Notes under the pieces: model-generated
Told to the model about the DNA's origin: nothing
The model's input: only the letters and a program-made list of their open reading frames with translations
The model's database searches: none
Made by a program: the position numbers and the translations under genes
Shown: in pieces, positions 1 to 64,000 of the stretch
How positions within the stretch are numbered: position 1 is the stretch's first letter
How the letters are laid out: each line of letters begins with the position of its first letter
Assembly (NCBI RefSeq): GCF_000409775.1
Contig: NZ_KE332377.1
Span: forward strand, 1,212,073-1,276,072
DNA: 64,000 nt
Direction: 5' to 3'
Origin: Litchfieldella anticariensis FP35 = DSM 16096
GTDB lineage: Bacteria; Pseudomonadota; Gammaproteobacteria; Pseudomonadales; Halomonadaceae

Positions 1-185
1 CCAAGCGATATCGGAAAAAAACGTTCGATTTCTTGTTCACCTCGGTAGATATACAAGGTAGAGGCCTTGTCATCCACCAGCAGCCATAACTCATCAGGTG
101 CGTGCGGGGGCAAGGTGGCCTGAGCACTCAACGTCGGCATGATGGCCAAGATCCAGACCAGCAGAAATTTTTTCAGGTGGCTCAT
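1..185 (-). CDS. Partial L,D-transpeptidase-like exported protein (N-terminus only)
   Basis: The reading frame starts with ATG at 183-185 and runs off the left edge, so only about 61 residues are visible. The N-terminus (MSHLKKFLLVWILAIMP) is a signal peptide with a likely cleavage after a LSAQA-type site. The mature start has DELWLLVDDKASTLYIYRG, which resembles the opening strands of YkuD/L,D-transpeptidase domains, where a short repetitive beta pattern precedes the catalytic part. The catalytic His and Cys would lie outside the window, so the family call is an inference from the first strands only. It would act in the periplasm on peptidoglycan. Confidence 0.55.
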   Translation of the reverse strand, partial: MSHLKKFLLVWILAIMPTLSAQATLPPHAPDELWLLVDDKASTLYIYRGEQEIERFFPISL

Positions 186-382
186 CCGTGGTGCATCTCC
201 GACAAACACAAACAAGTAGCGGCGCATTCATACCGTATTGTCATCCAAGATACAATCCTCTTTAGCAAAAGAGGTACGCACCAAGTCAAACATTCCATCA
301 CCACTCCATGATACGGGCCAATAGACAGCCTGTATCTTTGTTTGCAATCATGACCGCCTGTCCTTCCAGGTTGTTATCGATA

Positions 383-976
383 TCAAGCCAGGGCACGCTG
401 TATCAACGCCTGATGCGGAGCCGAGAACTCAATGGTGCGGGCTAGATCATGCCCACGATCCGACATCTTGTTCCAAGTCTTGCGTATAATCCGGCGCAAT
501 TTGTCCTCGTCATGCTCCTTGGAAAAATCAGTGAAATAGTACTCCAGAAAAACCAGACAGGCAGTATCCTCCAACGCTTGCGCCTCGGTATCACGACGTA
601 GATCCTCCTTGCGAATCAAAGCGGCGACTCGTTCGCATGTCACCTCGTCGTAGCCGACATCTGTCAGCACCCTGGTGGCCTGCTCAGCTTGGCGGCGTCC
701 AAGTTCACGCCGCCAAGCCAGATAGCCAGGTCGATCACGGGGATAGTCGTCACGCGGAACACGCCAGCGCTGCAGGTGCTGAGCACGAACCGCAAGGCGC
801 AAGACGTCGCTGGCATCCGGTGCTACACGTTCCAGCCATTCACTCATGCGCCGAGCATAAAGCTGCTCGTAAGCAATGCGTTGTCCCTTCACCTCCACAA
901 GACGCGGATCTTCACAGTGCAGGGCATCGAATCGCTCGATAGCGGCCTGAAACCGGGATGCTTCATGCATCGTCAT
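383..976 (-). CDS. DUF4202 family protein
   Basis: A 197-residue soluble protein recognised as the DUF4202 family, whose biochemical role is not established. Visible features are an AIERFDALHCEDP opening, a conserved QHLQRW segment, DYPRDRPGYLAWRRELG and a C-terminal DFSKEHDEDKLRRIIRKTWNKMSDRG block with many charged residues. No signal peptide or membrane segment is seen. The start is supported by a strong GAGGAGG ribosome binding site four bases before the ATG. It follows the CDF transporter gene on the same strand by about 60 bases, so co-transcription is possible. Length matches what I remember of the family. Confidence 0.75.
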   Translation of the reverse strand: MTMHEASRFQAAIERFDALHCEDPRLVEVKGQRIAYEQLYARRMSEWLERVAPDASDVLRLAVRAQHLQRWRVPRDDYPRDRPGYLAWRRELGRRQAEQATRVLTDVGYDEVTCERVAALIRKEDLRRDTEAQALEDTACLVFLEYYFTDFSKEHDEDKLRRIIRKTWNKMSDRGHDLARTIEFSAPHQALIQRALA

Positions 977-1037
977 ACATCCTCCTCGAGTCGATCACCC
1001 TATGAGCCTAACCGAAAGCAAGTTTTCAGCAAACGAC

Positions 1038-1967
1038 TCAAGGGCATCCCTGAACTCCCGATGACGGAGCAGCCCAGCGTTCGTCCGCAGTGAACACCAC
1101 GTCGGTAACCAAGGGAGAGTACACTTGTCGTACTTCAGCATCGAGGCGTTGACGAATCGCATCCAGATCATTCAACGAATTCAGCGGAAAGCCAGAGGGC
1201 AGAACCACATGCACGACCACGTATAGCATGCGCCCCGGCCTGACCATGCGTACGTGGACACGACGTGCCGGCAATTCAGCCAATGCCCGGTCGATGGCAG
1301 CCCGTACCGGTACGCTCAATGAGGAGGACGGTGTACGGTTGAGAAGCTCTAGAATGGCCCGCGAAGCCATGCGTACCGGCACGCCCAAACACAGCAACAC
1401 CACAGCGATGACCAGTACAGAGTCTACATAGGGAATCAGCAACGGCCACTTGAAGAAATCGAGTACGGGAATCACACAGAAAGCCAGCAATACCGACCCA
1501 GAGATCACACTGTTGACCAACCAGTTTTCCTGGTCGGCACGCACCAGTGGACTATCAATGCGTGCCATCGTGCGGGTAAGAGCCCAGGCTGTCAGCGAGC
1601 AGGCCAGCGTAGCGAATAGTGCATATCCGATAGCCAGCCCGGCGACGATGGTCCGACCACCGGAGAACAGGGTAACACTAGCATCGAACAATGCGAATCC
1701 CGATACCCCGAGGATCAACAGTCCCTTCCCAGCGTTGACCAACGATTCGAAGTAAGTGTAACCGAAGGGGTATTCGTCGCTATCCGGCCCACTGGCCAGC
1801 CGACTGACTCGTACCGTCAGCAAAGCAATGGCGAAATAGATCAGATTGAACAATCCATCGAGCAAGATCGCCTGAGAATGGGAGATCCAGGCCACGATCA
1901 CTGCTACTACGCCGACTACCAAGGCCATGATCGTCGATAGCAACAGCGCCCCCTTTTCGGATTTCAT
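1038..1967 (-). CDS. Cation diffusion facilitator (CDF) family metal transporter
   Basis: About 309 residues when begun at the ATG at 1965-1967, which has a GGGAAGAGGG ribosome binding site. Longer frames starting near 2084 would have to read through a clear terminator, so they were not chosen. Membrane segments start with LLLSTIMALVVGVVAVIVAWISHSQ, and the SQAILLDGLFNLIYF stretch corresponds to the metal-site region of TM2 in CDF proteins. The C-terminal third is the cytoplasmic domain with MLYVVVHVVLPSGF. CDF proteins export divalent cations such as Zn, Fe or Cd in exchange for protons; the TM2 residues (LDGLFN) differ from the classic zinc-type HxxxD, so substrate cannot be assigned. Confidence 0.8.
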   Translation of the reverse strand: MKSEKGALLLSTIMALVVGVVAVIVAWISHSQAILLDGLFNLIYFAIALLTVRVSRLASGPDSDEYPFGYTYFESLVNAGKGLLILGVSGFALFDASVTLFSGGRTIVAGLAIGYALFATLACSLTAWALTRTMARIDSPLVRADQENWLVNSVISGSVLLAFCVIPVLDFFKWPLLIPYVDSVLVIAVVLLCLGVPVRMASRAILELLNRTPSSSLSVPVRAAIDRALAELPARRVHVRMVRPGRMLYVVVHVVLPSGFPLNSLNDLDAIRQRLDAEVRQVYSPLVTDVVFTADERWAAPSSGVQGCP

Positions 1968-2030
1968 TTCCCTCTTCCCCTTCTGCCCTGGCCTCGCCCC
2001 AGCGACATCGAGCATTTGTCGGGCGAGCAC

Positions 2031-2061
2031 AAAAAACCCCGTACGAACTGCTCGTACGGGG
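2031..2061 (-). terminator. Rho-independent terminator after the 78-aa small protein gene
   Basis: A perfect 10-bp stem (CCCCGTACGA / TCGTACGGGG) with a five-base loop. Read on the minus strand it is followed by six T residues. It lies just downstream of the gene ending at 2081 and before the CDF gene start at 1967, so the two are separate transcription units. Confidence 0.85.
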
Positions 2062-2080
2062 TAGCATGATCTCGTGACCA

Positions 2081-2317
2081 TCAATGGACAGTGGCGGGAA
2101 ACTCTTGATCCTCACTTTCTTCCTGCCACAGCTTGCTGCGAGTGATGGCATGGTCGATCATTTCCTGTGCCACTTCGAAGCGGCTCTGGCGCAACAGATC
2201 CGCGGCTTCATCAGAAAAGCGAATGCGCATCAAAGGTTCACCCTCGCCTTCGGCGGGGCGCAATACGATCTCGCCATCGGCGAGTTCAACGATTTCCAGA
2301 ATCGCAGTATCGGACAT
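2081..2317 (-). CDS. Small conserved hypothetical protein next to topA
   Basis: A 78-residue acidic protein (MSDTAILEIVELADGEIVLRP...). The start at 2315-2317 is chosen because a GGGGGAG ribosome binding site precedes it; an upstream in-frame start at 2353 adds only a weakly conserved extension. It has a short beta-rich N-half and a helical C-half (DEAADLLRQSRFEVAQEMIDHAITRSK), no membrane segment and no cysteine. Pseudomonads carry a similar small protein downstream of topA and a DUF6586 gene, so the neighbourhood looks conserved. Its function is unknown. A strong terminator follows. Confidence 0.65.
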   Translation of the reverse strand: MSDTAILEIVELADGEIVLRPAEGEGEPLMRIRFSDEAADLLRQSRFEVAQEMIDHAITRSKLWQEESEDQEFPATVH

Positions 2318-2434
2318 CGGGGACTCCCCCTCTGAATTGGGGACAAAGAGCACAGCAATAAAAAACGACCACGGCAGCCATCCATGGTCGTTGTCTCATC
2401 TAACGACTAGCCTATCACCTTATCACCCAAGGCG

Positions 2435-2899
2435 TCACCACTCGAAGCTGGTTTCGCGCATACTGGCCAGCTCACGCTTGAACTCCTCCACACACCAACG
2501 CAGCTCATCAGCAAGCGAGAGTCGCTCAGCCGTAGTGATCAACGCAGGTGATATTGACGACTCACGTCGCGCCGCCCCCTCCACACCATGTAGCCGCTCG
2601 ATACGCTGCAGTAGCAATGCCAGCCAGCTTCCATCACGCCGGACTAGTTCCCGAAGTCGCTCGAGTTCTGCCAGGCGACGCTCGTCTTCCACCAAAAGTT
2701 CCCGCCAGTCGTGGCGCTCCAGCATGGCATGCTCAGTCAATTCACGCAGCGCTGAGTTCAATGCCAGCTCAATAAGCGCCAACGCCCCCTCTTCCGAGGC
2801 TAGACGCCGGGAAACGGCATGCTCATCGTCACCGGCCATCGTGTCGAGAAGTAATTCTGCCTGATAGAGCAATTGATTGGTGCGGCCCCGAGGTGTCAT
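2435..2899 (-). CDS. DUF6586-like protein translationally coupled to topA
   Basis: A 154-residue, largely helical protein ([18 protein letters not shown]..., ending in [18 protein letters not shown]). The ATG at 2897-2899 overlaps the topA stop codon in an ATGA arrangement, which suggests translational coupling. In pseudomonads the gene after topA encodes a protein of similar size and opening motif (RTNQ.LY), named DUF6586. That assignment is from remembered synteny and sequence resemblance. No catalytic motif is visible, and its role beside topoisomerase I is unknown. Confidence 0.6.
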
Positions 2900-5526
2900 T
2901 TACGCTTGTCCTCTACCTGCCACTTGCCATCCTCGAAAACAGCCCGCCAGCCGGTTGCCTTGCCGTCCTCTTCGGTCATCACGTATTGCGACTTGGACTT
3001 GCGCGAGAAACGAATCTGCGCTGGACGACCATCTGGATCTTCGCTGGGGGCATCGAGAATGAAATGATACTTCTCGGGCAACTCGTTGGCATGTGCCTTG
3101 AGCTCGTGGACCAAGGGTGGTCGCGTCTCTCGGTTCTTGGGGAATTGGCTCGCCGCCAGAAACAAACCGCTGGCGCCATCGCGCAGCACATAGTGATCGT
3201 CGACCTTCTGACAGGCCAGTTCCGGCATAGGTATCGGCTCCATCTTGGGAGGCGCTACCTCACCGCTCTTCAGCAGCTTGCGTGTGTTCTTGCATGCCTC
3301 GTTGGTACAACCGAAGTACTTGCCGAAACGGCCTGACTTCAATTGCATCTCCGCCCCACACTTGTCGCACTCTAGTGTCGGCCCCTCGTAGCCCTTGATC
3401 TTGAATCGTCCTTTCTCAATCTCATGACCATCGCAATCAGGGCTATTACCGCAAATATGCAGCTTGCGCGTCTCATCGATCAGGTAGCTGTCCATAGCGG
3501 TACCGCACTTGGGACAGCGATGCTTGGCACGCAACGCCACGGCCTCGGCTTCCTCGTCGGCATCAGCAGCCACCGCTTCCTCTCCAGGAATCAGATCGAT
3601 GGTGGTCTTGCAGCGTTCCTTGGGGGGCAGGTTGTAGCCCGAACAACCGAGAAAAACCCCAGTGGAGGCGGTGCGAATCTGCATCTTGCGCCCACAACTC
3701 GGACAGTCGATATCGGTTGCCACAGGCTGATTCGGGCGCATGCCATCTTCACTCTCGGCATGTTCCAGGCGCGTCTTGAATTCGGCATAGAAGCTGTCGA
3801 GTAGCACCTTCCAGTCACGCTCCCCCTCAGCGATCTCATCGAGACTGTCTTCCATGCGCGCAGTGAATCCGTAGTCCATCAAGTCACTGAAGGATTCCTT
3901 TAGGCGCTCGGTGACGATATCGCCTAGTTTTTCGGCATAGAACCGTCGGTTCTCCAACTTGACGTAGCCGCGATCCTGAATAGTGGAAATGATCGACGCA
4001 TAGGTCGAGGGTCGGCCGATACCACGTTTTTCCAACTCCTTGACCAAGCTCGCTTCAGTAAAACGAGCCGGCGGTTTAGTGAAGTGCTGTTTCGGATCCA
4101 GTGCCTCGAGCGACATCGGCGTTCCCTCGGAAAGGTCGGGCAACGACTGGTCCTCGTCCTTCTTGCCGGCGGGTTTCATTACCCGCGTGTAACCATCGAA
4201 CTTGAGCACTCGCCCCTTGGCTTTGAGCTCGTAGCCATTGGTTTCCACCGTCAACGTGGTCGAGAGATATTCCGCCGGGGTCATTTGGCAGGCCACGAAT
4301 TGGCGCCAGATCAACTCGTAGAGACGTTCGGCATCTCGCTCCATACCAGCCAGATCGGTCGCCTTACGCTCCACGTCCGAGGGGCGAATCGCTTCGTGGG
4401 CCTCCTGGGCACCCGCCTTGCTGGTATAGCGGTTGGGGGCCTCTGGCAGGTACCGCTTGCCGTATTCACGCTCAATGTGGCCGCGTACCGCTGCCACCGC
4501 ATCCTGAGACAGATTGGTGGAGTCGGTACGCATGTAAGTGATGTAGCCCGCCTCGTAGAGCCGCTGGGCCAGGGTCATGGTCTTCTTCACCGAGAAGCCC
4601 AAACGACCGCTGGCGGCCTGCTGCAACGTCGAGGTAATGAAGGGCGCACCGGGCTTGGACCGAGTCGGTTTGTCTTCCCGACCAGTGATTTCGAGGCTAG
4701 CTTGTCTAAGCGCAGCAATACGCTCAAGGGTCTCGGCCTCAGAGGTGGGCCGGAACACCTCCCTCCCCTGACGCGTCAGCTCGAAACGCACCGACTTGCC
4801 TTCAGGGCTCATCAAGTCCGCATGGACGTCCCAAAACTCCTCGGGCACGAAAGCACGGATTTCACGCTCGCGCTCAACGATTAGACGAACGGCCACCGAT
4901 TGCACACGCCCGGCGGATAGCCCTCGAGCCACCTTGTTCCATAGCAACGGCGACAGCATGAACCCCACCACCCGATCGAGGAAGCGCCGCGCCTGTTGAG
5001 CCTCGACACGCTCGATATTGAGCGTCCCAGGATCCTTGAAAGCTTCCTGGATGGCGTTCTTGGTAATTTCGTTGAACACTACCCGCTTGTAACGTTCGTC
5101 TTCACCGCCAATGGTTTCCTTGAGATGCCAGGCAATCGCCTCCCCTTCACGGTCCAAGTCCGTTGCCAGGTAGACGGCATCCGCTTTGGCAGCATACTTC
5201 TTGAGCTCAGCGACGACCTTTTCCTTGCCCGGAAGTATCTCATACTGGGCACGCCAGCCATGCTCGGGGTCTATTCCCATTCGCCGGATCAGCTGGCCCC
5301 AAGCTTTCTGCTGCCGATAGCTGGCCTTCTCCTCCGCAGACATCTTGCGTGTCGCTGCCGCCTGCCGGGCGCGCTCCTTGGGATCGGAGGCTGCCTTGCC
5401 CGAGCCGCTGGTCGGCAGGTCACGAATATGACCCACGCTGGATTTCACGATGAAATCATTGCCGAGATACTTGTTGATCGTCTTGGCCTTGGCCGGAGAC
5501 TCGACGATGACCAGTGACTTGCCCAT
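2896..5526 (-). CDS. topA: DNA topoisomerase I
   Basis: A full-length type IA topoisomerase of 876 residues that relaxes negatively supercoiled DNA. The N-terminal TOPRIM domain has [14 protein letters not shown] and the acidic [15 protein letters not shown] motif. The active-site region is [16 protein letters not shown], whose central Tyr forms the covalent DNA link. The C-terminus carries three Cys4 zinc-ribbon modules (starting CPSCGRK, CPKCGTA and CDKCGAE) followed by a basic tail, as in the E. coli enzyme (865 residues). The start codon has GGAG just upstream. It overlaps the next gene by ATGA. Confidence 0.97.
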
Positions 5527-5913
5527 AGTGCTCCATTTTCCTCATGGCACCGGCCACACGACCCGTGCCTGGCTGCTCGACTCCCGGCATTTCACCGAGT
5601 GAAAAATGCGCCTACCCTACCCCAGCCTCCGGCTTGACGCCAGTCATCTCACTCCACTCGCTTTTTGACCCTAGACTGCCAGCCTATTCTCTCGCAAGCT
5701 TTGACACGCTCCTGCATCGCCGTCTCGTTCTCCATTCAATCCGCTCATGGCATCTTCGTTATCACCTTGTCATGAAGGCTTTTTTCTCAAGCGAGAGCGT
5801 GGTGTACTATGATGTAGTAAAATCACTACATCACATGAAACCCTCTATACGATTGGGTTTGTCACATTACCTCCTTATACATAACGCCACAGAAACCATT
5901 ACAGGAGTTCTCC
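5527..5913. other. Intergenic region between divergent topA and pyk
   Basis: 387 bases without a convincing gene. It must hold the divergent promoters of topA and pyk. The right half (about 5760-5900) is AT-richer than its surroundings and contains a long perfect inverted repeat described separately. No pair of -35 and -10 boxes with good spacing could be fixed by eye. Confidence 0.6.
5810..5833. promoter_or_regulatory. Palindromic operator candidate upstream of pyk
   Basis: Perfect 9-bp inverted repeat TGATGTAGT-N6-ACTACATCA, 81 bases before the pyk ATG. HexR, the phosphosugar-sensing regulator known to control pyk in several gammaproteobacteria, binds TGTART/AYTACA half sites. The half sites here (TGTAGT / ACTACA) fit, but the spacer is six bases instead of the usual three or so. 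Identity of the regulator is therefore inference. Confidence 0.5.
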
Positions 5914-7371
5914 ATGCCGTACCCACTTCACGACCCCATCCGCCGTACCAAGATCGTCGCCACCCTGGGCCCGGCCAGCGACCGCGAGGGAGTGCTCGAG
6001 GCCATGATCGAAGCCGGGGTCGACGTGGTGCGCTTGAACTTTTCCCACGGCTCGCCCGACGATCATCGCCGCCGCCTGGCCCGGGTCCGCGAGATCGCCG
6101 ACCGCCTGGGTAAGAGCGTCGCCGCGCTCGGCGACCTGCAGGGCCCCAAGATCCGCATCGCCCGCTTCCGCGACGGCGCCGTGCGCCTCGAGGAGGGCCA
6201 GGCCTTCGTCCTCGACATGGCGCTCGACGGTGAGGCCGGCGATGCGGCACGCGTGGGTTGCGACTACAAGCAGTTGGTCGACGACGTCGTCGCCGGCGAC
6301 CGCCTGCTGCTCGACGATGGCCGCCTGGTGCTCGAGGTCGAGCGAGTCACCGGCCCCGAGGTCCATACCCACGTGGTGGTGGGCGGCAAGCTGTCCAACA
6401 ACAAGGGTATCAACAAGCAAGGTGGCGGGCTCTCCGCTGCGGCGCTCACCGACAAGGACAAGGCCGACCTCAAGACCGCCGTCGACATTGGCGTCGATTA
6501 CCTCGCCGTGTCCTTCCCGCGCTCGGCCGCCGACATGCAGGAAGCCCGCGCCCTGCTCGGTGAAGCCGGCGCCGAGATCGGCCTGGTGGCCAAGGTCGAA
6601 CGTGCCGAGGCAGTGGCCGACGACGCCACCCTGGACGGCATCATCGAGGCCAGCGATGCGGTGATGGTGGCACGCGGCGACCTCGGCGTGGAGATCGGTG
6701 ACGCGCAGTTGATCGGCGTGCAGAAGCGCCTGATCAAGCGCGCCCGCACCCTGAACCGCGCGGTGATCACCGCGACGCAAATGATGGAGTCGATGATCAC
6801 CGCCCCGCTGCCGACCCGCGCCGAGGTGTTCGATGTCGCCAATGCGGTGCTCGATGGCACCGATGCGGTGATGCTCTCCGCCGAGACCGCCGCCGGCGAT
6901 TACCCGGTGGAAACCATCGAGGCCATGCATCGCCTGTGCCTGGGGGCCGAGCGCGAGCGCATCGCCCAGGAGTCGGGACACCGCATCCATGAAGGCTTCT
7001 CGAAGATCGACGAGACGGTGGCACTGTCGGCGATGTACGCCGCCAACCACCTCGAGGGCGTGGCGGCGATCGCCTGCATGACCGCCACCGGCTACACGCC
7101 GCTGATCGCCTCGCGCATCCGTTCGGGGCTACCGATCGTCGGCCTGGCCCACAGCCCCATCGCCCAACGGCGCATGGCGTTGTACCGCGGCGTGGTGTCG
7201 CTGCCGTTCGATACCACTCATTTGACGGCCGACGAACTCGACCCCCGAGCCATGGCAATCCTCAAAGAGCGCGGTATTACCTCACCAGGCGACCTGATGA
7301 TCCTTACTCGAGGTGATCACATGAACGCCCACGGCGGCACCAATACGCTGAAGATTCTCGAGGTGCAATAG
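5914..7371 (+). CDS. pyk: Pyruvate kinase
   Basis: A 485-residue pyruvate kinase converting PEP and ADP to pyruvate and ATP. Diagnostic segments are [12 protein letters not shown] at the N-terminus, [19 protein letters not shown], the active-site [12 protein letters not shown] and [10 protein letters not shown]; the C-terminal regulatory domain ends [22 protein letters not shown] lies six bases before the ATG. Base composition is striking: hand-counted 60-base lines inside the gene reach about 67-73% GC, with nearly all third positions G or C, while the last 150 bases fall back to the level of neighbouring genes. mgsA follows after four bases. Confidence 0.97.
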
Positions 7372-7375
7372 AACC

Positions 7376-7852
7376 ATGACCGAGCAACGCCCTGGCCAGC
7401 AAACGGCTCGTACACTTCCGACACGCAAGCGCATCGCCCTGATCGCTCACGACGGCAAGAAGGATGAACTGCTGGACTGGGCCCGACGCTGGCGCGAGAC
7501 TCTGACTCGCCATCAACTCGTTGGCACTGGAACGACCGCCAGACGCGTCTCCAGTGATTTGGGGTTGGATGTAGAGGGCCTGATGAGCGGCCCACTAGGA
7601 GGAGACCAGCAGATCGGTGCGCGAATTACCGAGCAACGCCTCGACCTGTTGATCTTCTTTTGGGACCCCTTCGCCCCCCAGCCTCATGATCCCGACGTCA
7701 AGGCACTGCTGCGGTTGGCAGCGCTGTGGAACATTCCGGTGGCCTGCAATGCCGCCAGCGCCGATTTCCTGATCAGCTCGCCCTATCTCAGCGAAGAAGT
7801 CAGCATCGGGATTCCCGATGCCGGCGATTGGTTGGCCGCGCGGACCACTTAG
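7376..7852 (+). CDS. mgsA: Methylglyoxal synthase
   Basis: 158 residues, close to the E. coli enzyme. It converts dihydroxyacetone phosphate to methylglyoxal plus phosphate, a bypass that relieves sugar-phosphate build-up when phosphate is short. The opening RKRIALIAHDGKKDELLDWA, the phosphate-binding SGPLGGDQQIGARI, and the WDPFAPQPHDPDVKALLRLA and PVACNAASADFLI blocks are all characteristic. It starts four bases after pyk, so the two should be co-transcribed, placing the methylglyoxal shunt next to the last glycolytic step. Confidence 0.96.
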   Translation: MTEQRPGQQTARTLPTRKRIALIAHDGKKDELLDWARRWRETLTRHQLVGTGTTARRVSSDLGLDVEGLMSGPLGGDQQIGARITEQRLDLLIFFWDPFAPQPHDPDVKALLRLAALWNIPVACNAASADFLISSPYLSEEVSIGIPDAGDWLAARTT

Positions 7853-7874
7853 CCGAAACCAGCTTTACCTCTGG

Positions 7875-7963
7875 TGGGAGCGCAGATATTCTGCGCGATC
7901 CGGCCGCCAGGCCGGCTGCATGGACTCGTTCCAGCCCCATCGGCGCAATGAATTGCGCTCCCA
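7875..7963. repeat. REP-like doublet with three hairpins between convergent genes
   Basis: The ends form a perfect 10-bp inverted repeat (TGGGAGCGCA ... TGCGCTCCCA). Inside are three smaller hairpins: GCGCAG/CTGCGC, CCGGCC/GGCCGG and GCGCAA/TTGCGC. The TGGGAGCGCA ends resemble the repetitive extragenic palindromes of pseudomonads and halomonads. It lies between the 3' ends of mgsA and the DUF3141 gene and could end or stabilise both transcripts. Confidence 0.75.
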
Positions 7964-7972
7964 TGAGCGCTC

Positions 7973-10198
7973 CTAACTAGGCCTGCGCGCCTCGGTTCGG
8001 GCGCTAGCCGGCGGGCGGGCCTGGTCGAAGGCAGCCTTGATTACCGATAGACGCTCACGGGAGTGCTCGCTCAGCGGCCCACTAGCATCCAGCACATGCT
8101 CGATATGCGCCAGATGCTCGTCGATCTGAGCGTTGCTCTGCCCTTCGAGCAAGGTCGGCAACGCATCCAATGCTGCCTGGCGGTCCAGCTTGAGGATGAA
8201 GAACTGGTCACGCACCAATGCCTTGAATGCCGCCAGATCAATGGAAGGCTCCACTTCAGCACGCGTTGCCTTCAAGCGCTGGAAATTGCGTTCATCGGTA
8301 GCCGGCGCCCCACCCAATACATAAATCAGGGAGCGCATCACCGCTTCGTGATAGCTCCCCTTGTCGATTCGAGAACACAATTCCGTCTTGCGATTCTCGA
8401 CGAAGCGCCGGTGATCAGGCTCGATACCCGGCCGCCGTCTCAGCGGCTCGTTACCGGCCCCCAATCCAACCATGGTCTGCAACCAAGGCTGGCCGTATAT
8501 GCCAAGAAATAAGCGCTCGGAGGCCTGATCACGAAGTTCCCGATAGGCATCCAACGATTGTGCGATCTGGTGTGAAACGATGCCTTCCAGCACCCGCCAT
8601 GGGTTGTCGGCATTCGTGGCGTGCCGGTCAGCCTTGACCCACTCGGCCATCACAGGGACCGGTACCATCAATGGATTACGATCGGAAAACAGCTTATAGC
8701 CCAACCGAATCGGATGCATGCGGCGGATCCAGCGCGCCGCCGACGGTGTCATCAAAGCTTGCAGCCAAGGCTGGACAAGCATCTGATAGACCCCCAGGTT
8801 GATATCGGACACACGCGCCACCGTAGCAAAACGCCGATCATCCTCTTCGCTAGGCCTTACGATCTCATCCAGATCCCCCAACTCGCGTGGTACAAATTCC
8901 AGCAGATAGTCACCATCGATATGCACTGCATCCTCATCGCGAGCTGCGGTTTCGATCACCGTCGTCTCGTACAACCCTGGGGGCAATACATCGATGTAAT
9001 CCATGTTGGCGGTGAACTCGGCATGCTCCTTGCGGGAGACGCTCCCTGACACGAAAATCCCCAGATGACCGGTGGAATCGTGCACACAGTAGACGATGGT
9101 CTGCTCATTGGCCTGAATATCATCGACATCAGCATACAGATCGCGGACCCATCCCAGTGCTTGCGGCGGCGGTGTAATATCGTCCCCTTGCGAACAGAAC
9201 ACCACGATCGGCGAGCGGATGTTGCGTAAATCGATGCGCCGCCCATCGCGCGTCGAAAGCTGCGAGGTACTCAGGCGGTTACCGATGAACAGATTGTCCA
9301 CGATATACTGAATTTCTTCGGCCCCAAGTACCACGTGGCCGCCCCACCAGCGCTCGAACTGCAGGTAGCGTTGCGCCTCACTATCAATGTTAGCGAACAG
9401 CCGATACTGCTTGGTCCATAGCGTATTGGCGGGGTTGAGCTTTTCGAAGTTCTGCACCAGCCAAGCACCGTCGAAGAGCCCGGCTCCCAGATCGCCGGCC
9501 AAAGCCGTCATCCAACTGCCACCCAACAGGCCGCCGGTATAGCGCATAGGGGCCCCGCCACGCTCGCCGGCCCAGTAGGAAAGCGGCGCTCCGGCGATCA
9601 AGATGGGACCGAAGCAGTCGGGCTCCAATGCGGCAGCCATCATGATCTGCCAGCCAGCCTGGCAGTTGCCAACCACCATGGGCCTTTCGGCGGTATCGGG
9701 ATGACGGGCAATCACCTCACGCAGAAAAGCGATCTCAGCATCAACCACGTCTTCCACCGTTTGACCGGGAACGGGAAACGGCAGGAAACCGATGAAGTAG
9801 CACGGATGGCCGGCTCGCAACGCCACGCCGAGTTCGCTGTCAGGTTTGAAACCGCCGATACCGGGGCCATGACCGGCACGAGGGTCGACGACCACGAAGG
9901 GGCGCCCGTCTGGGTCGATCTCGACCCCCGCAGGTGGCAGGATGCGCATCAATTCGTAATTGACCGGGCGGGGCAAGTCCCGCCCATCCATCAGAACCTC
10001 AGCATCGAAGCCCAAAACATTGGGTTTGGTCTGCTCCATGTGCTCGAGGTACTGGTTGCCGCGCTCGCGCATGACATCAAGATACAATACGCTACGCTCG
10101 ATTGTGTCGAGCCAGTAGTGAAACGCATCGCGCCCGATTCCCAACGGGTCGAAGAGCGCTGAGGACAAAGTCGCAAGGTTGGCAGGGGCCGGCAACAT
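7973..10198 (-). CDS. DUF3141 / PhaC-like alpha-beta hydrolase
   Basis: About 741 residues from the ATG at 10196-10198, which has an AGGGAG ribosome binding site. The fold is that of poly(3-hydroxyalkanoate) synthases: the nucleophile elbow GNCQAGW carries a Cys, as in PhaC, and the later FCSQGDDITPPP and HDSTGHLGIF segments supply the probable Asp and His. The family is annotated as DUF3141. The long C-terminal half (after about residue 450) is not part of ordinary PhaC. It may act in polyester metabolism, but polymerase activity is not shown. A TGC-rich palindrome sits just upstream of the start. Confidence 0.85.
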   Translation of the reverse strand: MLPAPANLATLSSALFDPLGIGRDAFHYWLDTIERSVLYLDVMRERGNQYLEHMEQTKPNVLGFDAEVLMDGRDLPRPVNYELMRILPPAGVEIDPDGRPFVVVDPRAGHGPGIGGFKPDSELGVALRAGHPCYFIGFLPFPVPGQTVEDVVDAEIAFLREVIARHPDTAERPMVVGNCQAGWQIMMAAALEPDCFGPILIAGAPLSYWAGERGGAPMRYTGGLLGGSWMTALAGDLGAGLFDGAWLVQNFEKLNPANTLWTKQYRLFANIDSEAQRYLQFERWWGGHVVLGAEEIQYIVDNLFIGNRLSTSQLSTRDGRRIDLRNIRSPIVVFCSQGDDITPPPQALGWVRDLYADVDDIQANEQTIVYCVHDSTGHLGIFVSGSVSRKEHAEFTANMDYIDVLPPGLYETTVIETAARDEDAVHIDGDYLLEFVPRELGDLDEIVRPSEEDDRRFATVARVSDINLGVYQMLVQPWLQALMTPSAARWIRRMHPIRLGYKLFSDRNPLMVPVPVMAEWVKADRHATNADNPWRVLEGIVSHQIAQSLDAYRELRDQASERLFLGIYGQPWLQTMVGLGAGNEPLRRRPGIEPDHRRFVENRKTELCSRIDKGSYHEAVMRSLIYVLGGAPATDERNFQRLKATRAEVEPSIDLAAFKALVRDQFFILKLDRQAALDALPTLLEGQSNAQIDEHLAHIEHVLDASGPLSEHSRERLSVIKAAFDQARPPASARTEARRPS

Positions 10199-10216
10199 GA
10201 GAGACTCCCTTAAGCA

Positions 10217-10238
10217 TGTATTGCTGCACTGCAATACA
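10217..10238. promoter_or_regulatory. TGC-rich palindrome before the PhaC-like gene (possible PhaR site)
   Basis: Perfect 8-bp inverted repeat TGTATTGC-N6-GCAATACA, 19 bases upstream of the DUF3141 start. The TTGC-TGCA-GCAA pattern resembles operators of PhaR, the regulator that controls polyhydroxyalkanoate granule genes. The link to PhaR is inference. Confidence 0.45.
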
Positions 10239-10351
10239 GCGTAACGCGAAACCTTGATGGTTGTCATTGCATTAAATAAGGAAAGTCACATCGGCCGGCC
10301 CATCCAGCACTTGCGCCCAAACGAAACATCAGAGCCACGAGCGAAGCAAGG

Positions 10352-12169
10352 CTAGGGAGTTTCAGTGATCTCCACCAGCACCTCTCCCGGCACCACGCGG
10401 TCACCACGCTGGACATGAATGGCGGAAACCTTGCCACTCGAACGCGCATGGACCTCGGTTTCCATCTTCATGGCTTCGGTAATCAATACCGCCTGACCGG
10501 CCTCGACATCATCACCCTCCGCTACTAACACTTCGACGATGGTACCCGGCATGGCAGTAGTGACGTGCCCGGACAAAGTCGCACGGGCACGCCCCGGCGA
10601 TTTGGTTGCCTGGTAGCTGTCACGCGGCTCGAAGACCACCGATTCGGGCATGCCGTCCAGGGTCAGATAGACTTGGCGCTTGCCACCTGTCTCACTGCCC
10701 ACTCCCGTGATCTGTACCTCATAAGACTCGCCATGCACGTCGATCACGAACTCCGTTGGCGTCCCTTCGGTAACCGGCCTCTGGGCATTACTCGCCATTG
10801 GTAGCGGTTCCGGTACCAGGCTGCCATCGCGCCGCCCTTCAAGGAAGTCACGGCCAATGTCGGGGAACATGGCAAACGTCAGCACATCTTCCTCTCCCTC
10901 AGCCAGCTCGCCGATCTCTTCGGTCAGACGCGTCATCTCCGGGTCCAAGCGATCCGCTGGGCGCCCCTCCTCTACTGGCTGGTTACCGATGGCCTTGCTA
11001 CGCAGCGTACTGTCGACAGCTGCCGGTGGTTGACCGTAGCCACCCAACAGGTAACGCTTGACCTCGTTGGTGATACTCTTGTAACGACTGCCGGTCAGCA
11101 CATTCATCACCGCCTGAGTGCCAACGATCTGAGACGTCGGCGTCACCAACGGTGGGTAACCGAGGTCGGCCCGGACCCTCGGGATCTCGTCGAATACCTC
11201 GCGAATCCGTGACAAGGCATTCTGCTCCTTGAGCTGATTAGCCAGATTCGACATCATGCCGCCCGGCACCTGATTGATCTGTACCGCCACGTCTTCGCGG
11301 GTGAACTCGCTCTCATAACCAGCGTACTTCTTGCGCACCTCACGAAAGTAGTCGCCGATCTCCTTGAGTGCTTCCAGATCGAGGCCGGTGTCGTATTGGG
11401 TATCCTTGAAGGCTGCCACCATGGCCTCGGTAGAGGGATGACTGGTGCCACCAGCAAAGGCCGAATTACAGGTATCGATATGCCGACAACCGGCTTCCAC
11501 GGCTTTGAGATGGCATTGAGAGGAGAGCCCTGAAGTGGCATGAGCGTGTAGATGGATAGGGACTTCGACCGACGTCACCAGTGCCGCTACCAACTCATGG
11601 GTGGCATAGGGTGTCAACAGACCGGCCATATCCTTGATGGCAATGGAATCGGCACCCATATCGACCAACCGTTTAGCTTGATCGACGTACATCTCCAGGG
11701 TATGCACCGGGCTGACCGTGTAACAGATCGTGCCTTGGGCATGCTTGCCATTAGCCTTGACCGCGCGCATGGCGGTTTCCAAGTTGCGAAGGTCGTTAAG
11801 CGCATCGAATATCCGGAATATATCGATACCGTTGTCAGCAGCCTTGGCAACGAAGCGCTCCACCACATCGTCGGCGTAGTGACGATAGCCAAGCAGGTTC
11901 TGTCCACGCAACAGCATTTGCAGTGGCGTGTTGGGCAGTGCTTCCTTTAGAGAACGTAACCGCTGCCAGGGATCTTCCTTGAGGAAGCGCACACAGGCAT
12001 CGAAAGTGGCACCGCCCCACACCTCCAGGGAATAGAAGCCGATGGCATCGAGCGAGGCGCATGCCGGTAGCATGTCCTCGGTACGCAAGCGGGTGGCGAT
12101 CACGGACTGGTGACCATCGCGCAATACCACATCGGTCACTTGCACACGGGAGTCAGGGGTAACACTCAT
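10352..12169 (-). CDS. pycB: Pyruvate carboxylase subunit B (carboxyltransferase plus biotin carrier)
   Basis: 605 residues. The N-terminal carboxyltransferase domain begins VTDVVLRDGHQSVIATRL and has the LEVWGGATFDACVRFL and LLRGQNLLGYRHY blocks of the pyruvate/oxaloacetate carboxyltransferase family. The C-terminal biotinyl domain has EAMKMETEV, with the Lys that takes biotin. The partner biotin carboxylase gene lies 11 bases upstream, so this is the two-subunit acetyl-CoA-independent enzyme seen in pseudomonads, making oxaloacetate from pyruvate. Many databases call such proteins oxaloacetate decarboxylase alpha subunit (oadA), but no oadB or oadG is next to it. Confidence 0.9.
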   Translation of the reverse strand: MSVTPDSRVQVTDVVLRDGHQSVIATRLRTEDMLPACASLDAIGFYSLEVWGGATFDACVRFLKEDPWQRLRSLKEALPNTPLQMLLRGQNLLGYRHYADDVVERFVAKAADNGIDIFRIFDALNDLRNLETAMRAVKANGKHAQGTICYTVSPVHTLEMYVDQAKRLVDMGADSIAIKDMAGLLTPYATHELVAALVTSVEVPIHLHAHATSGLSSQCHLKAVEAGCRHIDTCNSAFAGGTSHPSTEAMVAAFKDTQYDTGLDLEALKEIGDYFREVRKKYAGYESEFTREDVAVQINQVPGGMMSNLANQLKEQNALSRIREVFDEIPRVRADLGYPPLVTPTSQIVGTQAVMNVLTGSRYKSITNEVKRYLLGGYGQPPAAVDSTLRSKAIGNQPVEEGRPADRLDPEMTRLTEEIGELAEGEEDVLTFAMFPDIGRDFLEGRRDGSLVPEPLPMASNAQRPVTEGTPTEFVIDVHGESYEVQITGVGSETGGKRQVYLTLDGMPESVVFEPRDSYQATKSPGRARATLSGHVTTAMPGTIVEVLVAEGDDVEAGQAVLITEAMKMETEVHARSSGKVSAIHVQRGDRVVPGEVLVEITETP

Positions 12170-12180
12170 GACATTTCTCC

Positions 12181-13596
12181 TTACAGACCTGCGTGGGCGG
12201 CAATGGCAGCGGCAATGGCCAATGCCGTCTCTTCCGGATTACGCTTGGCGGAGTATTGAAGCAGTTCGGGATGGGCCGGCACGAAGCCAGTATCGAAGCA
12301 CCCGCTGCGGAATTCCGGATGACGCAGAATTTCTTCGTAATAGGGGGCGGTGGTCTTGATGCCTTGCAGACGCATGTCGTTCAACGCGCGGATACCACGG
12401 TTCAGCGTCTCCTCCCAAGTCATGCCCCACACAATCAACTTGAGGCACATCGAATCGAAATGTGGCGGGATCTGGTAGCCGGTGTAGATGGCGGTATCGG
12501 TACGCACCCCAGGGCCGCCTGGCGCATAATAGCGGGTGATACGGCCAAACGAGGGCAGAAAATCGTTCTTGGGATCCTCGGCATTGATCCGAAACTGGAT
12601 GGCATAGCCATGATGGTCGATGTCTTCCTGGCGAAACGATAGCTTGTGCCCGGCAGCAACACGAATCTGTTCACGGACGATATCCACCCCCGTTATGGCC
12701 TCGGTGATGGTATGCTCCACCTGCACGCGGGTGTTCATCTCCATGAAGTATATTTCGTTGCCCTTGACCAGGAACTCCACGGTGCCAGCGTTCTCATAGC
12801 CCACGGCGCTTGCCGCACGCACTGCCAGCTCACCGACGTAGGCTCGCTGCTCCGGCGTCAATTGAGGGCTAGGAGCGATCTCGATCAGCTTCTGGTTGCG
12901 GCGCTGGATGGAGCAATCACGCTCGAACAGGTGGATCACTCCACCATGCCGGTCGGCAAGTATCTGGACCTCGATGTGGTGTGGATTGACCACGCAACGT
13001 TCAAGGAACACGTCCGCCGAGCCAAAGGCCTTGGTGGCCTCGGAAATTACGCGCTCCCACGCCTGTTCGAGTTGGACAGGAGTATCACAGCGGCGGATGC
13101 CGCGACCGCCACCACCGGAGGTGGCCTTGAGCATCACCGGATAGCCGATGGTATCGGCCAGGCGCAATGCCTCCTCGAGGTTCTGCAGGTTACCCTCAGA
13201 GCCAGGAGTTACTGGTACGCCGGCCTTGCGCATGGCATCACGGGCCGCGGTCTTGTCACCCATGCGTGCGATCACGGAGGCATCAGGGCCAATGAAGGTA
13301 ATGCCGGCCTCGGCACAGATACGGGCGAAATCGGCGTTCTCCGAGAGAAAACCATAGCCTGGATGGATAGCATCGCAGCCGGTCTCTCGGGCCAGATCCA
13401 CCAGCCCTCGCGGGTCCAGATAGCCGGCCAGCGGATCGTCACCGACGAAATAGGCCTCATCGGCACGCTTGACGTGAAGAGCGAAACGATCCGGCTCGGT
13501 ATAAATGGCTACCGAGCGGATGCCCATCTCGGCACACGCGCGTTCGATACGCACGGCGATTTCGCCCCGGTTAGCGATCAATAGTTTCTGGAACAC
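12181..13596 (-). CDS. pycA: Pyruvate carboxylase subunit A (biotin carboxylase)
   Basis: 471 residues when started at the GTG at 13594-13596, which has GGAGG seven bases upstream; an ATG 12 codons earlier has weaker support. The protein is an ATP-grasp biotin carboxylase: [16 protein letters not shown], the glycine-rich KATSGGGGRGIR loop, and [14 protein letters not shown] are visible. It is distinct from the accC copy at 40.7 kb. Together with the downstream pycB it forms pyruvate carboxylase, replenishing oxaloacetate. The divergent LysR-type gene is probably its regulator. Confidence 0.9.
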   Translation of the reverse strand: MFQKLLIANRGEIAVRIERACAEMGIRSVAIYTEPDRFALHVKRADEAYFVGDDPLAGYLDPRGLVDLARETGCDAIHPGYGFLSENADFARICAEAGITFIGPDASVIARMGDKTAARDAMRKAGVPVTPGSEGNLQNLEEALRLADTIGYPVMLKATSGGGGRGIRRCDTPVQLEQAWERVISEATKAFGSADVFLERCVVNPHHIEVQILADRHGGVIHLFERDCSIQRRNQKLIEIAPSPQLTPEQRAYVGELAVRAASAVGYENAGTVEFLVKGNEIYFMEMNTRVQVEHTITEAITGVDIVREQIRVAAGHKLSFRQEDIDHHGYAIQFRINAEDPKNDFLPSFGRITRYYAPGGPGVRTDTAIYTGYQIPPHFDSMCLKLIVWGMTWEETLNRGIRALNDMRLQGIKTTAPYYEEILRHPEFRSGCFDTGFVPAHPELLQYSAKRNPEETALAIAAAIAAHAGL

Positions 13597-13730
13597 GGTC
13601 GTAACCTCCAGGGTTGCGTCCACGGCGGGCATGAGAAAGACTGAAACGGTATAATTGTCAGCCTTGTCGAGAGGACTTCCACCTTATCGAGACAAATACC
13701 AATAGAAAAATTGATATTTTTTTGCCAACC

Positions 13731-13748
13731 TATAAGTTAGACCTTATA
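13731..13748. promoter_or_regulatory. Inverted repeat in the pycA-lysR divergent region
   Basis: TATAAG-N6-CTTATA is a perfect inverted repeat 16 bases before the lysR ATG and about 135 bases before the pycA start. LysR regulators usually bind such sites in the region shared with the divergent target, so this is a reasonable binding-site candidate. An AT-rich tract (13696-13724) lies alongside. Confidence 0.5.
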
Positions 13749-13764
13749 CCTAGCGGAATCCCGG

Positions 13765-14760
13765 ATGTCGCGCCCTAGTCTGCTCAATCGTCTGACATTT
13801 CGTCAGCTTCAGGTCTTCCAGGCCGTATACCGCCAGCAATCTTATTCTCGGGCGGCGGAACAACTCGGCCTGACCCAACCAGCGGTCAGCGCCCAGATTC
13901 GCCAGCTTGAGCAAGCCCTCGAGCAGCCGCTATTCAAGTACGCTGGCAAGACCTTGCATGTGTTACCCGCTGCCGATGCCCTGGCAGCCTCGGTGCAATC
14001 GATCTTCGGCCAAGTCTCCAGCCTACAAATGGAGCTCTCCGAACTAGCCGGCACCATTCGCGGCGAACTCAATCTCGCTGCCGTCTCCACCGCACAGTAC
14101 GTGGTGCCTCATATCCTGGCACGCTTTCGCGCCCGCTACCCGGAAGTGCAGATTCGCTTGCGCGTGTGTAACCGTAGCCAAGCCTTGGAGCGTCTTGCCG
14201 AACGCCGGGACGACTTGGTGATCATGGGAATGGTTCCCGAGGACGCCAATCTTGCTTTCATGCCGATCCTCGACAACGAAATGATCCCTGTAGTATGGCC
14301 GGGCCATCCGCTGCTCACCGCAAAATCTCCCACACTGGAAGACTTCGCACGACACTACGTACTGATGCGCGAACCTGGCTCGGGAACACGTACCGCGTTC
14401 GAGGAATTCGCTGCTCGCGAGCGGGTATCGCTTCTGCATACCATCGAGCTAGGCACTAACGAAGCCATCAAACAAGGGGTAATGGCGCATCTTGGTGTCG
14501 CCGTCCTGCCACGACTGGCAGTGCAACTGGAGTTAGCCTCAGGGCTGCTAGCTTCGCCGGTGTTACCCGGCTTCCCCCTACGACGCTCGTGGTGCACTGT
14601 CTACCCCAAGGATCGCCATCCTTCGCCTGTCACCGAATTGTTCCTTCGCTTCGTGCGCGAGCTACTGCCGGAACTCAATGCCCACTTCAGCTCGCCACTG
14701 GAACCCATGCCCGGCCATGGGGTGGTCTGCCTGCCCCTCTCGACAACCCAAGACGGCTGA
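13765..14760 (+). CDS. LysR-family transcriptional regulator of pyruvate carboxylase
   Basis: 331 residues. The N-terminal winged helix-turn-helix (LTFRQLQVFQAVYRQQSYSRAAEQLGLTQPAV..., residues about 10-68) is followed by the periplasmic-binding-like effector domain (from about 95). Similarity of the opening (TFRQL.VF.AV....S.SRAAE.L..TQPAVS.QI) is to CbbR-like LysR members. It is transcribed away from pycA with about 170 bases between, the same arrangement as in pseudomonads. The inducer is unknown. Confidence 0.85.
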   Translation: MSRPSLLNRLTFRQLQVFQAVYRQQSYSRAAEQLGLTQPAVSAQIRQLEQALEQPLFKYAGKTLHVLPAADALAASVQSIFGQVSSLQMELSELAGTIRGELNLAAVSTAQYVVPHILARFRARYPEVQIRLRVCNRSQALERLAERRDDLVIMGMVPEDANLAFMPILDNEMIPVVWPGHPLLTAKSPTLEDFARHYVLMREPGSGTRTAFEEFAARERVSLLHTIELGTNEAIKQGVMAHLGVAVLPRLAVQLELASGLLASPVLPGFPLRRSWCTVYPKDRHPSPVTELFLRFVRELLPELNAHFSSPLEPMPGHGVVCLPLSTTQDG

Positions 14761-14785
14761 TGCAACGGCGTTGATGTGATAAATT

Positions 14786-14805
14786 GCACGACAGCAACGT
14801 CGTGC
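14786..14805 (+). terminator. Hairpin between the LysR gene and lipA
   Basis: GCACGAC-AGCAAC-GTCGTGC forms a 7-bp stem with a six-base loop; flanking TTGC and GCAA can extend it with one bulge. No T tract follows, so termination is only a possibility. Sits 26 bases after the lysR stop. Confidence 0.3.
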
Positions 14806-14848
14806 CGCAAGGCAGCACAAGCCGCCGAGAAGAGAGTCTCGAATCGAT

Positions 14849-15901
14849 ATGAGCAACAAACCCTCGCAGTCCATATCCAGTGGTGAGAAGTACCGCAACG
14901 AGCACGGTGTTTCCGCGATCAAGGACGGCATGAAGCAGCGCAAGCAAGCCGAGGATAGCGCTGCCACCGGACGCAAGCCACCCTGGCTGCGCATCCAAAT
15001 TGCCGGCGGGGAACGCTTCGAAGCGGTCAAGCGTAACGTTAACGAGCATCGCCTGAGTACCGTCTGTGCCGAATCGCACTGCCCTAACATGGGAGAGTGC
15101 TGGAGTAACGGCACCGCCACTATCATGCTGATGGGTTCGGTATGTACTCGTGCCTGCCGCTTCTGCGCCGTGGATACCGGCAATCCCAAAGGCTGGCTGG
15201 ACACCGAGGAACCTGAGAACACCGCCAAATCGGTCGAGTTGATGGGGCTGCGCTATATCGTCCTGACATCGGTCGATCGAGACGACCTGGATGATGGGGG
15301 TGCCTCTCATTATGCCGCCTGCATTCGTGCCATCAAAACACGCACTCCCGAAGTGGTGGTCGAGGCCCTGACGCCGGACTTCGACGGCCACCAGGCCGCC
15401 ATAGAAGAAGTGGTCGATTCTGGTCTAGAAGTATTCGCGCAGAATGTCGAAACCGTGGAAAGGTTGACCCACCGGGTGCGCGATCCACGCGCCGGCTACC
15501 GCAAGACTCTTGACGTTCTGGCCCACGCCAAGCGCTATCGCCCAGACACCTTGACCAAGACCAGCCTGATGCTGGGGCTAGGGGAAACCGACGAGGAGAT
15601 TCTCGCCACCTTTGATGACTTGAGAGCCATCGGCGTGGATATCGTCACTCTTGGCCAGTACCTGCGTCCGACCAAGAACCATCTGCCGGTTGAGCGCTGG
15701 GTCACACCCGATGAATTCGAGCGCTATCGTCAGCTAGGCTTGGAAAAGGGCTTCATGGAAGTGGCCGCCGGTCCGCTGGTACGCTCCAGTTACCGTGCCG
15801 ATCGCGTATTCGAAAAGAACAACCTGGGCTTGGCAGCCCCCGCCGAGGTGCCGGGCCAGACATCCGACCCGGATATCATCCCCGCCATCAACGTTGGTTA
15901 G
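14849..15901 (+). CDS. lipA: Lipoyl synthase
   Basis: 350 residues. Radical-SAM enzyme that inserts two sulfurs into octanoyl groups on lipoyl domains. The radical-SAM cluster motif is CTRACRFC; the auxiliary cluster motif is [12 protein letters not shown]; the C-terminal RSSY motif (VRSSYRAD) that binds the auxiliary cluster is also present. It faces lipB, with a single base between the two stop codons, whereas pseudomonads have lipB and lipA in the same direction. Stop overlap of this type may cause transcript interference. Confidence 0.97.
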
Positions 15902-15902
15902 A

Positions 15903-16607
15903 TTAGGCTAATTCCTTCATGCTGATACCCTGTTCAATACAGGGCATCGGCAATTCACCATAGCCAGCCATCTCGATATCCCGGTGCAGCAACGTGGCCA
16001 AGTGCTCGACAAGAAGCCGTGACACCACCTCCAGGGATGGCGGCACGGCGACAAGATCAGCCAAGCGGGTCATCTGCATACCGGCATAACCACAGGGGTT
16101 GATTCGCTGGAAAGGCGACAAATCCCCATTCACGTTCAGTGCCACGCCATGAAAGCTGGCTCCACGACGGATGCGTAATCCCAGCGAAGCGATCTTGGCC
16201 TCGCCAACATAGACACCTGGTGCGTCGGGGCGCGCATGCGATTCGATACCCTCATCGGCCAGCACATGGACCACCGCTTGCTCCAGCGCCGAAACCAGGT
16301 CGCGGACACCGAGCTTGCTGCGCCGCACATCAAGCAATGGATAAAGCACCAATTGTCCAGGCCCGTGATAGGTGACCTGGCCACCGCGATCGGTCTGCAC
16401 TACCGGAATGTCACCGGGCATCAACAAATGCTCCTGCTTGCCCGCCTGCCCTTGGGTAAAGACCGGATCGTGCTCTACCAGCCAGAACTGGTCCTGCGTA
16501 TCAGCATCCCGGCTATCGGTAAGGGCACGCATCGCCTGCCACACGGGAAAGTAAGACTGACGGCCGAGTCGGAACACTCTGATCGGCAGCGCCGAGACGA
16601 TGCCCAT
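15903..16607 (-). CDS. lipB: Octanoyltransferase
   Basis: 234 residues. Transfers octanoate from acyl carrier protein to lipoyl domains. The [15 protein letters not shown] block, the catalytic Lys in AKIASLGLR and the catalytic Cys in [10 protein letters not shown] are all present. Its ATG follows the ybeD stop codon with no gap, so the two are translated together. It acts before lipA, which lies downstream on the opposite strand. Confidence 0.96.
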
Positions 16608-16871
16608 TCACAGCACCATATGCACACGACCGGTGGCCTTGAGCGAAGCGAACAACGCTTCGAGTTGCGCGTGGCCGGTAGCGGTGATGGTCACACGTAC
16701 GGACTGGAACTTGCCATTGCGGCTGTCGACGACGCTGACGCGATTACGGTCGATACCGGGAGCGTGCGTTTCGACGATATCGACGACCACGTCGCGAAAA
16801 TCGTCCGCAGCATCGCCCACGATCTTCAAAGGGTAATCACAGGGGAATTCGACCTTGGGTGCTTCGGTCAT
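16608..16871 (-). CDS. ybeD: DUF493 (YbeD) family protein
   Basis: An 87-residue protein with the FPCDYPLKIVGDA opening and a ferredoxin-like beta-alpha pattern (SVRVTITATGHAQLEALFASLKA). This family sits between dacA/dacC and lipB in many gammaproteobacteria, as here. It has been proposed as a small regulator of lipoate or acyl metabolism, but no function is proved. TGA abuts the lipB ATG. Confidence 0.9.
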   Translation of the reverse strand: MTEAPKVEFPCDYPLKIVGDAADDFRDVVVDIVETHAPGIDRNRVSVVDSRNGKFQSVRVTITATGHAQLEALFASLKATGRVHMVL

Positions 16872-16989
16872 GGGACACTCGATAAAAAATATTTCTGAGT
16901 ATTTTACTCAACCTATGGACGACTACCAAGGAGTGAAATCGAGGGCATGGAGACAACCGGCCATCGCCGTGGCGATGGCCGGGAGTCCA

Positions 16990-18204
16990 TCAGTCGAACA
17001 GGCCGCTGATGAATTGACGAATGGCATCGAGAAGACGCTTGAAGATTCCGCCCTGCTCGACATCCTCCAGGGCAACCAGCGGCAACTCATCTAATGCTTC
17101 ATCACCCAAGCGGATCTCAAGCGTGCCAACGCGTTCGCCCGCTTGTACCGGCGCACTGATCGACTCACGCAGATTCAGGCGGGCAGTCAGCTCATCACTG
17201 CGGCCGCGAGGTACCGTCATTCGCACCTCCTGGCCAACACCAACCCGCAATTCATTCTTTTCCCCACCCCAGATTCTCGGGGTATTGAGCACCGCTCCCT
17301 TGTCATACAGCTTGAGAGTCTCGTAGTAACGGAATCCATAGCTCATCAGCTTCTGGGTTTCCTGTACCCTGGCCTCTTCGGAGCTGGTCCCCATAACCAC
17401 AGAGATCAGGCGCATGTCATCACGCTTGGCAGAAGCCACCAGGCAGTACCCAGCCTCTTCGGTATGGCCGGTCTTCAGGCCGTCGACGCTGGAGTCGCGC
17501 CATAGCAGCCGGTTGCGGTTGGGCTGACGAATGTCATTGTAAGTAAAATAACGCTCGGCATAGATGGCGTAGTGCTCGGGATAGTCGTTGATGATATGAC
17601 GCGACAGCAAGGCTAGATCCCTTGCCGATGAGTAATGCTCGGCATTCGGCAGGCCGGTGGCATTGACGAAATTGGTGTTATTCATGCCCAGGCGAGTCGC
17701 ATGCTGATTCATCAGATCGGCAAAGGGACGCTCCCCGCCCGCCAAGTGTTCGGCCACAGCCACACTGGCATCATTGCCGGACTGGATGATGATGCCATAG
17801 AGCAGATCCTTGAGTGGGACTTGGTTACCCACCTCGATGAACATCTTGGAACCACCTGTCCGCCACGCTTTCTCGCTAACGCTGACCATGTCGTCCATTG
17901 AGACGTTACCTTGGTTCAGCTCACGCTCGACAAGGTAGGCGGTCATCAGCTTGGTCAGGCTTGCCGGCGGCAGTCGCTCGTCGGCGTTATGCTCAACCAG
18001 GACTTCGCCACTATCGGCATCCATCAGGATCCAGGAAGAGGCCGCCAATTGTGGCGGCGATGGAACCATCGTCTGTGGACTTGGCTCCGGCTGTGGGCTC
18101 GGCGTCGCCGACTGTGACAAGGCCGGCAAACTGAACGCGGTGACGCACAGCAACGACACAGTGAGCAGGCATTGACGTGCAAATGAAGGAACAACAACTC
18201 TCAT
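16990..18204 (-). CDS. dacC: D-alanyl-D-alanine carboxypeptidase (PBP5/6 type)
   Basis: 404 residues from the ATG at 18202-18204; a GTG five codons earlier is an alternative, and neither has a strong ribosome binding site. A signal peptide (to about residue 30) is followed by a Pro/Ser-rich linker unusual for this position, then the peptidase S11 domain: SLTK (Ser82), SGN and KTG motifs are intact. The C-terminal beta domain ends in an amphipathic helix that would hold it at the inner membrane. It trims pentapeptide side chains in peptidoglycan. Part of the minus-strand cell-wall series. Confidence 0.93.
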   Translation of the reverse strand: MRVVVPSFARQCLLTVSLLCVTAFSLPALSQSATPSPQPEPSPQTMVPSPPQLAASSWILMDADSGEVLVEHNADERLPPASLTKLMTAYLVERELNQGNVSMDDMVSVSEKAWRTGGSKMFIEVGNQVPLKDLLYGIIIQSGNDASVAVAEHLAGGERPFADLMNQHATRLGMNNTNFVNATGLPNAEHYSSARDLALLSRHIINDYPEHYAIYAERYFTYNDIRQPNRNRLLWRDSSVDGLKTGHTEEAGYCLVASAKRDDMRLISVVMGTSSEEARVQETQKLMSYGFRYYETLKLYDKGAVLNTPRIWGGEKNELRVGVGQEVRMTVPRGRSDELTARLNLRESISAPVQAGERVGTLEIRLGDEALDELPLVALEDVEQGGIFKRLLDAIRQFISGLFD

Positions 18205-18269
18205 GGCACTGGTTCTCACATAAAGGAATCAGATAGTGGACTGCATGGCATGCAAGGGCTTTGGCAAAC

Positions 18270-19268
18270 TCATTGCGCTCCATTGACCACGAATGCTTGG
18301 GCATACCCCGCCCGCCGCAGCTTGTCGCGGAGCGGTTCGAGTAGCCTGCTGTCAGTCAGCGGACCGACCTGCACTCGATGCAGGCTGGTGTCGCTAGTCA
18401 CCCGTACGGGTTGAGATATTTCATCCTGCAACTGCGCCTTGAGCGCCTGAGCATTGGCCATGGAACCAAGCGCCGCCACTTGCAGGTAGATGTGCTCGCC
18501 CGGCTCATGACCATTAGCCATCGCCGGAGCGGTCTCACCCGTCGACGGTACGGGCGGAGGCTGACGTGGCATCGTAGCCACCTCATTCGTTACTTGGTGG
18601 GCCTCTGCTGCCACAGCCGTCGTGGTAGCGCTCCGTTCCGGCTCTCGAGATGCCACGGAGCGCTGCTCGGCCTGCCAGGCGACCGGGTCGATGGCTTCCA
18701 CCCGCACTCTCCCCGTACCGTTGCCGAGAATATCCAGGCGCGCCGCCGCCGCATAAGAGAGGTCGATCTCTCGATCACTATGGAAGGGGCCGCGATCGTT
18801 GACCTTGACGATCACTGACCGACCGTTATCGACATTGCTGACACGGGCATAGGTAGGCAATGGTAACGAACGATGAGCGGCTGTCATCTTGTACATGTCG
18901 TAGATTTCACCGCTGGCGGTGGTATAGCCATGGAATTTCTCACCATACCAAGAGGCCACTCCCTGATTGCGATAACCGGAAGGATCCGCCAAAACGTGGT
19001 AGGTCTTGCCCCATACTTCGTAGCTCTCGCGGTTACCGCTCGGAGCGCGCGGCTCCACCCGGGGCACAGCGTCAGGCACGTTCGAGACATCCGGCGGAAG
19101 ATCGGGATAAGCATCTTTGGCCATGCTATAACGCCCGGTCGACGACGATGTCGCCGCTGTCGCACTCTCTCCTCCCGAAGATGCCGAATCGTACCGAGTT
19201 CCTCCTCCGCCGGCACAACCAGCCAACAACAACACCGTGACCACCAACCCTCCTGTCAAGGCCCTCAT
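18270..19268 (-). CDS. rlpA: RlpA septal lytic transglycosylase lipoprotein
   Basis: 332 residues. The lipobox LLAGC gives an outer-membrane lipoprotein. The double-psi barrel domain (ASWYGEKFHGYTTASGEIYDMYKMTAAHRSLPLPT) contains the residues for cleaving naked glycan strands in Pseudomonas RlpA. A C-terminal SPOR domain (from about residue 255) binds denuded glycans at the septum. A Ser/Ala/Thr-rich linker joins the lipid anchor to the barrel. The ATG overlaps the mltB stop by ATGA. Confidence 0.94.
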   Translation of the reverse strand: MRALTGGLVVTVLLLAGCAGGGGTRYDSASSGGESATAATSSSTGRYSMAKDAYPDLPPDVSNVPDAVPRVEPRAPSGNRESYEVWGKTYHVLADPSGYRNQGVASWYGEKFHGYTTASGEIYDMYKMTAAHRSLPLPTYARVSNVDNGRSVIVKVNDRGPFHSDREIDLSYAAAARLDILGNGTGRVRVEAIDPVAWQAEQRSVASREPERSATTTAVAAEAHQVTNEVATMPRQPPPVPSTGETAPAMANGHEPGEHIYLQVAALGSMANAQALKAQLQDEISQPVRVTSDTSLHRVQVGPLTDSRLLEPLRDKLRRAGYAQAFVVNGAQ

Positions 19269-20305
19269 GCCCTATCCTCCCTTTCGGCAAGAATTGCCTC
19301 GGCCAACTCGGTCACGGCCATGGCGTAAAGATGGCTGTGATTGTAACGAGTAATCACGTAGAAGTTGTCATATCCCAAGCGATAGCGATAGCTGCCATCC
19401 TCCTGATCGAGTGCCAACGGAATCACACGCTGGCCATCTTCGAGGTCATCTTCCTGCTTCGGGCGAACGCCATATTTCGCCAGCCCCAGGAGGGTTTCAT
19501 AGGGAGGCCTTGTTTGATTGAAGGCAACTTCTCCAGGTGGCTCATCGGGACCAAAGGCCTCGCCATAGATCGGGGCATTCGTTTGCCAACCATGCTTGGC
19601 GAAGTAATTGCCGACACTACCAATGGCATCCACTGGGTTATCCCATAAGTCGCGCTTGCCATCGCCATCGAAATCCACGGCATAGGCACGGTAACTGGTG
19701 GGAATGAACTGCGGATATCCCATGGCACCGGCATAGGAACCTTTCAGCGAACCGGGATCGACCTCTTGCTCGCGAGTAATCTCGAGAAAGGCAAGTAACT
19801 CGCCGCGAAAGAAGCCGCCTCGGCTCGGGTGGTGAAACGCCAATGTCGACAAGGAATCGAGCACCCGGTGGCGTCCGGTATAGCGACCGTAACTGGTTTC
19901 CACTCCGATGATGGCAGCTACGACTTCCGCCGGCACACCATACTCGGCTTCGACACGATCAAAAGCTTCACGGTGCGCTTCGATGAAAGCGACACCACGT
20001 TCGATACGCTCTTGCTGCAGAAATATTTCACGATACTCATCCCAGCGTAACCGGCGTTCGACGGCGCCAGCCATGGCATCGAGCACGCCTTGCTGAAATT
20101 GAGCGTCTTGCATGGCATCGACCAACCAAGCCCTCTCGATACCCTTGGCCTCCAATTCATCTATCAGGGCAGCTACGTCGTCACGCTGGCCAGGATCGAA
20201 GCTCATGGCAGCCAAGGAGACCATTGATGCTAGCGACAGCCACGCACCAGCAACGAACAGCCATATCGCTCTTCCATGAGGTCGGAAAGCCTTCATGATC
20301 ATCAT
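19265..20305 (-). CDS. mltB: Lytic murein transglycosylase B
   Basis: 346 residues, exported. The catalytic core includes GVPAEVVAAIIGVETSYGRYTG, with the Glu of IGVETSYG as the acid, and the GAMGYPQFIPTSYRAYAVDFDGDGKRDLW segment typical of MltB. It cuts glycan strands in the periplasm to make anhydro-muropeptides. The first three Met codons lie within ten bases, so the exact start is unsure; GGGAG precedes them. An N-terminal hydrophobic stretch is present, but no lipobox Cys, unlike E. coli MltB. Confidence 0.93.
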   Translation of the reverse strand: MMIMKAFRPHGRAIWLFVAGAWLSLASMVSLAAMSFDPGQRDDVAALIDELEAKGIERAWLVDAMQDAQFQQGVLDAMAGAVERRLRWDEYREIFLQQERIERGVAFIEAHREAFDRVEAEYGVPAEVVAAIIGVETSYGRYTGRHRVLDSLSTLAFHHPSRGGFFRGELLAFLEITREQEVDPGSLKGSYAGAMGYPQFIPTSYRAYAVDFDGDGKRDLWDNPVDAIGSVGNYFAKHGWQTNAPIYGEAFGPDEPPGEVAFNQTRPPYETLLGLAKYGVRPKQEDDLEDGQRVIPLALDQEDGSYRYRLGYDNFYVITRYNHSHLYAMAVTELAEAILAEREDRA

Positions 20306-20333
20306 TCTCCCTGGATCAGCGTATTCGTGAAGC

Positions 20334-21494
20334 CTAGCGTGGCAATAGCCGACGGTGGGCCTGAATCGACATGAGAATACCGAAACCGGCCATCAAGGTC
20401 ACGCTGGAGGTACCACCATAACTGACCAGCGGCAAAGGAACCCCAACGACTGGCAAAATCCCACTGACCATGCCGATGTTAACGAACACATAGATGAAGA
20501 ATGTCAGGATGATGCTGCCAGCCAATAGCCGTCCAAACGTATCCTGGGCAGCATTGGCCAGCCATAATCCACGACAGACAATCAGTAGGTAAAGAGCCAG
20601 AAACAACAGCATGCCGGCCAACCCGAATTCCTCACCCAATACAGCGACGATGAAGTCGGTGTGTCGCTCCGGCAAGAACTCGAGTTGAGACTGCGTCCCC
20701 TGCAACCACCCCTTGCCGAACATTCCGCCACTGCCAATAGCGGTAGTCGACTGAATGATGTTCCACCCCGCTCCCAACGGATCACTTTCGGGGTTGAGAA
20801 AAGTCAGCACCCGCTGGCGCTGGTAATTGTGCATGTTCATCCACAGCAAGGGGAGCGCGGCGGCAGCCACTACGCAAAGGAAAACGATGAACCGCCAGGA
20901 TAGGCCGGCGAGCAGCACCACGAAGACAGCGGCACAGAGCACTAGCAACGATGTCCCCAAATCCGGCTGACGGGCGATCAGCAGTACCGGCAATGCCAAG
21001 ACGGCGGCACACACTAACAGATCCCGCCAACGAGGAGGCAATTCACGGCGACTCAGGTAAGCTGCCAGCATCATTGGCATTGCCAGTTTCATCAGCTCCG
21101 AAGGCTGGAAGCGCACCACGCCAGGAATCACCAACCAGCGCTGGGCCCCCATTCCCATATCGCCCATCACCTCGACCGCGACCAACATCAGAAGTGATGC
21201 TCCATAAGCCAACGGAGCCCAACGCAACAACGTCACGGGAGACAGCTGGGCCAGCACCACCAAGGCCATTAGGGCAACACCAAAGCGCGATGCCTGGGCA
21301 ATCACGACCTCAATGCGTTGGCCACTGGCACTGTAGAGCACCAGCAAACCAGCCCCGAGCAACATCAACAACAACAACAACAGCCATGGATCCAAGTGTA
21401 TCCGCGACCACAGGCTACGGCGCCTAACCATACCGCTTTGCGGTGGACGAACTGGATAACCGCGCATCCCCCTGGCCAAATCGATGAGAGCCAT
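20334..21494 (-). CDS. rodA: Rod-shape SEDS peptidoglycan polymerase RodA
   Basis: 386 residues with about ten membrane segments. Family markers include LLVLYSASGQ, the long QPDLGTSLLVL segment with the conserved Asp, GKGWLQGTQSQLEFLPERHTDFI and the C-terminal GIMPVVG-like GILPVVGVPLPLVSYGGTS. RodA polymerises lipid II in the elongasome with PBP2, whose gene lies two bases upstream. It has a slightly longer N-terminus than E. coli RodA. Confidence 0.96.
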   Translation of the reverse strand: MALIDLARGMRGYPVRPPQSGMVRRRSLWSRIHLDPWLLLLLLMLLGAGLLVLYSASGQRIEVVIAQASRFGVALMALVVLAQLSPVTLLRWAPLAYGASLLMLVAVEVMGDMGMGAQRWLVIPGVVRFQPSELMKLAMPMMLAAYLSRRELPPRWRDLLVCAAVLALPVLLIARQPDLGTSLLVLCAAVFVVLLAGLSWRFIVFLCVVAAAALPLLWMNMHNYQRQRVLTFLNPESDPLGAGWNIIQSTTAIGSGGMFGKGWLQGTQSQLEFLPERHTDFIVAVLGEEFGLAGMLLFLALYLLIVCRGLWLANAAQDTFGRLLAGSIILTFFIYVFVNIGMVSGILPVVGVPLPLVSYGGTSSVTLMAGFGILMSIQAHRRLLPR

Positions 21495-21496
21495 AC

Positions 21497-23383
21497 TTAG
21501 TCCTCGGCCTCCAGCAACGCATCCACATTACGACCGTTTTCTTCCGGCTCGAGTAGCCAAGCATCGGTCATGGCGCGTGCCAAGTGTGCCGCGTGGGTAC
21601 TCCCTCCACCAGCATTCTCGACAATCACCGCGACAGCGATCTGTGGGTCCTCGATGGGAGCAAAAGCGATGAACAGAGCGTGGTCGCGCAAGCGTTCGGC
21701 CAACTCTTCCGCGTTATATTTCTGGTCCTGGCCCAACGAGAATACTTGGGCGGTTCCTGACTTCCCCCCCATACGATACTTGAGGCCGACACCGGTACGA
21801 CGCGCCGTTCCTTCACTACCCGAGATGACTTTCTCCATTCCGGAAAAGACTCGATCCCACCATGCGTCGTTTTCGAGAACGATATCCTCCTTGGTGTCGG
21901 GCAAATCGACTGCGAGCTCTTGATCGCCGATGCGCTTGGCGATTCTCGGTTTCACCCATTCTCCACGATTGGCCAGGATGGAAGTTGCCGTAGCGAGTTG
22001 CAAAGGAGTCACCATCCAGTAGCCCTGACCGATACCAACCGAAAGGGTTTCGCCCGGATACCAAGGTTGATTGAAACGTGCTCGTTTCCAATCGCGGTCC
22101 GGCATCAGGGCCGTACTTTCACCGAACACATCATACGCATTGCGCTCACCGAACCCGAAGGTATGCATTCGCTCGGAGAGCCGATCGATACCCAAGTCAT
22201 GGGCCAAGGTATAGAAATAGGTGTTGTTGGAGACAGCGAGTGCACGCTCCAAATCGACCCGGCCGTGCCCCCAACGCAACCAGTTGCGATAACGTCGTGA
22301 GTCATTTGGCAACTGATAGTATCCGGGATCGTAAATGGTCTCTTCCGGTGTGATCACACCCTCGGCAAGCCCAGCCAAAGCCAGAAAAGGTTTGACCGTC
22401 GACCCCGGAGGATACTGGCCTCGGATGGCACGATTGAACAACGGCAAATCGATGTCTTCCTGCAAGGCCTGATAGGAAGCCGAATCGATACCGGTAACGA
22501 AACGATTACTGTCAAAGCCTGGGGACGACACCATGGCAAGTATCTCCCCGCTTCCTGGCTCGATGGCGACGATAGAGCCACGTCGCCCCTCCAGCAACTG
22601 GTGGCCCAATGCCTGCAAGTCCTTGTCGAGAGTCAAGGTGAGATCCTGACCGGGTACCGGATCGGTACGCCCCAACTCACGCAATACACGACCACGTGCA
22701 TTAGTCTCCACTTTCCTCAACCCAGCCTGACCGTGCAGTTCATCCTCGTAGAAACGCTCGACACCGGTCTTGCCGATGAAATGGGTCCCGGCGTAATTGC
22801 CAACATCCAGTTCCTTCAATTCCTCGGCATTGATCCGTCCCACGAAACCCAAGGCATGAGACATGATTTCAGCATCCGGGTAATAGCGTAGTAGCTGCGC
22901 TTCCACTTCCACCCCCGGAAGACGGTGGCGATTGACTGCCAATCGAGCGATCTGCTCCTCACTCAGATCGCTCATCAACAGCGCTGGCTGAAAAGGACGT
23001 TGACGTTGACGCGAACGCTGACGGAAGGCTTCGACCTCTTCCTCGGGTAAGTCCAGCAAATCCACTAATAGCGCCAGCGTCTCTTCGAGATCATCAACAC
23101 GCTCACGTACCAACGTCAGGTTGTAGGTTGGACGATTCTCGGCCAGCAATTGGCCGTTGCGATCGAAGATCAACCCCCGAGTCGGCGGCAAGGGCTCGAC
23201 ACGAACCCGATTATCTTCCGAGCGGGTGATATATACCTCATGTCGCACCACCTGCAGATACACCAAGCGACTGATCAGTAGACTGGTCAGCAACATGACG
23301 ATAAGAAATGCCAACAGCGAGCGGATACGGAAGATACGCACTTCCTGTTGCGTGTTCTTCAACGCTGGGCGGGGATTATGCAT
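21497..23383 (-). CDS. mrdA: Penicillin-binding protein 2 (elongasome transpeptidase)
   Basis: 628 residues. A short cytoplasmic N-terminus and one membrane helix (LLAFLIVMLLTSLLISRL) lead into the PBP dimer domain and a transpeptidase domain with SXXK at Ser328 (GSTVKPF), SNN in AVSNNTYFY and KSGT in GGKSGTAQVF. It crosslinks side-wall peptidoglycan with RodA. The gene order rlmH-mrdA-rodA is conserved in gammaproteobacteria. Confidence 0.96.
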   Translation of the reverse strand: MHNPRPALKNTQQEVRIFRIRSLLAFLIVMLLTSLLISRLVYLQVVRHEVYITRSEDNRVRVEPLPPTRGLIFDRNGQLLAENRPTYNLTLVRERVDDLEETLALLVDLLDLPEEEVEAFRQRSRQRQRPFQPALLMSDLSEEQIARLAVNRHRLPGVEVEAQLLRYYPDAEIMSHALGFVGRINAEELKELDVGNYAGTHFIGKTGVERFYEDELHGQAGLRKVETNARGRVLRELGRTDPVPGQDLTLTLDKDLQALGHQLLEGRRGSIVAIEPGSGEILAMVSSPGFDSNRFVTGIDSASYQALQEDIDLPLFNRAIRGQYPPGSTVKPFLALAGLAEGVITPEETIYDPGYYQLPNDSRRYRNWLRWGHGRVDLERALAVSNNTYFYTLAHDLGIDRLSERMHTFGFGERNAYDVFGESTALMPDRDWKRARFNQPWYPGETLSVGIGQGYWMVTPLQLATATSILANRGEWVKPRIAKRIGDQELAVDLPDTKEDIVLENDAWWDRVFSGMEKVISGSEGTARRTGVGLKYRMGGKSGTAQVFSLGQDQKYNAEELAERLRDHALFIAFAPIEDPQIAVAVIVENAGGGSTHAAHLARAMTDAWLLEPEENGRNVDALLEAED

Positions 23384-23433
23384 GGACGAGGCTCGGGTTG
23401 GTCATCGATATCGGCAAAGCAAAGTGAAAACAA

Positions 23434-23907
23434 TCAGCGATGATAAGGATGTCCTACCAACAGCGTCCAGGCGCGATAGAGCTGCTCAGCAACCAGGATT
23501 CGCACAAGAGGGTGCGGCAGTGTCAACGAAGAAAGCGACCAACGCTGGTCAGCATTCGCCGAAAGATTAGCCTCCAACCCTTCGGGCCCACCTACCAGCA
23601 ACGCCACGTCGCGTCCCTCCAAGCGCCAATGATCCACCTCGGTGGCAAGGCGTTCGGTGCTCCAGGGCTGGCCACCGACTTCCAGGGCAACGATATGTTC
23701 ATTACCGCGCAAGCGCTCACGCATGCGCTCCCCTTCTAGAGCCACGGCTCTGGCCACATCGGCATTCTTGCCCCGTGCACCGGGAGGAATTTCATGAATC
23801 TCGAGGGCCAAGTCACGTGGCAGGCGCTTACGATACTCCTCTACGCCTTGCTCGACCCAGTCAGGCATCCGTGTACCCACCGCTAGCAGTTTGAGCTTCA
23901 CGCCCAT
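23434..23907 (-). CDS. rlmH: 23S rRNA pseudouridine1915 N3-methyltransferase
   Basis: 157 residues from the ATG at 23905-23907; a longer frame from 23955 was rejected because the family begins with the [15 protein letters not shown] strand. The SAM-binding knot has [10 protein letters not shown] and the C-terminal [21 protein letters not shown] helix ending in PYHR. It methylates a pseudouridine in helix 69 of 23S rRNA. The start overlaps the rsfS end by ten bases. Confidence 0.96.
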
Positions 23908-24263
23908 CCCCCACCACGAACCTCTTCTTCTGTATCGCTGGGCAGATCGGACCACAGACGCTCCAAGTCATACAAGCGACGGGTTTCCGGCACCATGACA
24001 TGCACCACCAGGTCACCGAGGTCGACCAGTACCCACTCGGCACCGGCACGACCTTCCACGCCCAAGGGTTGCAGCCCTTGTTCCTTGACTTTTTCGATCA
24101 GATTATTGGCCAGCGCCGAAACATGGCGGGAGGAGGTGCCGCTGGCCACCAGCATCAGGTCGGTTACGCTAGTCAGGTTGGTCACATCCAGGGTGACGAT
24201 GTCCTGCCCCTTGAGCTCTTCCAGGGCGTCCACCGCCAAGGTCTTGAGTGCGTCGATGTGCAT
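23898..24263 (-). CDS. rsfS: Ribosomal silencing factor RsfS
   Basis: 121 residues. The fold markers are [32 protein letters not shown] and the [20 protein letters not shown] strand pair. RsfS binds ribosomal protein L14 and blocks subunit joining under starvation. It overlaps rlmH, as in many genomes. Confidence 0.96.
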
Positions 24264-24378
24264 AGCCCCTCTTCGTAATGGAACGCTTCCTTTATTATTC
24301 TACTCCTTTGTACCCAGCTCGACAGCGCCAAAATAAAGAAAACATGTTGCCCTGCCACCACACTTGGCAGCGACAGCC

Positions 24379-25017
24379 TTAGCGGTAGAGCCCATGAGTC
24401 TGGATATGCCGTTCGACCGCATCGGGAAGCAAATAGCGCACGCTACGCCCACTAGCGAGTCGATGGCGAATGTCGGTGGCGGAAATGGCCATGCGACTGG
24501 GTAGCGAGAGCCGCAGCAAGCCTCCTGCAGGTGCTGTAAAAAGTGCTTGGGGCGTAGCGACTTCTCGCTTCTCGATGAGTGACCTCAGTGCCGCTGGTAA
24601 GGAATCCTGATGATCGGGGCGCTCTATGACCACCACATGGGCCAATTCGAAGAGTCGCTCGGGCTGGTGCCAGGAATCCAGCTTGAGAAAGGCGTCGTGC
24701 CCAATCGCCATGACGATTCTTGCCTGCGTACCGAACACTTCGCGCAAGGAGGCCAGCGTATCGGAAGAGTAGGAAGGACCGTCGCGGCGCAACTCCCTGT
24801 CATCGGCTACCAACCCCGGTGTATCACCGATACCAACCTTGAGCATCGTCAGGCGCTGTTCACTGGAAACCCCTGGGTCTTCTCGATGCGGCGGCATATT
24901 GGCGGGTATCAGATGCACCCGGTCGAGCGCCAACGCCTCGTGCAACTCCACCGCACTGCGCAGGTGTCCCAAATGCACCGGATCGAAGGTTCCACCCAGC
25001 ATGGCCACACGAGGCAC
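24379..25017 (-). CDS. nadD: Nicotinate-nucleotide adenylyltransferase
   Basis: 212 residues when begun at the GTG at 25015-25017, which follows GAAGG and avoids overlap with proA; an ATG at 25054-25056 and a TTG at 25068 are in frame but have no ribosome binding site. The nucleotide-binding motif is GGTFDPVHLGHLRSA, and the C-terminal block is RMAISATDIRHRLASGRSVRYLLPDAVERHI with the SATxIR motif. It forms deamido-NAD from nicotinate mononucleotide and ATP. Confidence 0.93.
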   Translation of the reverse strand: MPRVAMLGGTFDPVHLGHLRSAVELHEALALDRVHLIPANMPPHREDPGVSSEQRLTMLKVGIGDTPGLVADDRELRRDGPSYSSDTLASLREVFGTQARIVMAIGHDAFLKLDSWHQPERLFELAHVVVIERPDHQDSLPAALRSLIEKREVATPQALFTAPAGGLLRLSLPSRMAISATDIRHRLASGRSVRYLLPDAVERHIQTHGLYR

Positions 25018-25042
25018 CGCACCTTCACTTGACCGTTGACGA

Positions 25043-26353
25043 TCAGACACGCACATGTCCGTCGCCAAGCACCACGTACTTGCGAGTCGTCAAGCCTTCC
25101 AACCCCACTGGGCCTCGCGCATGCAACTTGTCGGTGGAAATGCCGATTTCCGCCCCCAAACCATACTCGAAACCATCAGCGAAGCGAGTCGAGGCGTTGA
25201 CCATTACCGAGCTTGAGTCCACTTCAGCCAGAAAACGCCGAGCGAGGCCATAATTCTCGGTTACGATGGCATCGGTGTGATGCGAACCATAGCGATCGAT
25301 GTGTGCCATGGCCTCCTCGATACCATCCACCACACGGATGGCTAACACTGGGGCCAGGTACTCCGTCGCCCAGTCTTCCTCATTGGCCGCAGCGATGCCT
25401 TTCAGGATCGCCTGGGTGCGTTCACAGCCACGCAACTCGACTCCGTGCTCGGCATAGAATGAAGCCAAGCGTGGCAGTAACTCGGCAGCGACAGGCGCAT
25501 CCACCAGCAAGGTCTCCATGGTATTACAGGTACCATAACGATGCGTCTTGGCGTTGACGGCAATGGCGACAGCCTTGTCGAGATCGGCCGACGCATCGAC
25601 ATAGACATGGCAGACACCATCCAGATGCTTTATCACCGGCACACGGGCTTCGCGCGAAATGCGCTCGATCAGGGACTTGCCACCTCGAGGAATGATGACA
25701 TCGACATATTCAGGCATGGAGATCAATTGCCCTACAGCTGCCCGATCGGTAGTCGCCACCACCTGCACGGCAGCAGCGGGTAAGCCTGCCTCGCGCAAGC
25801 CAGCGTCAATACAGGCCGCGATGGCAGCATTGCTCTCACGCGCTTCAGAACCGCCACGCAGGATACAAGCATTACCCGCTTTGAGGCATAGGCTGGCAGC
25901 CTCGATCGTGACATTAGGACGCGACTCGTAGATGATGCCGATCACACCCAGCGGAACCCGCATTTGACCGACCTGAATCCCGCTGGGACGTGAGTGCAGA
26001 CCGTCGATTTCGCCGACGGGATCGGGCAGAGCGGCCACCTGATGCAGCCCCTCGATCATGCCATCGATACGAGTATCGTTCAGCGCCAATCGATCCAGCA
26101 ACGCGGCGTCGAGCCCCGTCTCGCGCCCCCTGGCCAGATCCTGGGCATTGGCGTCGATCAGTTCAGAGCGAGCGGCTTCCAAATGGCGTGCCATGGCCAT
26201 CAATGCCGCGTTCTTGGCCGCGGTGTCCTGGCCGCGCATCACGGCCCCCGCCGCCCGTGCCGACCGCCCTAGCGATGTCATGTAGGCAACGATATCAGTG
26301 CTCACAGCAACGTCTTTGACGTTATCATCGTTTACAGGTGCGTGACGTGACAT
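25043..26353 (-). CDS. proA: Gamma-glutamyl phosphate reductase
   Basis: 436 residues. Second step of proline synthesis, reducing gamma-glutamyl phosphate to the semialdehyde with NADPH. The catalytic Cys is in [47 protein letters not shown] is the nucleotide-binding region; the end is [17 protein letters not shown]. Proline synthesis matters for osmotic adaptation in halophiles. First gene of the long minus-strand run. Confidence 0.96.
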
Positions 26354-26438
26354 GCCGTAGAGTGTCTCCTAGCAGGGCACCACGTTCGATGGCGAGCGTG
26401 GTAAAGAAATAAAATAGAAGGAACTATAGTAAGTCACC

Positions 26439-27311
26439 ATGGATAGCAAGTACAAAACCCGCTCGTTCCGGCTAACTCTGCTGTTCGGCGCTGGCGTTCT
26501 AGCGCTGTTGGCACTGCGGGCCACCCAAGAAGCAGTACAAGCGCTGCTGTGGTTGGGCGCGTTATGGTTGATCGGAACGGCCACTCTACACGAACTCAGT
26601 CAGCGCTGGCCCACGCATACACCCTGGCAACTAGTGCCGACACTGTTGCTGGCCAGCTTGTTATGGCTTTCCCCGCTTCAGTTCGCCTGCTGGCTTTGGG
26701 CTTTCGCTATCCTGCTGATATTACCACAGCCCTGGTGGCTGGTGACGTTCAACATCCTGCTAGCCACCCTGAGCTGGTGGCGGGTCCAGGCTTATTTGAG
26801 TACCGAACAAAGCATGTCAAGCGCTTTGATCCTGGCGGCGTTGATGCTGCTTGGCCTGATAAGGTCACTGTATTACCGTCCGCTATGGCAAGGAATCAGC
26901 GAGCGGGTTCGTCTAATGCCCGGAACACGCCTATGGACGGCCTCCCAACTGCTCGAGGATTTGCCTCGCGAAAGTGCCCGTAGCGATCGCGAAGCGACTC
27001 ATACCGAATTGGTATTGCTACGGACTCAACATCGTTATTGCTGGTCTCTCGCACAGGCTTTGAGCCGCCAGCTCCAGCCCTTCGAGCACTGCTATCGGGT
27101 GGATGGGAGAACGCTGGCCACCTTGCTCACCAGCCGTGATATCGACCACGCCCGACAGCGTCGCGATGCTCTGCTGGCCTCGCTGCATGGCCCTCGACGC
27201 ACTCGCGTCATATCGCTGGCATGTCCACTGACATTGGATGCCGAATGCGAGGCTCTAGCCAAGCAGAGTCGAGATCTGGTCATCATCGAGAAGGTCCCTT
27301 CCCATGCATGA
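26439..27311 (+). CDS. Membrane protein with a degenerate GGDEF-like domain (first of two)
   Basis: 290 residues. About five membrane segments fill residues 12-145, including two Trp-rich ones. The C-terminal 110 residues follow the pattern of a GGDEF domain: an amphipathic helix (RYCWSLAQALSRQL) then FEHCYRVDGRTLATLLTSRDIDHARQRRDALLASL, which lines up with the R-GGDEF strand-turn-strand and the helix after it. The signature is RVDGRTL instead of RxGGDEF, so cyclase activity is unlikely. Function unknown; a sensory or partner role with the next protein is inference. It overlaps the next gene by eight bases. Confidence 0.55.
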   Translation: MDSKYKTRSFRLTLLFGAGVLALLALRATQEAVQALLWLGALWLIGTATLHELSQRWPTHTPWQLVPTLLLASLLWLSPLQFACWLWAFAILLILPQPWWLVTFNILLATLSWWRVQAYLSTEQSMSSALILAALMLLGLIRSLYYRPLWQGISERVRLMPGTRLWTASQLLEDLPRESARSDREATHTELVLLRTQHRYCWSLAQALSRQLQPFEHCYRVDGRTLATLLTSRDIDHARQRRDALLASLHGPRRTRVISLACPLTLDAECEALAKQSRDLVIIEKVPSHA

Positions 27312-28245
27312 CGAAAAGCCTTGGCCCTCGCGCCTGTTTGCACTGATCTATGTCATGGGCGTGTTGCTGATGGTCGGCAATGCCGCTTGGCACTATCTGA
27401 TGGGAGATTTCCTGAGGATATTATTGCCTGCCGTACTGGCTCTGTTGTTATTGGGGGCCACTCTGTTGCACTTGACCGATCCCCGTTACCAGAGGCCATC
27501 CGCCTATCTGGTACTGATCAGTAGTTTCTTGTTGCTCGCCGTCGAGCTCGACCAGACATCAGAGGCCATCATACTGTGGATCGGCTTGCCCCCCTTGTTG
27601 GCATTGCTGCTGCTACCACCGAGTTCGGCCTTGCTACTCAACTTGCTACTGGCACCGCTATGGTTGGTATTGCCGGTGGATGGCCAAGTAACTTACGACA
27701 TGGCCTTCACCTACTTGGCGATCATCATATTGGGAGCACTCGCGCCACTGGAGCAGCGCCGGCAACAGGCCCTGCTCGAAGCCACGGACCCCATGGATTC
27801 CGAGTGCCAGGCTTTGAATGCCTCCGCCATCCATGAACTGCTCGATAGTGAATTCGCTCGCGCCACATTGCTGCAACGTCGACTTAGCGTACTGGCGATC
27901 CATTTGCCGCAACTGGAAATGGCTCACGAACAGTTCGGCGCACGCTTGCGTCTTGAATTGCTGCAACGATTCTGCAGCGTCGCACACCACACTTGCCGTG
28001 CCCATGATAGCCTTGGTCGCGCACAGACTTCGCTGTTCTGGCTTCTGCTGCCCGACACCGGGGAAACCGGTGCCCTCATGGTCAGAAATCGTTTGATTAG
28101 CGCTTTGGATGCCACGGTTCTGGCCGAGACAGGCGCCATCGCTTCGCGTATCGCGGTTTGTTCGCCGCATCCCAGCGAAACCTGGACCACTTTCGAACAA
28201 CGCCTGCAGATCAAAGGACAGGCTTTGATGGAGTCAACGCATTGA
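27304..28245 (+). CDS. Membrane protein with a degenerate GGDEF-like domain (second of two)
   Basis: 313 residues. Five or six membrane segments (residues about 10-145) precede a cytoplasmic domain. Its sequence (ATDPMDSECQALN, then ARATLLQRRLSVLAIHLPQLEMAHEQFGARLRLELLQRF, HDSLGRAQTSLFWLLLPDTGETGALMVRNRLISAL) matches the spacing of a GGDEF fold, with AQTSL in place of GGDEF. As in its neighbour, the catalytic acidic residues are gone. The pair may have arisen by duplication and divergence. GAGAAGG precedes the ATG, and the stop overlaps the TTG start of the next gene. Confidence 0.55.
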   Translation: MHDEKPWPSRLFALIYVMGVLLMVGNAAWHYLMGDFLRILLPAVLALLLLGATLLHLTDPRYQRPSAYLVLISSFLLLAVELDQTSEAIILWIGLPPLLALLLLPPSSALLLNLLLAPLWLVLPVDGQVTYDMAFTYLAIIILGALAPLEQRRQQALLEATDPMDSECQALNASAIHELLDSEFARATLLQRRLSVLAIHLPQLEMAHEQFGARLRLELLQRFCSVAHHTCRAHDSLGRAQTSLFWLLLPDTGETGALMVRNRLISALDATVLAETGAIASRIAVCSPHPSETWTTFEQRLQIKGQALMESTH

Positions 28246-29648
28246 ACCTGGCCGACTGGCTATTCCAACTCACACCATCTCCACAGCTGCTGTTATTGCT
28301 CATCGCCGTGATCGCCTTGGTCGAATGCCTGGCCCTGCTAGGCTTGGTGATACCCGGAGTCATCCTGATGACAGCTGCTGCCTCAATGGCAGGCCACCAA
28401 GACATATCCACGTTTGCGGTGTTGCTGGCAGCCTTTCTGGGCGCCGTGATCGGCGACAGCTTGAGCTTCACACTGGGCTATACCCAGCGCGAACGGATTC
28501 CACGCCTTTGGCCCTTCGATCGCCACCCTGAATGGCTTGCCCGCGGCGCCCGTTTCTTTCAGCAGTACGGCATGCTATCAGTGATATTCGCACGCTTCGT
28601 CGGGCCGGTTCGCCCTATCGTACCGATGATTGCCGGCATGCTGCACATGTCACCGTTGACCTTTGGTTGGGCGAGTGTGGGCTCGTCCCTACTCTGGGCT
28701 CCAGCCTATGTGCTCCCTGGCTTTCTGCTGGGGCGCACTTGGCAGCAGCTTCTCGACGTACCGCCCGGGCTGGAGCTAGGACTGGTGGTTTTTGGTGCTA
28801 TCGTCCTGGTGTTGGCTGTGAGCTTTTCCTGGCTGCGGCACCAGCTCGCTCGAGAAGGCCGCCTCTACCGAGTCATGGCACACTTGGCACGTGGGGGGCG
28901 CTGGCGTCGACGCGCCTGGATGTCGCTACGCGCCCGACGCCCACGCAGCGAATTCCCGCTGGCGTCACTGTGCCTGCTGATCCTGAGTCTGGCCGCACTA
29001 TGCTTGTGGACGCTGGTAGTGTTGGAAGCCGATGGACCACTGGGCATGGATCGACAGATCCATGCGTTATTCGCCAGTTTCGACTGGCCCACGCTAGTGG
29101 CCCTCAGCCAAGCATTGGCACGGGCGGGCGATAGCTATGGAGTAATAGCTCTGGCGTTACCTTGGGTAGTGTGGCTGTTGTGGGCACGGCATATCTCGGC
29201 CTTCGCCCACGTGAGCGCGGCTCTAGTGGGAATTGCCATAGCCAATACCCTGTTCAAGCAGTTGGCCGCCCGCGAGAGACCAGACTTCCCAGATTATTTG
29301 TCCGGCTCCATGGCCTATCCTAGTGCTCATGCCTCTACTGCCGTAGTGGTTTATGGTCTGGCGGCTGCTTTCATTGCCCAGGAATTGCCAGCTCAGCGGC
29401 GCTTCTGGGCCTACTGGCTAGCCATCGCCCTGTGTATTCCCATGGCCTTGTCACGCTTGGTGATTGGCGTTCATTGGGTCAGCGATCTGATCGGTGGCGC
29501 CCTGCTAGGCTTGGTTACCTGCGCCCTAACACGCGTCAGTTATCACCGCTTCGCTCACCGGCCACTGCGGCCTGCCCCCTGGGGATGGTTGACCATTGCC
29601 TCGCTGGTGCTATTGGCCGCACGCTTGGCCTGGTTGCCTCCTATTTAA
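28242..29648 (+). CDS. DedA-PAP2 fusion membrane protein
   Basis: About 468 residues from a TTG at 28242 that overlaps the previous stop codon and has GGAG eight bases before it; no good ATG fits. The N-half is a DedA (SNARE-associated) domain with FARFVGPVRPIVPMIAGMLHM. The C-half is a type 2 phosphatidic acid phosphatase with KQLAARERPDF, PSAHAS and SRLVIGVHWVSDLIGG, so all three PAP2 motifs are present. Such fusions are known; DedA proteins move lipid carriers across the membrane, and PAP2 enzymes dephosphorylate undecaprenyl or phosphatidyl phosphates, so a lipid-recycling role is likely. Confidence 0.85.
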   Translation: MNLADWLFQLTPSPQLLLLLIAVIALVECLALLGLVIPGVILMTAAASMAGHQDISTFAVLLAAFLGAVIGDSLSFTLGYTQRERIPRLWPFDRHPEWLARGARFFQQYGMLSVIFARFVGPVRPIVPMIAGMLHMSPLTFGWASVGSSLLWAPAYVLPGFLLGRTWQQLLDVPPGLELGLVVFGAIVLVLAVSFSWLRHQLAREGRLYRVMAHLARGGRWRRRAWMSLRARRPRSEFPLASLCLLILSLAALCLWTLVVLEADGPLGMDRQIHALFASFDWPTLVALSQALARAGDSYGVIALALPWVVWLLWARHISAFAHVSAALVGIAIANTLFKQLAARERPDFPDYLSGSMAYPSAHASTAVVVYGLAAAFIAQELPAQRRFWAYWLAIALCIPMALSRLVIGVHWVSDLIGGALLGLVTCALTRVSYHRFAHRPLRPAPWGWLTIASLVLLAARLAWLPPI

Positions 29649-30268
29649 CCAAAGGCCAGCCAGGCACCGACCCCCACCATCAGCGACCCGGCGATACGGT
29701 TGAGCAACCGCACATGAGTGCTTTCACCCAGCAGCTGCCGTGCGGTGCGCCCACCGCCCGCATAAAGCAGCAGGCACAGGAATTCGATCAGCAGAATCAC
29801 CCCTACCAGCGCCAGCAACTGTGATGCCAGCGGCAGTGAGGCATCGAGAAATGGCGGCAACAGAGCGACAAAGAATGCCCACCCTTTAGGATTAGCCACC
29901 GCTGTGACAAAACCCTGCAATGCCAATTGCCTGCGAGACGCCTTAGGGGTATCGAGGGTTTCCAAGGGAATCGCCATGCGACCTCGAGAGCGCCACATCA
30001 TCACCCCCAAATACCCCAGATAAGCTCCCCCCACCCACTTGAAAACAGAGAACAATTCCGGGTGGCGCAGCATCAGCGTCGCCACCCCGGCGCCAGCGGC
30101 AGCAGCCACCAGCCCGACACCGACCAGTTCACCGATCATCATCCACAAGGTACGTCTCACGCCCTGCGTCATGCCCAACACCATTGCCAGTGTCATGCAC
30201 ATACCTGGGGTCAACGAGACAAGAAAGAATGTCGGCACGAATACCGACAACAGCGACAGCTTGATCAC
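29645..30268 (-). CDS. LysE/RhtB family exporter
   Basis: 207 residues with about six membrane segments. The family start FVPTFFLVSLTPGMCMTLAMVLGMTQG and the KWVGGAYLGYLGVMMWRSR segment identify a LysE-type amino-acid or metabolite exporter. The substrate is unknown. Its stop codon overlaps that of the convergent DedA-PAP2 gene (TTAA). The start overlaps ubiX by ATGA. Confidence 0.88.
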   Translation of the reverse strand: MIKLSLLSVFVPTFFLVSLTPGMCMTLAMVLGMTQGVRRTLWMMIGELVGVGLVAAAAGAGVATLMLRHPELFSVFKWVGGAYLGYLGVMMWRSRGRMAIPLETLDTPKASRRQLALQGFVTAVANPKGWAFFVALLPPFLDASLPLASQLLALVGVILLIEFLCLLLYAGGGRTARQLLGESTHVRLLNRIAGSLMVGVGAWLAFG

Positions 30269-30897
30269 TCCGACTCTCCCCAGCGCGGCAACAAAGCGTG
30301 TTTCACTCCCAACTGGTTGAGGATGCGAGCAACGATGAAGTCGATCATATCGTCGATGGACTGAGGCTTGTGGTAGAAGCCCGGCGCCGCGGGCAGTATC
30401 ACCGCCCCCATACGCGTAAGCGCCAGCATGTGCTCGAGATGAATTGCCGAAAGCGGTGCCTCGCGAGGAACCAAGATCAATTGACGCCGCTCTTTGAGCG
30501 CCACGTCAGCGGCACGTTCGATCAAGTTGTTACTGGCACCTGTTGCCACCGCCGACAGCGTTCCTGTGGAGCATGGACAAATCACCATCGATGATGGCGC
30601 TCCCGATCCGGAGGCCACAGGGGCCATCCAGTCTTCGCGGGCAAAGCAGCGAACCTGGCCTGCATGCGCTCCACAGCGCTCGATGAGCGCTTCGGTCAGG
30701 CGCCGAGGCTGAGCCGGCAGGCGAGTTTCGGTCTCGGTATCGATTACCAAATGCGCTGCCTTGGAGATCATGACCCAAACTTCATGGTTCGCCGCCACCA
30801 GGCGGTCGATCAAACGTAGGCCATACTGAGCACCGGACGCTCCTGTGAGAGCGACAGTGACCGGCGGTTCGAAGTCAGTTTTTCTAGCCGCCATCAT
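30265..30897 (-). CDS. ubiX: Flavin prenyltransferase UbiX
   Basis: 210 residues. Makes the prenylated FMN cofactor for UbiD in ubiquinone synthesis. VALTGASGAQYGLRLIDRL is the FMN-binding start; PCSTGTLSAVATGASNNLIERAADVALKERRQLILVPREAPLS and LPAAPGFYHKPQS are family hallmarks. It overlaps mpl by 14 bases; the order mpl-ubiX is also seen in pseudomonads. Confidence 0.95.
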   Translation of the reverse strand: MMAARKTDFEPPVTVALTGASGAQYGLRLIDRLVAANHEVWVMISKAAHLVIDTETETRLPAQPRRLTEALIERCGAHAGQVRCFAREDWMAPVASGSGAPSSMVICPCSTGTLSAVATGASNNLIERAADVALKERRQLILVPREAPLSAIHLEHMLALTRMGAVILPAAPGFYHKPQSIDDMIDFIVARILNQLGVKHALLPRWGESE

Positions 30898-32269
30898 GAG
30901 CCACCCTCAGTGCTGTCAGCAGCTTTTCATGAATACCACCGAATCCGCCGTTGGACATCACCACGATCCGGTCCAATGGCCTGGCTTCATGCACCACGGC
31001 GGTAACCAGGTCATCCAGCCCCCCCATTACATGGCTGGGTATCGGACTTTGCTCGATGACACCGGCCAGCGACCAACCAAGCTCGGGCGGCCGATACCAC
31101 CAGACGATATCTGCTTCGGCCACGCTCTCGGCCAATCGGCCACGCAGGGTGCCCAAACGCATGGTATTGGAACGCGGCTCGATCACCGCCAACAACCGCC
31201 CCTTTGGTGTTGCTGCACGCAACCCCCGCAATGTTGCGGCAATTGCCGTAGGATGATGGGCGAAGTCATCGATGACCTGGACACCGGCCACCTCGCCACG
31301 CACTTCCTGGCGTCGCCGCGGGGTTTCGAAACGCGACAACGCTGCACAGCCCCGAGCCAGGTCGACACCACAGCTATGAGCCGCCGCCAACGCGGCCAAC
31401 GCATTGCGAGCGTTGTACTCACCGCTGAGCGACCAATCGACGATAGCATCCTCACTGATCTCTGCCGTTTCATGAATCACCTGGAAGCGACTGGCGTCGC
31501 TACGTTCCAGCACTAGCCGCCACGAGCTATCCTCGGCGTTACCGAAGCGGCTCACCGGCGTCCAGCAGCCCTGTTCCAACACTCGGTCGAGTGCCGGCTC
31601 TCCATCAGCGACCAACAACTCACCGCTCCCCGGTACGGTGCGTACCAAATGATGGAACTGACGCTCGATCGCCTCCAGGTCGGGGAAGATATCCGCGTGA
31701 TCGAACTCCAGATTGCCCAGGATCGCGATATCAGGGCGGTAGTGCACGAACTTGGAGCGCTTATCGAAGAAAGCAGTATCGTATTCGTCGGCTTCCACCA
31801 CAAAGGGTGAGCCCTCGCCACCCAGGCGTGACGACACCCCAAAATTCCGTGGCACCCCGCCGATCAGAAAGCCTGGCTCATGACCTGAGCTCTCCAGCAG
31901 CCACGCCACCAAGCTGGCCGTGGTGGTCTTGCCATGGGTACCAGCGACGGCAATGACTCGACGGCCGGGTAACACATGCTCGGCCAGCCATTGCGGACCG
32001 GAGACATACGGCAGCCGCGCATCGAGTACAGCTTCGACTTCCGGGTTACCTCGGGAAAGTGCATTACCAATCACCACGAGATCCGGACGCGGCACGAGAT
32101 TCGCTGCGTCATACCCTTCGAGCAACTCGATACCGACTTCCCTCAGCTGAGTGCTCATAGGCGGGTAGACATTGGCGTCCGAGCCACTGACGCGATGGCC
32201 CTGCTCACGGGCCAGCAACGCCAGGCTACCCATGAAGGTGCCGCAAATTCCGAGGATATGGATGTGCAT
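30884..32269 (-). CDS. mpl: UDP-MurNAc:L-Ala-gamma-D-Glu-meso-DAP ligase (murein recycling)
   Basis: 461 residues from the ATG at 32267-32269, with AGGAG eight bases upstream. Mur-ligase fold: MHIHILGICGTFMGSLA at the N-terminus, P-loop AGTHGKTTTAS in the central domain, and C-terminal DFAHHPTAI. It reattaches recycled tripeptide to UDP-MurNAc, in line with the many wall-turnover enzymes nearby. Confidence 0.95.
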   Translation of the reverse strand: MHIHILGICGTFMGSLALLAREQGHRVSGSDANVYPPMSTQLREVGIELLEGYDAANLVPRPDLVVIGNALSRGNPEVEAVLDARLPYVSGPQWLAEHVLPGRRVIAVAGTHGKTTTASLVAWLLESSGHEPGFLIGGVPRNFGVSSRLGGEGSPFVVEADEYDTAFFDKRSKFVHYRPDIAILGNLEFDHADIFPDLEAIERQFHHLVRTVPGSGELLVADGEPALDRVLEQGCWTPVSRFGNAEDSSWRLVLERSDASRFQVIHETAEISEDAIVDWSLSGEYNARNALAALAAAHSCGVDLARGCAALSRFETPRRRQEVRGEVAGVQVIDDFAHHPTAIAATLRGLRAATPKGRLLAVIEPRSNTMRLGTLRGRLAESVAEADIVWWYRPPELGWSLAGVIEQSPIPSHVMGGLDDLVTAVVHEARPLDRIVVMSNGGFGGIHEKLLTALRVAHDGG

Positions 32270-32649
32270 CGACGAACTCCTGCCAAACCAGCTTCCTGCC
32301 AAGATGGCAGCGAGACTAGCATGCCGCCTGCAGACTCACCATAAGAGGGGTGATGAAACACTACCACCAGCATTGATAAGCGTCTGGCGGATGCGTCGAT
32401 GTCCACTTTCGGCTAACATATCGAGCGATTTTCTCGTAAAGCCCTCAGGAAGCGCTGAATGAATCGGCGAGCGGCGTAAAAAGTGCCAGGCACACGGAAC
32501 ACAGAAAGCGAGGCATGGCGTGACAGGTCGGGTTTTCGATCGGTCCGCGTTCCAGCACCGCACAACGCAGCGACTTGCCAGGAACGCCAAGTTCGTACAG
32601 GCACCCATTCAGAGCTTCTTCACTAGACTCCCAGGAGCGAAGCATCCCC
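32270..32649. other. Intergenic region between divergent mpl and the phosphofructokinase gene
   Basis: 380 bases. Short frames on both strands look random (Cys/Trp/Arg-rich, no ribosome binding sites). It must hold the promoters of both genes, but no convincing boxes or strong hairpin were found. Confidence 0.5.
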
Positions 32650-33909
32650 ATGGCCCAGCACAATGCGTTCTATGCCCAGTCCGGTGGTGTCACCGCCGTG
32701 ATCAACGCCAGCGCCTGCGGCGTGATCGAGGCGTGTCGGCGAGAATCCGATCGTATCGGCAAGGTATATGCCGGCCACAATGGCATCATCGGCGCCTTGA
32801 CCGAAGATCTGATCGATGTCTCCCAGGAAACCGACGAGACCATCGCTGCCCTGCGCCACACCCCCGGCGGTGCCTTTGGCTCCTGCCGCTACAAGCTCAA
32901 GGACATCGAGACACATCGCACCCAGTACGAGCGTCTCATCGAGGTGTTCAAAGCCCACGACATCCGCTACTTCTTCTACAATGGCGGTGGAGACAGTGCC
33001 GACACCTGTCTCAAAGTCTCGCAATTGTCCGAGAAAATGGGGTACCCGCTGACCGCTATTCATGTGCCCAAGACCGTGGACAATGACCTGCCGATCACCG
33101 ACAACTCGCCGGGCTTCGGCAGCGTTGCCAAATATATCGCCACTTCCACTCTCGAGGCATCACTGGACATCGCCTCAATGTGTGCGACCTCGACCAAGGT
33201 GTTCGTGCTTGAAGTAATGGGCCGCCACGCTGGCTGGATCGCCGCTGCCGGAGCCCTGGCCGGCGAAGGTGAAGGCGAGCCGCCCCACCTGGTGATTTTT
33301 CCTGAAGTCGACTTCAACCGCCAGGCTGTGATGACGCGGGTCGAGGAGGCGGTCAAAAAATATGGCTATTGTGTGATCGTGGTCTCCGAAGGAGCCCGCT
33401 ACCCCGACGGTACTTTCCTGGCCGACTCCGGTAACACCGATGCCTTCGGACACCGCCAGCTGGGTGGCGTAGCCCCGACACTTGCCGGCATGATCAAGCA
33501 AGACCTGGGCTACAAGTATCATTGGGCAGTTGCCGACTATCTGCAGCGGGCCGCACGTCACCTGGCGTCGAAGACCGACGTTGACCAAGCCTACGCCGTC
33601 GGCAAGAAGGCCGTGGAGCTGGCACTGGAAGGCAAGAATGCCATGATGCCAACCATCAAGCGCCTCAGCGACGCTCCTTACGAATGGCGCATCGATGCCG
33701 CACCACTGGCAGAAGTCGCTAATCGCGAGAAATTCATGCCTCGTAACTTCATTCGCGAGGATGGCTTTGGCATCACGCCGGCCTGTCGCCGTTATCTGCA
33801 GCCATTGATTCAGGGCGAGGATTTTCCGCCGTTCGAAGACGGTTTACCCCGAGTAGCCACACTCAAACTGGCCAAAGTCGAGCGGAAGCTGCCCGAATTC
33901 AAGCTCTGA
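32650..33909 (+). CDS. pfp: Pyrophosphate-dependent 6-phosphofructokinase
   Basis: 419 residues from the ATG at 32650 (an in-frame upstream ATG at 32575 adds a poorly conserved extension). Phosphofructokinase fold with NAFYAQSGGVTAVINAS, YNGGGDSADT and the PKTVDNDL motif. The Lys in PKT, where ATP enzymes have PGT, is the established marker of PPi specificity. Substrate-binding MGRHAGWIAA follows. The enzyme is reversible and can serve glycolysis or gluconeogenesis. An inorganic pyrophosphatase gene lies 2 kb away. A heptamer repeat starts right at its stop codon. Confidence 0.9.
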   Translation: MAQHNAFYAQSGGVTAVINASACGVIEACRRESDRIGKVYAGHNGIIGALTEDLIDVSQETDETIAALRHTPGGAFGSCRYKLKDIETHRTQYERLIEVFKAHDIRYFFYNGGGDSADTCLKVSQLSEKMGYPLTAIHVPKTVDNDLPITDNSPGFGSVAKYIATSTLEASLDIASMCATSTKVFVLEVMGRHAGWIAAAGALAGEGEGEPPHLVIFPEVDFNRQAVMTRVEEAVKKYGYCVIVVSEGARYPDGTFLADSGNTDAFGHRQLGGVAPTLAGMIKQDLGYKYHWAVADYLQRAARHLASKTDVDQAYAVGKKAVELALEGKNAMMPTIKRLSDAPYEWRIDAAPLAEVANREKFMPRNFIREDGFGITPACRRYLQPLIQGEDFPPFEDGLPRVATLKLAKVERKLPEFKL

Positions 33910-33910
33910 G

Positions 33911-33964
33911 CTTCGGGCTTCGGGCTTCGGGCTTCGGGCTTCGGGCTTCGGGCTTCGGGCTTCG
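33911..33964. repeat. Heptamer tandem repeat (CTTCGGG), seven copies
   Basis: Seven perfect copies of CTTCGGG plus a partial eighth, beginning two bases after the stop codon of the phosphofructokinase gene. The gene's own end (GCTCTGA) has the same period and may have seeded it. The perfect copies imply recent expansion and probable length variation. Confidence 0.9.
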
Positions 33965-34050
33965 TGGCTCTGAGCCTTACACAAAGGCAGGATTGTCGTT
34001 GGCTCTGAGCCTTACACAAACTGCTCGTAGCTCACAGCCCGCAGCTCGTT
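33965..34050. repeat. 21-bp direct repeat and degenerate GCTC heptamers
   Basis: A 21-bp sequence beginning TGGCTCTGAGCC occurs at 33965-33985 and again at 34000-34020, with a 35-base period, a multiple of seven. Four degenerate heptamers (GCTCGTA, GCTCACA, GCCCGCA, GCTCGTT) follow at 34023-34050. The whole 33903-34050 spacer therefore looks built from heptamers. Confidence 0.75.
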
Positions 34051-34060
34051 ACTGGTACTC

Positions 34061-35779
34061 TCACCGCAGCAACCACGACAATACGAGCAGCAGCAGTAAC
34101 ACCCCCGCCACGCCTTGCCAGAAATTGGCCGGTTCGCGCAACAGGCGGGGGTTATTGTGCGAGCGCACCTGCCCCTGGGGGTCACGTAGCGCATAGAGAA
34201 ATTCCGAGAGACGGCGGAAACGCAGCGCCCGTTGCGGATCCAAGGCACGACGTAGAGCGTCATCGAGCGCCACGCTGACCTCGGGGTTGAGAGTCCGTGC
34301 ACTGTGATAGACAAGTTTCTCGAGGTCGGTATGACTTCGAAGCTGATGCGGCGGCAAGTCATAAGGTAGTTGACCGGTCAACAGCCAGTAGACGGTGGAC
34401 GCCAAGGCATACTGATCGCTACGGCGGCCAACATCGTCATCCAAGGCATATTCAGGCGCACTGTGCTCGGTCAGCCCCAATTGACGTGCCAACTCGCGGG
34501 AACGCTTGTGGCCATCACCCTCGCGCAACCGGCAAGCGCTAAAATCAGCCAGTACCACTTGACCATGGCTGTCGATCAGGATGTTGTCAGGATGAATCTG
34601 CTGATGTAACAGATCGCGACGATGTAGCGCCTGCACCGCCTTACCCAATTGACGAGCGATATCGAGACGTTGCGCCAGGCTTGCCTGGGGATGACGGCGC
34701 GCCCAATCGGAGAGCCGTTCACCTTCCACATAGCCCATCAGATAATAGAGGTGACGCCGTGGACGCGAAGACTCCATCACCTTGGCCACGAATGGAGAAT
34801 TGACGCGCTCTACCACCCACTGCTGCAACAGAAAGTGCTCCAGGTAGGCATTGCGACTGGACAGTTCAGGGCTTGGCGCCTTCATCACCATTTCGCGCTC
34901 GCTGTACATGTCGCGCACCCGATAAACCCGAGACTGGGCGGTACGAGACAGCACTTCCTGCACTTCCAATCCATCGAGACGATCTCCCGGCGATAACTCA
35001 GGCGGCACCGGCAGATCTCCGTACAACTTGCCCGGCTGATCCGACTCTTCCTCGGGAAGCTGGTCGATCCGCACGAGTTGAAAACAAAACTGCTCCCCAC
35101 CATAACCACGTTCCTGCGCACGTGCTTGAGCCGTACTGGCAAGACGTTCACAGGCAGCATTGAGATCGCTGGCATCCTGACGGATCAACTGAACGTAATC
35201 GGACGGCATCAGGGTGCCGCGCACCGCCTGGGTGGTGAACAGGAAAATATCTCCCTGCTTGAGCGGCATGCTCATGTAGTCGATGTCGATACTGACATCC
35301 AAGCCCAACGCGCGAGAAGGATAACGGTACCCACCCAAGTCGGTGACATGATCACGAGAGAGCTGTTCGAACTCGGCACCACGCAAACGGAAGACCAGAG
35401 TGTCGCCCATGTGGAAGAGATGCGCTTCGCGACCCAGGAAAACCATCGCCGACAACGACGACATATAGCTTCCTTCCCGTATGTGGTCACTTTGGCTGTG
35501 ACACCACCCATTCAGCGCGCGCAACACCCGGGTCGCCGACATCTTGACGTCCCAGTGATCGGGGGTCGAGAAATAGTCGGCAAGAAAGCCCCGCACGCTG
35601 ATATCGCCCGCTTGCTTGGCAATGGCGTTACGAGAGGTGGAATCACTGATCACGGCACTGGCCCCCTTGACCCGCAGCAGCGGCCCGTCGGGAATGCGTA
35701 CCGACATTGAACTACGGTGTCGCCGACGCTCTGGAGCGACAAAAGCCTGACCAACACTCAGCGACAACTCTGATTCCAC
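34061..35779 (-). CDS. PP2C-kinase fusion with both active sites degraded (double pseudoenzyme)
   Basis: About 572 residues. A GTG at 35777-35779 (or the TTG just before it) is chosen because AAGGAG lies upstream and the resulting LSLSVGQ start matches the family; the ATG at 35707 would cut off the first PP2C strand and has no binding site. Layout: PP2C-like domain (about 1-235), linker, protein-kinase domain (about 270-520), C-terminal membrane anchor (VAGVLLLLLVLSWLLR). As I recall active relatives, the PP2C metal sites are NQD, ADG, TDG and DN; here they read RSS, SDS, TQA and EQ. The kinase keeps VMK, but the catalytic HQD is HQQ and DFG is DFS. It probably binds rather than modifies partners. 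Confidence 0.8.
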   Translation of the reverse strand: MESELSLSVGQAFVAPERRRHRSSMSVRIPDGPLLRVKGASAVISDSTSRNAIAKQAGDISVRGFLADYFSTPDHWDVKMSATRVLRALNGWCHSQSDHIREGSYMSSLSAMVFLGREAHLFHMGDTLVFRLRGAEFEQLSRDHVTDLGGYRYPSRALGLDVSIDIDYMSMPLKQGDIFLFTTQAVRGTLMPSDYVQLIRQDASDLNAACERLASTAQARAQERGYGGEQFCFQLVRIDQLPEEESDQPGKLYGDLPVPPELSPGDRLDGLEVQEVLSRTAQSRVYRVRDMYSEREMVMKAPSPELSSRNAYLEHFLLQQWVVERVNSPFVAKVMESSRPRRHLYYLMGYVEGERLSDWARRHPQASLAQRLDIARQLGKAVQALHRRDLLHQQIHPDNILIDSHGQVVLADFSACRLREGDGHKRSRELARQLGLTEHSAPEYALDDDVGRRSDQYALASTVYWLLTGQLPYDLPPHQLRSHTDLEKLVYHSARTLNPEVSVALDDALRRALDPQRALRFRRLSEFLYALRDPQGQVRSHNNPRLLREPANFWQGVAGVLLLLLVLSWLLR

Positions 35780-35969
35780 CAACGCAGCTCTCCTTGACCG
35801 ATGACCTGTCCGTTGCAACCTTCCATCATACACCCCTAATGCGGCAACGACTCGTCAACAAAGAGGGGCCACATCCTGCAATGGCTTTCGTCGCATTGGT
35901 AATCGGGCAGGGCTATTCGTATAATTTGGCGGATTCCAGGCCCTATCCGTTCATTTCAAGGACTGCATA

Positions 35970-36500
35970 ATGAGTTTCAACAAGATCCCCGCTGGCAAGG
36001 ACCTCCCCCACGACGTCTACGTCGCGATCGAGATCCCTGCCAACCATGCGCCGATCAAGTACGAGATCGACAAGGACATGGACGCGCTCGTCGTCGATCG
36101 TTTCATGGCCACGCCGATGTTCTACCCGGCCAACTACGGTTTCATTCCCAACACACTGGCCGATGACGGCGACCCTCTAGATGCCCTGGTCGTCACTCCC
36201 TATCCTGTACAAGCCGGCAGCGTAATTCGTGCCCGCCCGGTCGGCATACTCAACATGACCGATGAAGCCGGAGAAGACGCCAAGCTGGTCTGCGTTCCCC
36301 ATCAGAAACTCTCCGCCCTGTACGACGATGTCCAGGAAGTCACCGACCTTCCCGAACTGTTGCGCCAGCAAATCGCTCACTTCTTCGAGAACTATAAGGA
36401 TCTCGAGAAAGGCAAATGGGTCAAGGTCGAATCCTGGGAAGGCGCCGATGCGGCTCGCAAGGCTGTTGAAAAAGCCGTCGCCGCTTACGGCAAAGCCTGA
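35970..36500 (+). CDS. ppa: Inorganic pyrophosphatase (family I)
   Basis: 176 residues. Hydrolyses PPi to phosphate. The metal-binding signature [11 protein letters not shown] and the [20 protein letters not shown] region are intact. It lies near the PPi-dependent phosphofructokinase, so both producers and users of PPi are encoded close together. A hairpin follows the stop codon. Confidence 0.97.
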
Positions 36501-36525
36501 TAGAGATTCGAATATTTGCCAATGT

Positions 36526-36548
36526 GACGGGCGCCCATGGCGCCCGTC
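36526..36548. terminator. Hairpin between convergent ppa and DUF2333 genes
   Basis: Perfect 10-bp stem GACGGGCGCC / GGCGCCCGTC with a three-base loop, followed by a short T-containing run (GTCGTTT). Probably a bidirectional terminator; the T tract is weak. Confidence 0.6.
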
Positions 36549-36576
36549 GTCGTTTCCCATTAAGCAGTGCCCGCTT

Positions 36577-37953
36577 TCAGTGCTCGGCTCCTGACGAATT
36601 TTCGCTCTCAGCAGCCGGGGATGTCTGCGCCGGCGCTTTTTCCTCTTCAGTGGATTTCTGTTGCTCGGAAGGCGCTCCACCCGTGGTCGTCTCTCCCGAT
36701 GCATCGCTCTCGGAGGCCGCCTCGCCCTCGACCGGCGCCTCTTGTTCGGGGGTTCTCTCTTGCTGCGCTGATGCCTCTTGCTCTGAGGTTCCCTCTTGCT
36801 GCGCTGACGCTTCTTCCTCAGTTGGCATCTCTTGCTGGGAGGGGGCGTCTTGTGGGGAAGGTGCCTTTTGTTCAAGCGGTGACTGTTGCATCTGCGCTGG
36901 AGCGCCTTCATCTCTCTCGACTTTCACCCCTTCCAGCCGAGTTGCCAGGTCAGCCGCTAGATCCCGGGCGCGAGCCATGTAATTGGCCATCATCAGTGGA
37001 TGATTGGCAAAGATCCCAAAGCCAGAACCATTGAGAATCACCGGACTCCAGATTTGGCGCTGCGTCAGCTTCAATTCGGCAATCAACCGCTGCCAGCCAT
37101 CATTCACTCCAGCAGCTCCGATCACATCGCTGAAGTCACGCTCCATCGCTTCAAGCAGATGAATCAGCGCCCAACCAGCCCCGCGAGCCTCAAAAAAGGT
37201 ATCGTCCACCTTGTACCACGGCACATGCGCGGGAAGTTCATCATCATCGACATCCACCAAATCACGCAGAGCTTCACGCTCTTCGACGCTGGCCGAGAGT
37301 CGGTGAGTCAATGAATTGAGGCGTTGCTCGACCCGTTCCAACCAGCGAACAATGCCATCACCATTAGCGGAAAACTCAGTCTCACCTGATGCCGAAGCCT
37401 CTTTCAGGTAGCTATCCAAGACATCTAGTGCCTGCTCAAGACGATGCTCGGTAGAGGGGTACAACCAATTATCGCTACTGGCGGATAGTCGCGTATAGGC
37501 TTCTTCGAATGCACCTTGCTGAGCGGAACTCAGCTCAGGTAGGGTCTGGGCCAAATCCCGTGCCTGGCGCAATACACCAAGTTCCCAATTAGGCATGTTA
37601 TCGAGCCATAACCCTGGCGGCATCACATCGTTGCGCAGATAGCCCCCCGGCTTTTCGAGCAGGGTTTCTACGGCTGTCATCAGCGACGCCACTATCACCA
37701 CGCCGCGCGAGCGTGGAGAGGTCGATTCCTGAGCGGCCACGTCGCTGGCTTGGCTACGCTGATTGACCACGGTCTGTTCCACATCGAAGGTCGCCGGTGG
37801 TCGGCTCCACCAGATACCCAGAGCAATCGTTACTATCAGGTAGAGCACTATCAACACCAATAGTGGCTTCCAGATCCAGCCATACTCCGGGCGCTCGAGC
37901 ACCTCCGTGCTGCGCTTGGGATTTGCGGCCTTGCGTTTGCCGAAGATTGACAT
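36577..37953 (-). CDS. DUF2333 family membrane-anchored protein with low-complexity tail
   Basis: 458 residues from the ATG at 37951-37953, which has AAGGA eight bases upstream. One membrane helix (WKPLLVLIVLYLIVTIALGIWW) near the N-terminus, then a soluble helical domain recognised as DUF2333 (SRPPATFDVEQ, GGYLRNDVMPPGLWLDNMPNWELGVLRQARDLA, ILNGSGFGIFANHPLMMANYMARA). The last 110 residues are an acidic Glu/Gln/Ala/Ser repeat (EASAQQE, TSEQE units). The function of the family is unknown. The tail length probably varies between strains. Confidence 0.8.
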   Translation of the reverse strand: MSIFGKRKAANPKRSTEVLERPEYGWIWKPLLVLIVLYLIVTIALGIWWSRPPATFDVEQTVVNQRSQASDVAAQESTSPRSRGVVIVASLMTAVETLLEKPGGYLRNDVMPPGLWLDNMPNWELGVLRQARDLAQTLPELSSAQQGAFEEAYTRLSASSDNWLYPSTEHRLEQALDVLDSYLKEASASGETEFSANGDGIVRWLERVEQRLNSLTHRLSASVEEREALRDLVDVDDDELPAHVPWYKVDDTFFEARGAGWALIHLLEAMERDFSDVIGAAGVNDGWQRLIAELKLTQRQIWSPVILNGSGFGIFANHPLMMANYMARARDLAADLATRLEGVKVERDEGAPAQMQQSPLEQKAPSPQDAPSQQEMPTEEEASAQQEGTSEQEASAQQERTPEQEAPVEGEAASESDASGETTTGGAPSEQQKSTEEEKAPAQTSPAAESENSSGAEH

Positions 37954-38126
37954 GGTCGACATCCTTGAGCGAGATAGAGACATTGAAAGGCTTTCAGTAC
38001 TGCCGCGACAAAAACGACAACAATTGCGTTATCCTAGCACGCACGGTAACCCTGGACCGTTGGGACTGAATGGCTGGCGGTTACGCGGTAGGCACATTGT
38101 CATCGATCAGGTATAGGATCTTGGCG

Positions 38127-40022
38127 TTGAAACATCGGTTATCCATTCTTCTGTACTGCCTGTTGATGCTGGTACCGGCTGCGTCCCAGGCTCAATGGTT
38201 TTCCAGCAGCTCGGACAAGGGCGAGTTCCTGCCGGTACTGGAAGCCTTCCAGGCCAGTGCCTGGCACGACGACGATACCTTGTATGTCGGTTTTGAAAAT
38301 GCCGAGGATTATTACCTTTACCGTCACCGTTTCAACGTTGAAAGCCTAAGTAACGACACTACGCTCGGTGAGCCGATATTGCCCCCCGGGGAATTCAAGA
38401 GTGATGAATTTCTCGGTGATGTCTATGTCTTCTACGATAGGGTCGTATTCGAAGTACCTTTCGAAGGCAACCCCGATGGTGCGCTTCCCTTCGCCCTGAC
38501 GTTCCAGGGTTGCGCTGATGCCGGATTATGCTACCCGCCGGAACGCATCACGCTTGACGCCCTGCCCGGTTCAGCGCCAGCCGCTTTCGCCGGCTGGATG
38601 CCCGACCCGCAAGCAGACGCCGAGAGCGGACAGGCGACATCCCCCCCATCGAGCACGGCAAACACAGCCGCCCCTAGCCTGCAAAGCCAAGATGGCCGCT
38701 TTAGCGCGCTGCTGCTTGATGCCAGCCCCATGTGGGTTCTCGGCTTGTTCTTTCTTGCCGGCCTGGGATTGACCTTCACGCCCTGCGTATTGCCGATGAT
38801 CCCGATTCTATCGTCCCTCATCGTCGGTCAGAATCCGAGTCGACCTCGCGCTTTTGGTCTCTCGATTAGCTATGTCGCCGGCATGGCCGCCACCTATGCA
38901 CTGGCAGGGGTTTTGATGGGGCTGTTTGGTGCTGGCCTGAACCTGCAAGCACACCTGCAATCGGCACCGGTGCTCATCACCTTTAGCTTGCTGTTCGTTG
39001 TCTTTGCATTGGCAATGTTCGGCGTCTTCAACTTACGCCTGTCGCCGGCAATGGCCACCCGTGTCGACGCGTGGCAGGCGCGAGCCCAGCGTAGCGGTCC
39101 AGGAGGGCTGGCATTGGCCGGGGCGCTTTCCGTGTTGGTGGTTTCGCCCTGCGTTTCGGCACCGCTGGCCGGCGCTCTGGTCTTCCTGTCCACTACCGGC
39201 AATGCCCTCATGGGTGGGCTCGCGCTACTGGCATTGGCATTGGGCATGGGCGTGCCACTGATATTGGTCGGCACCTTCGGTACCACATTGATGCCACGCA
39301 CCGGCGCTTGGATGAATGGTGTCAAGAGTGCCTTCGGTATCTTGTTGCTGGGTGTGGCGATCTGGCTGATCGAGCGTTTGTTACCCGCGCCTCTGACACT
39401 GTTGTTATGGGCCGCACTGGCCATCGGCACTGCCATGGCACTCGGTGCACTTCAGCTCAACACTCACCAAGGCTGGCCACGGCTGCGCCAAGGCGCTGGA
39501 GTGCTGCTACTGGTCTGGGGTATCGCGCTGATCATCGGTGCCGCTCGTGGCGCACATGACCCCCTACGCCCTCTGGCCCCTCTGGGCAGCGAGATCCTTC
39601 AAGCCTCGACTCCGGCCAATGCCCCGGAAATTACCGTGACCCGGCTGGATGCACTGAAGGCTGAGTTATTCCGTGCGGCAGCCCAGGGGCGCCCGGTATT
39701 CGTCGATGTCACCGCCGACTGGTGCATCTCCTGCAAACAACTGGAGCGTACAGTCTATCCTAGCCCCCAGGTTGCGGAACTGCTGTCAGCCTTTACTCGC
39801 ATCCAGGTCGACGTCACCGATACCAACGCCGACAGTCAGGCACTGCTCAAGCACTTCAATTTGTTCGGTCCTCCCAGCCTGCTGTTCTTTGCGGACGGCG
39901 AAGAAATCCGTGCCGCCCGCATCCAAGGCGAAGTGGATCGTGAGAGCTTCGCCAATCACCTCGAGCAGTTGCTGCAATGGCTTTCTAGCCGCCCCACCTT
40001 CGACCAGCCTTCGATATCTTGA
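38127..40022 (+). CDS. dsbD: Thiol:disulfide interchange protein DsbD
   Basis: About 631 residues if a TTG at 38127 is used, which gives a normal signal peptide (LKHRLSILLYCLLMLVPAASQAQ) and has AGGA upstream; no ATG fits between 38100 and the signal peptide. Three domains: periplasmic alpha domain with CADAGLCYPP; eight-helix beta domain with the Cys pair in FTPCVLPMIP and VVSPCVSAPL; C-terminal thioredoxin-like gamma domain with ADWCISCK. It carries electrons from cytoplasmic thioredoxin to periplasmic DsbC and cytochrome maturation factors. Confidence 0.93.
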   Translation: MKHRLSILLYCLLMLVPAASQAQWFSSSSDKGEFLPVLEAFQASAWHDDDTLYVGFENAEDYYLYRHRFNVESLSNDTTLGEPILPPGEFKSDEFLGDVYVFYDRVVFEVPFEGNPDGALPFALTFQGCADAGLCYPPERITLDALPGSAPAAFAGWMPDPQADAESGQATSPPSSTANTAAPSLQSQDGRFSALLLDASPMWVLGLFFLAGLGLTFTPCVLPMIPILSSLIVGQNPSRPRAFGLSISYVAGMAATYALAGVLMGLFGAGLNLQAHLQSAPVLITFSLLFVVFALAMFGVFNLRLSPAMATRVDAWQARAQRSGPGGLALAGALSVLVVSPCVSAPLAGALVFLSTTGNALMGGLALLALALGMGVPLILVGTFGTTLMPRTGAWMNGVKSAFGILLLGVAIWLIERLLPAPLTLLLWAALAIGTAMALGALQLNTHQGWPRLRQGAGVLLLVWGIALIIGAARGAHDPLRPLAPLGSEILQASTPANAPEITVTRLDALKAELFRAAAQGRPVFVDVTADWCISCKQLERTVYPSPQVAELLSAFTRIQVDVTDTNADSQALLKHFNLFGPPSLLFFADGEEIRAARIQGEVDRESFANHLEQLLQWLSSRPTFDQPSIS

Positions 40023-40228
40023 AGGTCAGTGAGCGATCGCTTATGCCAAATTGGTGCTTGGTCGTCATTTCAGTGTGAACTGGACAAGCCTTCCATTTTT
40101 CGGCAAACTCCGCCCACAATGCTCTTTTAGGCCTCTAGATACGGCATCTTGCAAGATCGTGCCGTGATCTGGACAAATTTCAAGCTGGTTAACAGCTCCA
40201 TTTTTCTTCATCCGATCGAGATAGGCTC

Positions 40229-40699
40229 ATGGATATCCGCAAGGTCAAGAAGCTGATCGAGTTGCTGGAAGAGTCCAACATCAGCGAAATCGAAATTCAG
40301 GAAGGCGAAGAGTCAGTACGCATCAGTCGTCATCCGAACGGTGTGGGGTATCCCTCCGCCCCGGTACCGCAAGGCTATGCACCAGCACCAGTTTCCACCA
40401 CGCCCCCACCTGCCCAGCAAGCTGCTCCAGCAACTCAGGAACCCAGCGCTTCGGCAGAGCCTCAAGGTCATGCCGTGGCATCGCCCATGGTTGGCACCTT
40501 CTACCGTGCATCGGCACCTGGCGCCAAGCCTTTCGTGGAGGTCGGCCAGAGCGTCAGGAAAGGTGACCCGGTTTGTATCGTCGAGGCCATGAAGATGATG
40601 AATCAGATCGAGGCCGACAAAGACGGCGTGATCGAAGCGATTCTCGTCGAGGATGGTGAGCCGGTCGAATTCGACCAACCGATGCTGATCATTGCCTGA
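40229..40699 (+). CDS. accB: Biotin carboxyl carrier protein of acetyl-CoA carboxylase
   Basis: 156 residues. Begins [34 protein letters not shown], then a Pro/Ala-rich mobile linker, then the biotinyl domain with the thumb loop ([21 protein letters not shown]) and [10 protein letters not shown], where Lys takes biotin. Works with accC, whose gene follows by about 50 bases. In pseudomonads aroQ lies between dsbD and accB; it is absent here. Confidence 0.97.
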
Positions 40700-40747
40700 C
40701 ACGGCTCCCACATGACCACTCTCCATGACAACATGGGCGGATCAACA

Positions 40748-42088
40748 ATGTTGGACAAGGTACTCATCGCCAACCGCGGCGAGATTGCCCTGCGCGTACT
40801 GCGCGCCTGCAAGGAACTGGGTATCCGAACCGTTGCGGTGCACTCCAAGGCCGATCGCGAGCTCATGCACGTGCGTCTTGCCGACGAAGCCGTGTGTATC
40901 GGACCGGCGCCTTCCGCGCAATCATATTTGAACATTCCGGCACTGATCAGTGCCGCCGAAGTCACCGACGCCAGCGCTATCCACCCCGGCTACGGCTTTC
41001 TATCCGAAAATGCCAACTTTGCCGAGCAGGTAGAGCGTTCCGGTTTCGTGTTCATCGGCCCTCGTGCCGAAACCATCCGCCTGATGGGTGATAAGGTCAG
41101 TGCCATCAAAGCTATGAAAAAGGCAGGGGTTCCCACCGTGCCCGGCTCCGATGGCCCACTGCCTGATGACGAAACTGAAGTATTGCAAATCGCCCGCCGC
41201 ATCGGCTATCCGGTCATCATCAAAGCTGCTGCGGGCGGCGGTGGCCGAGGCATGCGTATGGTGCACAGCGAAGCCCACTTGCTGTCGGCACTCAGCATCA
41301 CCAAGAACGAAGCCAATGCGGCTTTCGGCGATGGCACGGTGTACATGGAGAAATTCCTCGAGCAACCGCGCCACGTCGAAGTACAGGTGCTGGCCGATGG
41401 CCAAGGCAATGCCATTCATCTGTTCGATCGCGACTGCTCGTTGCAACGCCGTCACCAGAAGGTTCTCGAGGAAGCGCCGGCGCCGCACCTGGATCAGGAA
41501 GCCCGGGCACAAGTCCTCAAGGCCTGTACCGATGCCTGTCTGGCAATCAACTACCGGGGTGCCGGCACTTTCGAGTTCCTTTACGAAAATGGCCAGTTCT
41601 TCTTCATCGAGATGAACACCCGCGTGCAGGTCGAGCATCCGGTAACCGAGATGGTCACTGGCGTGGATATCGTCAAGGAACAGTTGCGGATCGCCTCCGG
41701 TCTGCCGTTGTCGATCAAGCAGGAAGACGTCGAACTCATCGGCCATGCCTTCGAGTGCCGTATCAATGCCGAGGACTCGCGCACCTTCATGCCCTCACCC
41801 GGCAAGGTCACGCTTTATCATCCCCCCGGCGGCCTTGGTGTACGGATGGATTCTCACCTGTACACGGGATATACCGTGCCGCCTCACTACGATTCGCTGA
41901 TCGGCAAGTTGATCACGTGGGGCGAAAGCCGCGAAGCGGCTCTGACGCGCATGCGTAATGCCCTCGACGAGCTGCTGGTAGAAGGCATAAAGAGTAATAT
42001 CGACTTGCAGAAGGACCTGGTACGTGACGGTCACTTCCAGCAAGGTGGCGTGAATATCCACTACTTGGAAAAGAAGCTCGGTCTCTGA
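40748..42088 (+). CDS. accC: Acetyl-CoA carboxylase biotin carboxylase subunit
   Basis: 446 residues, ATP-grasp fold: [69 protein letters not shown] and the C-terminal domain. The ATG at 40748 is chosen as the family start; an ATG at 40712 adds 12 non-conserved residues. It carboxylates AccB biotin for fatty-acid synthesis. Clearly a different copy from pycA. Confidence 0.97.
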
Positions 42089-42112
42089 GAGCCGACTATG
42101 GAACACGCCGAT

Positions 42113-42136
42113 GCGGGGTGGCCATGGCCACCCCGC
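42113..42136 (+). terminator. Hairpin after accC
   Basis: Perfect 11-bp inverted repeat GCGGGGTGGCC-AT-GGCCACCCCGC, followed by TCTGTTCTCC. It lies in the 75-base gap between accC and prmA. The T tract is poor, so read-through into prmA is likely. Confidence 0.55.
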
Positions 42137-42163
42137 TCTGTTCTCCTCACAAGAGGCGACATA

Positions 42164-43078
42164 ATGCCCTGGCTACAACTCAAGGCCTACATTACTCCCA
42201 ATCAAGCCGACGCACTGGAAGAGCTGCTGCTCGCTGAAGGAGCCTCGGCCATCACCTTGCAGGATGCCCACGACGACCCGGTTTTCGAGCCCGAGCGAGG
42301 CACAACGCCACTCTGGCACGATACCGTGCTCACTGGGCTCTATGATGACCTGGAAGGCATCGAGGACATGCTCGAGCGCGTGCGTCAGGCCTGGGCTGCA
42401 CAAAACCCCGAAGAGCCTTGCCCGGAAATCGAATTCGAACTGCTCGCCGATCGTGACTGGGAACGCGAATGGATGGACGGTTTCCAACCCCTGCGCATGG
42501 GAAGCCGGCTGTGGATTGTACCAAGCTGGCACGAGGCACCCGATCCTGAAGCCGTCAACCTGCTGCTTGATCCTGGTCTTGCCTTTGGTACCGGCACCCA
42601 TCCCACCACTGCCCTATGCCTGGAGTGGCTCGACGCCCTAGCGGCAGCCGGCAAGCTCGAAGGCCTCGACGTGCTGGACGTGGGCTGCGGTTCAGGCATC
42701 CTGGCCATTGCCGCGCTGAAGCTTGGCGCCAAGCATGCCATCGGTACCGATATCGACCCCCAGGCGCTACAAGCTAGCCGCGATAACGCTAAACGTAACG
42801 CCATCGAGGCATCGCGACTAGTGCTGCGTTATCCCGAACAGCATGAACCACGCCCCTTTCCGGTGGTGATCGCCAATATCCTCGCCGGACCGCTCATCGA
42901 ACTATCGGCAGACATCGCCAGTCAAGTAGCGCCCGGCGGACGGCTGGCCTTGTCCGGCATTCTCGCCCCTCAAGCCGAAGAAGTGTTCGAGGCTTATCGC
43001 AGCCAAGGGCTGGTCATGGACGAGCCTGTCGAGCGTGAAGGTTGGGCACTTCTGAGCGGCCATCGCCCAGAGATATGA
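42164..43078 (+). CDS. prmA: Ribosomal protein L11 methyltransferase
   Basis: 304 residues from the ATG at 42164, preceded by GAGG. The N-terminal L11-binding domain (MPWLQLKAYITPNQADALEELL) and the Rossmann methyltransferase domain with FGTGTHPTTALCLEWL, DVLDVGCGSGILAIAALKLGA and VIANILAGPLIEL are typical. It trimethylates L11. Confidence 0.96.
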   Translation: MPWLQLKAYITPNQADALEELLLAEGASAITLQDAHDDPVFEPERGTTPLWHDTVLTGLYDDLEGIEDMLERVRQAWAAQNPEEPCPEIEFELLADRDWEREWMDGFQPLRMGSRLWIVPSWHEAPDPEAVNLLLDPGLAFGTGTHPTTALCLEWLDALAAAGKLEGLDVLDVGCGSGILAIAALKLGAKHAIGTDIDPQALQASRDNAKRNAIEASRLVLRYPEQHEPRPFPVVIANILAGPLIELSADIASQVAPGGRLALSGILAPQAEEVFEAYRSQGLVMDEPVEREGWALLSGHRPEI

Positions 43079-43180
43079 ACATCATATTGGCCTGCGACCT
43101 TATTCCACCTTCACCCAGGCCCGGTCCGTGGGTATGATAAGCCCCCTTTAGCCAGTGATAGCCAAGCGATCCGAGTAACG

Positions 43181-44233
43181 ATGCCTCATCACCACCAGCG
43201 GATGCTGCCCGCCATTGGGCCGCATCGACTCCTCAATCGAGTGATACTGGCTCCGATGGCCGGCGTCACCGACCGCCCCTTCCGCCAGCTCTGCCGGCGC
43301 CTGGGTGCAGGACTGGTGGTCTCGGAAATGGTAACGTCGGACCCCAGCCTGTGGCATACACGCAAATCGAGGTTGCGCCTCGATCATCGCGGTGAACCGG
43401 GACCACGCTCAGTGCAAATCGCCGGTGGTGATGCCCACATGCTCGCCGAAGCAGCGCGCTTGAATGCCGATCAGGGTGCCGAGATCATCGATATCAATAT
43501 GGGGTGTCCGGCAAAGAAGGTCTGCAACAAGGCGGCCGGCTCAGCGCTGCTTCGCGACGAGCCGTTGGTGGGTGAAATACTCGACGCTGTAGTCAACGCC
43601 GTGTGTCTTCCGGTGACGTTGAAGATTCGCACCGGCTGGTGCGAGAAGAGCAACAATGCCGTGCGCATAGCACGCATGGCGGAAAGCGCCGGTATCGCCG
43701 CCTTGGCCGTACATGGCCGAACCCGGCAGCAACGCTATAATGGCCATGCTGAATACGACACCATTGCCGCAGTCAAGGCAGCGGTGAATATTCCGGTCTT
43801 CGCCAATGGTGATATCGATTCTCCTTTCAAGGCTGCCGCCGTCCTCGACTATACTGGTGCGGATGCAGTAATGATCGGTCGCGGAGCCCAAGGCAATCCG
43901 TGGATATTCCGCGAGATCGACCATTACCTGAGACATGCGGAGTGCCTGTCGCCACCAACGAACGATGAGAAGGTCGGCGTGATACGTGGCCATCTCAGGG
44001 CCTTGCACGACTTCTATGGGGAGCATATGGGGGTGCGTATCGCCCGCAAGCACTTGGGCTGGTACCTCGCCAACCGTTTGCACTTCTCTCCCCAGGCAGC
44101 CAAGTCGCAACGGGCCATCTTCAATGCGCTGGAGCGGCCTCGGGACCAACTTCATTTTGTGGACGAACTGTTTCGTCACGCGGCAGCCGAAGCTGACTAC
44201 CGCATGGCGACGGATGGAATCAGTGCAGCATGA
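43181..44233 (+). CDS. dusB: tRNA-dihydrouridine synthase B
   Basis: 350 residues. FMN enzyme reducing uridines in t[47 protein letters not shown] (with the catalytic Cys), [14 protein letters not shown] and [14 protein letters not shown] are diagnostic. The gene lies upstream of fis, as in enterics and pseudomonads, and overlaps it by ATGA. Confidence 0.95.
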
Positions 44234-44571
44234 CCAGCAGGCAAGCGACTCCCAATCATGGTTTTACCGCTCATCAGGACGCCCTGGAACTCGCCAGCAC
44301 GCCCTCGATGTCACTGCAAGCGACACATGCGGAACCGACCCAGGAACGACCTCTTCGCGAAGCGGTCGACGTGGCCATGCGCCGTTATTTCGCCCACCTC
44401 GATGGCGAGACGGTCACCGACCTCTATGACATGGTTCTGGCCGAGGTCGAGGCCCCTCTGCTCACATCGGTGATGGACTATGTCAACGGCAATCAGACGC
44501 GTGCCGCCGAGATCCTCGGCCTCAATCGTGGGACCCTACGCAAGAAGCTCAAGCAGTATGCGCTGATATGA
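44230..44571 (+). CDS. fis: DNA-binding protein Fis
   Basis: 113 residues, slightly longer than E. coli Fis (98) because of an extended, Gln/Thr-rich N-terminus. The core ([70 protein letters not shown]) holds the dimerisation helices and the C-terminal helix-turn-helix. Nucleoid protein and regulator of growth-phase genes. A strong terminator follows. Confidence 0.95.
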
Positions 44572-44576
44572 CAGCG

Positions 44577-44604
44577 AAGGGGAGTCGACTGTGACTCCCC
44601 TTTT
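44577..44604 (+). terminator. Rho-independent terminator after fis
   Basis: Stem AAGGGGAGTC / GACTCCCCTT with a six-base loop, then T residues. Begins five bases after the fis stop codon and ends the dusB-fis operon. Confidence 0.85.
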
Positions 44605-44663
44605 CATGCCCCTCGCCGCGGGCACCGCCGAATTTTCTCCTCTCGTTTCAAGAGTCGAATCGA

Positions 44664-46256
44664 ATGGCCAATCAAGCAACTCCCTCTTCTCCGCAAACGG
44701 TACGTCGCGCCTTGATAAGCGTCTCCGACAAGACCGGAATCGTCGAATTCGCCAAAGGCCTGGCTGGACACGATGTCGAACTGCTGTCCACCGGTGGCAC
44801 CTTCCGCCTGTTGAAGGACAGCGGCATCACCGTACGTGAAGTCAGCGAACATACCGGTTTCCCGGAAATCATGGACGGTCGGGTCAAGACGCTGCATCCC
44901 AAGATCCATGGCGGCATCCTTGGACGTCGTGGCCAGGACGATGCGGTAATGGCTGAGCATGACATCGCCCCCATCGACATGGTGGTGGTCAACCTTTACC
45001 CTTTTGCGGCGACTGTAGCTCGTACCGACTGCACCCTCGAAGACGCGATCGAGAACATCGATATCGGCGGGCCAACCATGGTTCGAGCCTGTGCCAAGAA
45101 TCATGCCCATACCACCATCGTGGTAGATGCTGCCGATTATGAGCGAGTACTGAGTGAAATGGGTGAACAGGGCGGCGCGGTCAGCGATGCGACCCGCTTC
45201 GATCTTGCAGTCAAGGCCTTCGAACATACCGCAGGCTATGATGCAGCAATTGCCGACTACCTAGGGCAGCGGGTACCCGGAGGTGAGGAAGGCTTCCCAC
45301 GCACCTACAGCCTGCAGTTTCGCAAGAAGCAATCGATGCGCTATGGTGAAAATCCCCACCAGAGGGCAGCCTTCTACGTGGAAGAGGACGCCACTGAAGC
45401 CAGCGTCGCCACCGCCACACAGTTGCAGGGCAAGGAACTGTCATTCAACAACGTTGCCGATACCGATGCCGCTTTCGAGTGCGTCAAGGCATTCACCGAG
45501 ACTGCCTGCGTCATCGTTAAACACGCCAACCCCTGTGGCGTGGCCGTGGGACAGACGATACTCGATGCCTACGAGAAAGCCTTTGCTACCGATCCCACCA
45601 GTGCTTTCGGAGGTATCATCGCCTTCAATAAGCCTCTCGATGCCGATACTGCTCGAGCCATCATCGACCGTCAGTTCGTTGAGGTGATCATCGCTCCAGG
45701 TGTCAGCGACGAAGTCAAGGCCATCGTCGCCGAGAAACAGAACGTTCGTCTGCTCGACGTCGGCGACAAATGGCCCGGCAAGCGCGAACAGGCTCATGAC
45801 CTCAAGCGTGTCACCGGAGGCCTGCTGGTCCAGGATCGCGATCTGGGCATGGTCGGGCGTGACGAACTGACAGTGGTCAGCGAGCGTGTTCCCAGCGAGC
45901 AGGAAATGCGTGACTTGGCATTTGCCTGGAAGGTCGCCAAGTACGTTAAGTCCAATGCCATCGTCTACGCCAAGCATGGCCAGACCATTGGCGTAGGTGC
46001 CGGTCAGATGAGCCGTGTCTATTCGGCCAAGATCGCCGGCATCAAGGCTGCTGATGAAGGCCTGGCCGTACCCGGTTCGGTGATGGCATCCGATGCCTTC
46101 TTCCCGTTCCGCGATGGCATCGATGCCGCCGCTGCGGCCGGCATCACGGCAGTGATCCAACCCGGCGGCTCAATGCGTGATCAAGAAGTGATCGATGCCG
46201 CCAACGAGGCGGGTATTGCGATGGTGTTTACCGGCATGCGCCACTTCAGGCACTGA
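44664..46256 (+). CDS. purH: Bifunctional AICAR transformylase / IMP cyclohydrolase
   Basis: 530 residues. Catalyses the last two steps of IMP synthesis. N-terminal cyclohydrolase domain ([44 protein letters not shown]); C-terminal transformylase domain with [26 protein letters not shown] and [24 protein letters not shown] heptamer repeat and a strong terminator follow the stop. Confidence 0.97.
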
Positions 46257-46257
46257 A

Positions 46258-46280
46258 GCTGTAAGCTGTAAACTGTAAAC
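46258..46280. repeat. Heptamer repeat (GCTGTAA) after purH
   Basis: GCTGTAA GCTGTAA ACTGTAA AC, three heptamers starting two bases after the purH stop codon. Same period and position (directly after a stop codon) as the CTTCGGG array after the phosphofructokinase gene. Confidence 0.75.
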
Positions 46281-46307
46281 GTAGGATAGGTTACTGATAA
46301 ACTAGAA

Positions 46308-46346
46308 AACCCTCACACGAAAATTTATCGTGTGAGGGTTTTTTTT
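46308..46346. terminator. Strong bidirectional terminator between purH and the ABC exporter gene
   Basis: 13-bp stem AACCCTCACACGA / TCGTGTGAGGGTT, seven-base loop, then eight T residues on the plus strand; on the minus strand the stem is followed by TTTT. Serves both convergent genes. Confidence 0.92.
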
Positions 46347-46361
46347 GCATCATGGATCAGG

Positions 46362-48254
46362 CTATGCTTCGTCGACGATGGTCTTCTCGGTATCGGCGGC
46401 ATTGCCGACATCTTCGCCCAAGAAACCGCCAGATTGGCGTTTCCATAATGCGGCATACAGCCCATCGCGGCGCAGCAATTCTTCATGAGTGCCGGTTTCG
46501 ATGATGCGCCCCCGGTCCATGACCACCAGCCGGTCGAGCATGGCGATGGTCGACAGCCGGTGGGCAATGGCTAGTACTGACTTGCCTTTCATCAGCGCAT
46601 AAAGCTGCTCCTGGATCGCCGCCTCGACCTCGGAATCCAGTGCCGAGGTTGCCTCGTCGAGAACCAGGATCGGGGCATTCTTGAGCAGTACCCGGGCAAT
46701 GGCGATACGCTGGCGCTGCCCACCGGAAAGCTTGACCCCTCGCTCACCAACGTGAGCGTCCAACCCTCGACGCCCTTGTGGGTCGCTCAAAGTGTCGAGG
46801 AATACATCGGCATGCGCACGTCGTGCCGCTTCCATTACCTGCTCGTCAGTGGCATGCGGGCTGCCATAGCGGATGTTGTCACGGATCGAGCGGTGCAACA
46901 GCGACGTGTCCTGAGTCACCATGCCGATCTGCCGACGCAACGATTCCTGGGTGACCTCGACGATATCCTGTCCATCGATCAAGATATGCCCCGTTTCCAA
47001 GTCGTAGAAGCGCAGCAGTAGATTGGCAAGGGTCGATTTTCCTGCCCCGGAGCGACCGATGATACCGACCTTTTCACCTGGCTGGATGGTCAGCGAGAGA
47101 TCCTCGATGACCCGCGGATGACACTCATCGTCACGCACCTTGCCATAATGAAAGTGAAGCTGCTCGAAGCGGATCTCTCCCCGAGGAACCATCAGCTCTT
47201 TGGCATTGGGCTGGTCAGTAATCGCCGGAGTCTGGGCAATGGTATTGATGCCATCCTGTACCGTGCCAATGTTCTCGAACAGGCCAGCCACTTCCCACAA
47301 AATCCAGTCCGACATGAAACGGATACGCATCACCAGCGCGATCGCCACTGCAATCACACCCAGGGAGATGAACGAGAAATACCAAGCCATGATCGCGATG
47401 CCAGCTACCGAAGCCAGCAACAACGAGTTGAGCACCGTCAACGTCACCGTCATCAACGTCACTAGACGCATCTGACGGTGCACCGTCTGCATGAAAGTGT
47501 CCATGGCATCGCGTGCATAGGCCTGCTCGCGTAGGGAATCAGCGAACAGCTTGATGGTCTGGATATTGGTATAGCTATCGACGATACGCCCGGTCATTTG
47601 TGCCCGAGCATCAGCCTGAGCCATCGAGACACGCCGCAAGCGTGGCACGAAGATCACCATGATCCCAATATATCCCGCCAACCACACGACCAATGGCAAC
47701 ATTAGCCAAGGATCGGCGCTTCCGACCAGAAACATCGCGCCAGTGAAGTAGACGACGACATAGACAAATAGGTTGGTCAGCTTCATCACAGTCTCGCGGA
47801 TGGCCAGTGCCGTTTGCATGACCTTCTGCGATACACGCCCCGCAAATTCGTCCTGAAAGAACGCCATGCTCTGACGAAGGATATGGCGATGCGCCAACCA
47901 ACGCCCGATCATCGGATAGTTACCAAAGATGCTCTGGTGGGTCAGCAATGACTGCAGCAGTATCAGCAGCGGAAAGCCAACGACTATCATCAGCGCCATG
48001 CTGGCCAGACTCGCCCCATGCTCGGCGAAGAAGTTCTCACGCTCGGCATTGGATAGCCAATCGACGAGGTCTCCCATATAGCTGAAGAACACGACCTCGG
48101 CAACCGAGACCAGGGCAGTCAATAGTGACATCACCCCCAACAGCGGCAATACCGGCCTCGAGTAGTAATGAAGGAAGGCCAACAACCCACGAGGAGGTGT
48201 CTTGGGTTCACCCGACGGATAGGGATGAACCAGTGTCTCGAAGAAACGGAACAT
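46362..48254 (-). CDS. ABC exporter, fused permease and ATPase
   Basis: About 630 residues from the ATG at 48252-48254, with AAGGGAG further upstream; the frame extends nine codons earlier without a binding site. A six-helix ABC transmembrane domain (residues about 35-330) precedes the nucleotide-binding domain with Walker A GRSGAGKST, signature LSGGQRQRIAIAR and Walker B ILVLDEATSALDSEVE. It is an MsbA/multidrug type half-transporter that would form a homodimer; substrate unknown. It is 4 kb from the lasso-peptide cluster with housekeeping genes between, so a link to peptide export is only a possibility. Confidence 0.87.
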   Translation of the reverse strand: MFRFFETLVHPYPSGEPKTPPRGLLAFLHYYSRPVLPLLGVMSLLTALVSVAEVVFFSYMGDLVDWLSNAERENFFAEHGASLASMALMIVVGFPLLILLQSLLTHQSIFGNYPMIGRWLAHRHILRQSMAFFQDEFAGRVSQKVMQTALAIRETVMKLTNLFVYVVVYFTGAMFLVGSADPWLMLPLVVWLAGYIGIMVIFVPRLRRVSMAQADARAQMTGRIVDSYTNIQTIKLFADSLREQAYARDAMDTFMQTVHRQMRLVTLMTVTLTVLNSLLLASVAGIAIMAWYFSFISLGVIAVAIALVMRIRFMSDWILWEVAGLFENIGTVQDGINTIAQTPAITDQPNAKELMVPRGEIRFEQLHFHYGKVRDDECHPRVIEDLSLTIQPGEKVGIIGRSGAGKSTLANLLLRFYDLETGHILIDGQDIVEVTQESLRRQIGMVTQDTSLLHRSIRDNIRYGSPHATDEQVMEAARRAHADVFLDTLSDPQGRRGLDAHVGERGVKLSGGQRQRIAIARVLLKNAPILVLDEATSALDSEVEAAIQEQLYALMKGKSVLAIAHRLSTIAMLDRLVVMDRGRIIETGTHEELLRRDGLYAALWKRQSGGFLGEDVGNAADTEKTIVDEA

Positions 48255-48365
48255 GGCGAACTCGACTCCCTTCATATGCAAGTACGACGACGCTATCCAC
48301 CCTAATACCTCAACTTAAATTGAGGTCAAGGGTTTTTCTCTGCACATTTTCCTCTGTATAAAAGC

Positions 48366-48396
48366 AACGGGCAGCCCGTCCACTGGGCTGCCCGTT
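48366..48396 (-). terminator. Rho-independent terminator after the gabD-like gene
   Basis: 12-bp stem AACGGGCAGCCC / GGGCTGCCCGTT with a seven-base loop. On the minus strand it is followed by GCTTTTAT. It ends the aldehyde dehydrogenase transcript. Confidence 0.85.
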
Positions 48397-48427
48397 ACTG
48401 GCGGCATGGGTTATTTACCGCGACGGC

Positions 48428-49885
48428 TCAGCCAAGATCAATGCACAGATATTTGGTTTCGACGAACTCCTCTATCCCCTGATGACCACCTTCGCGCCCC
48501 AGTCCCGATGCCTTGACGCCACCGAAGGGAGCCGCAGCATTGGAAACCAGGCCGGTGTTGATTCCAACCATGCCATACTCCAGGGCTTCGGCGACCCGCC
48601 AGACACGGGCCAGGTCACGGGAGTAAAAATAGGCGGCCAGGCCATAGGGGGTGTCATTGGCCATGGCCACGGCGTCTTCCTCATCCTCGAACGGGAATAC
48701 CGCCGCCAAGGGGCCAAATGTTTCTTCCTTGGCAACCTTCATTGCGGCATTGGCACCACTAACCAATGTCGGGGTGAAGAAGTTACCGCCCAAGGGGTGT
48801 GGATTTCCGCCCAGCAGTAACTCAGCACCATGATCGACAGCATCGTGGACATGCTCACTCACTTTTGCCACTGCCTTGTCATCGATCAAGGGGCCGATAT
48901 TGATACCTTCCTGCATGCCATCACCGACATGCAGTTCGCTGTTCATGGCTACGGCGAGCTTTTCGCAGAAAGCATTAACCACACTGGACTGCACCAGAAA
49001 ACGGTTGGTACACACGCAAGTCTGGCCGCCGTTGCGGAACTTGGCGACCATGGCGCCGTCCACCGCGGCATCGAGGTCAGCATCCTCGAAGACGATGAAG
49101 GGCGCATTGCCCCCCAATTCCAACGAGATTTTCTGAATGTGCTGCGACGCCTGAGCCATCAATTGCTGGCCGACCTCGGTAGAGCCAGTAAAGGTGATCT
49201 TACGCACCACGGATGATTCGGTAAGCGCTGCTGCGATTTCGCTGGCGCGCCCGGGGATGACATTGAATACGCCGCGCGGTACCCCGGCACGTTCGGCGAG
49301 CAGCGCCAGCGCCGTGGCCGAAAATGGGGTCTGGCTCGCAGGCTTGACGATGAATGGGCATCCCGCAGCAAGTGCCGCACCCGCCTTGCGGGTAATCATG
49401 GCAGCAGGAAAGTTCCACGGTGTGATGGCCCCGACCACACCCACCGGTTGTTTGGTCACGACGATACGTTGGTTACTCTTGGCGGCAGGAACTGTCTCGC
49501 CATAAATACGCCGTCCCTGTTCAGCAAACCAACGCAGAAAGCTTGCAGCATAAGCGATCTCACCAGCAGCTTCCTTGACCGGCTTACCCTGTTCAAGGGT
49601 CATGATAGTGGCAAGTTCTTCCTGATGCTCATGCATCAGGTCATGCCATTTCATCAGAATATCAGCCCGCTCCAGCGCCGTCAGAGCTCGCCAAGCAGGA
49701 AAAGCAGCCTCAGCCGCGGCAATGGCTCTCTCGGTTTCGACACGACCAAGACGTGGAACCTGACCAATGACTTCGCCATCAGCCGGGTTGACGACATCGA
49801 TCTGTTCGCCGCTGTCAGCAGCAACCCAACTACCATCGATATAGGCAAAGGGGCGAAACAGCGGGCTGTCTTGCAGGGATTCCAT
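48428..49885 (-). CDS. gabD: NAD(P)-dependent succinate-semialdehyde dehydrogenase
   Basis: 485 residues. Aldehyde dehydrogenase fold with GVVGAITPWNFPAAMITRKAGAALAAGCPFIVKPA, the Glu in LELGGNAPFIVFEDADLD and the catalytic Cys in GGQTCVCTNR. The WNFP, KPA and QTCVCTNRF combination is typical of GabD. It oxidises succinate semialdehyde to succinate in GABA and related breakdown. No gabT neighbour, so another semialdehyde substrate cannot be excluded. Confidence 0.85.
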   Translation of the reverse strand: MESLQDSPLFRPFAYIDGSWVAADSGEQIDVVNPADGEVIGQVPRLGRVETERAIAAAEAAFPAWRALTALERADILMKWHDLMHEHQEELATIMTLEQGKPVKEAAGEIAYAASFLRWFAEQGRRIYGETVPAAKSNQRIVVTKQPVGVVGAITPWNFPAAMITRKAGAALAAGCPFIVKPASQTPFSATALALLAERAGVPRGVFNVIPGRASEIAAALTESSVVRKITFTGSTEVGQQLMAQASQHIQKISLELGGNAPFIVFEDADLDAAVDGAMVAKFRNGGQTCVCTNRFLVQSSVVNAFCEKLAVAMNSELHVGDGMQEGINIGPLIDDKAVAKVSEHVHDAVDHGAELLLGGNPHPLGGNFFTPTLVSGANAAMKVAKEETFGPLAAVFPFEDEEDAVAMANDTPYGLAAYFYSRDLARVWRVAEALEYGMVGINTGLVSNAAAPFGGVKASGLGREGGHQGIEEFVETKYLCIDLG

Positions 49886-50171
49886 GGTAATCTCCTTCCC
49901 GGGATGACGGCGCCAGGCGCCGTTCAGGATGGCATCGGCGGCATTGTCACCGCTGATACCGCGATAGTGGGATGATCGATGCGACTACCATGGCCAGATC
50001 TCGGGCCAATGCGATAGCCGCTCAGCAGAGCCTGCGACCCCGACGACGTTCGGGATCGCTACGAATTTGGCGCAAACCGATGTTGGAGAGCACAGTAATA
50101 TCTTCCATTCGTCTATCGGCTTCATCCTTTCATGCTAAGCCGATTCACAGCACGGCACCAACCCCAATCGC
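49886..50171. other. Spacer between gabD-like gene and folX
   Basis: 286 bases. Minus-strand frames of about 30 codons occur (one starting near 50110), but they lack good binding sites and known motifs. No strong hairpin is seen. It should contain the gabD promoter. Confidence 0.45.
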
Positions 50172-50573
50172 TCACAACGCCTCTCGTGAATCCGACAGCG
50201 TAATCGATACCGAGTCAGCGAATCGCAACGCATGCGGCTTATCTATCTCGACCTGTGCCGTCAGTACCTGTTCGTAGGACATGATGATATCAAGCACTTC
50301 CCGGGTCATGCGTTCCAGTAGCAGGAAGCGATTGTCTTCCACATGTGCGATCAGGTGCTTGGTAATAGTGCGATAGTTGAGCGCCTGATCGATATGATTG
50401 AATTGCACGGCCCGCGCGGCCCGGTAGCGAATCACCGCATTGATCACCACATCCTGACGGTTTGCGATTTCCTCTTCCTTGATGCCGATATAAGTACGAA
50501 GACGCAGGTTCTTGATACGAATGGTGGCCAAGTCGTGATCGAAATGCTGGTCGTTAAGCGCATGCAACGGCAT
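50172..50573 (-). CDS. folX: Dihydroneopterin triphosphate 2'-epimerase / aldolase family (FolX)
   Basis: 133 residues from the ATG at 50571-50573, with AAGGGG eight bases upstream. FolB/FolX fold: [35 protein letters not shown] and the [24 protein letters not shown] segment. The neighbouring GTP cyclohydrolase gene and resemblance to the pseudomonad folE-folX arrangement favour the epimerase over FolB; this leads to tetrahydromonapterin. The two activities are hard to separate by sequence alone. Confidence 0.75.
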
Positions 50574-50606
50574 GAGGATCCCCTTCGAATGGAAAATGGC
50601 TACCAC

Positions 50607-51164
50607 TCAGCGGCCGTGAACCAGGGTGAGAAACTCCTGGCGGGTCGGCTGGTTATCGCGGAAAGCCCCCAACATGACCGAACTGGTCATGCTCGAATTC
50701 TGTTTCTCCACCCCTCGCATCATCATACACATGTGCTGGGCCTCGATGACCACAGCCACCCCTCTCGCCTCAGTGACCTGAAGCACCGCCTCGGCAATCT
50801 GTCGCGTGAGGTTTTCCTGGATTTGCATCCGCCGGGCATACATGTCGACAATACGTGCGAACTTGGACAGCCCCAGTACCTTACCACTTGGCAGATAGGC
50901 AATGTGGCACTTGCCAATGAATGGCAACAGGTGGTGCTCGCACATCGAGTAGAGCTCGATATCCTTGACCAGCACCATTTCATCGGTTTCGGACTCGAAT
51001 ACCGCGCCATTGACCAGTGCTTCCAGCGACTGGGAATAGCCGCGGGTCAGGAACTGCATCGCCTTGGCGGCACGTTTGGGTGTATCACGCAGCCCCTCAC
51101 GCTCGGGATCTTCTCCCAAGCCGCTAATGATCTGACGATAGTAATGGGCGAGTTCTTCGGTCAT
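50607..51164 (-). CDS. folE: GTP cyclohydrolase I
   Basis: 185 residues. Opens the GTP ring to make dihydroneopterin triphosphate. [19 protein letters not shown] contains the zinc Cys and His residues; the second Cys is in [12 protein letters not shown]. FolX follows by 33 bases. Short for the family (E. coli 222) but complete in the core; such short forms occur in pseudomonads. Confidence 0.94.
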
Positions 51165-51487
51165 CGTTCGGCCTATTGGTCAGGGTTGTAGCACACCCTT
51201 TATTTTTACAGTCTTTATGCAAACAAAACGCGCGCGTACAACAATATCTGGCATCAAACGTCAATTCTATCCCAACCGTCGCCACAACGCAGGAGCATAA
51301 GCGACAGTACCTCCGCGACAACCTGCCTCGCTGCGTCGCCACCACGATCATGCTAGAATCGTCGCCCTGATTTCCCCTGCCTGGCTCTGGTAAAGTCGTC
51401 TGGCGAAAGCGCTTGGTAGTACTCGTTCGCGTGACGATCTTTCGTACAGAGAGACTAGGGGCCGTTCCATCCTCGAGGGCTCAGACC
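51165..51487 (+). promoter_or_regulatory. Divergent spacer folE / exported protein, with an extended -10 box
   Basis: 323 bases without a gene. TGCTAGAAT at 51351-51359 is an extended -10 element pointing toward the exported protein gene; no matching -35 is clear. The side next to folE is AT-rich (51185-51260) and should contain its promoter. Confidence 0.35.
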
Positions 51488-52057
51488 ATGATGAAACGAT
51501 ACTTGAGTACATTGCTGATGGTCGGCCTAACGCTGCCCCAGGCTGCCATGAGCGACACGTTGCGCCTGCCTGAAGATGCCTCCTTCGCGGTCCACGTGAT
51601 CGACGAGGCACACCTGACGCGAGACACCCCCACCCTTTCCGATCTGATCCTGCAACCCGTGGCAAGCCAGCAGGCCGATTATCATCTTCCCGAACATTGT
51701 CTGATCACGGCCGATGCACAGCTTGAGGGCGAGCGCGTCAGGATCTCGGCCAAGACCCTGACCTGTATCGACACCCATGGTGCCGATAGCGAAATATTCA
51801 GCGGCAAGCTCTCGGCATCGGCCATGGAGAGTGACGGCAGCTACGCCGTTGATGCCTGTATAGAAAAGCTCGGCAGCGAGTGCGAGCGTGCCGAGTTACA
51901 GCCATCGCATATCTTCCAACTGCGCTTGGGGCGAGCCTTGGCGTTGGATCCTCAAGACAACCCTGCCGCCCGAATCAACGAACAACGCCGCCAAGCCGAG
52001 GGAGAAGGAATCGCCAACCCGATTCCCAATGAGCGCCCGGATCCCGACGAAGACTGA
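51488..52057 (+). CDS. Exported hypothetical protein with four cysteines
   Basis: 189 residues from the ATG at 51488, preceded by GAGG. A signal peptide (MMKRYLSTLLMVGLTLPQAAMS) leads to a mature region with four Cys, in HCLITAD, LTCIDTHG, DACIEKLG and SECERA, which could form two disulfides. The C-terminus is acidic and Pro-rich (NPIPNERPDPDED). No family is recognised. It is the last gene before the lasso-peptide cluster on the same strand, separated by a hairpin, so a role in the cluster is uncertain. Confidence 0.6.
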   Translation: MMKRYLSTLLMVGLTLPQAAMSDTLRLPEDASFAVHVIDEAHLTRDTPTLSDLILQPVASQQADYHLPEHCLITADAQLEGERVRISAKTLTCIDTHGADSEIFSGKLSASAMESDGSYAVDACIEKLGSECERAELQPSHIFQLRLGRALALDPQDNPAARINEQRRQAEGEGIANPIPNERPDPDED

Positions 52058-52152
52058 CCGCCGCGTGTTTCCATGACGTCGTGATGCTTCGTTGTCCACC
52101 ACTGCGAATGCCGCGATCTTGGACACAGCCCGCCTGCGTCTTTGAGACAAGC

Positions 52153-52189
52153 CCCAACACGCGCTCCATGACCTCAAGTACGTGTTGGG
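52153..52189 (+). terminator. Long-loop hairpin before the lasso cluster
   Basis: CCCAACACG / CGTGTTGGG, 9-bp stem with a 19-base loop, about 95 bases after the preceding stop codon. No T run. Possible terminator or processing site. Confidence 0.35.
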
Positions 52190-52213
52190 CAAGGAGAGAT
52201 GCAAACTTGCGAC

Positions 52214-52219
52214 TATAAT
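52214..52219 (+). promoter_or_regulatory. -10 box candidate for the lasso-peptide operon
   Basis: A perfect TATAAT 29 bases before the next gene's ATG. No -35 with normal spacing is visible, so an activator may be needed. Near-duplicate 18-base segments beginning GCATGCG occur at 52224 and 52247. Confidence 0.4.
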
Positions 52220-52248
52220 AACGGCATGCGAACACTCAGAATAACAGC

Positions 52249-52719
52249 ATGCGCACACTCCGAAAATTCCACCAGCTCCCCCACGCCCGGAAAATCATGC
52301 TCATGGAAGCTGCTTATCTGCTGCCGTGGGCATGGGTTCTGGTAAGAGTTCTGCCGTTTCGGTTCTGGTCACGCGGGCTGGGCAAGCCGACACCGGGAGA
52401 AGCCGCCCCCTCCGCTGCCTCCACCGATAAACGGACGCGAGACATCTGCTGGGCTGCCATGGCCGTCAATAACGCTTCCGGCGGTCGATTCACCTGCCTG
52501 ATGCTGGCCATGACCGCCCAATGGATGCTGAACCGACGCCGCATCTCCAACAGCCTGGTTCTGGGTACGCAGACCGAGCAAGGCGCTGACAACCGGCTTG
52601 CCATGAAGGCCCATGCTTGGCTGCGGGACGGCACGCGAATCGTACTGGGACAGCATGGCGGCCAGTACACTGCGGTTTCCAGTTTTGTCAGAACGTACCA
52701 CCATCATGTCGATGGATGA
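52249..52719 (+). CDS. Lasso peptide B2 protein (transglutaminase-like leader peptidase)
   Basis: 156 residues. The C-terminal half matches the lasso B2 / McjB-type cysteine protease: DICWAAMAVNNASGGRFTCLMLAMTAQWML with the probable nucleophile Cys83, a RGI-like RRRISNSLVLGTQ strand, and KAHAWLRDG with the probable catalytic His122. A hydrophobic helix (AAYLLPWAWVLVRVLPFRFW) lies near the N-terminus. It would cut the leader after the Thr-X pair of the precursors. The cyclase gene follows after six bases. The ribosome binding site is weak, so an internal Met start is possible. Confidence 0.88.
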   Translation: MRTLRKFHQLPHARKIMLMEAAYLLPWAWVLVRVLPFRFWSRGLGKPTPGEAAPSAASTDKRTRDICWAAMAVNNASGGRFTCLMLAMTAQWMLNRRRISNSLVLGTQTEQGADNRLAMKAHAWLRDGTRIVLGQHGGQYTAVSSFVRTYHHHVDG

Positions 52720-52725
52720 TGCACG

Positions 52726-54663
52726 ATGAGCGCCATTCTCGGTCGTATCCACTTTTCCGGTGACCCGGTCGACCCACATGGGTTTCAGGCGGCGATGACG
52801 GCTCTGAGCACCTATGGACGAGAAGGCTCCGACGTCTGGATCGATGGCCCCGTCGCGCTAGGCTATCAGCACCTTGTGATCAGCCCCGAGTCGGCCCATG
52901 AAGCCCAACCCTTGGCGCTTGATGGACTGGCCATCGTCGCCGATGCCATCATCGATAACCGCGAACAACTGCTCGACCAGTTGCTTCTCAACAGCAACGG
53001 CCGTGCAGCTATCCCCGATAGCCAGATTATACTGCACGCCTACCGGCGCTGGGGCCGAGAGTGCGTCTCCCGCCTGGAGGGCGATTTTGCCTTCGCCATT
53101 TGGGATACACGCCACCAGGCCCTGTTTTGTGCCAGGGACCATATCGGTTCTCGGCCGCTATTTTTTTACCATGGCGACGACCGGTTCCTGTTCTCGACCG
53201 ATATCCGGGGCTTGCTGGCCTTCAGTGATATCAGCTTTACCATTGATGAATATCGGGTGGCCTCGTTTCTGATCTGGCCCCTTGATGCCAACGAGAACAG
53301 CTTCTTCCAGCACATCCGGCATGTACGGCCAGGGCACTATCTCCATGCGTGCCGTGGACGACTGGAACAGCAGCCCCACTGGCACCCGCAGGAGGTGGCG
53401 AGCATTCGCTATCGACACCGAGAAGAGTACAGCGAGCATTTCAGGGAACTGCTGGAAGCTGCAGTGGCCGACCGCCTGAGGACCCGCTTCCCCGTAGGCT
53501 CCCATATCAGTGGAGGGCTCGACTCCACCGGGGTGACGATTCTCGCCAACCGCCTTCTTCGCGCCGAGAGTCGCGAGCTGGACATGAGTTATACCTGGGC
53601 GCCACCGGTGTCGGAGCGCTACCCCCTATCCAACAGCCCACGCGACGAGCGCCGAATCATCGCGGATATCTGCCAGCGGGAAGATATCGCATGCCATTAT
53701 GGAACCGCGACAGGCCGAGATTTCCATGATTTTCTGGCTCGAGATATCGCTGTGGAGGGCTCCACGGATCTGTTCGAGGAGCTGCCGGTCATGGCGCATG
53801 CCGGCCAGCGAGGCATCCGGGTGATCCTTTCCGGCTGGGGCGGCGATGAATCCGCCACTTTCAGCACAAGGGGTTACCCCGCGTATCTGCTCAAGCGAGG
53901 GCAATGGTTGACACTGTTCGACGTGACACGGATCAGCGCCGGCGGCCTGCGCCACGTCATGCGTATGGCCAGATTCTTGTGGCAGTCGGCCCTGCTGCCG
54001 TTGATGCCCGATGCAGTTTATGACCGTTTCACCCCCTTCCTGAGAACCGATCGACTCGAGCAGTTCATCCGTCCGGATTTCATTGATCGCTTTCCACAGG
54101 TCTGGAGCCAGCGAGGACTGGCATGGCGAGAGTATGCCGATCCCATGAAAATACAGGCGATACTGCTGCAGAATGGGCACCTGGCCAGCCGCATGACGAC
54201 ATGGGCCAACTGGTCAGCACCACAAGGTCTCATCTACCGCTATCCACTAACGGACATTCGTCTACTGCGCTTCACTATGGGCCTTCCTCCTGACCTGCTT
54301 TGGCATAACGGCGTAGCGCGTTACCTCTATCGGAACGCGCTCAGGGACATACTGCCTCGCAATCTTGGCAAGCAGGATATCAGCAACGAACAAAAGCGCA
54401 TGGACATGCGGCTGGAGTGCTGGCGGCTGCTGGCGGACGAGGCAAAAAATGGGCAGTTCCGGCAGTACTGCGACTGGTTGGACACTCCGTCCTTACACGC
54501 CCGTATCATGGATGTCCCGGAGCACGTTTCTTCTCATAACCTATTGAAATTTATCCCACTTCCCTCGACCTTGCAGACATGGCACCTGTGGCGGCGATAC
54601 GGTACGTTCGATCGAAGAACATATCGCCAAACAGCCTCGAGGGCCTTACCAGAAAACACTTGA
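52726..54663 (+). CDS. Lasso peptide macrolactam-forming cyclase (McjC type)
   Basis: 645 residues related to asparagine synthetase B. The N-terminal glutaminase-like domain lacks the nucleophile Cys2 (it begins MSAILGRIHF), as in lasso cyclases. The ATP-pyrophosphatase domain has HISGGLDSTGVTILANRLL (SGG-DS at 262-267) and LSGWGGDESATFSTRG. It would activate the ring Glu side chain with ATP and join it to the freed N-terminus. The long C-terminal region (after about 420) is typical of proteobacterial cyclases. The promoter of the first precursor gene overlaps its stop codon. Confidence 0.93.
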   Translation: MSAILGRIHFSGDPVDPHGFQAAMTALSTYGREGSDVWIDGPVALGYQHLVISPESAHEAQPLALDGLAIVADAIIDNREQLLDQLLLNSNGRAAIPDSQIILHAYRRWGRECVSRLEGDFAFAIWDTRHQALFCARDHIGSRPLFFYHGDDRFLFSTDIRGLLAFSDISFTIDEYRVASFLIWPLDANENSFFQHIRHVRPGHYLHACRGRLEQQPHWHPQEVASIRYRHREEYSEHFRELLEAAVADRLRTRFPVGSHISGGLDSTGVTILANRLLRAESRELDMSYTWAPPVSERYPLSNSPRDERRIIADICQREDIACHYGTATGRDFHDFLARDIAVEGSTDLFEELPVMAHAGQRGIRVILSGWGGDESATFSTRGYPAYLLKRGQWLTLFDVTRISAGGLRHVMRMARFLWQSALLPLMPDAVYDRFTPFLRTDRLEQFIRPDFIDRFPQVWSQRGLAWREYADPMKIQAILLQNGHLASRMTTWANWSAPQGLIYRYPLTDIRLLRFTMGLPPDLLWHNGVARYLYRNALRDILPRNLGKQDISNEQKRMDMRLECWRLLADEAKNGQFRQYCDWLDTPSLHARIMDVPEHVSSHNLLKFIPLPSTLQTWHLWRRYGTFDRRTYRQTASRALPENT

Positions 54664-54720
54664 CATTAATAGCCAAGCGGCCAATTCTTAACAAAGCATT
54701 ACATTTCGGAAATGTAAAAG
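54660..54720 (+). promoter_or_regulatory. Promoter and inverted-repeat module before lasso precursor 1
   Basis: TTGACA (54660-54665), 17 bases, then AATTCT as a weak -10 (54683-54688), followed by TTAACAAA and the inverted repeat TTACATTT-CGG-AAATGTAA (54699-54717). The same elements with the same spacing precede precursor 2. The -35 overlaps the cyclase stop codon. Confidence 0.65.
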
Positions 54721-54757
54721 GTGACCGATCCCAATTCGGTTTGGAGAGGGAAAGTCC

Positions 54758-54934
54758 ATGAAGAACGGCAAAGATTCATCTAGCCAGAATAGCCAGAACA
54801 AAAGTGCCTGGGTCACACCCGAGCTGTTCGTGATGAGCGTCGAGCAGACACTTTCAGGACGGCGGAACAACCCATCAGAAAGTATGTCATCGAGTAATGC
54901 TTCATCCCATGTTCCAGGCACCCTAAACTCATAA
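54758..54934 (+). CDS. Lasso peptide precursor 1
   Basis: 58 residues, preceded by GGAGAGGG. The leader contains SAWVTPEL (a W-x-x-P form of the lasso leader motif) and ends EQTL, with Thr at -2 as required by B2 proteases. The predicted core is 26 residues and starts SGRRNNPSE, so Ser1 to Glu9 would make a nine-residue ring; the tail ends VPGTLNS. A start at Gly2 would give an eight-residue ring. The core is Ser/Asn-rich with no Cys. The paralogous second precursor supports the call, with 13 of 26 core positions identical. Confidence 0.85.
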   Translation: MKNGKDSSSQNSQNKSAWVTPELFVMSVEQTLSGRRNNPSESMSSSNASSHVPGTLNS

Positions 54935-55014
54935 ACAATAGCGAGACAAACACAAAATCGTGCCATTCTGTTCGATAAACTTGGTTTATTCGAATAAAAA
55001 CATAGTGTCTTTAC

Positions 55015-55056
55015 ATCCCTTTCATTCCGACAAAGTTTCTTCGGAAGGGATTTTTT
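55015..55056 (+). terminator. Terminator after lasso precursor 1
   Basis: TTCCGA / TCGGAA stem with a ten-base loop, extended by ATCCC / GGGAT across a bulge, followed by six T residues. It would separate precursor 1 from the RRE gene, letting precursor be made in excess. Confidence 0.7.
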
Positions 55057-55112
55057 ATTCTTGTAAAAGTATAAAAACCTTCCCGCTGAGCATTTTAAAA
55101 TAGGGATTTTTT

Positions 55113-55385
55113 ATGGATTTATCGAACAAAGTAAGCCGCGAGAAAGGCCCACTGGCCTCACAAGTAAACGACGACCTGGTCATTTTCAGTGCTCGAAATG
55201 GCATGTACTACGGTACCCAAATCGTGGGAAATCGCATCTGGTCGCTTATTGAGCACGAAACTACCATTTCCGCCATCTGCGAAAAGTTACTGAGAGAATT
55301 CGAGATCGATCGTGACACTTGCACACAAGAAGTCGTTGCGTTTCTGGAGCAACTCAATCATGAAGGGCTGATCAAGGTCCGGTAA
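55113..55385 (+). CDS. PqqD-like RRE protein (lasso B1)
   Basis: 90 residues. The winged-helix RiPP recognition element fold is seen in DDLVIFSARNGMYYGTQIVGNRIWSLIEHETTISAICEKLLREFEIDRDTCTQEVVAFLEQLNHEGLIKV, typical of PqqD-family B1 proteins. It binds the leader and delivers it to the B2 protease. The start follows an AT-rich stretch with AGGG upstream. It lies between the two precursor genes, an unusual position. Confidence 0.88.
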   Translation: MDLSNKVSREKGPLASQVNDDLVIFSARNGMYYGTQIVGNRIWSLIEHETTISAICEKLLREFEIDRDTCTQEVVAFLEQLNHEGLIKVR

Positions 55386-55408
55386 ATAATTGCTAGCCCA
55401 TAAATTTC

Positions 55409-55467
55409 TTGACAGTGACGGCACGGCGATCAATTCTTAACAAACCTTTACATTTAATTGCATGTAA
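55409..55467 (+). promoter_or_regulatory. Promoter and inverted-repeat module before lasso precursor 2
   Basis: TTGACA (55409-55414), 17 bases, AATTCT (55432-55437), then TTAACAAA and the inverted repeat TTACAT-N8-ATGTAA (55448-55467). It mirrors the module at 54660. The conserved spacing suggests common control of both precursors. Confidence 0.65.
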
Positions 55468-55513
55468 GGGAAGTCATTGGTCCCGCAACCGAGTCCACGT
55501 GGGAGGTCCCATA

Positions 55514-55678
55514 ATGGACAACACACAATCATCCTGCAAACAAAAGAGTGCCTGGGTCACACCCAAGCTCTCCCACATGAGTATTGAGCAGACCCTTTCA
55601 GGACTACTACCTAACCCATCTGAAACCATGGCAAATTTCCACTCTTCCGAGAACGTCCCAGGTGGTCTCGAGTCATGA
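55514..55678 (+). CDS. Lasso peptide precursor 2
   Basis: 54 residues from the ATG at 55514, with GGGAGG upstream. Leader with KSAWVTPKL and EQTL before the cut. Predicted core 26 residues starting SGLLPNPSE (Ser1 to Glu9 ring) and ending VPGGLES. Core length, ring size and the NPSE and VPG motifs are shared with precursor 1, while tail residues 12-19 differ most. A longer in-frame extension back to 55409 runs through the promoter module and was not used. Confidence 0.87.
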   Translation: MDNTQSSCKQKSAWVTPKLSHMSIEQTLSGLLPNPSETMANFHSSENVPGGLES

Positions 55679-55719
55679 GATTAGTGTGACAGCCTTAGGA
55701 CGATTATGATTGGAGAAGT

Positions 55720-55754
55720 CCCTTTTCGCTTATCAAGCGAAAAGGGCTTTTTTT
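55720..55754 (+). terminator. Strong terminator ending the lasso cluster
   Basis: 12-bp stem CCCTTTTCGCTT / AAGCGAAAAGGG with a three-base loop, then C and seven T residues. Ends the plus-strand cluster before the convergent nucleotidyltransferase gene. Confidence 0.92.
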
Positions 55755-55779
55755 CAGAGTCCCTTTATTTGCGACATCG

Positions 55780-56964
55780 TTACTGCGGCTCGCGGGAATT
55801 GAGTCGTTTGATCAGCCCGCGGAACGGTCGGCTCAGCAGGTACAGCCACTGATAGCAGGGTCGCAGAGGCCAGCTTTCGTAGTCGGAATAGCTCGGCTGC
55901 AAGGGGCTCACCCAGCCCCTTATCCTCCACCATAACCGATGGGGAAGGCTAGTCTGCCAGGCAAAAGCAAAATCAGGCGTAGGATTCCCATTGCGCAGAA
56001 ACACTTCCACCTCGCGCGCCCCTTGCAGGTTGATCAGGCAAGCCTCGACCAAGGCCTTGCCGTGATCGCTGATTGTCTCGTTGCGCCACGGTTCAAGCAT
56101 GGCGCAGGCCTGATAAAGCTCCAACGAGGCTTCGAGGGTGGCAGTCAGATTGCGCCGCCTGGCACAGGCACGGACCTCTGCCAGATCGAAATCCGGGGAT
56201 CGCTGCATCGCATCGAGATCGGCCAACCAATGCAAATGGGACCAGCGGTGTCGGGTATGATGCAGGCAGGCGTAGACGAAAAGCTCAGCTGAGGGCATGA
56301 CCGACATCTCGATGTCATCCACCCACAGGGCTTCGGCGTTGGCCACAAGCTCGGCAGAGTCATAGATCGTACCGGCCTTGTCGATCTGCTTGTGGATCTC
56401 GATCTGAATTCCTTGAGGAGACAGCAAGGTGATGACCGTTCGCACCCGCGCGGCGAAGGTCAAGCTAGCCCGATCCGGGGCCAGGTTCCGGGGCCAGTAC
56501 GGCGTGTAACCTTGTGTCAGCGCCGCTTCGAGCAGTTCCACTATTCGCTCATGAGGTACCAGCAGATCGATATCCCGACAGAAGCGCATGGCTGGCTCAT
56601 CATAGTAGCGAGCTGCCAGCGCACGCCCTTTGAAGAACAGGTGAGGAATTTCCAGGGGATCCAGTAACTCCTGCACCAGTTGTCGCTGCGCGTCGGCGAG
56701 GCAAAGGTTGTATTGGACGATGGCCAAGCATTGGCAACGCATACCTTCGAGCTGTTCCGGCGGGAGGTTCTTCGGTGCGAGTTGGCACAAATGCCGATAG
56801 ATCAACGGCAATACAAAGCGCTGCTCGGCCTGTTGTGCAACTTGAAACCAGTCGTCGATTCGGGAGCACAAAGCCAGGACAGCTCGTTCCTGCGCTGCCG
56901 ACAATTCCAGTCGCGTCAATAGCAGCACAAGCTGTAGCGACGGCTCCAACGCGGAAGAGCTCAT
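55780..56964 (-). CDS. Nucleotidyltransferase family protein facing the lasso cluster
   Basis: About 394 residues from the ATG at 56962-56964 (an in-frame TTG at 57051 would add 29). The fold is the NTP_transf_5 / uncharacterised nucleotidyltransferase family: ILHLFFKGRALA-like PHLFFKGRALAARYYDEPAMRFCRDIDLLV holds the lysine and the D-x-D metal pair (RDIDLL). Members often lie in lasso-peptide and polysaccharide clusters, and may modify the peptide, but no activity is proved. It is convergent to the cluster and has its own promoter. Confidence 0.8.
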   Translation of the reverse strand: MSSSALEPSLQLVLLLTRLELSAAQERAVLALCSRIDDWFQVAQQAEQRFVLPLIYRHLCQLAPKNLPPEQLEGMRCQCLAIVQYNLCLADAQRQLVQELLDPLEIPHLFFKGRALAARYYDEPAMRFCRDIDLLVPHERIVELLEAALTQGYTPYWPRNLAPDRASLTFAARVRTVITLLSPQGIQIEIHKQIDKAGTIYDSAELVANAEALWVDDIEMSVMPSAELFVYACLHHTRHRWSHLHWLADLDAMQRSPDFDLAEVRACARRRNLTATLEASLELYQACAMLEPWRNETISDHGKALVEACLINLQGAREVEVFLRNGNPTPDFAFAWQTSLPHRLWWRIRGWVSPLQPSYSDYESWPLRPCYQWLYLLSRPFRGLIKRLNSREPQ

Positions 56965-57051
56965 CGCCACTCTACCGCTCTTGACCGTGCGCGCTGCGCC
57001 GGGCTGACACTCCAATCGTGAATTCACGTCGGGGCCCGGAAGGATTGACAA

Positions 57052-57274
57052 CCCTCACCATTTATCGTCTGCACTTCCCCACCTGCGCCTTTCAAAAGTA
57101 AACCCAATGTTTATTTTGGTAATAAAGTGTTAACACGTTTTGTAAGGCTAAGATAAAACCCCGGCTCGCCCAAGTTGAATTTCTTGATGGAAGCCTTGCA
57201 GGAAGGGTAAGGACAATGAGTGAGTTGGGGCTCGAGTCATGCCATATCAAATAATGAGTGATGCCATACTCACA
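57052..57274. other. AT-rich spacer between the nucleotidyltransferase gene and srkA
   Basis: 223 bases, AT-rich in 57095-57165, with a perfect 10-bp palindrome GTGTTAACAC at 57127-57136. It would contain the nucleotidyltransferase promoter. A 12-codon frame (starting 57217) with GGTAAGGACA upstream is too short to support. Confidence 0.4.
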
Positions 57275-58261
57275 CTATGCCAGCCAGCGTGCATCCTCGT
57301 CCAACGCTTGGCGCTGTTGCTCCAATGTCCGGATATGACCATCCCAATAGCCTTCCTCAGCCACCCAAGGGAAGGCACGGGGAAAGGCGGGATCGTCCCA
57401 ACGAGCTGCTAGCCAGGCGCTATGGCGAATCAAGCGCAGGCTGCGCAGTGGCTCGATCCATTCCAGTTCTCGACGATCGAACTCGGTGTGTTGCTCATAG
57501 CCTTCGACGATCTCGGCCAGTTGCATATGCGCTTCCTGGTCACTCTGGGCGGTCAATAGCATCCACAGATCCTGCACGGCCGGCGCCATCACGCAGTCAT
57601 CGAAGTCCACCAGGCTGAAGTGTTCCTCACGTCCCAACATGTTGCCCAAGTGGCAATCACCGTGTACTCGGATAGCACGGCTAGCCGGCCAGGCTCGAGC
57701 TTTGAGTGCCCTGTGCAACTCCCCACTGATACGCTCATAAGCGCGGCGCTGACGGCGATTCAGCCAAGGGCCGGATAGCACCTGTTCACGGCTCTCGTCT
57801 ACCATGCCATCCAGATCCAGGGTGCGACGATGAACGAAGGGACGGCGTTTGCCAACTGCATGCAGTTGGCCAATGACATCCCCCAACGCGAAAAGATGGG
57901 CTGGATTCTCGAGCTCCGGCGCTTGGCCTGCGACCTGGGCAAACAGTGCGAAACGAAACCCTTCCGCATGATGCAAGCTCTCACCACTTTCATTGCGCCA
58001 TGGCGCGCCCACCGGCACTCCCGCCTCGTCAAGCTCGGCCAGAAAGTCGTGCTCTTCCAAGATTTGAGCATCGCTCCACCGCCCGGGGCGGTAGAACTTG
58101 ACCACCCAACGGCGACGCTCGTCGTCATGAACCAGGTAGACTCGGTTCTCATAGCTGTTGAGCGCAAAAGGCTCGCCAGGCAACCACATTCCCAGCGACT
58201 CAACGGCATCGACGATGCGCTTGGGATCCAGGCGCTCGAATGGATGAGCGTTTGCGGTCAT
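57275..58261 (-). CDS. srkA: Stress response kinase A
   Basis: 328 residues. Aminoglycoside-phosphotransferase-like fold of YihE/SrkA. FALNSYENRVYLVHDDERRRWVVKFYRPGRW is the nucleotide-binding part; RVHGDCHLGNML and LVDFDDCVMAPAVQDLWMLL are the catalytic loop and metal site. A Ser/Thr kinase that counters MazEF-type stress in E. coli. Confidence 0.93.
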   Translation of the reverse strand: MTANAHPFERLDPKRIVDAVESLGMWLPGEPFALNSYENRVYLVHDDERRRWVVKFYRPGRWSDAQILEEHDFLAELDEAGVPVGAPWRNESGESLHHAEGFRFALFAQVAGQAPELENPAHLFALGDVIGQLHAVGKRRPFVHRRTLDLDGMVDESREQVLSGPWLNRRQRRAYERISGELHRALKARAWPASRAIRVHGDCHLGNMLGREEHFSLVDFDDCVMAPAVQDLWMLLTAQSDQEAHMQLAEIVEGYEQHTEFDRRELEWIEPLRSLRLIRHSAWLAARWDDPAFPRAFPWVAEEGYWDGHIRTLEQQRQALDEDARWLA

Positions 58262-58310
58262 ATGGTGGCACCTTGTTTGAAAACATCGTCTGAATGAATC
58301 CTAACAGAAT

Positions 58311-59069
58311 TCACTCCTTCGGCGTTCGTGCCACCGCCCAAACTTCGACCTCCTGAGCACCAGCGGATAGACAGGCCCGCGTCAGTTCCTCCAGCGTTGC
58401 GCCTGTCGTCATTACATCGTCGACCAGTGCTACGCGCGCAGGTAACGCTGTCGTCACTGAAAAGGAATGACGCAGGTTGGTTTGGCGCTCACGGCGAGTC
58501 AGCCCACGTTGACTCGGGGTCATGCGCTTGCGTACTGCCTGGTAGCATGGCACCCCTAGGCGCTTGCTTAGACGGGTGGCAATCCAGCCGGCTTGATCGA
58601 ATCCACGTTGCCGTGCCTTCAGTGGATGCAAAGGCACCCCTACCAATGCCTCGGGGCAAATCACCTCACGCGTTCCTGGACAACTCCATTCGCGACGCAA
58701 TGCCTGCTCCAACAACGTCACCAACAAAGCGCCAGCACGCGGCGAGGCGGAAAATTTGAAGCGTTGCACCAACTGGGCAATCTGGTCCTGGTAGCAAAGC
58801 GGTACCCGCGCTCGCACAAAACTCGGAGGTCGATTCAGGCAGGTTCCACAGAGAAGCGCGTCGTCTGTCACGCTTCCACTCATAGGCTCGGCACACCTCA
58901 AACAAGCCGGGAGGTTCCATGGTAAGGCTACCAGACAAGGTTCACACCAAGGCTCTCCTGGCAGAGGCATTCCCAAGCAAAAGGCGCAATGCCCCGGCAG
59001 GGCATGACGCAACAACTCGTTAACCTTTTCAACCAATCTGGTTGACAGTGACACGCCAGACCCTATCAT
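58311..59069 (-). CDS. comF: ComF family phosphoribosyltransferase-like protein
   Basis: 252 residues. N-terminal zinc ribbon with CAFCLGMPLPGEPWCEPC and CLRCAEPM...CGTC pairs, then a type I phosphoribosyltransferase domain with the PRPP motif RVALVDDVMTTGATLEEL. The KARQRGFDQAGWIATRLSKRL segment (family K-R-G-F-NQ) is present. Role in DNA uptake or another pathway is not settled. It is divergent from bioB, as in other gammaproteobacteria (gntX/comF next to bio genes), and its start codon overlaps the bioB -10 region. Confidence 0.88.
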   Translation of the reverse strand: MIGSGVSLSTRLVEKVNELLRHALPGHCAFCLGMPLPGEPWCEPCLVALPWNLPACLRCAEPMSGSVTDDALLCGTCLNRPPSFVRARVPLCYQDQIAQLVQRFKFSASPRAGALLVTLLEQALRREWSCPGTREVICPEALVGVPLHPLKARQRGFDQAGWIATRLSKRLGVPCYQAVRKRMTPSQRGLTRRERQTNLRHSFSVTTALPARVALVDDVMTTGATLEELTRACLSAGAQEVEVWAVARTPKE

Positions 59070-59105
59070 CCTTGTTAACCCAAGATCATTTATTCAGTTA
59101 ACCAA
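59042..59105 (+). promoter_or_regulatory. bio operon promoter with a BirA-like operator
   Basis: TTGACA (59042-59047), 16 bases, TATCAT (59064-59069) forms a good sigma-70 promoter. Just beyond lies TTGTTAACC (59072-59080), 15 bases, then AGTTAACCAA (59096-59105), similar to the BirA operator TTGTAAACC...GGTTTACAA. A bound BirA would cover the start of transcription, 16 bases before the bioB ATG. Confidence 0.6.
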
Positions 59106-59120
59106 CGTCGATAGCTGCCC

Positions 59121-60185
59121 ATGACCCTACTTTCTCCCGCCGAACCTCGCCACGACTGGAGCCTCTCGGAAATCGAGGCACTATTCGCCCTGCCATTCAA
59201 CGACTTGCTGTTTCACGCCCAGCAGGTACATCGTCAGCATTTCGATGCCAATGCCGTGCAAGTCTCGACATTACTGTCGATCAAGACCGGGGCCTGCCCA
59301 GAGGATTGCAAGTATTGCCCGCAGTCTGGGCATTACAATACCGGGCTAGGCAAGGAAAAGCTGTTGGAAATAGAAAAAGTCGTTGCCCAGGCCCAGGCGG
59401 CGAAAGATGCCGGTGCCAGCCGCTTCTGCATGGGTGCGGCATGGCGCAGCCCTCGCGAACGCGATCTCGAGGTAGTGCTGGAGATGGTCAAACGCGTCAA
59501 GGCACTGGGGCTCGAGACCTGTATGACGCTGGGCATGGTCGATACCGACCAAGCACAGCAACTCGCCAGCGCTGGGCTCGACTATTACAACCATAATCTG
59601 GATACCTCGCCCGAGTACTATGGCGAAATCATCACCACCCGCAGCTATGCTGACCGACTCGAGACGCTGTCCAATGTGCGCGATGCCGGCATGAAGGTCT
59701 GTGCTGGCGGCATCCTCGGTATGGGCGAAGCGCCCAGCGATCGTGCAGGCCTGTTGCAGCAACTGGCGCGCCTAGACCCACACCCAGAGTCGGTGCCCAT
59801 CAATATGCTGGTCAAAGTCCCAGGCACTCCTCTCGAAGACGCCGACGATCTCGACCCCATCGACTTCATTCGCGCCATCGCCGTGGCACGCATCTTGATG
59901 CCCAAGAGCCATGTGCGCCTGTCCGCTGGTCGCGAACAGATGAGTGAGTCGACCCAGGCCCTGGCCTTCCTGGCTGGCGCCAACTCGATCTTCTACGGCG
60001 ACAAGCTGCTGACCACCGACAATCCAGAAGCTGAACGCGACCGCGCACTGTTCACCAAATTGGGGTTGCACCCGGAAACTCGTGAGACCTGCCAGAGCGA
60101 TGTCGACGAGACCGCAGCACTTGCACGGTCGGTGGCCAAGCAAGCAAGACGTGACCTGTTCTACGATGCCACGCAGGCGGTATGA
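59121..60185 (+). CDS. bioB: Biotin synthase
   Basis: 354 residues. Radical-SAM enzyme that adds sulfur to dethiobiotin. Cluster motif [17 protein letters not shown]; further conserved blocks GAWRSP-like [27 protein letters not shown] and GGILGMGE; the auxiliary cluster Arg region SAGREQMSE is present. First gene of bioBFHCD. Confidence 0.97.
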
Positions 60186-60186
60186 C

Positions 60187-61365
60187 ATGCTCCGCAGTTC
60201 CTGGCAGACGCATCTGAACGACCGGCTAGCACAGCGGCGTGAGGCGAAATTATGGCGTGAACGACCGATACTCGAACAAGTCGTGCGCCAACGCGACTTT
60301 GCCAGCAACGACTACCTCGGCCTAAGCGACGACCCTCGCCTGGCCGAGGCGCAAGCCCAAGGCGCCCGCCGCTTCGGCGCCGGAGCCGGCGCTTCTCATT
60401 TGGTGTCCGGTCATCTATCGCCACACCATGAACTGGAAGAGCGGCTGGCTGAACTGATGGGACGTCCCCGTGCACTGCTCTTCTCAACTGGCTATATGGC
60501 TAACCTGGGCACCTTGCAGGCACTTGGAGACAGCCACACCCAGATCTACCAGGACCGCCTGAACCATGCGTCACTCCTCGATGGAGCGGCCTTGGCTGGC
60601 GCCCGCTCGCGACGTTTCCATCATCGAGATCTCGGCGACCTCCACCGTCTGCTCGAGCGCACGCCGGCTGACAGTCGGCGGCTAGTCGTCAGTGACGGTG
60701 TATTCAGCATGGATGGCGATATCGCTGATATCACCGGTCTGGCCAGAACCTGCCAACAACATGACGCCTGGCTGATGATCGATGACGCCCATGGCATTGG
60801 CGTACTTGGAGAGCATGGCGATGGCTGCGTGGGTCAATGTTACGGCACCGACCAAGTGCCCATCCTGGTTGCCACCCTGGGCAAGGCACTAGGCTCAGCG
60901 GGCGCCGTCGTCGCTGGCGATGAACTGCTGATCGAAACCCTGATCCAGTTCGCCCGCCCCTACATCTATACCACCGCCCAGCCACCGGGTGTGGCCAGCG
61001 CCACCTTGCGAGCATTGGATATCCTGGCAACGGAGCCGGAGCGACGAACACGCTTGCACGACAATATTCATCATTTTCGCGCCGGTGCCGCTGCCCTTGG
61101 GCTGCCACTCATGCCGTCGACGACGCCGATTCAACCCCTACTATTGGGTACCAGCACCAAGGTGATGGCGTGGCGCGACACCCTGGCCAGTCATGGTTTC
61201 CTGGTCGGCGCCATTCGCGAACCCACGGTCCCGAGGGGCCAAGCACGCCTACGGCTTACCCTCAGTGCTCGGCACACGCTCAACGATATCGATGCCCTTC
61301 TCGACTGCTTGGGTGAATTGGTCAGCCATGAGTGGCAGGGAGCACAGGGGGCCACCAACTCATGA
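60187..61365 (+). CDS. bioF: 8-amino-7-oxononanoate synthase
   Basis: 392 residues from the ATG at 60187, one base after the bioB stop; a longer frame inside bioB was rejected. PLP enzyme joining alanine and pimeloyl-ACP. FASNDYLGLSDDPRL, GAGASHLVSGHLSPHHELEE, DDAHGIGVLGEHG and the PLP Lys in VATLGKALGSAGA are visible. Overlaps bioH by ATGA. Confidence 0.96.
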   Translation: MLRSSWQTHLNDRLAQRREAKLWRERPILEQVVRQRDFASNDYLGLSDDPRLAEAQAQGARRFGAGAGASHLVSGHLSPHHELEERLAELMGRPRALLFSTGYMANLGTLQALGDSHTQIYQDRLNHASLLDGAALAGARSRRFHHRDLGDLHRLLERTPADSRRLVVSDGVFSMDGDIADITGLARTCQQHDAWLMIDDAHGIGVLGEHGDGCVGQCYGTDQVPILVATLGKALGSAGAVVAGDELLIETLIQFARPYIYTTAQPPGVASATLRALDILATEPERRTRLHDNIHHFRAGAAALGLPLMPSTTPIQPLLLGTSTKVMAWRDTLASHGFLVGAIREPTVPRGQARLRLTLSARHTLNDIDALLDCLGELVSHEWQGAQGATNS

Positions 61366-62111
61366 GCAAACTCGTGTTGTTATCCGGTTGGGGGATCGAT
61401 GCGCGCATCTGGCAATCGCTAACGCCGTATTGGCCCAACGACATCCAAGTCGATACCCCCGACTGGCCAGGTTATGGCAATCGCCCCCCACTGAGCACTC
61501 CGGAAGACCTGGATGCCCTGGCGAATGCGATGGCCGAGGACCTCCCACGTGATGCCGTATGGGTCGGCTGGTCACTCGGCGCTCTTCTTGCCGCTCACCT
61601 GCTTGAGCGCCTACCACCTCCTAAGGCACTGGTAATGTTGGGCATGGGCTCCCATTTCACCATCGCCAAGGGGCAGAGCGGCGGTGTCACGCGCCATGAG
61701 CTCAAAGCCTTCCAACTCGCTTTTCGACGCGATTTCGAGGCCACCTGGCACCACTTCCTGCGCTGGCAACTGGGGGGCGAACCGGCTCCCCGTGCAGCAC
61801 TCGAGCGCTTACTCAGCTTGATTGGACAAACGCCCCCGGCCACAAAAGAGACATTGGGCGTTGGCTTGACTCACCTCAGCTCGTTGGATGCTTCCACGCT
61901 CCTGGCCGCCCCACCCTGCCCGGTGTATCGCTGCCAAGGCGCCATGGATCCTCTCGTCGCTCCGCCGCCGAACGACACCAACATTCAGCGGCTCGAAAAT
62001 AGCGGCCACTGCCCTCAGCTTTCCCAGCCAGCGGCGCTCACTCACTATTTGGTCGCAATCGCCTATCGCCATACTGCCACCGAGTATCATGCCAGGGAGG
62101 TATCGCCATGA
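61362..62111 (+). CDS. bioH: Pimeloyl-ACP methyl ester carboxylesterase
   Basis: 249 residues. Alpha-beta hydrolase with the GWGIDARIWQSL opening, nucleophile GWSLGALLAAHL (Ser) and C-terminal GHCPQLSQP (His). Removes the methyl group that BioC adds, releasing pimeloyl-ACP for BioF. Start codon overlaps the bioF stop, and its end overlaps bioC. Confidence 0.92.
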   Translation: MSKLVLLSGWGIDARIWQSLTPYWPNDIQVDTPDWPGYGNRPPLSTPEDLDALANAMAEDLPRDAVWVGWSLGALLAAHLLERLPPPKALVMLGMGSHFTIAKGQSGGVTRHELKAFQLAFRRDFEATWHHFLRWQLGGEPAPRAALERLLSLIGQTPPATKETLGVGLTHLSSLDASTLLAAPPCPVYRCQGAMDPLVAPPPNDTNIQRLENSGHCPQLSQPAALTHYLVAIAYRHTATEYHAREVSP

Positions 62112-62929
62112 CGGTCCTGACCAAGTGCGATATCGGGGAAAGCAGCACCGAACGGCAATGGCGTCACGATTGGCGCCGCCGGGTGGCGCACGCCTTCAGT
62201 CGTGCCGCTCCACATTATAGAGAGCGCGCCAGCGCCCAGCAGGCCATGGGCGATACATTGTGGGCCAGGCTACCAGCACAAGCCAACCGTGTGCTGGACC
62301 TTGGTTGCGGCCCGGGGCACTGGACAGCCAGACTATCACAACGTTACGCCACCATCGCCTTGGGAGCCGATCTTGCCCCCGGCATGCTGAATCAGGCACG
62401 CCGCGAACATGGCGAACGTGCCCAATGGCTATGCGCCGATGCCACCAGCTTGCCTCTTGCATCCCGCTCCCTGGGGCTGGTTTTCTCCAATCTGGCCATC
62501 CAGTGGTGCCCCGACCTTGCGGCCGTGATGAACGAGCTCTACCGAGTGTTAGCACCGGGTGGCATGGCCTTGATCAACACATTGGGCCCCGGCACCTTAG
62601 CCGAAGTCCAACATGCCTGGTCATATCCAGGCCGTCCTGCCGCCATTCTCGATTTTGCACCACCGGCAACGCTACGGATGAGCGCATACCATGCAGGCTT
62701 TCGCCACATGGAGATCGACGCCACTCTTCAACGCTTTCATTATCCAGACCTCTCCGCTGTCATGGCCTCGATCAAAGGCGTGGGGGCACAGGCAGCTACT
62801 GGTGCCCGCTTGTGCCGTAAGGATATTGAGCGTGCCACACAGCGTTACGAATCGTTTCGCGAACCCAAAGGGCTGCCAGTGAGCTATCGACTTTTGACTC
62901 TCACATTGACCAAGGACCCCCTTTCCTAA
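62108..62929 (+). CDS. bioC: Malonyl-ACP O-methyltransferase
   Basis: 273 residues. SAM methyltransferase with VLDLGCGPGHWTARLSQRY, GADLAPGMLNQAR and SNLAIQWCPDLAAVMNELYRVLAPGG. It caps malonyl-ACP so that the fatty-acid cycle can build pimelate. Overlaps bioH by ATGA. Confidence 0.94.
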   Translation: MTVLTKCDIGESSTERQWRHDWRRRVAHAFSRAAPHYRERASAQQAMGDTLWARLPAQANRVLDLGCGPGHWTARLSQRYATIALGADLAPGMLNQARREHGERAQWLCADATSLPLASRSLGLVFSNLAIQWCPDLAAVMNELYRVLAPGGMALINTLGPGTLAEVQHAWSYPGRPAAILDFAPPATLRMSAYHAGFRHMEIDATLQRFHYPDLSAVMASIKGVGAQAATGARLCRKDIERATQRYESFREPKGLPVSYRLLTLTLTKDPLS

Positions 62930-63613
62930 ATGGCCACCTATTTCGTGACAGGCACCGATACCGATGCCGGCAAGACGCTGGTCAGCGCTGCTTTGCTGGC
63001 TTTGGCCCGACGCCAAGGGCTGACGACGCTAGGCCTCAAACCCGTGGCCTCTGGCAGCGAAGTGACAGCAGATGGTTTGCGCAACGCCGACGCTATAGCC
63101 CTGCAAGCACAGTCATATCCCGCAGTAGACTATGAAACCGTAAACCCCTACGCCTTCGCCCCGGCAATCGCGCCACATCTGGCGGCTCAACAGAGTGGTA
63201 AGGAGTTGAAGATCGATGATCTGGCTCGATCTCTTGAAAGACCAATCGCCGAACGTCGCGACCTGACACTCATCGAAGGCGCGGGAGGTTGGAAGGTACC
63301 GCTCAATGGCAGTGAAGACCTGAGCGATCTAGCAGCCAGGTTCGACTTACCGGTGATCGTGGTGATCGGCTTGCGGCTCGGTGCCATCAATCATGCGCGC
63401 CTGACACTCGATGCCATCGCCGCCCAAGGGTTACGTATCGCCGGCTGGGTCGCCAATCAGATCGACCCAAATATCGCTGCATTCGATGGTAACCTGACGA
63501 CACTCCGACACCAGCTTGTCGCCCCCTGCCTAGGCACGGTCCCCTATCTCGCACGACAAGATATCGATACCCTGGCCCAACAAGCGGCCGACCACCTGCA
63601 ATTACCGGATTAA
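62930..63613 (+). CDS. bioD: Dethiobiotin synthetase
   Basis: 227 residues. P-loop enzyme with YFVTGTDTDAGKTLVSAALL, LGLKPVASG and LIEGAGGWKVPLN. Forms the ureido ring of dethiobiotin from CO2 and ATP. ATG directly follows the bioC stop codon. The bio operon lacks bioA in this window. Confidence 0.96.
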   Translation: MATYFVTGTDTDAGKTLVSAALLALARRQGLTTLGLKPVASGSEVTADGLRNADAIALQAQSYPAVDYETVNPYAFAPAIAPHLAAQQSGKELKIDDLARSLERPIAERRDLTLIEGAGGWKVPLNGSEDLSDLAARFDLPVIVVIGLRLGAINHARLTLDAIAAQGLRIAGWVANQIDPNIAAFDGNLTTLRHQLVAPCLGTVPYLARQDIDTLAQQAADHLQLPD

Positions 63614-63666
63614 CTCGTTGACTTGCCCCCACCTATCCGTAAAATATGGGCGGCCAACGAAAGATC

Positions 63667-63751
63667 GCGGATGTGGTGGAATTGGTAGACACGCTGGATT
63701 TAGGTTCCAGTGCCTTCGGGCGTGGGAGTTCAAGTCTCCCCATCCGCACCA
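63667..63751 (+). tRNA. tRNA-Leu (anticodon UAG)
   Basis: Acceptor GCGGATG pairs with CATCCGC, followed by A and an encoded CCA. D-arm GGTGGAATTGGTAGAC, anticodon stem CTGGA/TCCAG with TAG at 63701-63703, a class II variable arm (TGCCTTCGGGCGT) and T-arm GGGAGTTCAAGTCTCCC are all present. Confidence 0.96.
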
Positions 63752-63977
63752 AAAATCCTTCTAGGTTATTGTTTTTCCTAGCCTGATATTTCGATTTTCC
63801 TCTCAGGTTGGTCCCCGGCTGGTCCCCAGCGATCATAAACGAATCCATCCTTCCCCCATTCCGGTGTAAAGAAATCACCAGCACGTTTGCGTCCGCCGAA
63901 AAGTAGTATATGCTACAAAAAAATAGAATTACGTATTTTATGTAGCATTAACTACAAACATGCACTGAGGCAGAAGG
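63752..63977. other. Spacer after tRNA-Leu
   Basis: 226 bases. CTAGG/CCTAG around a T-rich segment (63761-63782) may form a tRNA terminator. GGTCCCC occurs twice in 63808-63827. From about 63895 the DNA turns AT-rich. An antisense frame across the tRNA was rejected. Confidence 0.5.
63902..63956. promoter_or_regulatory. Paired GTAG-N6-CTAC operator candidates near the right edge
   Basis: AGTAGTATATGCTACA (63902-63917) and TGTAGCATTAACTACA (63941-63956) each contain GTAG-N6-CTAC, 39 bases apart in AT-rich DNA just before the next gene. ATGCTACA and TGTAGCAT also pair across the interval. Typical of a pair of sites for a dimeric repressor acting on the gene that starts at 63978. Confidence 0.55.
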
Positions 63978-64000
63978 ATGCCAAATCTCAAGACACTACT
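63978..64000 (+). CDS. Start of an unidentified gene (partial)
   Basis: ATG with AGAAGG just before it, followed by codons for MPNLKTL, then the window ends. Too short to identify. Location behind a tRNA gene and an AT-rich operator region would suit an integrase or regulator of a mobile element, but this is inference. Confidence 0.4.

Follow-up and report, generated by a model that had tools for sequence, protein, structure and literature searches.

The window, that is, the whole 64,000-nucleotide stretch of Litchfieldella anticariensis FP35 DNA analysed here, carries at positions 52249-55678 the lasso-peptide cluster that the first-pass annotation had placed there. It is composed of genes for a leader peptidase (B2), a cyclase (C), two precursors (A1 and A2), and a RiPP recognition element (RRE) protein (B1), all on the plus strand and all in open frames; the set is intact, and its order is B2-C-A-B1-A (Table 1). 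The cluster is a new member of the known lasso class with an unusual split layout, and its most unusual features are the nucleotidyltransferase gene that adjoins it, the absence of a neighboring kinase and exporter, and a second lasso locus found elsewhere in the genome.

Table 1. Features of the lasso-peptide cluster and its surroundings, in window coordinates
Feature	Position	Strand	Description
B2, leader peptidase (transglutaminase-like)	52249..52719	+	156 aa
C, lasso cyclase (asparagine-synthetase-like)	52726..54663	+	645 aa
A1, lasso precursor	54758..54934	+	58 aa = 32-aa leader + 26-aa core SGRRNNPSESMSSSNASSHVPGTLNS
B1, RiPP recognition element (PqqD-like)	55113..55385	+	90 aa
A2, lasso precursor	55514..55678	+	54 aa = 28-aa leader + 26-aa core SGLLPNPSETMANFHSSENVPGGLES
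Upstream element of A1, possible promoter	54660..54706	+	TTGACA-N17-AATTCTTAACAAAGCATTACATTT
Upstream element of A2	55409..55455	+	TTGACA-N17-AATTCTTAACAAACCTTTACATTT
Intrinsic terminator after A2	55720..55755	+	12-bp stem then T-run
N, nucleotidyltransferase PF14907	55780..56964	-	394 aa from ATG; TTG start at 57051 possible
5,237-bp stretch absent from congener G132	52059..57295		flanks 24 bp apart in G132

Regarding the core enzymes, an RRE, a transglutaminase-like leader peptidase, and an asparagine-synthetase-like macrolactam cyclase are all present. B2 matches Transglut_core3 (PF13471, E 3e-15) and NF033537 (65.9 bits, cut-off 33), and a sequence search of the PDB returned no match for it. 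B1 matches PqqD (PF05402, E 2e-16) and falls just under the cut-off of the lasso PqqD model NF033536 (79.2 of 80 bits); among solved chains, it matches 9x90, a lasso PqqD protein (E 3e-12), and TbiB1, 5v1u (E 6e-10). The cyclase combines Asn_synthase (PF00733) and GATase_7 (PF13537) domains, its best NCBIfam match is the lasso cyclase model NF033535, although below the cut-off (345 of 525 bits), and, among solved chains, an amidotransferase (7ylz) and asparagine synthetases come closest to it; by inspection, it carries an SGGLDS motif and lacks Cys2. Of the columns invariant in 14 relatives, B2 keeps 25 of 25 and C 138 of 141, and B1 and N keep 16 of 17 and 70 of 73 invariant columns, respectively, so that the cluster is not visibly decaying.

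Both precursors have, as first described, a 26-residue core with Ser1, Glu9, a C-terminal Ser, and Thr at -2; the C-terminal Ser is also a feature of the paeninodin and pseudomycoidin types. Their leaders contain WVTPEL and WVTPKL, in agreement with the RRE motif [Y/W]xxPx[L/V/I/A/F/Y] given in PMC13381572. A2 shares 15 of its 28 leader residues and 13 of its 26 core residues with A1, and neither precursor was matched by a Pfam or NCBIfam model. A chance origin was rejected with the strict motif W..P.L-x5-9-T[LF]-[SGT]-x7-E...S, which finds two ORFs in the window and none in any of the 20 dinucleotide-shuffled sequences; with a loose motif, the comparison was uninformative (six in the window against a mean of 4.3, and a largest value of 11, over 30 shuffles). 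The predicted monoisotopic masses of the linear cores minus water are 2641.1899 and 2652.2126 Da.

Close cyclases occur in 19 of the 275 genomes of the bacterial family, namely the window genome and 18 others, and the named matches belong to Halomonas, Aidingimonas, Billgrantia, and Franzmannia. At the level of the order, 2 of 390 genomes reached E <= 1e-120, both from this same family, which is itself thinly drawn in that search; for plasmid-borne close relatives, the highest identity was 33% among the best 10 of 20 records. Homologous precursors of A1 were found in 15 other genomes, and the 16 closest genomes together gave 19 precursors of window-like clusters, hereafter type I. The search pattern demanded Asp or Glu at positions 7-9 and a first residue of G, S, A, C, or T, and tblastn freed of both demands matched the same 19 ORFs, with Asp or Glu at 7-9 in place. 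All 19 share W-x-x-P-x-L, Thr(-2), Glu9, and the C-terminal Ser. Two related precursors with a nine-residue Ser1-Glu9 ring, as originally proposed, is the best reading, and the constancy of Glu9 and Thr(-2) supports it. Position 1 is Ser in 15 precursors, Gly in three, and Thr in one; Ser1 is therefore the rule in this family and not the rarity it had been called, and a core of 26 residues, previously thought unusually long, falls inside the family range of 20-29.

Gene order is variable among the relatives: in most, B2-C-A-B1 faces an exporter-N-kinase group on the opposite strand, and A does not keep a fixed position. The observation that the window order differs from A-B-C stands, but A-B-C as the sole norm does not, since several orders have been published; PMC5067487 describes five clades of lasso clusters, among them split-B clades with a kinase.

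A1 and A2 have an upstream element in common, of which the AATTCTTAACAAANCNTTACATTT part has no other site in the genome within 3 mismatches. In the A1 copy, the -10-like hexamer is poor, and a promoter scan of 52050-55900 called no site. The terminator after A2 folds with a z of -5.76, which none of 200 shuffles equaled. A conserved operator was considered and dropped: a search with the exact pattern TTACA-N4-12-TGTAA did not find the palindrome behind the upstream element, TTACATTTCGGAAATGTAA before A1 and TTACATTTAATTGCATGTAA before A2, ahead of any of the 17 other type I precursors, and the folding of the leader RNAs does not exceed that of shuffled sequences (z -0.31 and -0.99). All that the palindrome suggests is that A and the region upstream of it may have been duplicated together.

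The gene N, like the second lasso locus, lay outside the view of the first-pass annotation. It is convergent with the cluster, recurs beside the clusters of relatives, and matches PF14907 (E 1e-39), while its profile found no match in a PDB sequence search. Its AlphaFold model has a mean pLDDT of 92, and residues about 85-286 of it match pol-beta-type nucleotidyltransferases (best Z 14.8), a fold that would also fit nucleotidyl transfer.

The relatives carry, together with N, a putative HPr-like kinase and an ABC exporter, and the window cluster has neither, so that it lacks the in-cluster kinase of the paeninodin and pseudomycoidin types. Of the 18 other cyclase-positive genomes, 17 have kinase, N, and exporter in one fetched stretch with the cluster; in the eighteenth (G092), the three lie on a different contig, at its end. 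In the window genome, the only strong kinase match (KIN, C1:530922-531875, 55% identity) and the closest exporter (C1:540604-542412, 77%; next match 37%) sit 0.72-0.73 Mb from the cluster, the kinase about 0.73 Mb away, inside a second lasso locus (type II) with four precursors and a predicted Asp8 or Asp9 ring. An ABC transporter in the window itself, at 46362-48281(-), was rejected as the lasso exporter: its identity to the exporter of the relatives is 29%, and that of the locus-2 copy is 77%. Two other genes of this locus, at first labeled MoxR and VWA, are CobS-like and CobT-like according to family searches.

The kinase is putative, an assignment weak by profile that rests on motif and neighborhood. 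KIN retains the H-G-G-G-K-S-D-D pattern that PMC10368454 reports for lasso kinases, and it matches NCBIfam HprK_rel_A at E 6.5e-9, with 35 bits against a cut-off of 200; Pfam Hpr_kinase_C was not significant (E 0.16 and 0.26, nothing at E 0.001), and no kinase of this kind matched among solved structures. A second HPr-like gene of locus 2, KIN2 (C1:546212-547285), keeps H...GGKS...DD and has an HprK_rel_A match no worse than that of KIN (E 5e-10). A type I origin of the locus-2 kinase, suggested by a quick tree, was abandoned, as a careful tree, built without second copies, places it between types I and II. The N of locus 2 falls on the type I side of its tree (100/97), and the exporter lies on a side (100/100) that comprises every one of the 15 type I rows, two rows of type II, and two intermediate ones.

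With moderate confidence, we propose that the window cluster directs the synthesis of two Ser1-Glu9 lasso peptides, with the C-terminal Ser probably modified and with kinase and exporter acting in trans. As known for the family, B1 would bind the W-V-T-P-x-L leader of A1 or A2, and B2 would cut after Thr(-2)-Leu(-1), a predicted site that rests on Thr(-2). The cyclase would then activate the side chain of Glu9 and join it to the amino group of Ser1, so that a ring of nine residues forms and 17 residues remain as the tail for threading. As for paeninodin and pseudomycoidin, an HPr-like kinase may phosphorylate the conserved C-terminal Ser, and the local N may add to the Ser phosphate. The kinase and a dedicated ABC exporter would most likely be supplied by the second lasso locus.

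It is unlikely that the window holds a plain lasso cluster, without C-terminal modification, in which an ancestral cluster has lost its kinase and exporter, with the Ser as a relic and N as a remnant. The absence of both genes from the cluster and the weak profile identity of the relatives' kinase agree with such a loss, but N is well conserved, both divergent cores retain the C-terminal Ser, and a same-family kinase and exporter exist elsewhere in the genome. Still less credence is given to the idea that KIN2 modifies the window precursors, or that another ABC transporter exports them, in place of the type I/II kinase and exporter: KIN2 keeps a kinase motif and has a profile match no worse than that of KIN, and the exporter query returns 94 ABC-type matches from the window genome, but the KIN family is present in 19 of 19 cyclase-positive genomes, KIN2 was seen in 4 fetched stretches only, always with AS2 and PqqD-ended genes, and no other transporter approaches the identity of the locus-2 exporter. 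Least probable of all is a silent or non-functional 5.2-kb stretch lacking working expression or export, which its absence at the same place in congener G132 (from blastn pieces; the global alignment of the site is poor), the empty promoter scan, and the lack of any regulator gene noticed in it by eye would allow, and against which stand the open frames, the invariant columns, the duplication of the precursor with an upstream element occurring nowhere else in the genome, and the strong terminator.

Returning to modification and export in trans, a further reading, to which we give somewhat less than an even chance, is that two separate lasso systems in this genome share one kinase and one exporter. 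Type I (the window cluster, with two precursors and a Glu9 ring) and type II each encode an RRE, a protease, a cyclase, and a nucleotidyltransferase of their own. Leaders and cores are unlike between the two sets of precursors, but the C-terminal Ser is common to both; therefore, shared enzymes would have to read the tail more than the leader. If true, this would allow the steps of lasso maturation guided by the leader to be told apart from those guided by the tail, making the window genome a natural test of the two, and if kinase and exporter do work in trans, genome mining that proceeds cluster by cluster would mis-predict the product. Moreover, the analysis adds a coherent predicted lasso family, little described, from halophilic gammaproteobacteria, with Ser1, some Gly1 or Thr1, tails ending in Ser in all precursors found, and clusters that carry a putative kinase and nucleotidyltransferase.

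Among known systems, caulonodins IV-VII of Caulobacter reportedly include Ser1 members, a 2014 title speaking of "unprecedented N-terminal residues", and their clusters have a fused B and are not known to carry a kinase or exporter. They resemble the window cluster in having more than one precursor per cluster, according to PMC7549694. The paeninodin type (PadeK, ThcoK, SyanK), as described in PMC9266682 and PMC5067487, is alike in its split B1/B2, C, an HPr-like kinase gene in the genome, and a conserved C-terminal Ser; it differs in its order, C-A-K-B1-B2-D, and in that the window cluster has no kinase or exporter. The predicted Ser1-Glu9 ring may be a further difference. The A-B1-B2-C-K-D clade, also named in PMC5067487, is likewise proteobacterial and has a split B along with a kinase and an exporter, whereas the window's relatives are mostly B2-C-A-B1 facing exporter-N-kinase.

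The chemistry of kinase and nucleotidyltransferase acts on the C-terminal Ser (PMC9266682 and PMC8498205), and Bacillus is a described source of phosphoglycosylated lasso peptides (PMC8498205). There, pseudomycoidin of Bacillus pseudomycoides has the C-terminal Ser, the kinase, and a nucleotidyltransferase through which the phosphate gains one or two hexoses, whereas for the window cluster the kinase is 0.73 Mb away, the host is a gammaproteobacterium, and the products are predicted ones. The grouping of N with the pseudomycoidin enzyme is putative and taken from their shared name. Literature on shared kinases or transporters, or on unclustered lasso genes, contained nothing on this family among the matches listed. 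The nearest likeness to the two-locus arrangement is the pairing of LPP and paeninodin-like systems in one Bacillota genome, as presented in PMC13381572: the two RiPP systems are related, their leader motifs are similar, and an HprK-like kinase, an NTP transferase, and an MsbA-like exporter occur with them. There, the second system has no cyclase, whereas in the window genome both loci encode one, and a single kinase and exporter appear to serve the two.

The lasso cluster of the window is real and intact, and the five lasso genes proposed by the first-pass annotation lie where it placed them, namely the leader peptidase (B2), the cyclase (C), the RRE protein (B1) and the two precursors (A1 and A2). 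A nucleotidyltransferase gene (N) had been overlooked. Invariant columns are retained at 25/25 in B2, 138/141 in C, 16/17 in B1 and 70/73 in N; moreover, the RRE matches the solved lasso RREs 9x90 and 5v1u (an RRE motif is stated in the available part of PMC13381572). The kinship claimed for the two precursors holds as well, with 15 of 28 aligned leader residues and 13 of 26 core residues identical, and the strict precursor motif, present twice in the window, is absent from all 20 shuffles. The element AATTCTTAACAAANCNTTACATTT stands upstream of both A1 and A2, and because the genome holds no further copy of it at up to 3 mismatches, the upstream region was probably duplicated along with A2. 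Downstream of A2 lies a strong terminator.

Genes of the window cluster and of the second lasso locus (locus 2, C1:530.9-547.3 kb, stretches L133 and L134) on contig C1 of the same genome
Feature	Locus	Position	Basis or description
B2	window cluster		PF13471 (Pfam), NF033537 (NCBIfam)
Cyclase C	window cluster		PF00733 and PF13537; NF033535 top NCBIfam model, under cut-off
B1	window cluster		PqqD-type RRE; PF05402; NF033536 slightly under cut-off
N	window	55780-56964, minus strand, convergent to cluster	PF14907 nucleotidyltransferase
Putative kinase	locus 2	C1:530922-531875	
CobS-like AAA gene	locus 2		TIGR01650, 427 of 559 bits
CobT-like VWA gene	locus 2		PF11775, E 5e-59
Cyclase	locus 2		NF033535, 372 of 525 bits; about 30% to window cyclase
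Four precursors	locus 2		cores such as AQMQANSDDGVNADNAFPNPTESS
B1, B2	locus 2		
N	locus 2		58% to window N
Exporter	locus 2	C1:540604-542412	
Extra asparagine-synthetase-like gene	locus 2		
412-aa gene	locus 2		PqqD-like end
KIN2	locus 2		second HPr-like gene

A close cyclase (E <= 1e-80) is encoded in 19 of 275 family genomes. Of these, 16, the own genome among them, have window-like (type I) clusters, and the other three (G081, G268 and G115; cyclase identity 43-45%) are intermediate. Named records among the best cyclase matches include Halomonas korlensis, Aidingimonas lacisalsi, Aidingimonas halophila, Halomonas sp. NO4, Franzmannia pantelleriensis and Billgrantia kenyensis. The type I genomes hold 19 precursors with cores of 20-29 residues, all 19 having W-x-x-P-x-L, Thr(-2), Glu9 and a C-terminal Ser; 15 are Ser1, three Gly1 and one Thr1. 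The search pattern that found them limited position 1 and the placement of the acid, but tblastn without those limits matched the same ORFs. In the intermediate group the precursors are Ser1, Thr1 and Gln1, and here too the C-terminal residue is Ser. Ser is one of the N-terminal residues seen in lasso peptides, and the available part of PMC12670498 that says so does not name Thr among them. Thr1 cores lie at L104:8553-8723(-) (TGRIDNPSETMS...) and L120:8147-8311(-) (TGPVRFPEEAIG...). A type I-like cyclase (51%) also occurs, in the order B1-B2-C, on a contig binned as Anaerolineae (L030), which could be mis-binned.

The order B2-C-A-B1-A had been contrasted with the usual A-B-C. It is as described, but B2-C-A-B1, facing exporter-N-kinase, is the commonest arrangement in relatives, so that the window order is the family habit with an extra copy of A behind B1. 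The order does vary: in three genomes (L105, L110 and L111) A lies upstream, separated from B2 by the exporter and N, in another (L114) B2 and B1 lie away from C, and two genomes taken as Aidingimonas each have two tandem precursors ahead of B1. Between B1 and the exporter, L106 carries transposase-looking ORFs (by eye, about 4966-7914) and a 42-aa duplicate of the exporter terminus (7960-8085), which suggests an insertion.

As for accessory genes, relatives carry an ABC exporter, N and a putative kinase. Of the 18 other cyclase-positive genomes, 17 have all three in the fetched stretch that holds the cluster; in the remaining one (G092) the cluster is cut off by the end of its contig, and the trio is found at the end of another. 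The window has N and lacks kinase and exporter. The H. korlensis kinase has a single strong match in the own genome (55%, E 9e-120) and one weak match, within KIN2, and the exporter nearest to those of relatives is 77% identical, the runner-up 37%. Both best matches fall inside locus 2, which shares a 1.47-Mb contig with the window cluster and is 0.72-0.73 Mb away from it. The kinase is present in 37 of 275 family genomes (E <= 1e-40), all 19 cyclase-positive ones included. The own genome thus has two lasso systems and two N genes, but a single kinase and a single exporter from these clades. We infer that the window cluster is apparently supplied with both from the second locus. In four genomes (L136, L139, L143 and L145) no lasso gene was matched within the 20 kb fetched around the kinase.

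By profile, the putative kinase ranks only as a weak relative of HPr kinases. The NCBIfam model HprK_rel_A matches a relative's protein at E 1.8e-8 and the own at 6.5e-9, both far under the model cut-off; the former has no Pfam family at E 0.001, Hpr_kinase_C is non-significant for both, and none of the solved structures searched is a kinase of this kind. The protein retains the H-G-G-G-K-S-D-D pattern reported in lasso kinases (PMC10368454, available part), and its neighbours are lasso genes.

The precursors of the second locus combine Thr(-2) with Asp at both 8 and 9 and a C-terminal Ser, and Y-x-x-P fits all four leaders. In careful trees the N of this locus groups with type I (100/97). Its exporter belongs to a mixed side that includes every type I row (100/100), and the kinase branches between types I and II. 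Cyclases of this second kind (type II) occur in 13 of 275 family genomes, the own genome being the sole overlap with the type I and intermediate set. CobS-like and CobT-like genes adjoin the type II cyclase in 12 stretches (L137, L138, L141, L144, L146-L152 and locus 2); the CobT-like gene is split in two in L138, and several genes are in broken pieces in the 13th stretch, L153. The cobaltochelatase kinship of this chelatase-like pair comes from family searches on the locus-2 copies. In the literature, "lasso peptide" was absent among the matches listed for cobaltochelatase, CobT and CobS, and nothing was found for lasso peptides with MoxR and a cyclase, few subscription journals being covered. 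In L147-L152 the cores are predicted, with a cut site placed by Thr(-2), to start with Asn, Gln or His; a first experimental Asn1 lasso peptide is described in the available part of PMC12670498. Behind the exporter of L118, L120, L146 and locus 2 the same three genes recur, an asparagine-synthetase-like gene, a PqqD-ended gene and a second HPr-like kinase, perhaps as a further RiPP system.

Following established lasso biochemistry, B1 would present the leader, B2 would cut behind Thr(-2)-Leu(-1), and C would close the ring from Ser1 to Glu9. By analogy with paeninodin and pseudomycoidin (available parts of PMC9266682 and PMC8498205), the kinase may act on the C-terminal Ser and N may add to the phosphate. 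In the AlphaFold model of N (mean pLDDT 92), about residues 85-286 form a nucleotidyltransferase domain of the pol-beta type, with MenT1, TM1012, LnuA and ANT(2'') as best structural matches and FKRP lower; the modelled fold would fit transfer of either a nucleotidyl or a phospho-sugar group.

In the sole congener compared (G132), the cluster flanks are 24 bp apart versus 5,237 bp in the window (52059-57295), a difference equally compatible with gain here or loss there; searches of G132 with the kinase and with either cyclase (window or type II) gave no match at the thresholds used.

No description of the window-type family was found in literature on lasso peptides with Halomonas (among the matches listed) or Halomonadaceae, where the match was a validation list; this is weak evidence of absence with few subscription journals covered. 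The lasso class itself is well known, and the window cluster is a further member of it. Judging from the available parts of these sources, PMC11196684 compares its one lasso cluster with paeninodin, and PMC13381572 gives HprK kinases and NTP transferases as typical of paeninodin-like clusters. What sets the window cluster apart is that its kinase and exporter apparently come from the second lasso locus. The closest published parallel found, again in the available part of PMC13381572, is a Bacillota genome whose two RiPP systems are kept apart via their RREs.
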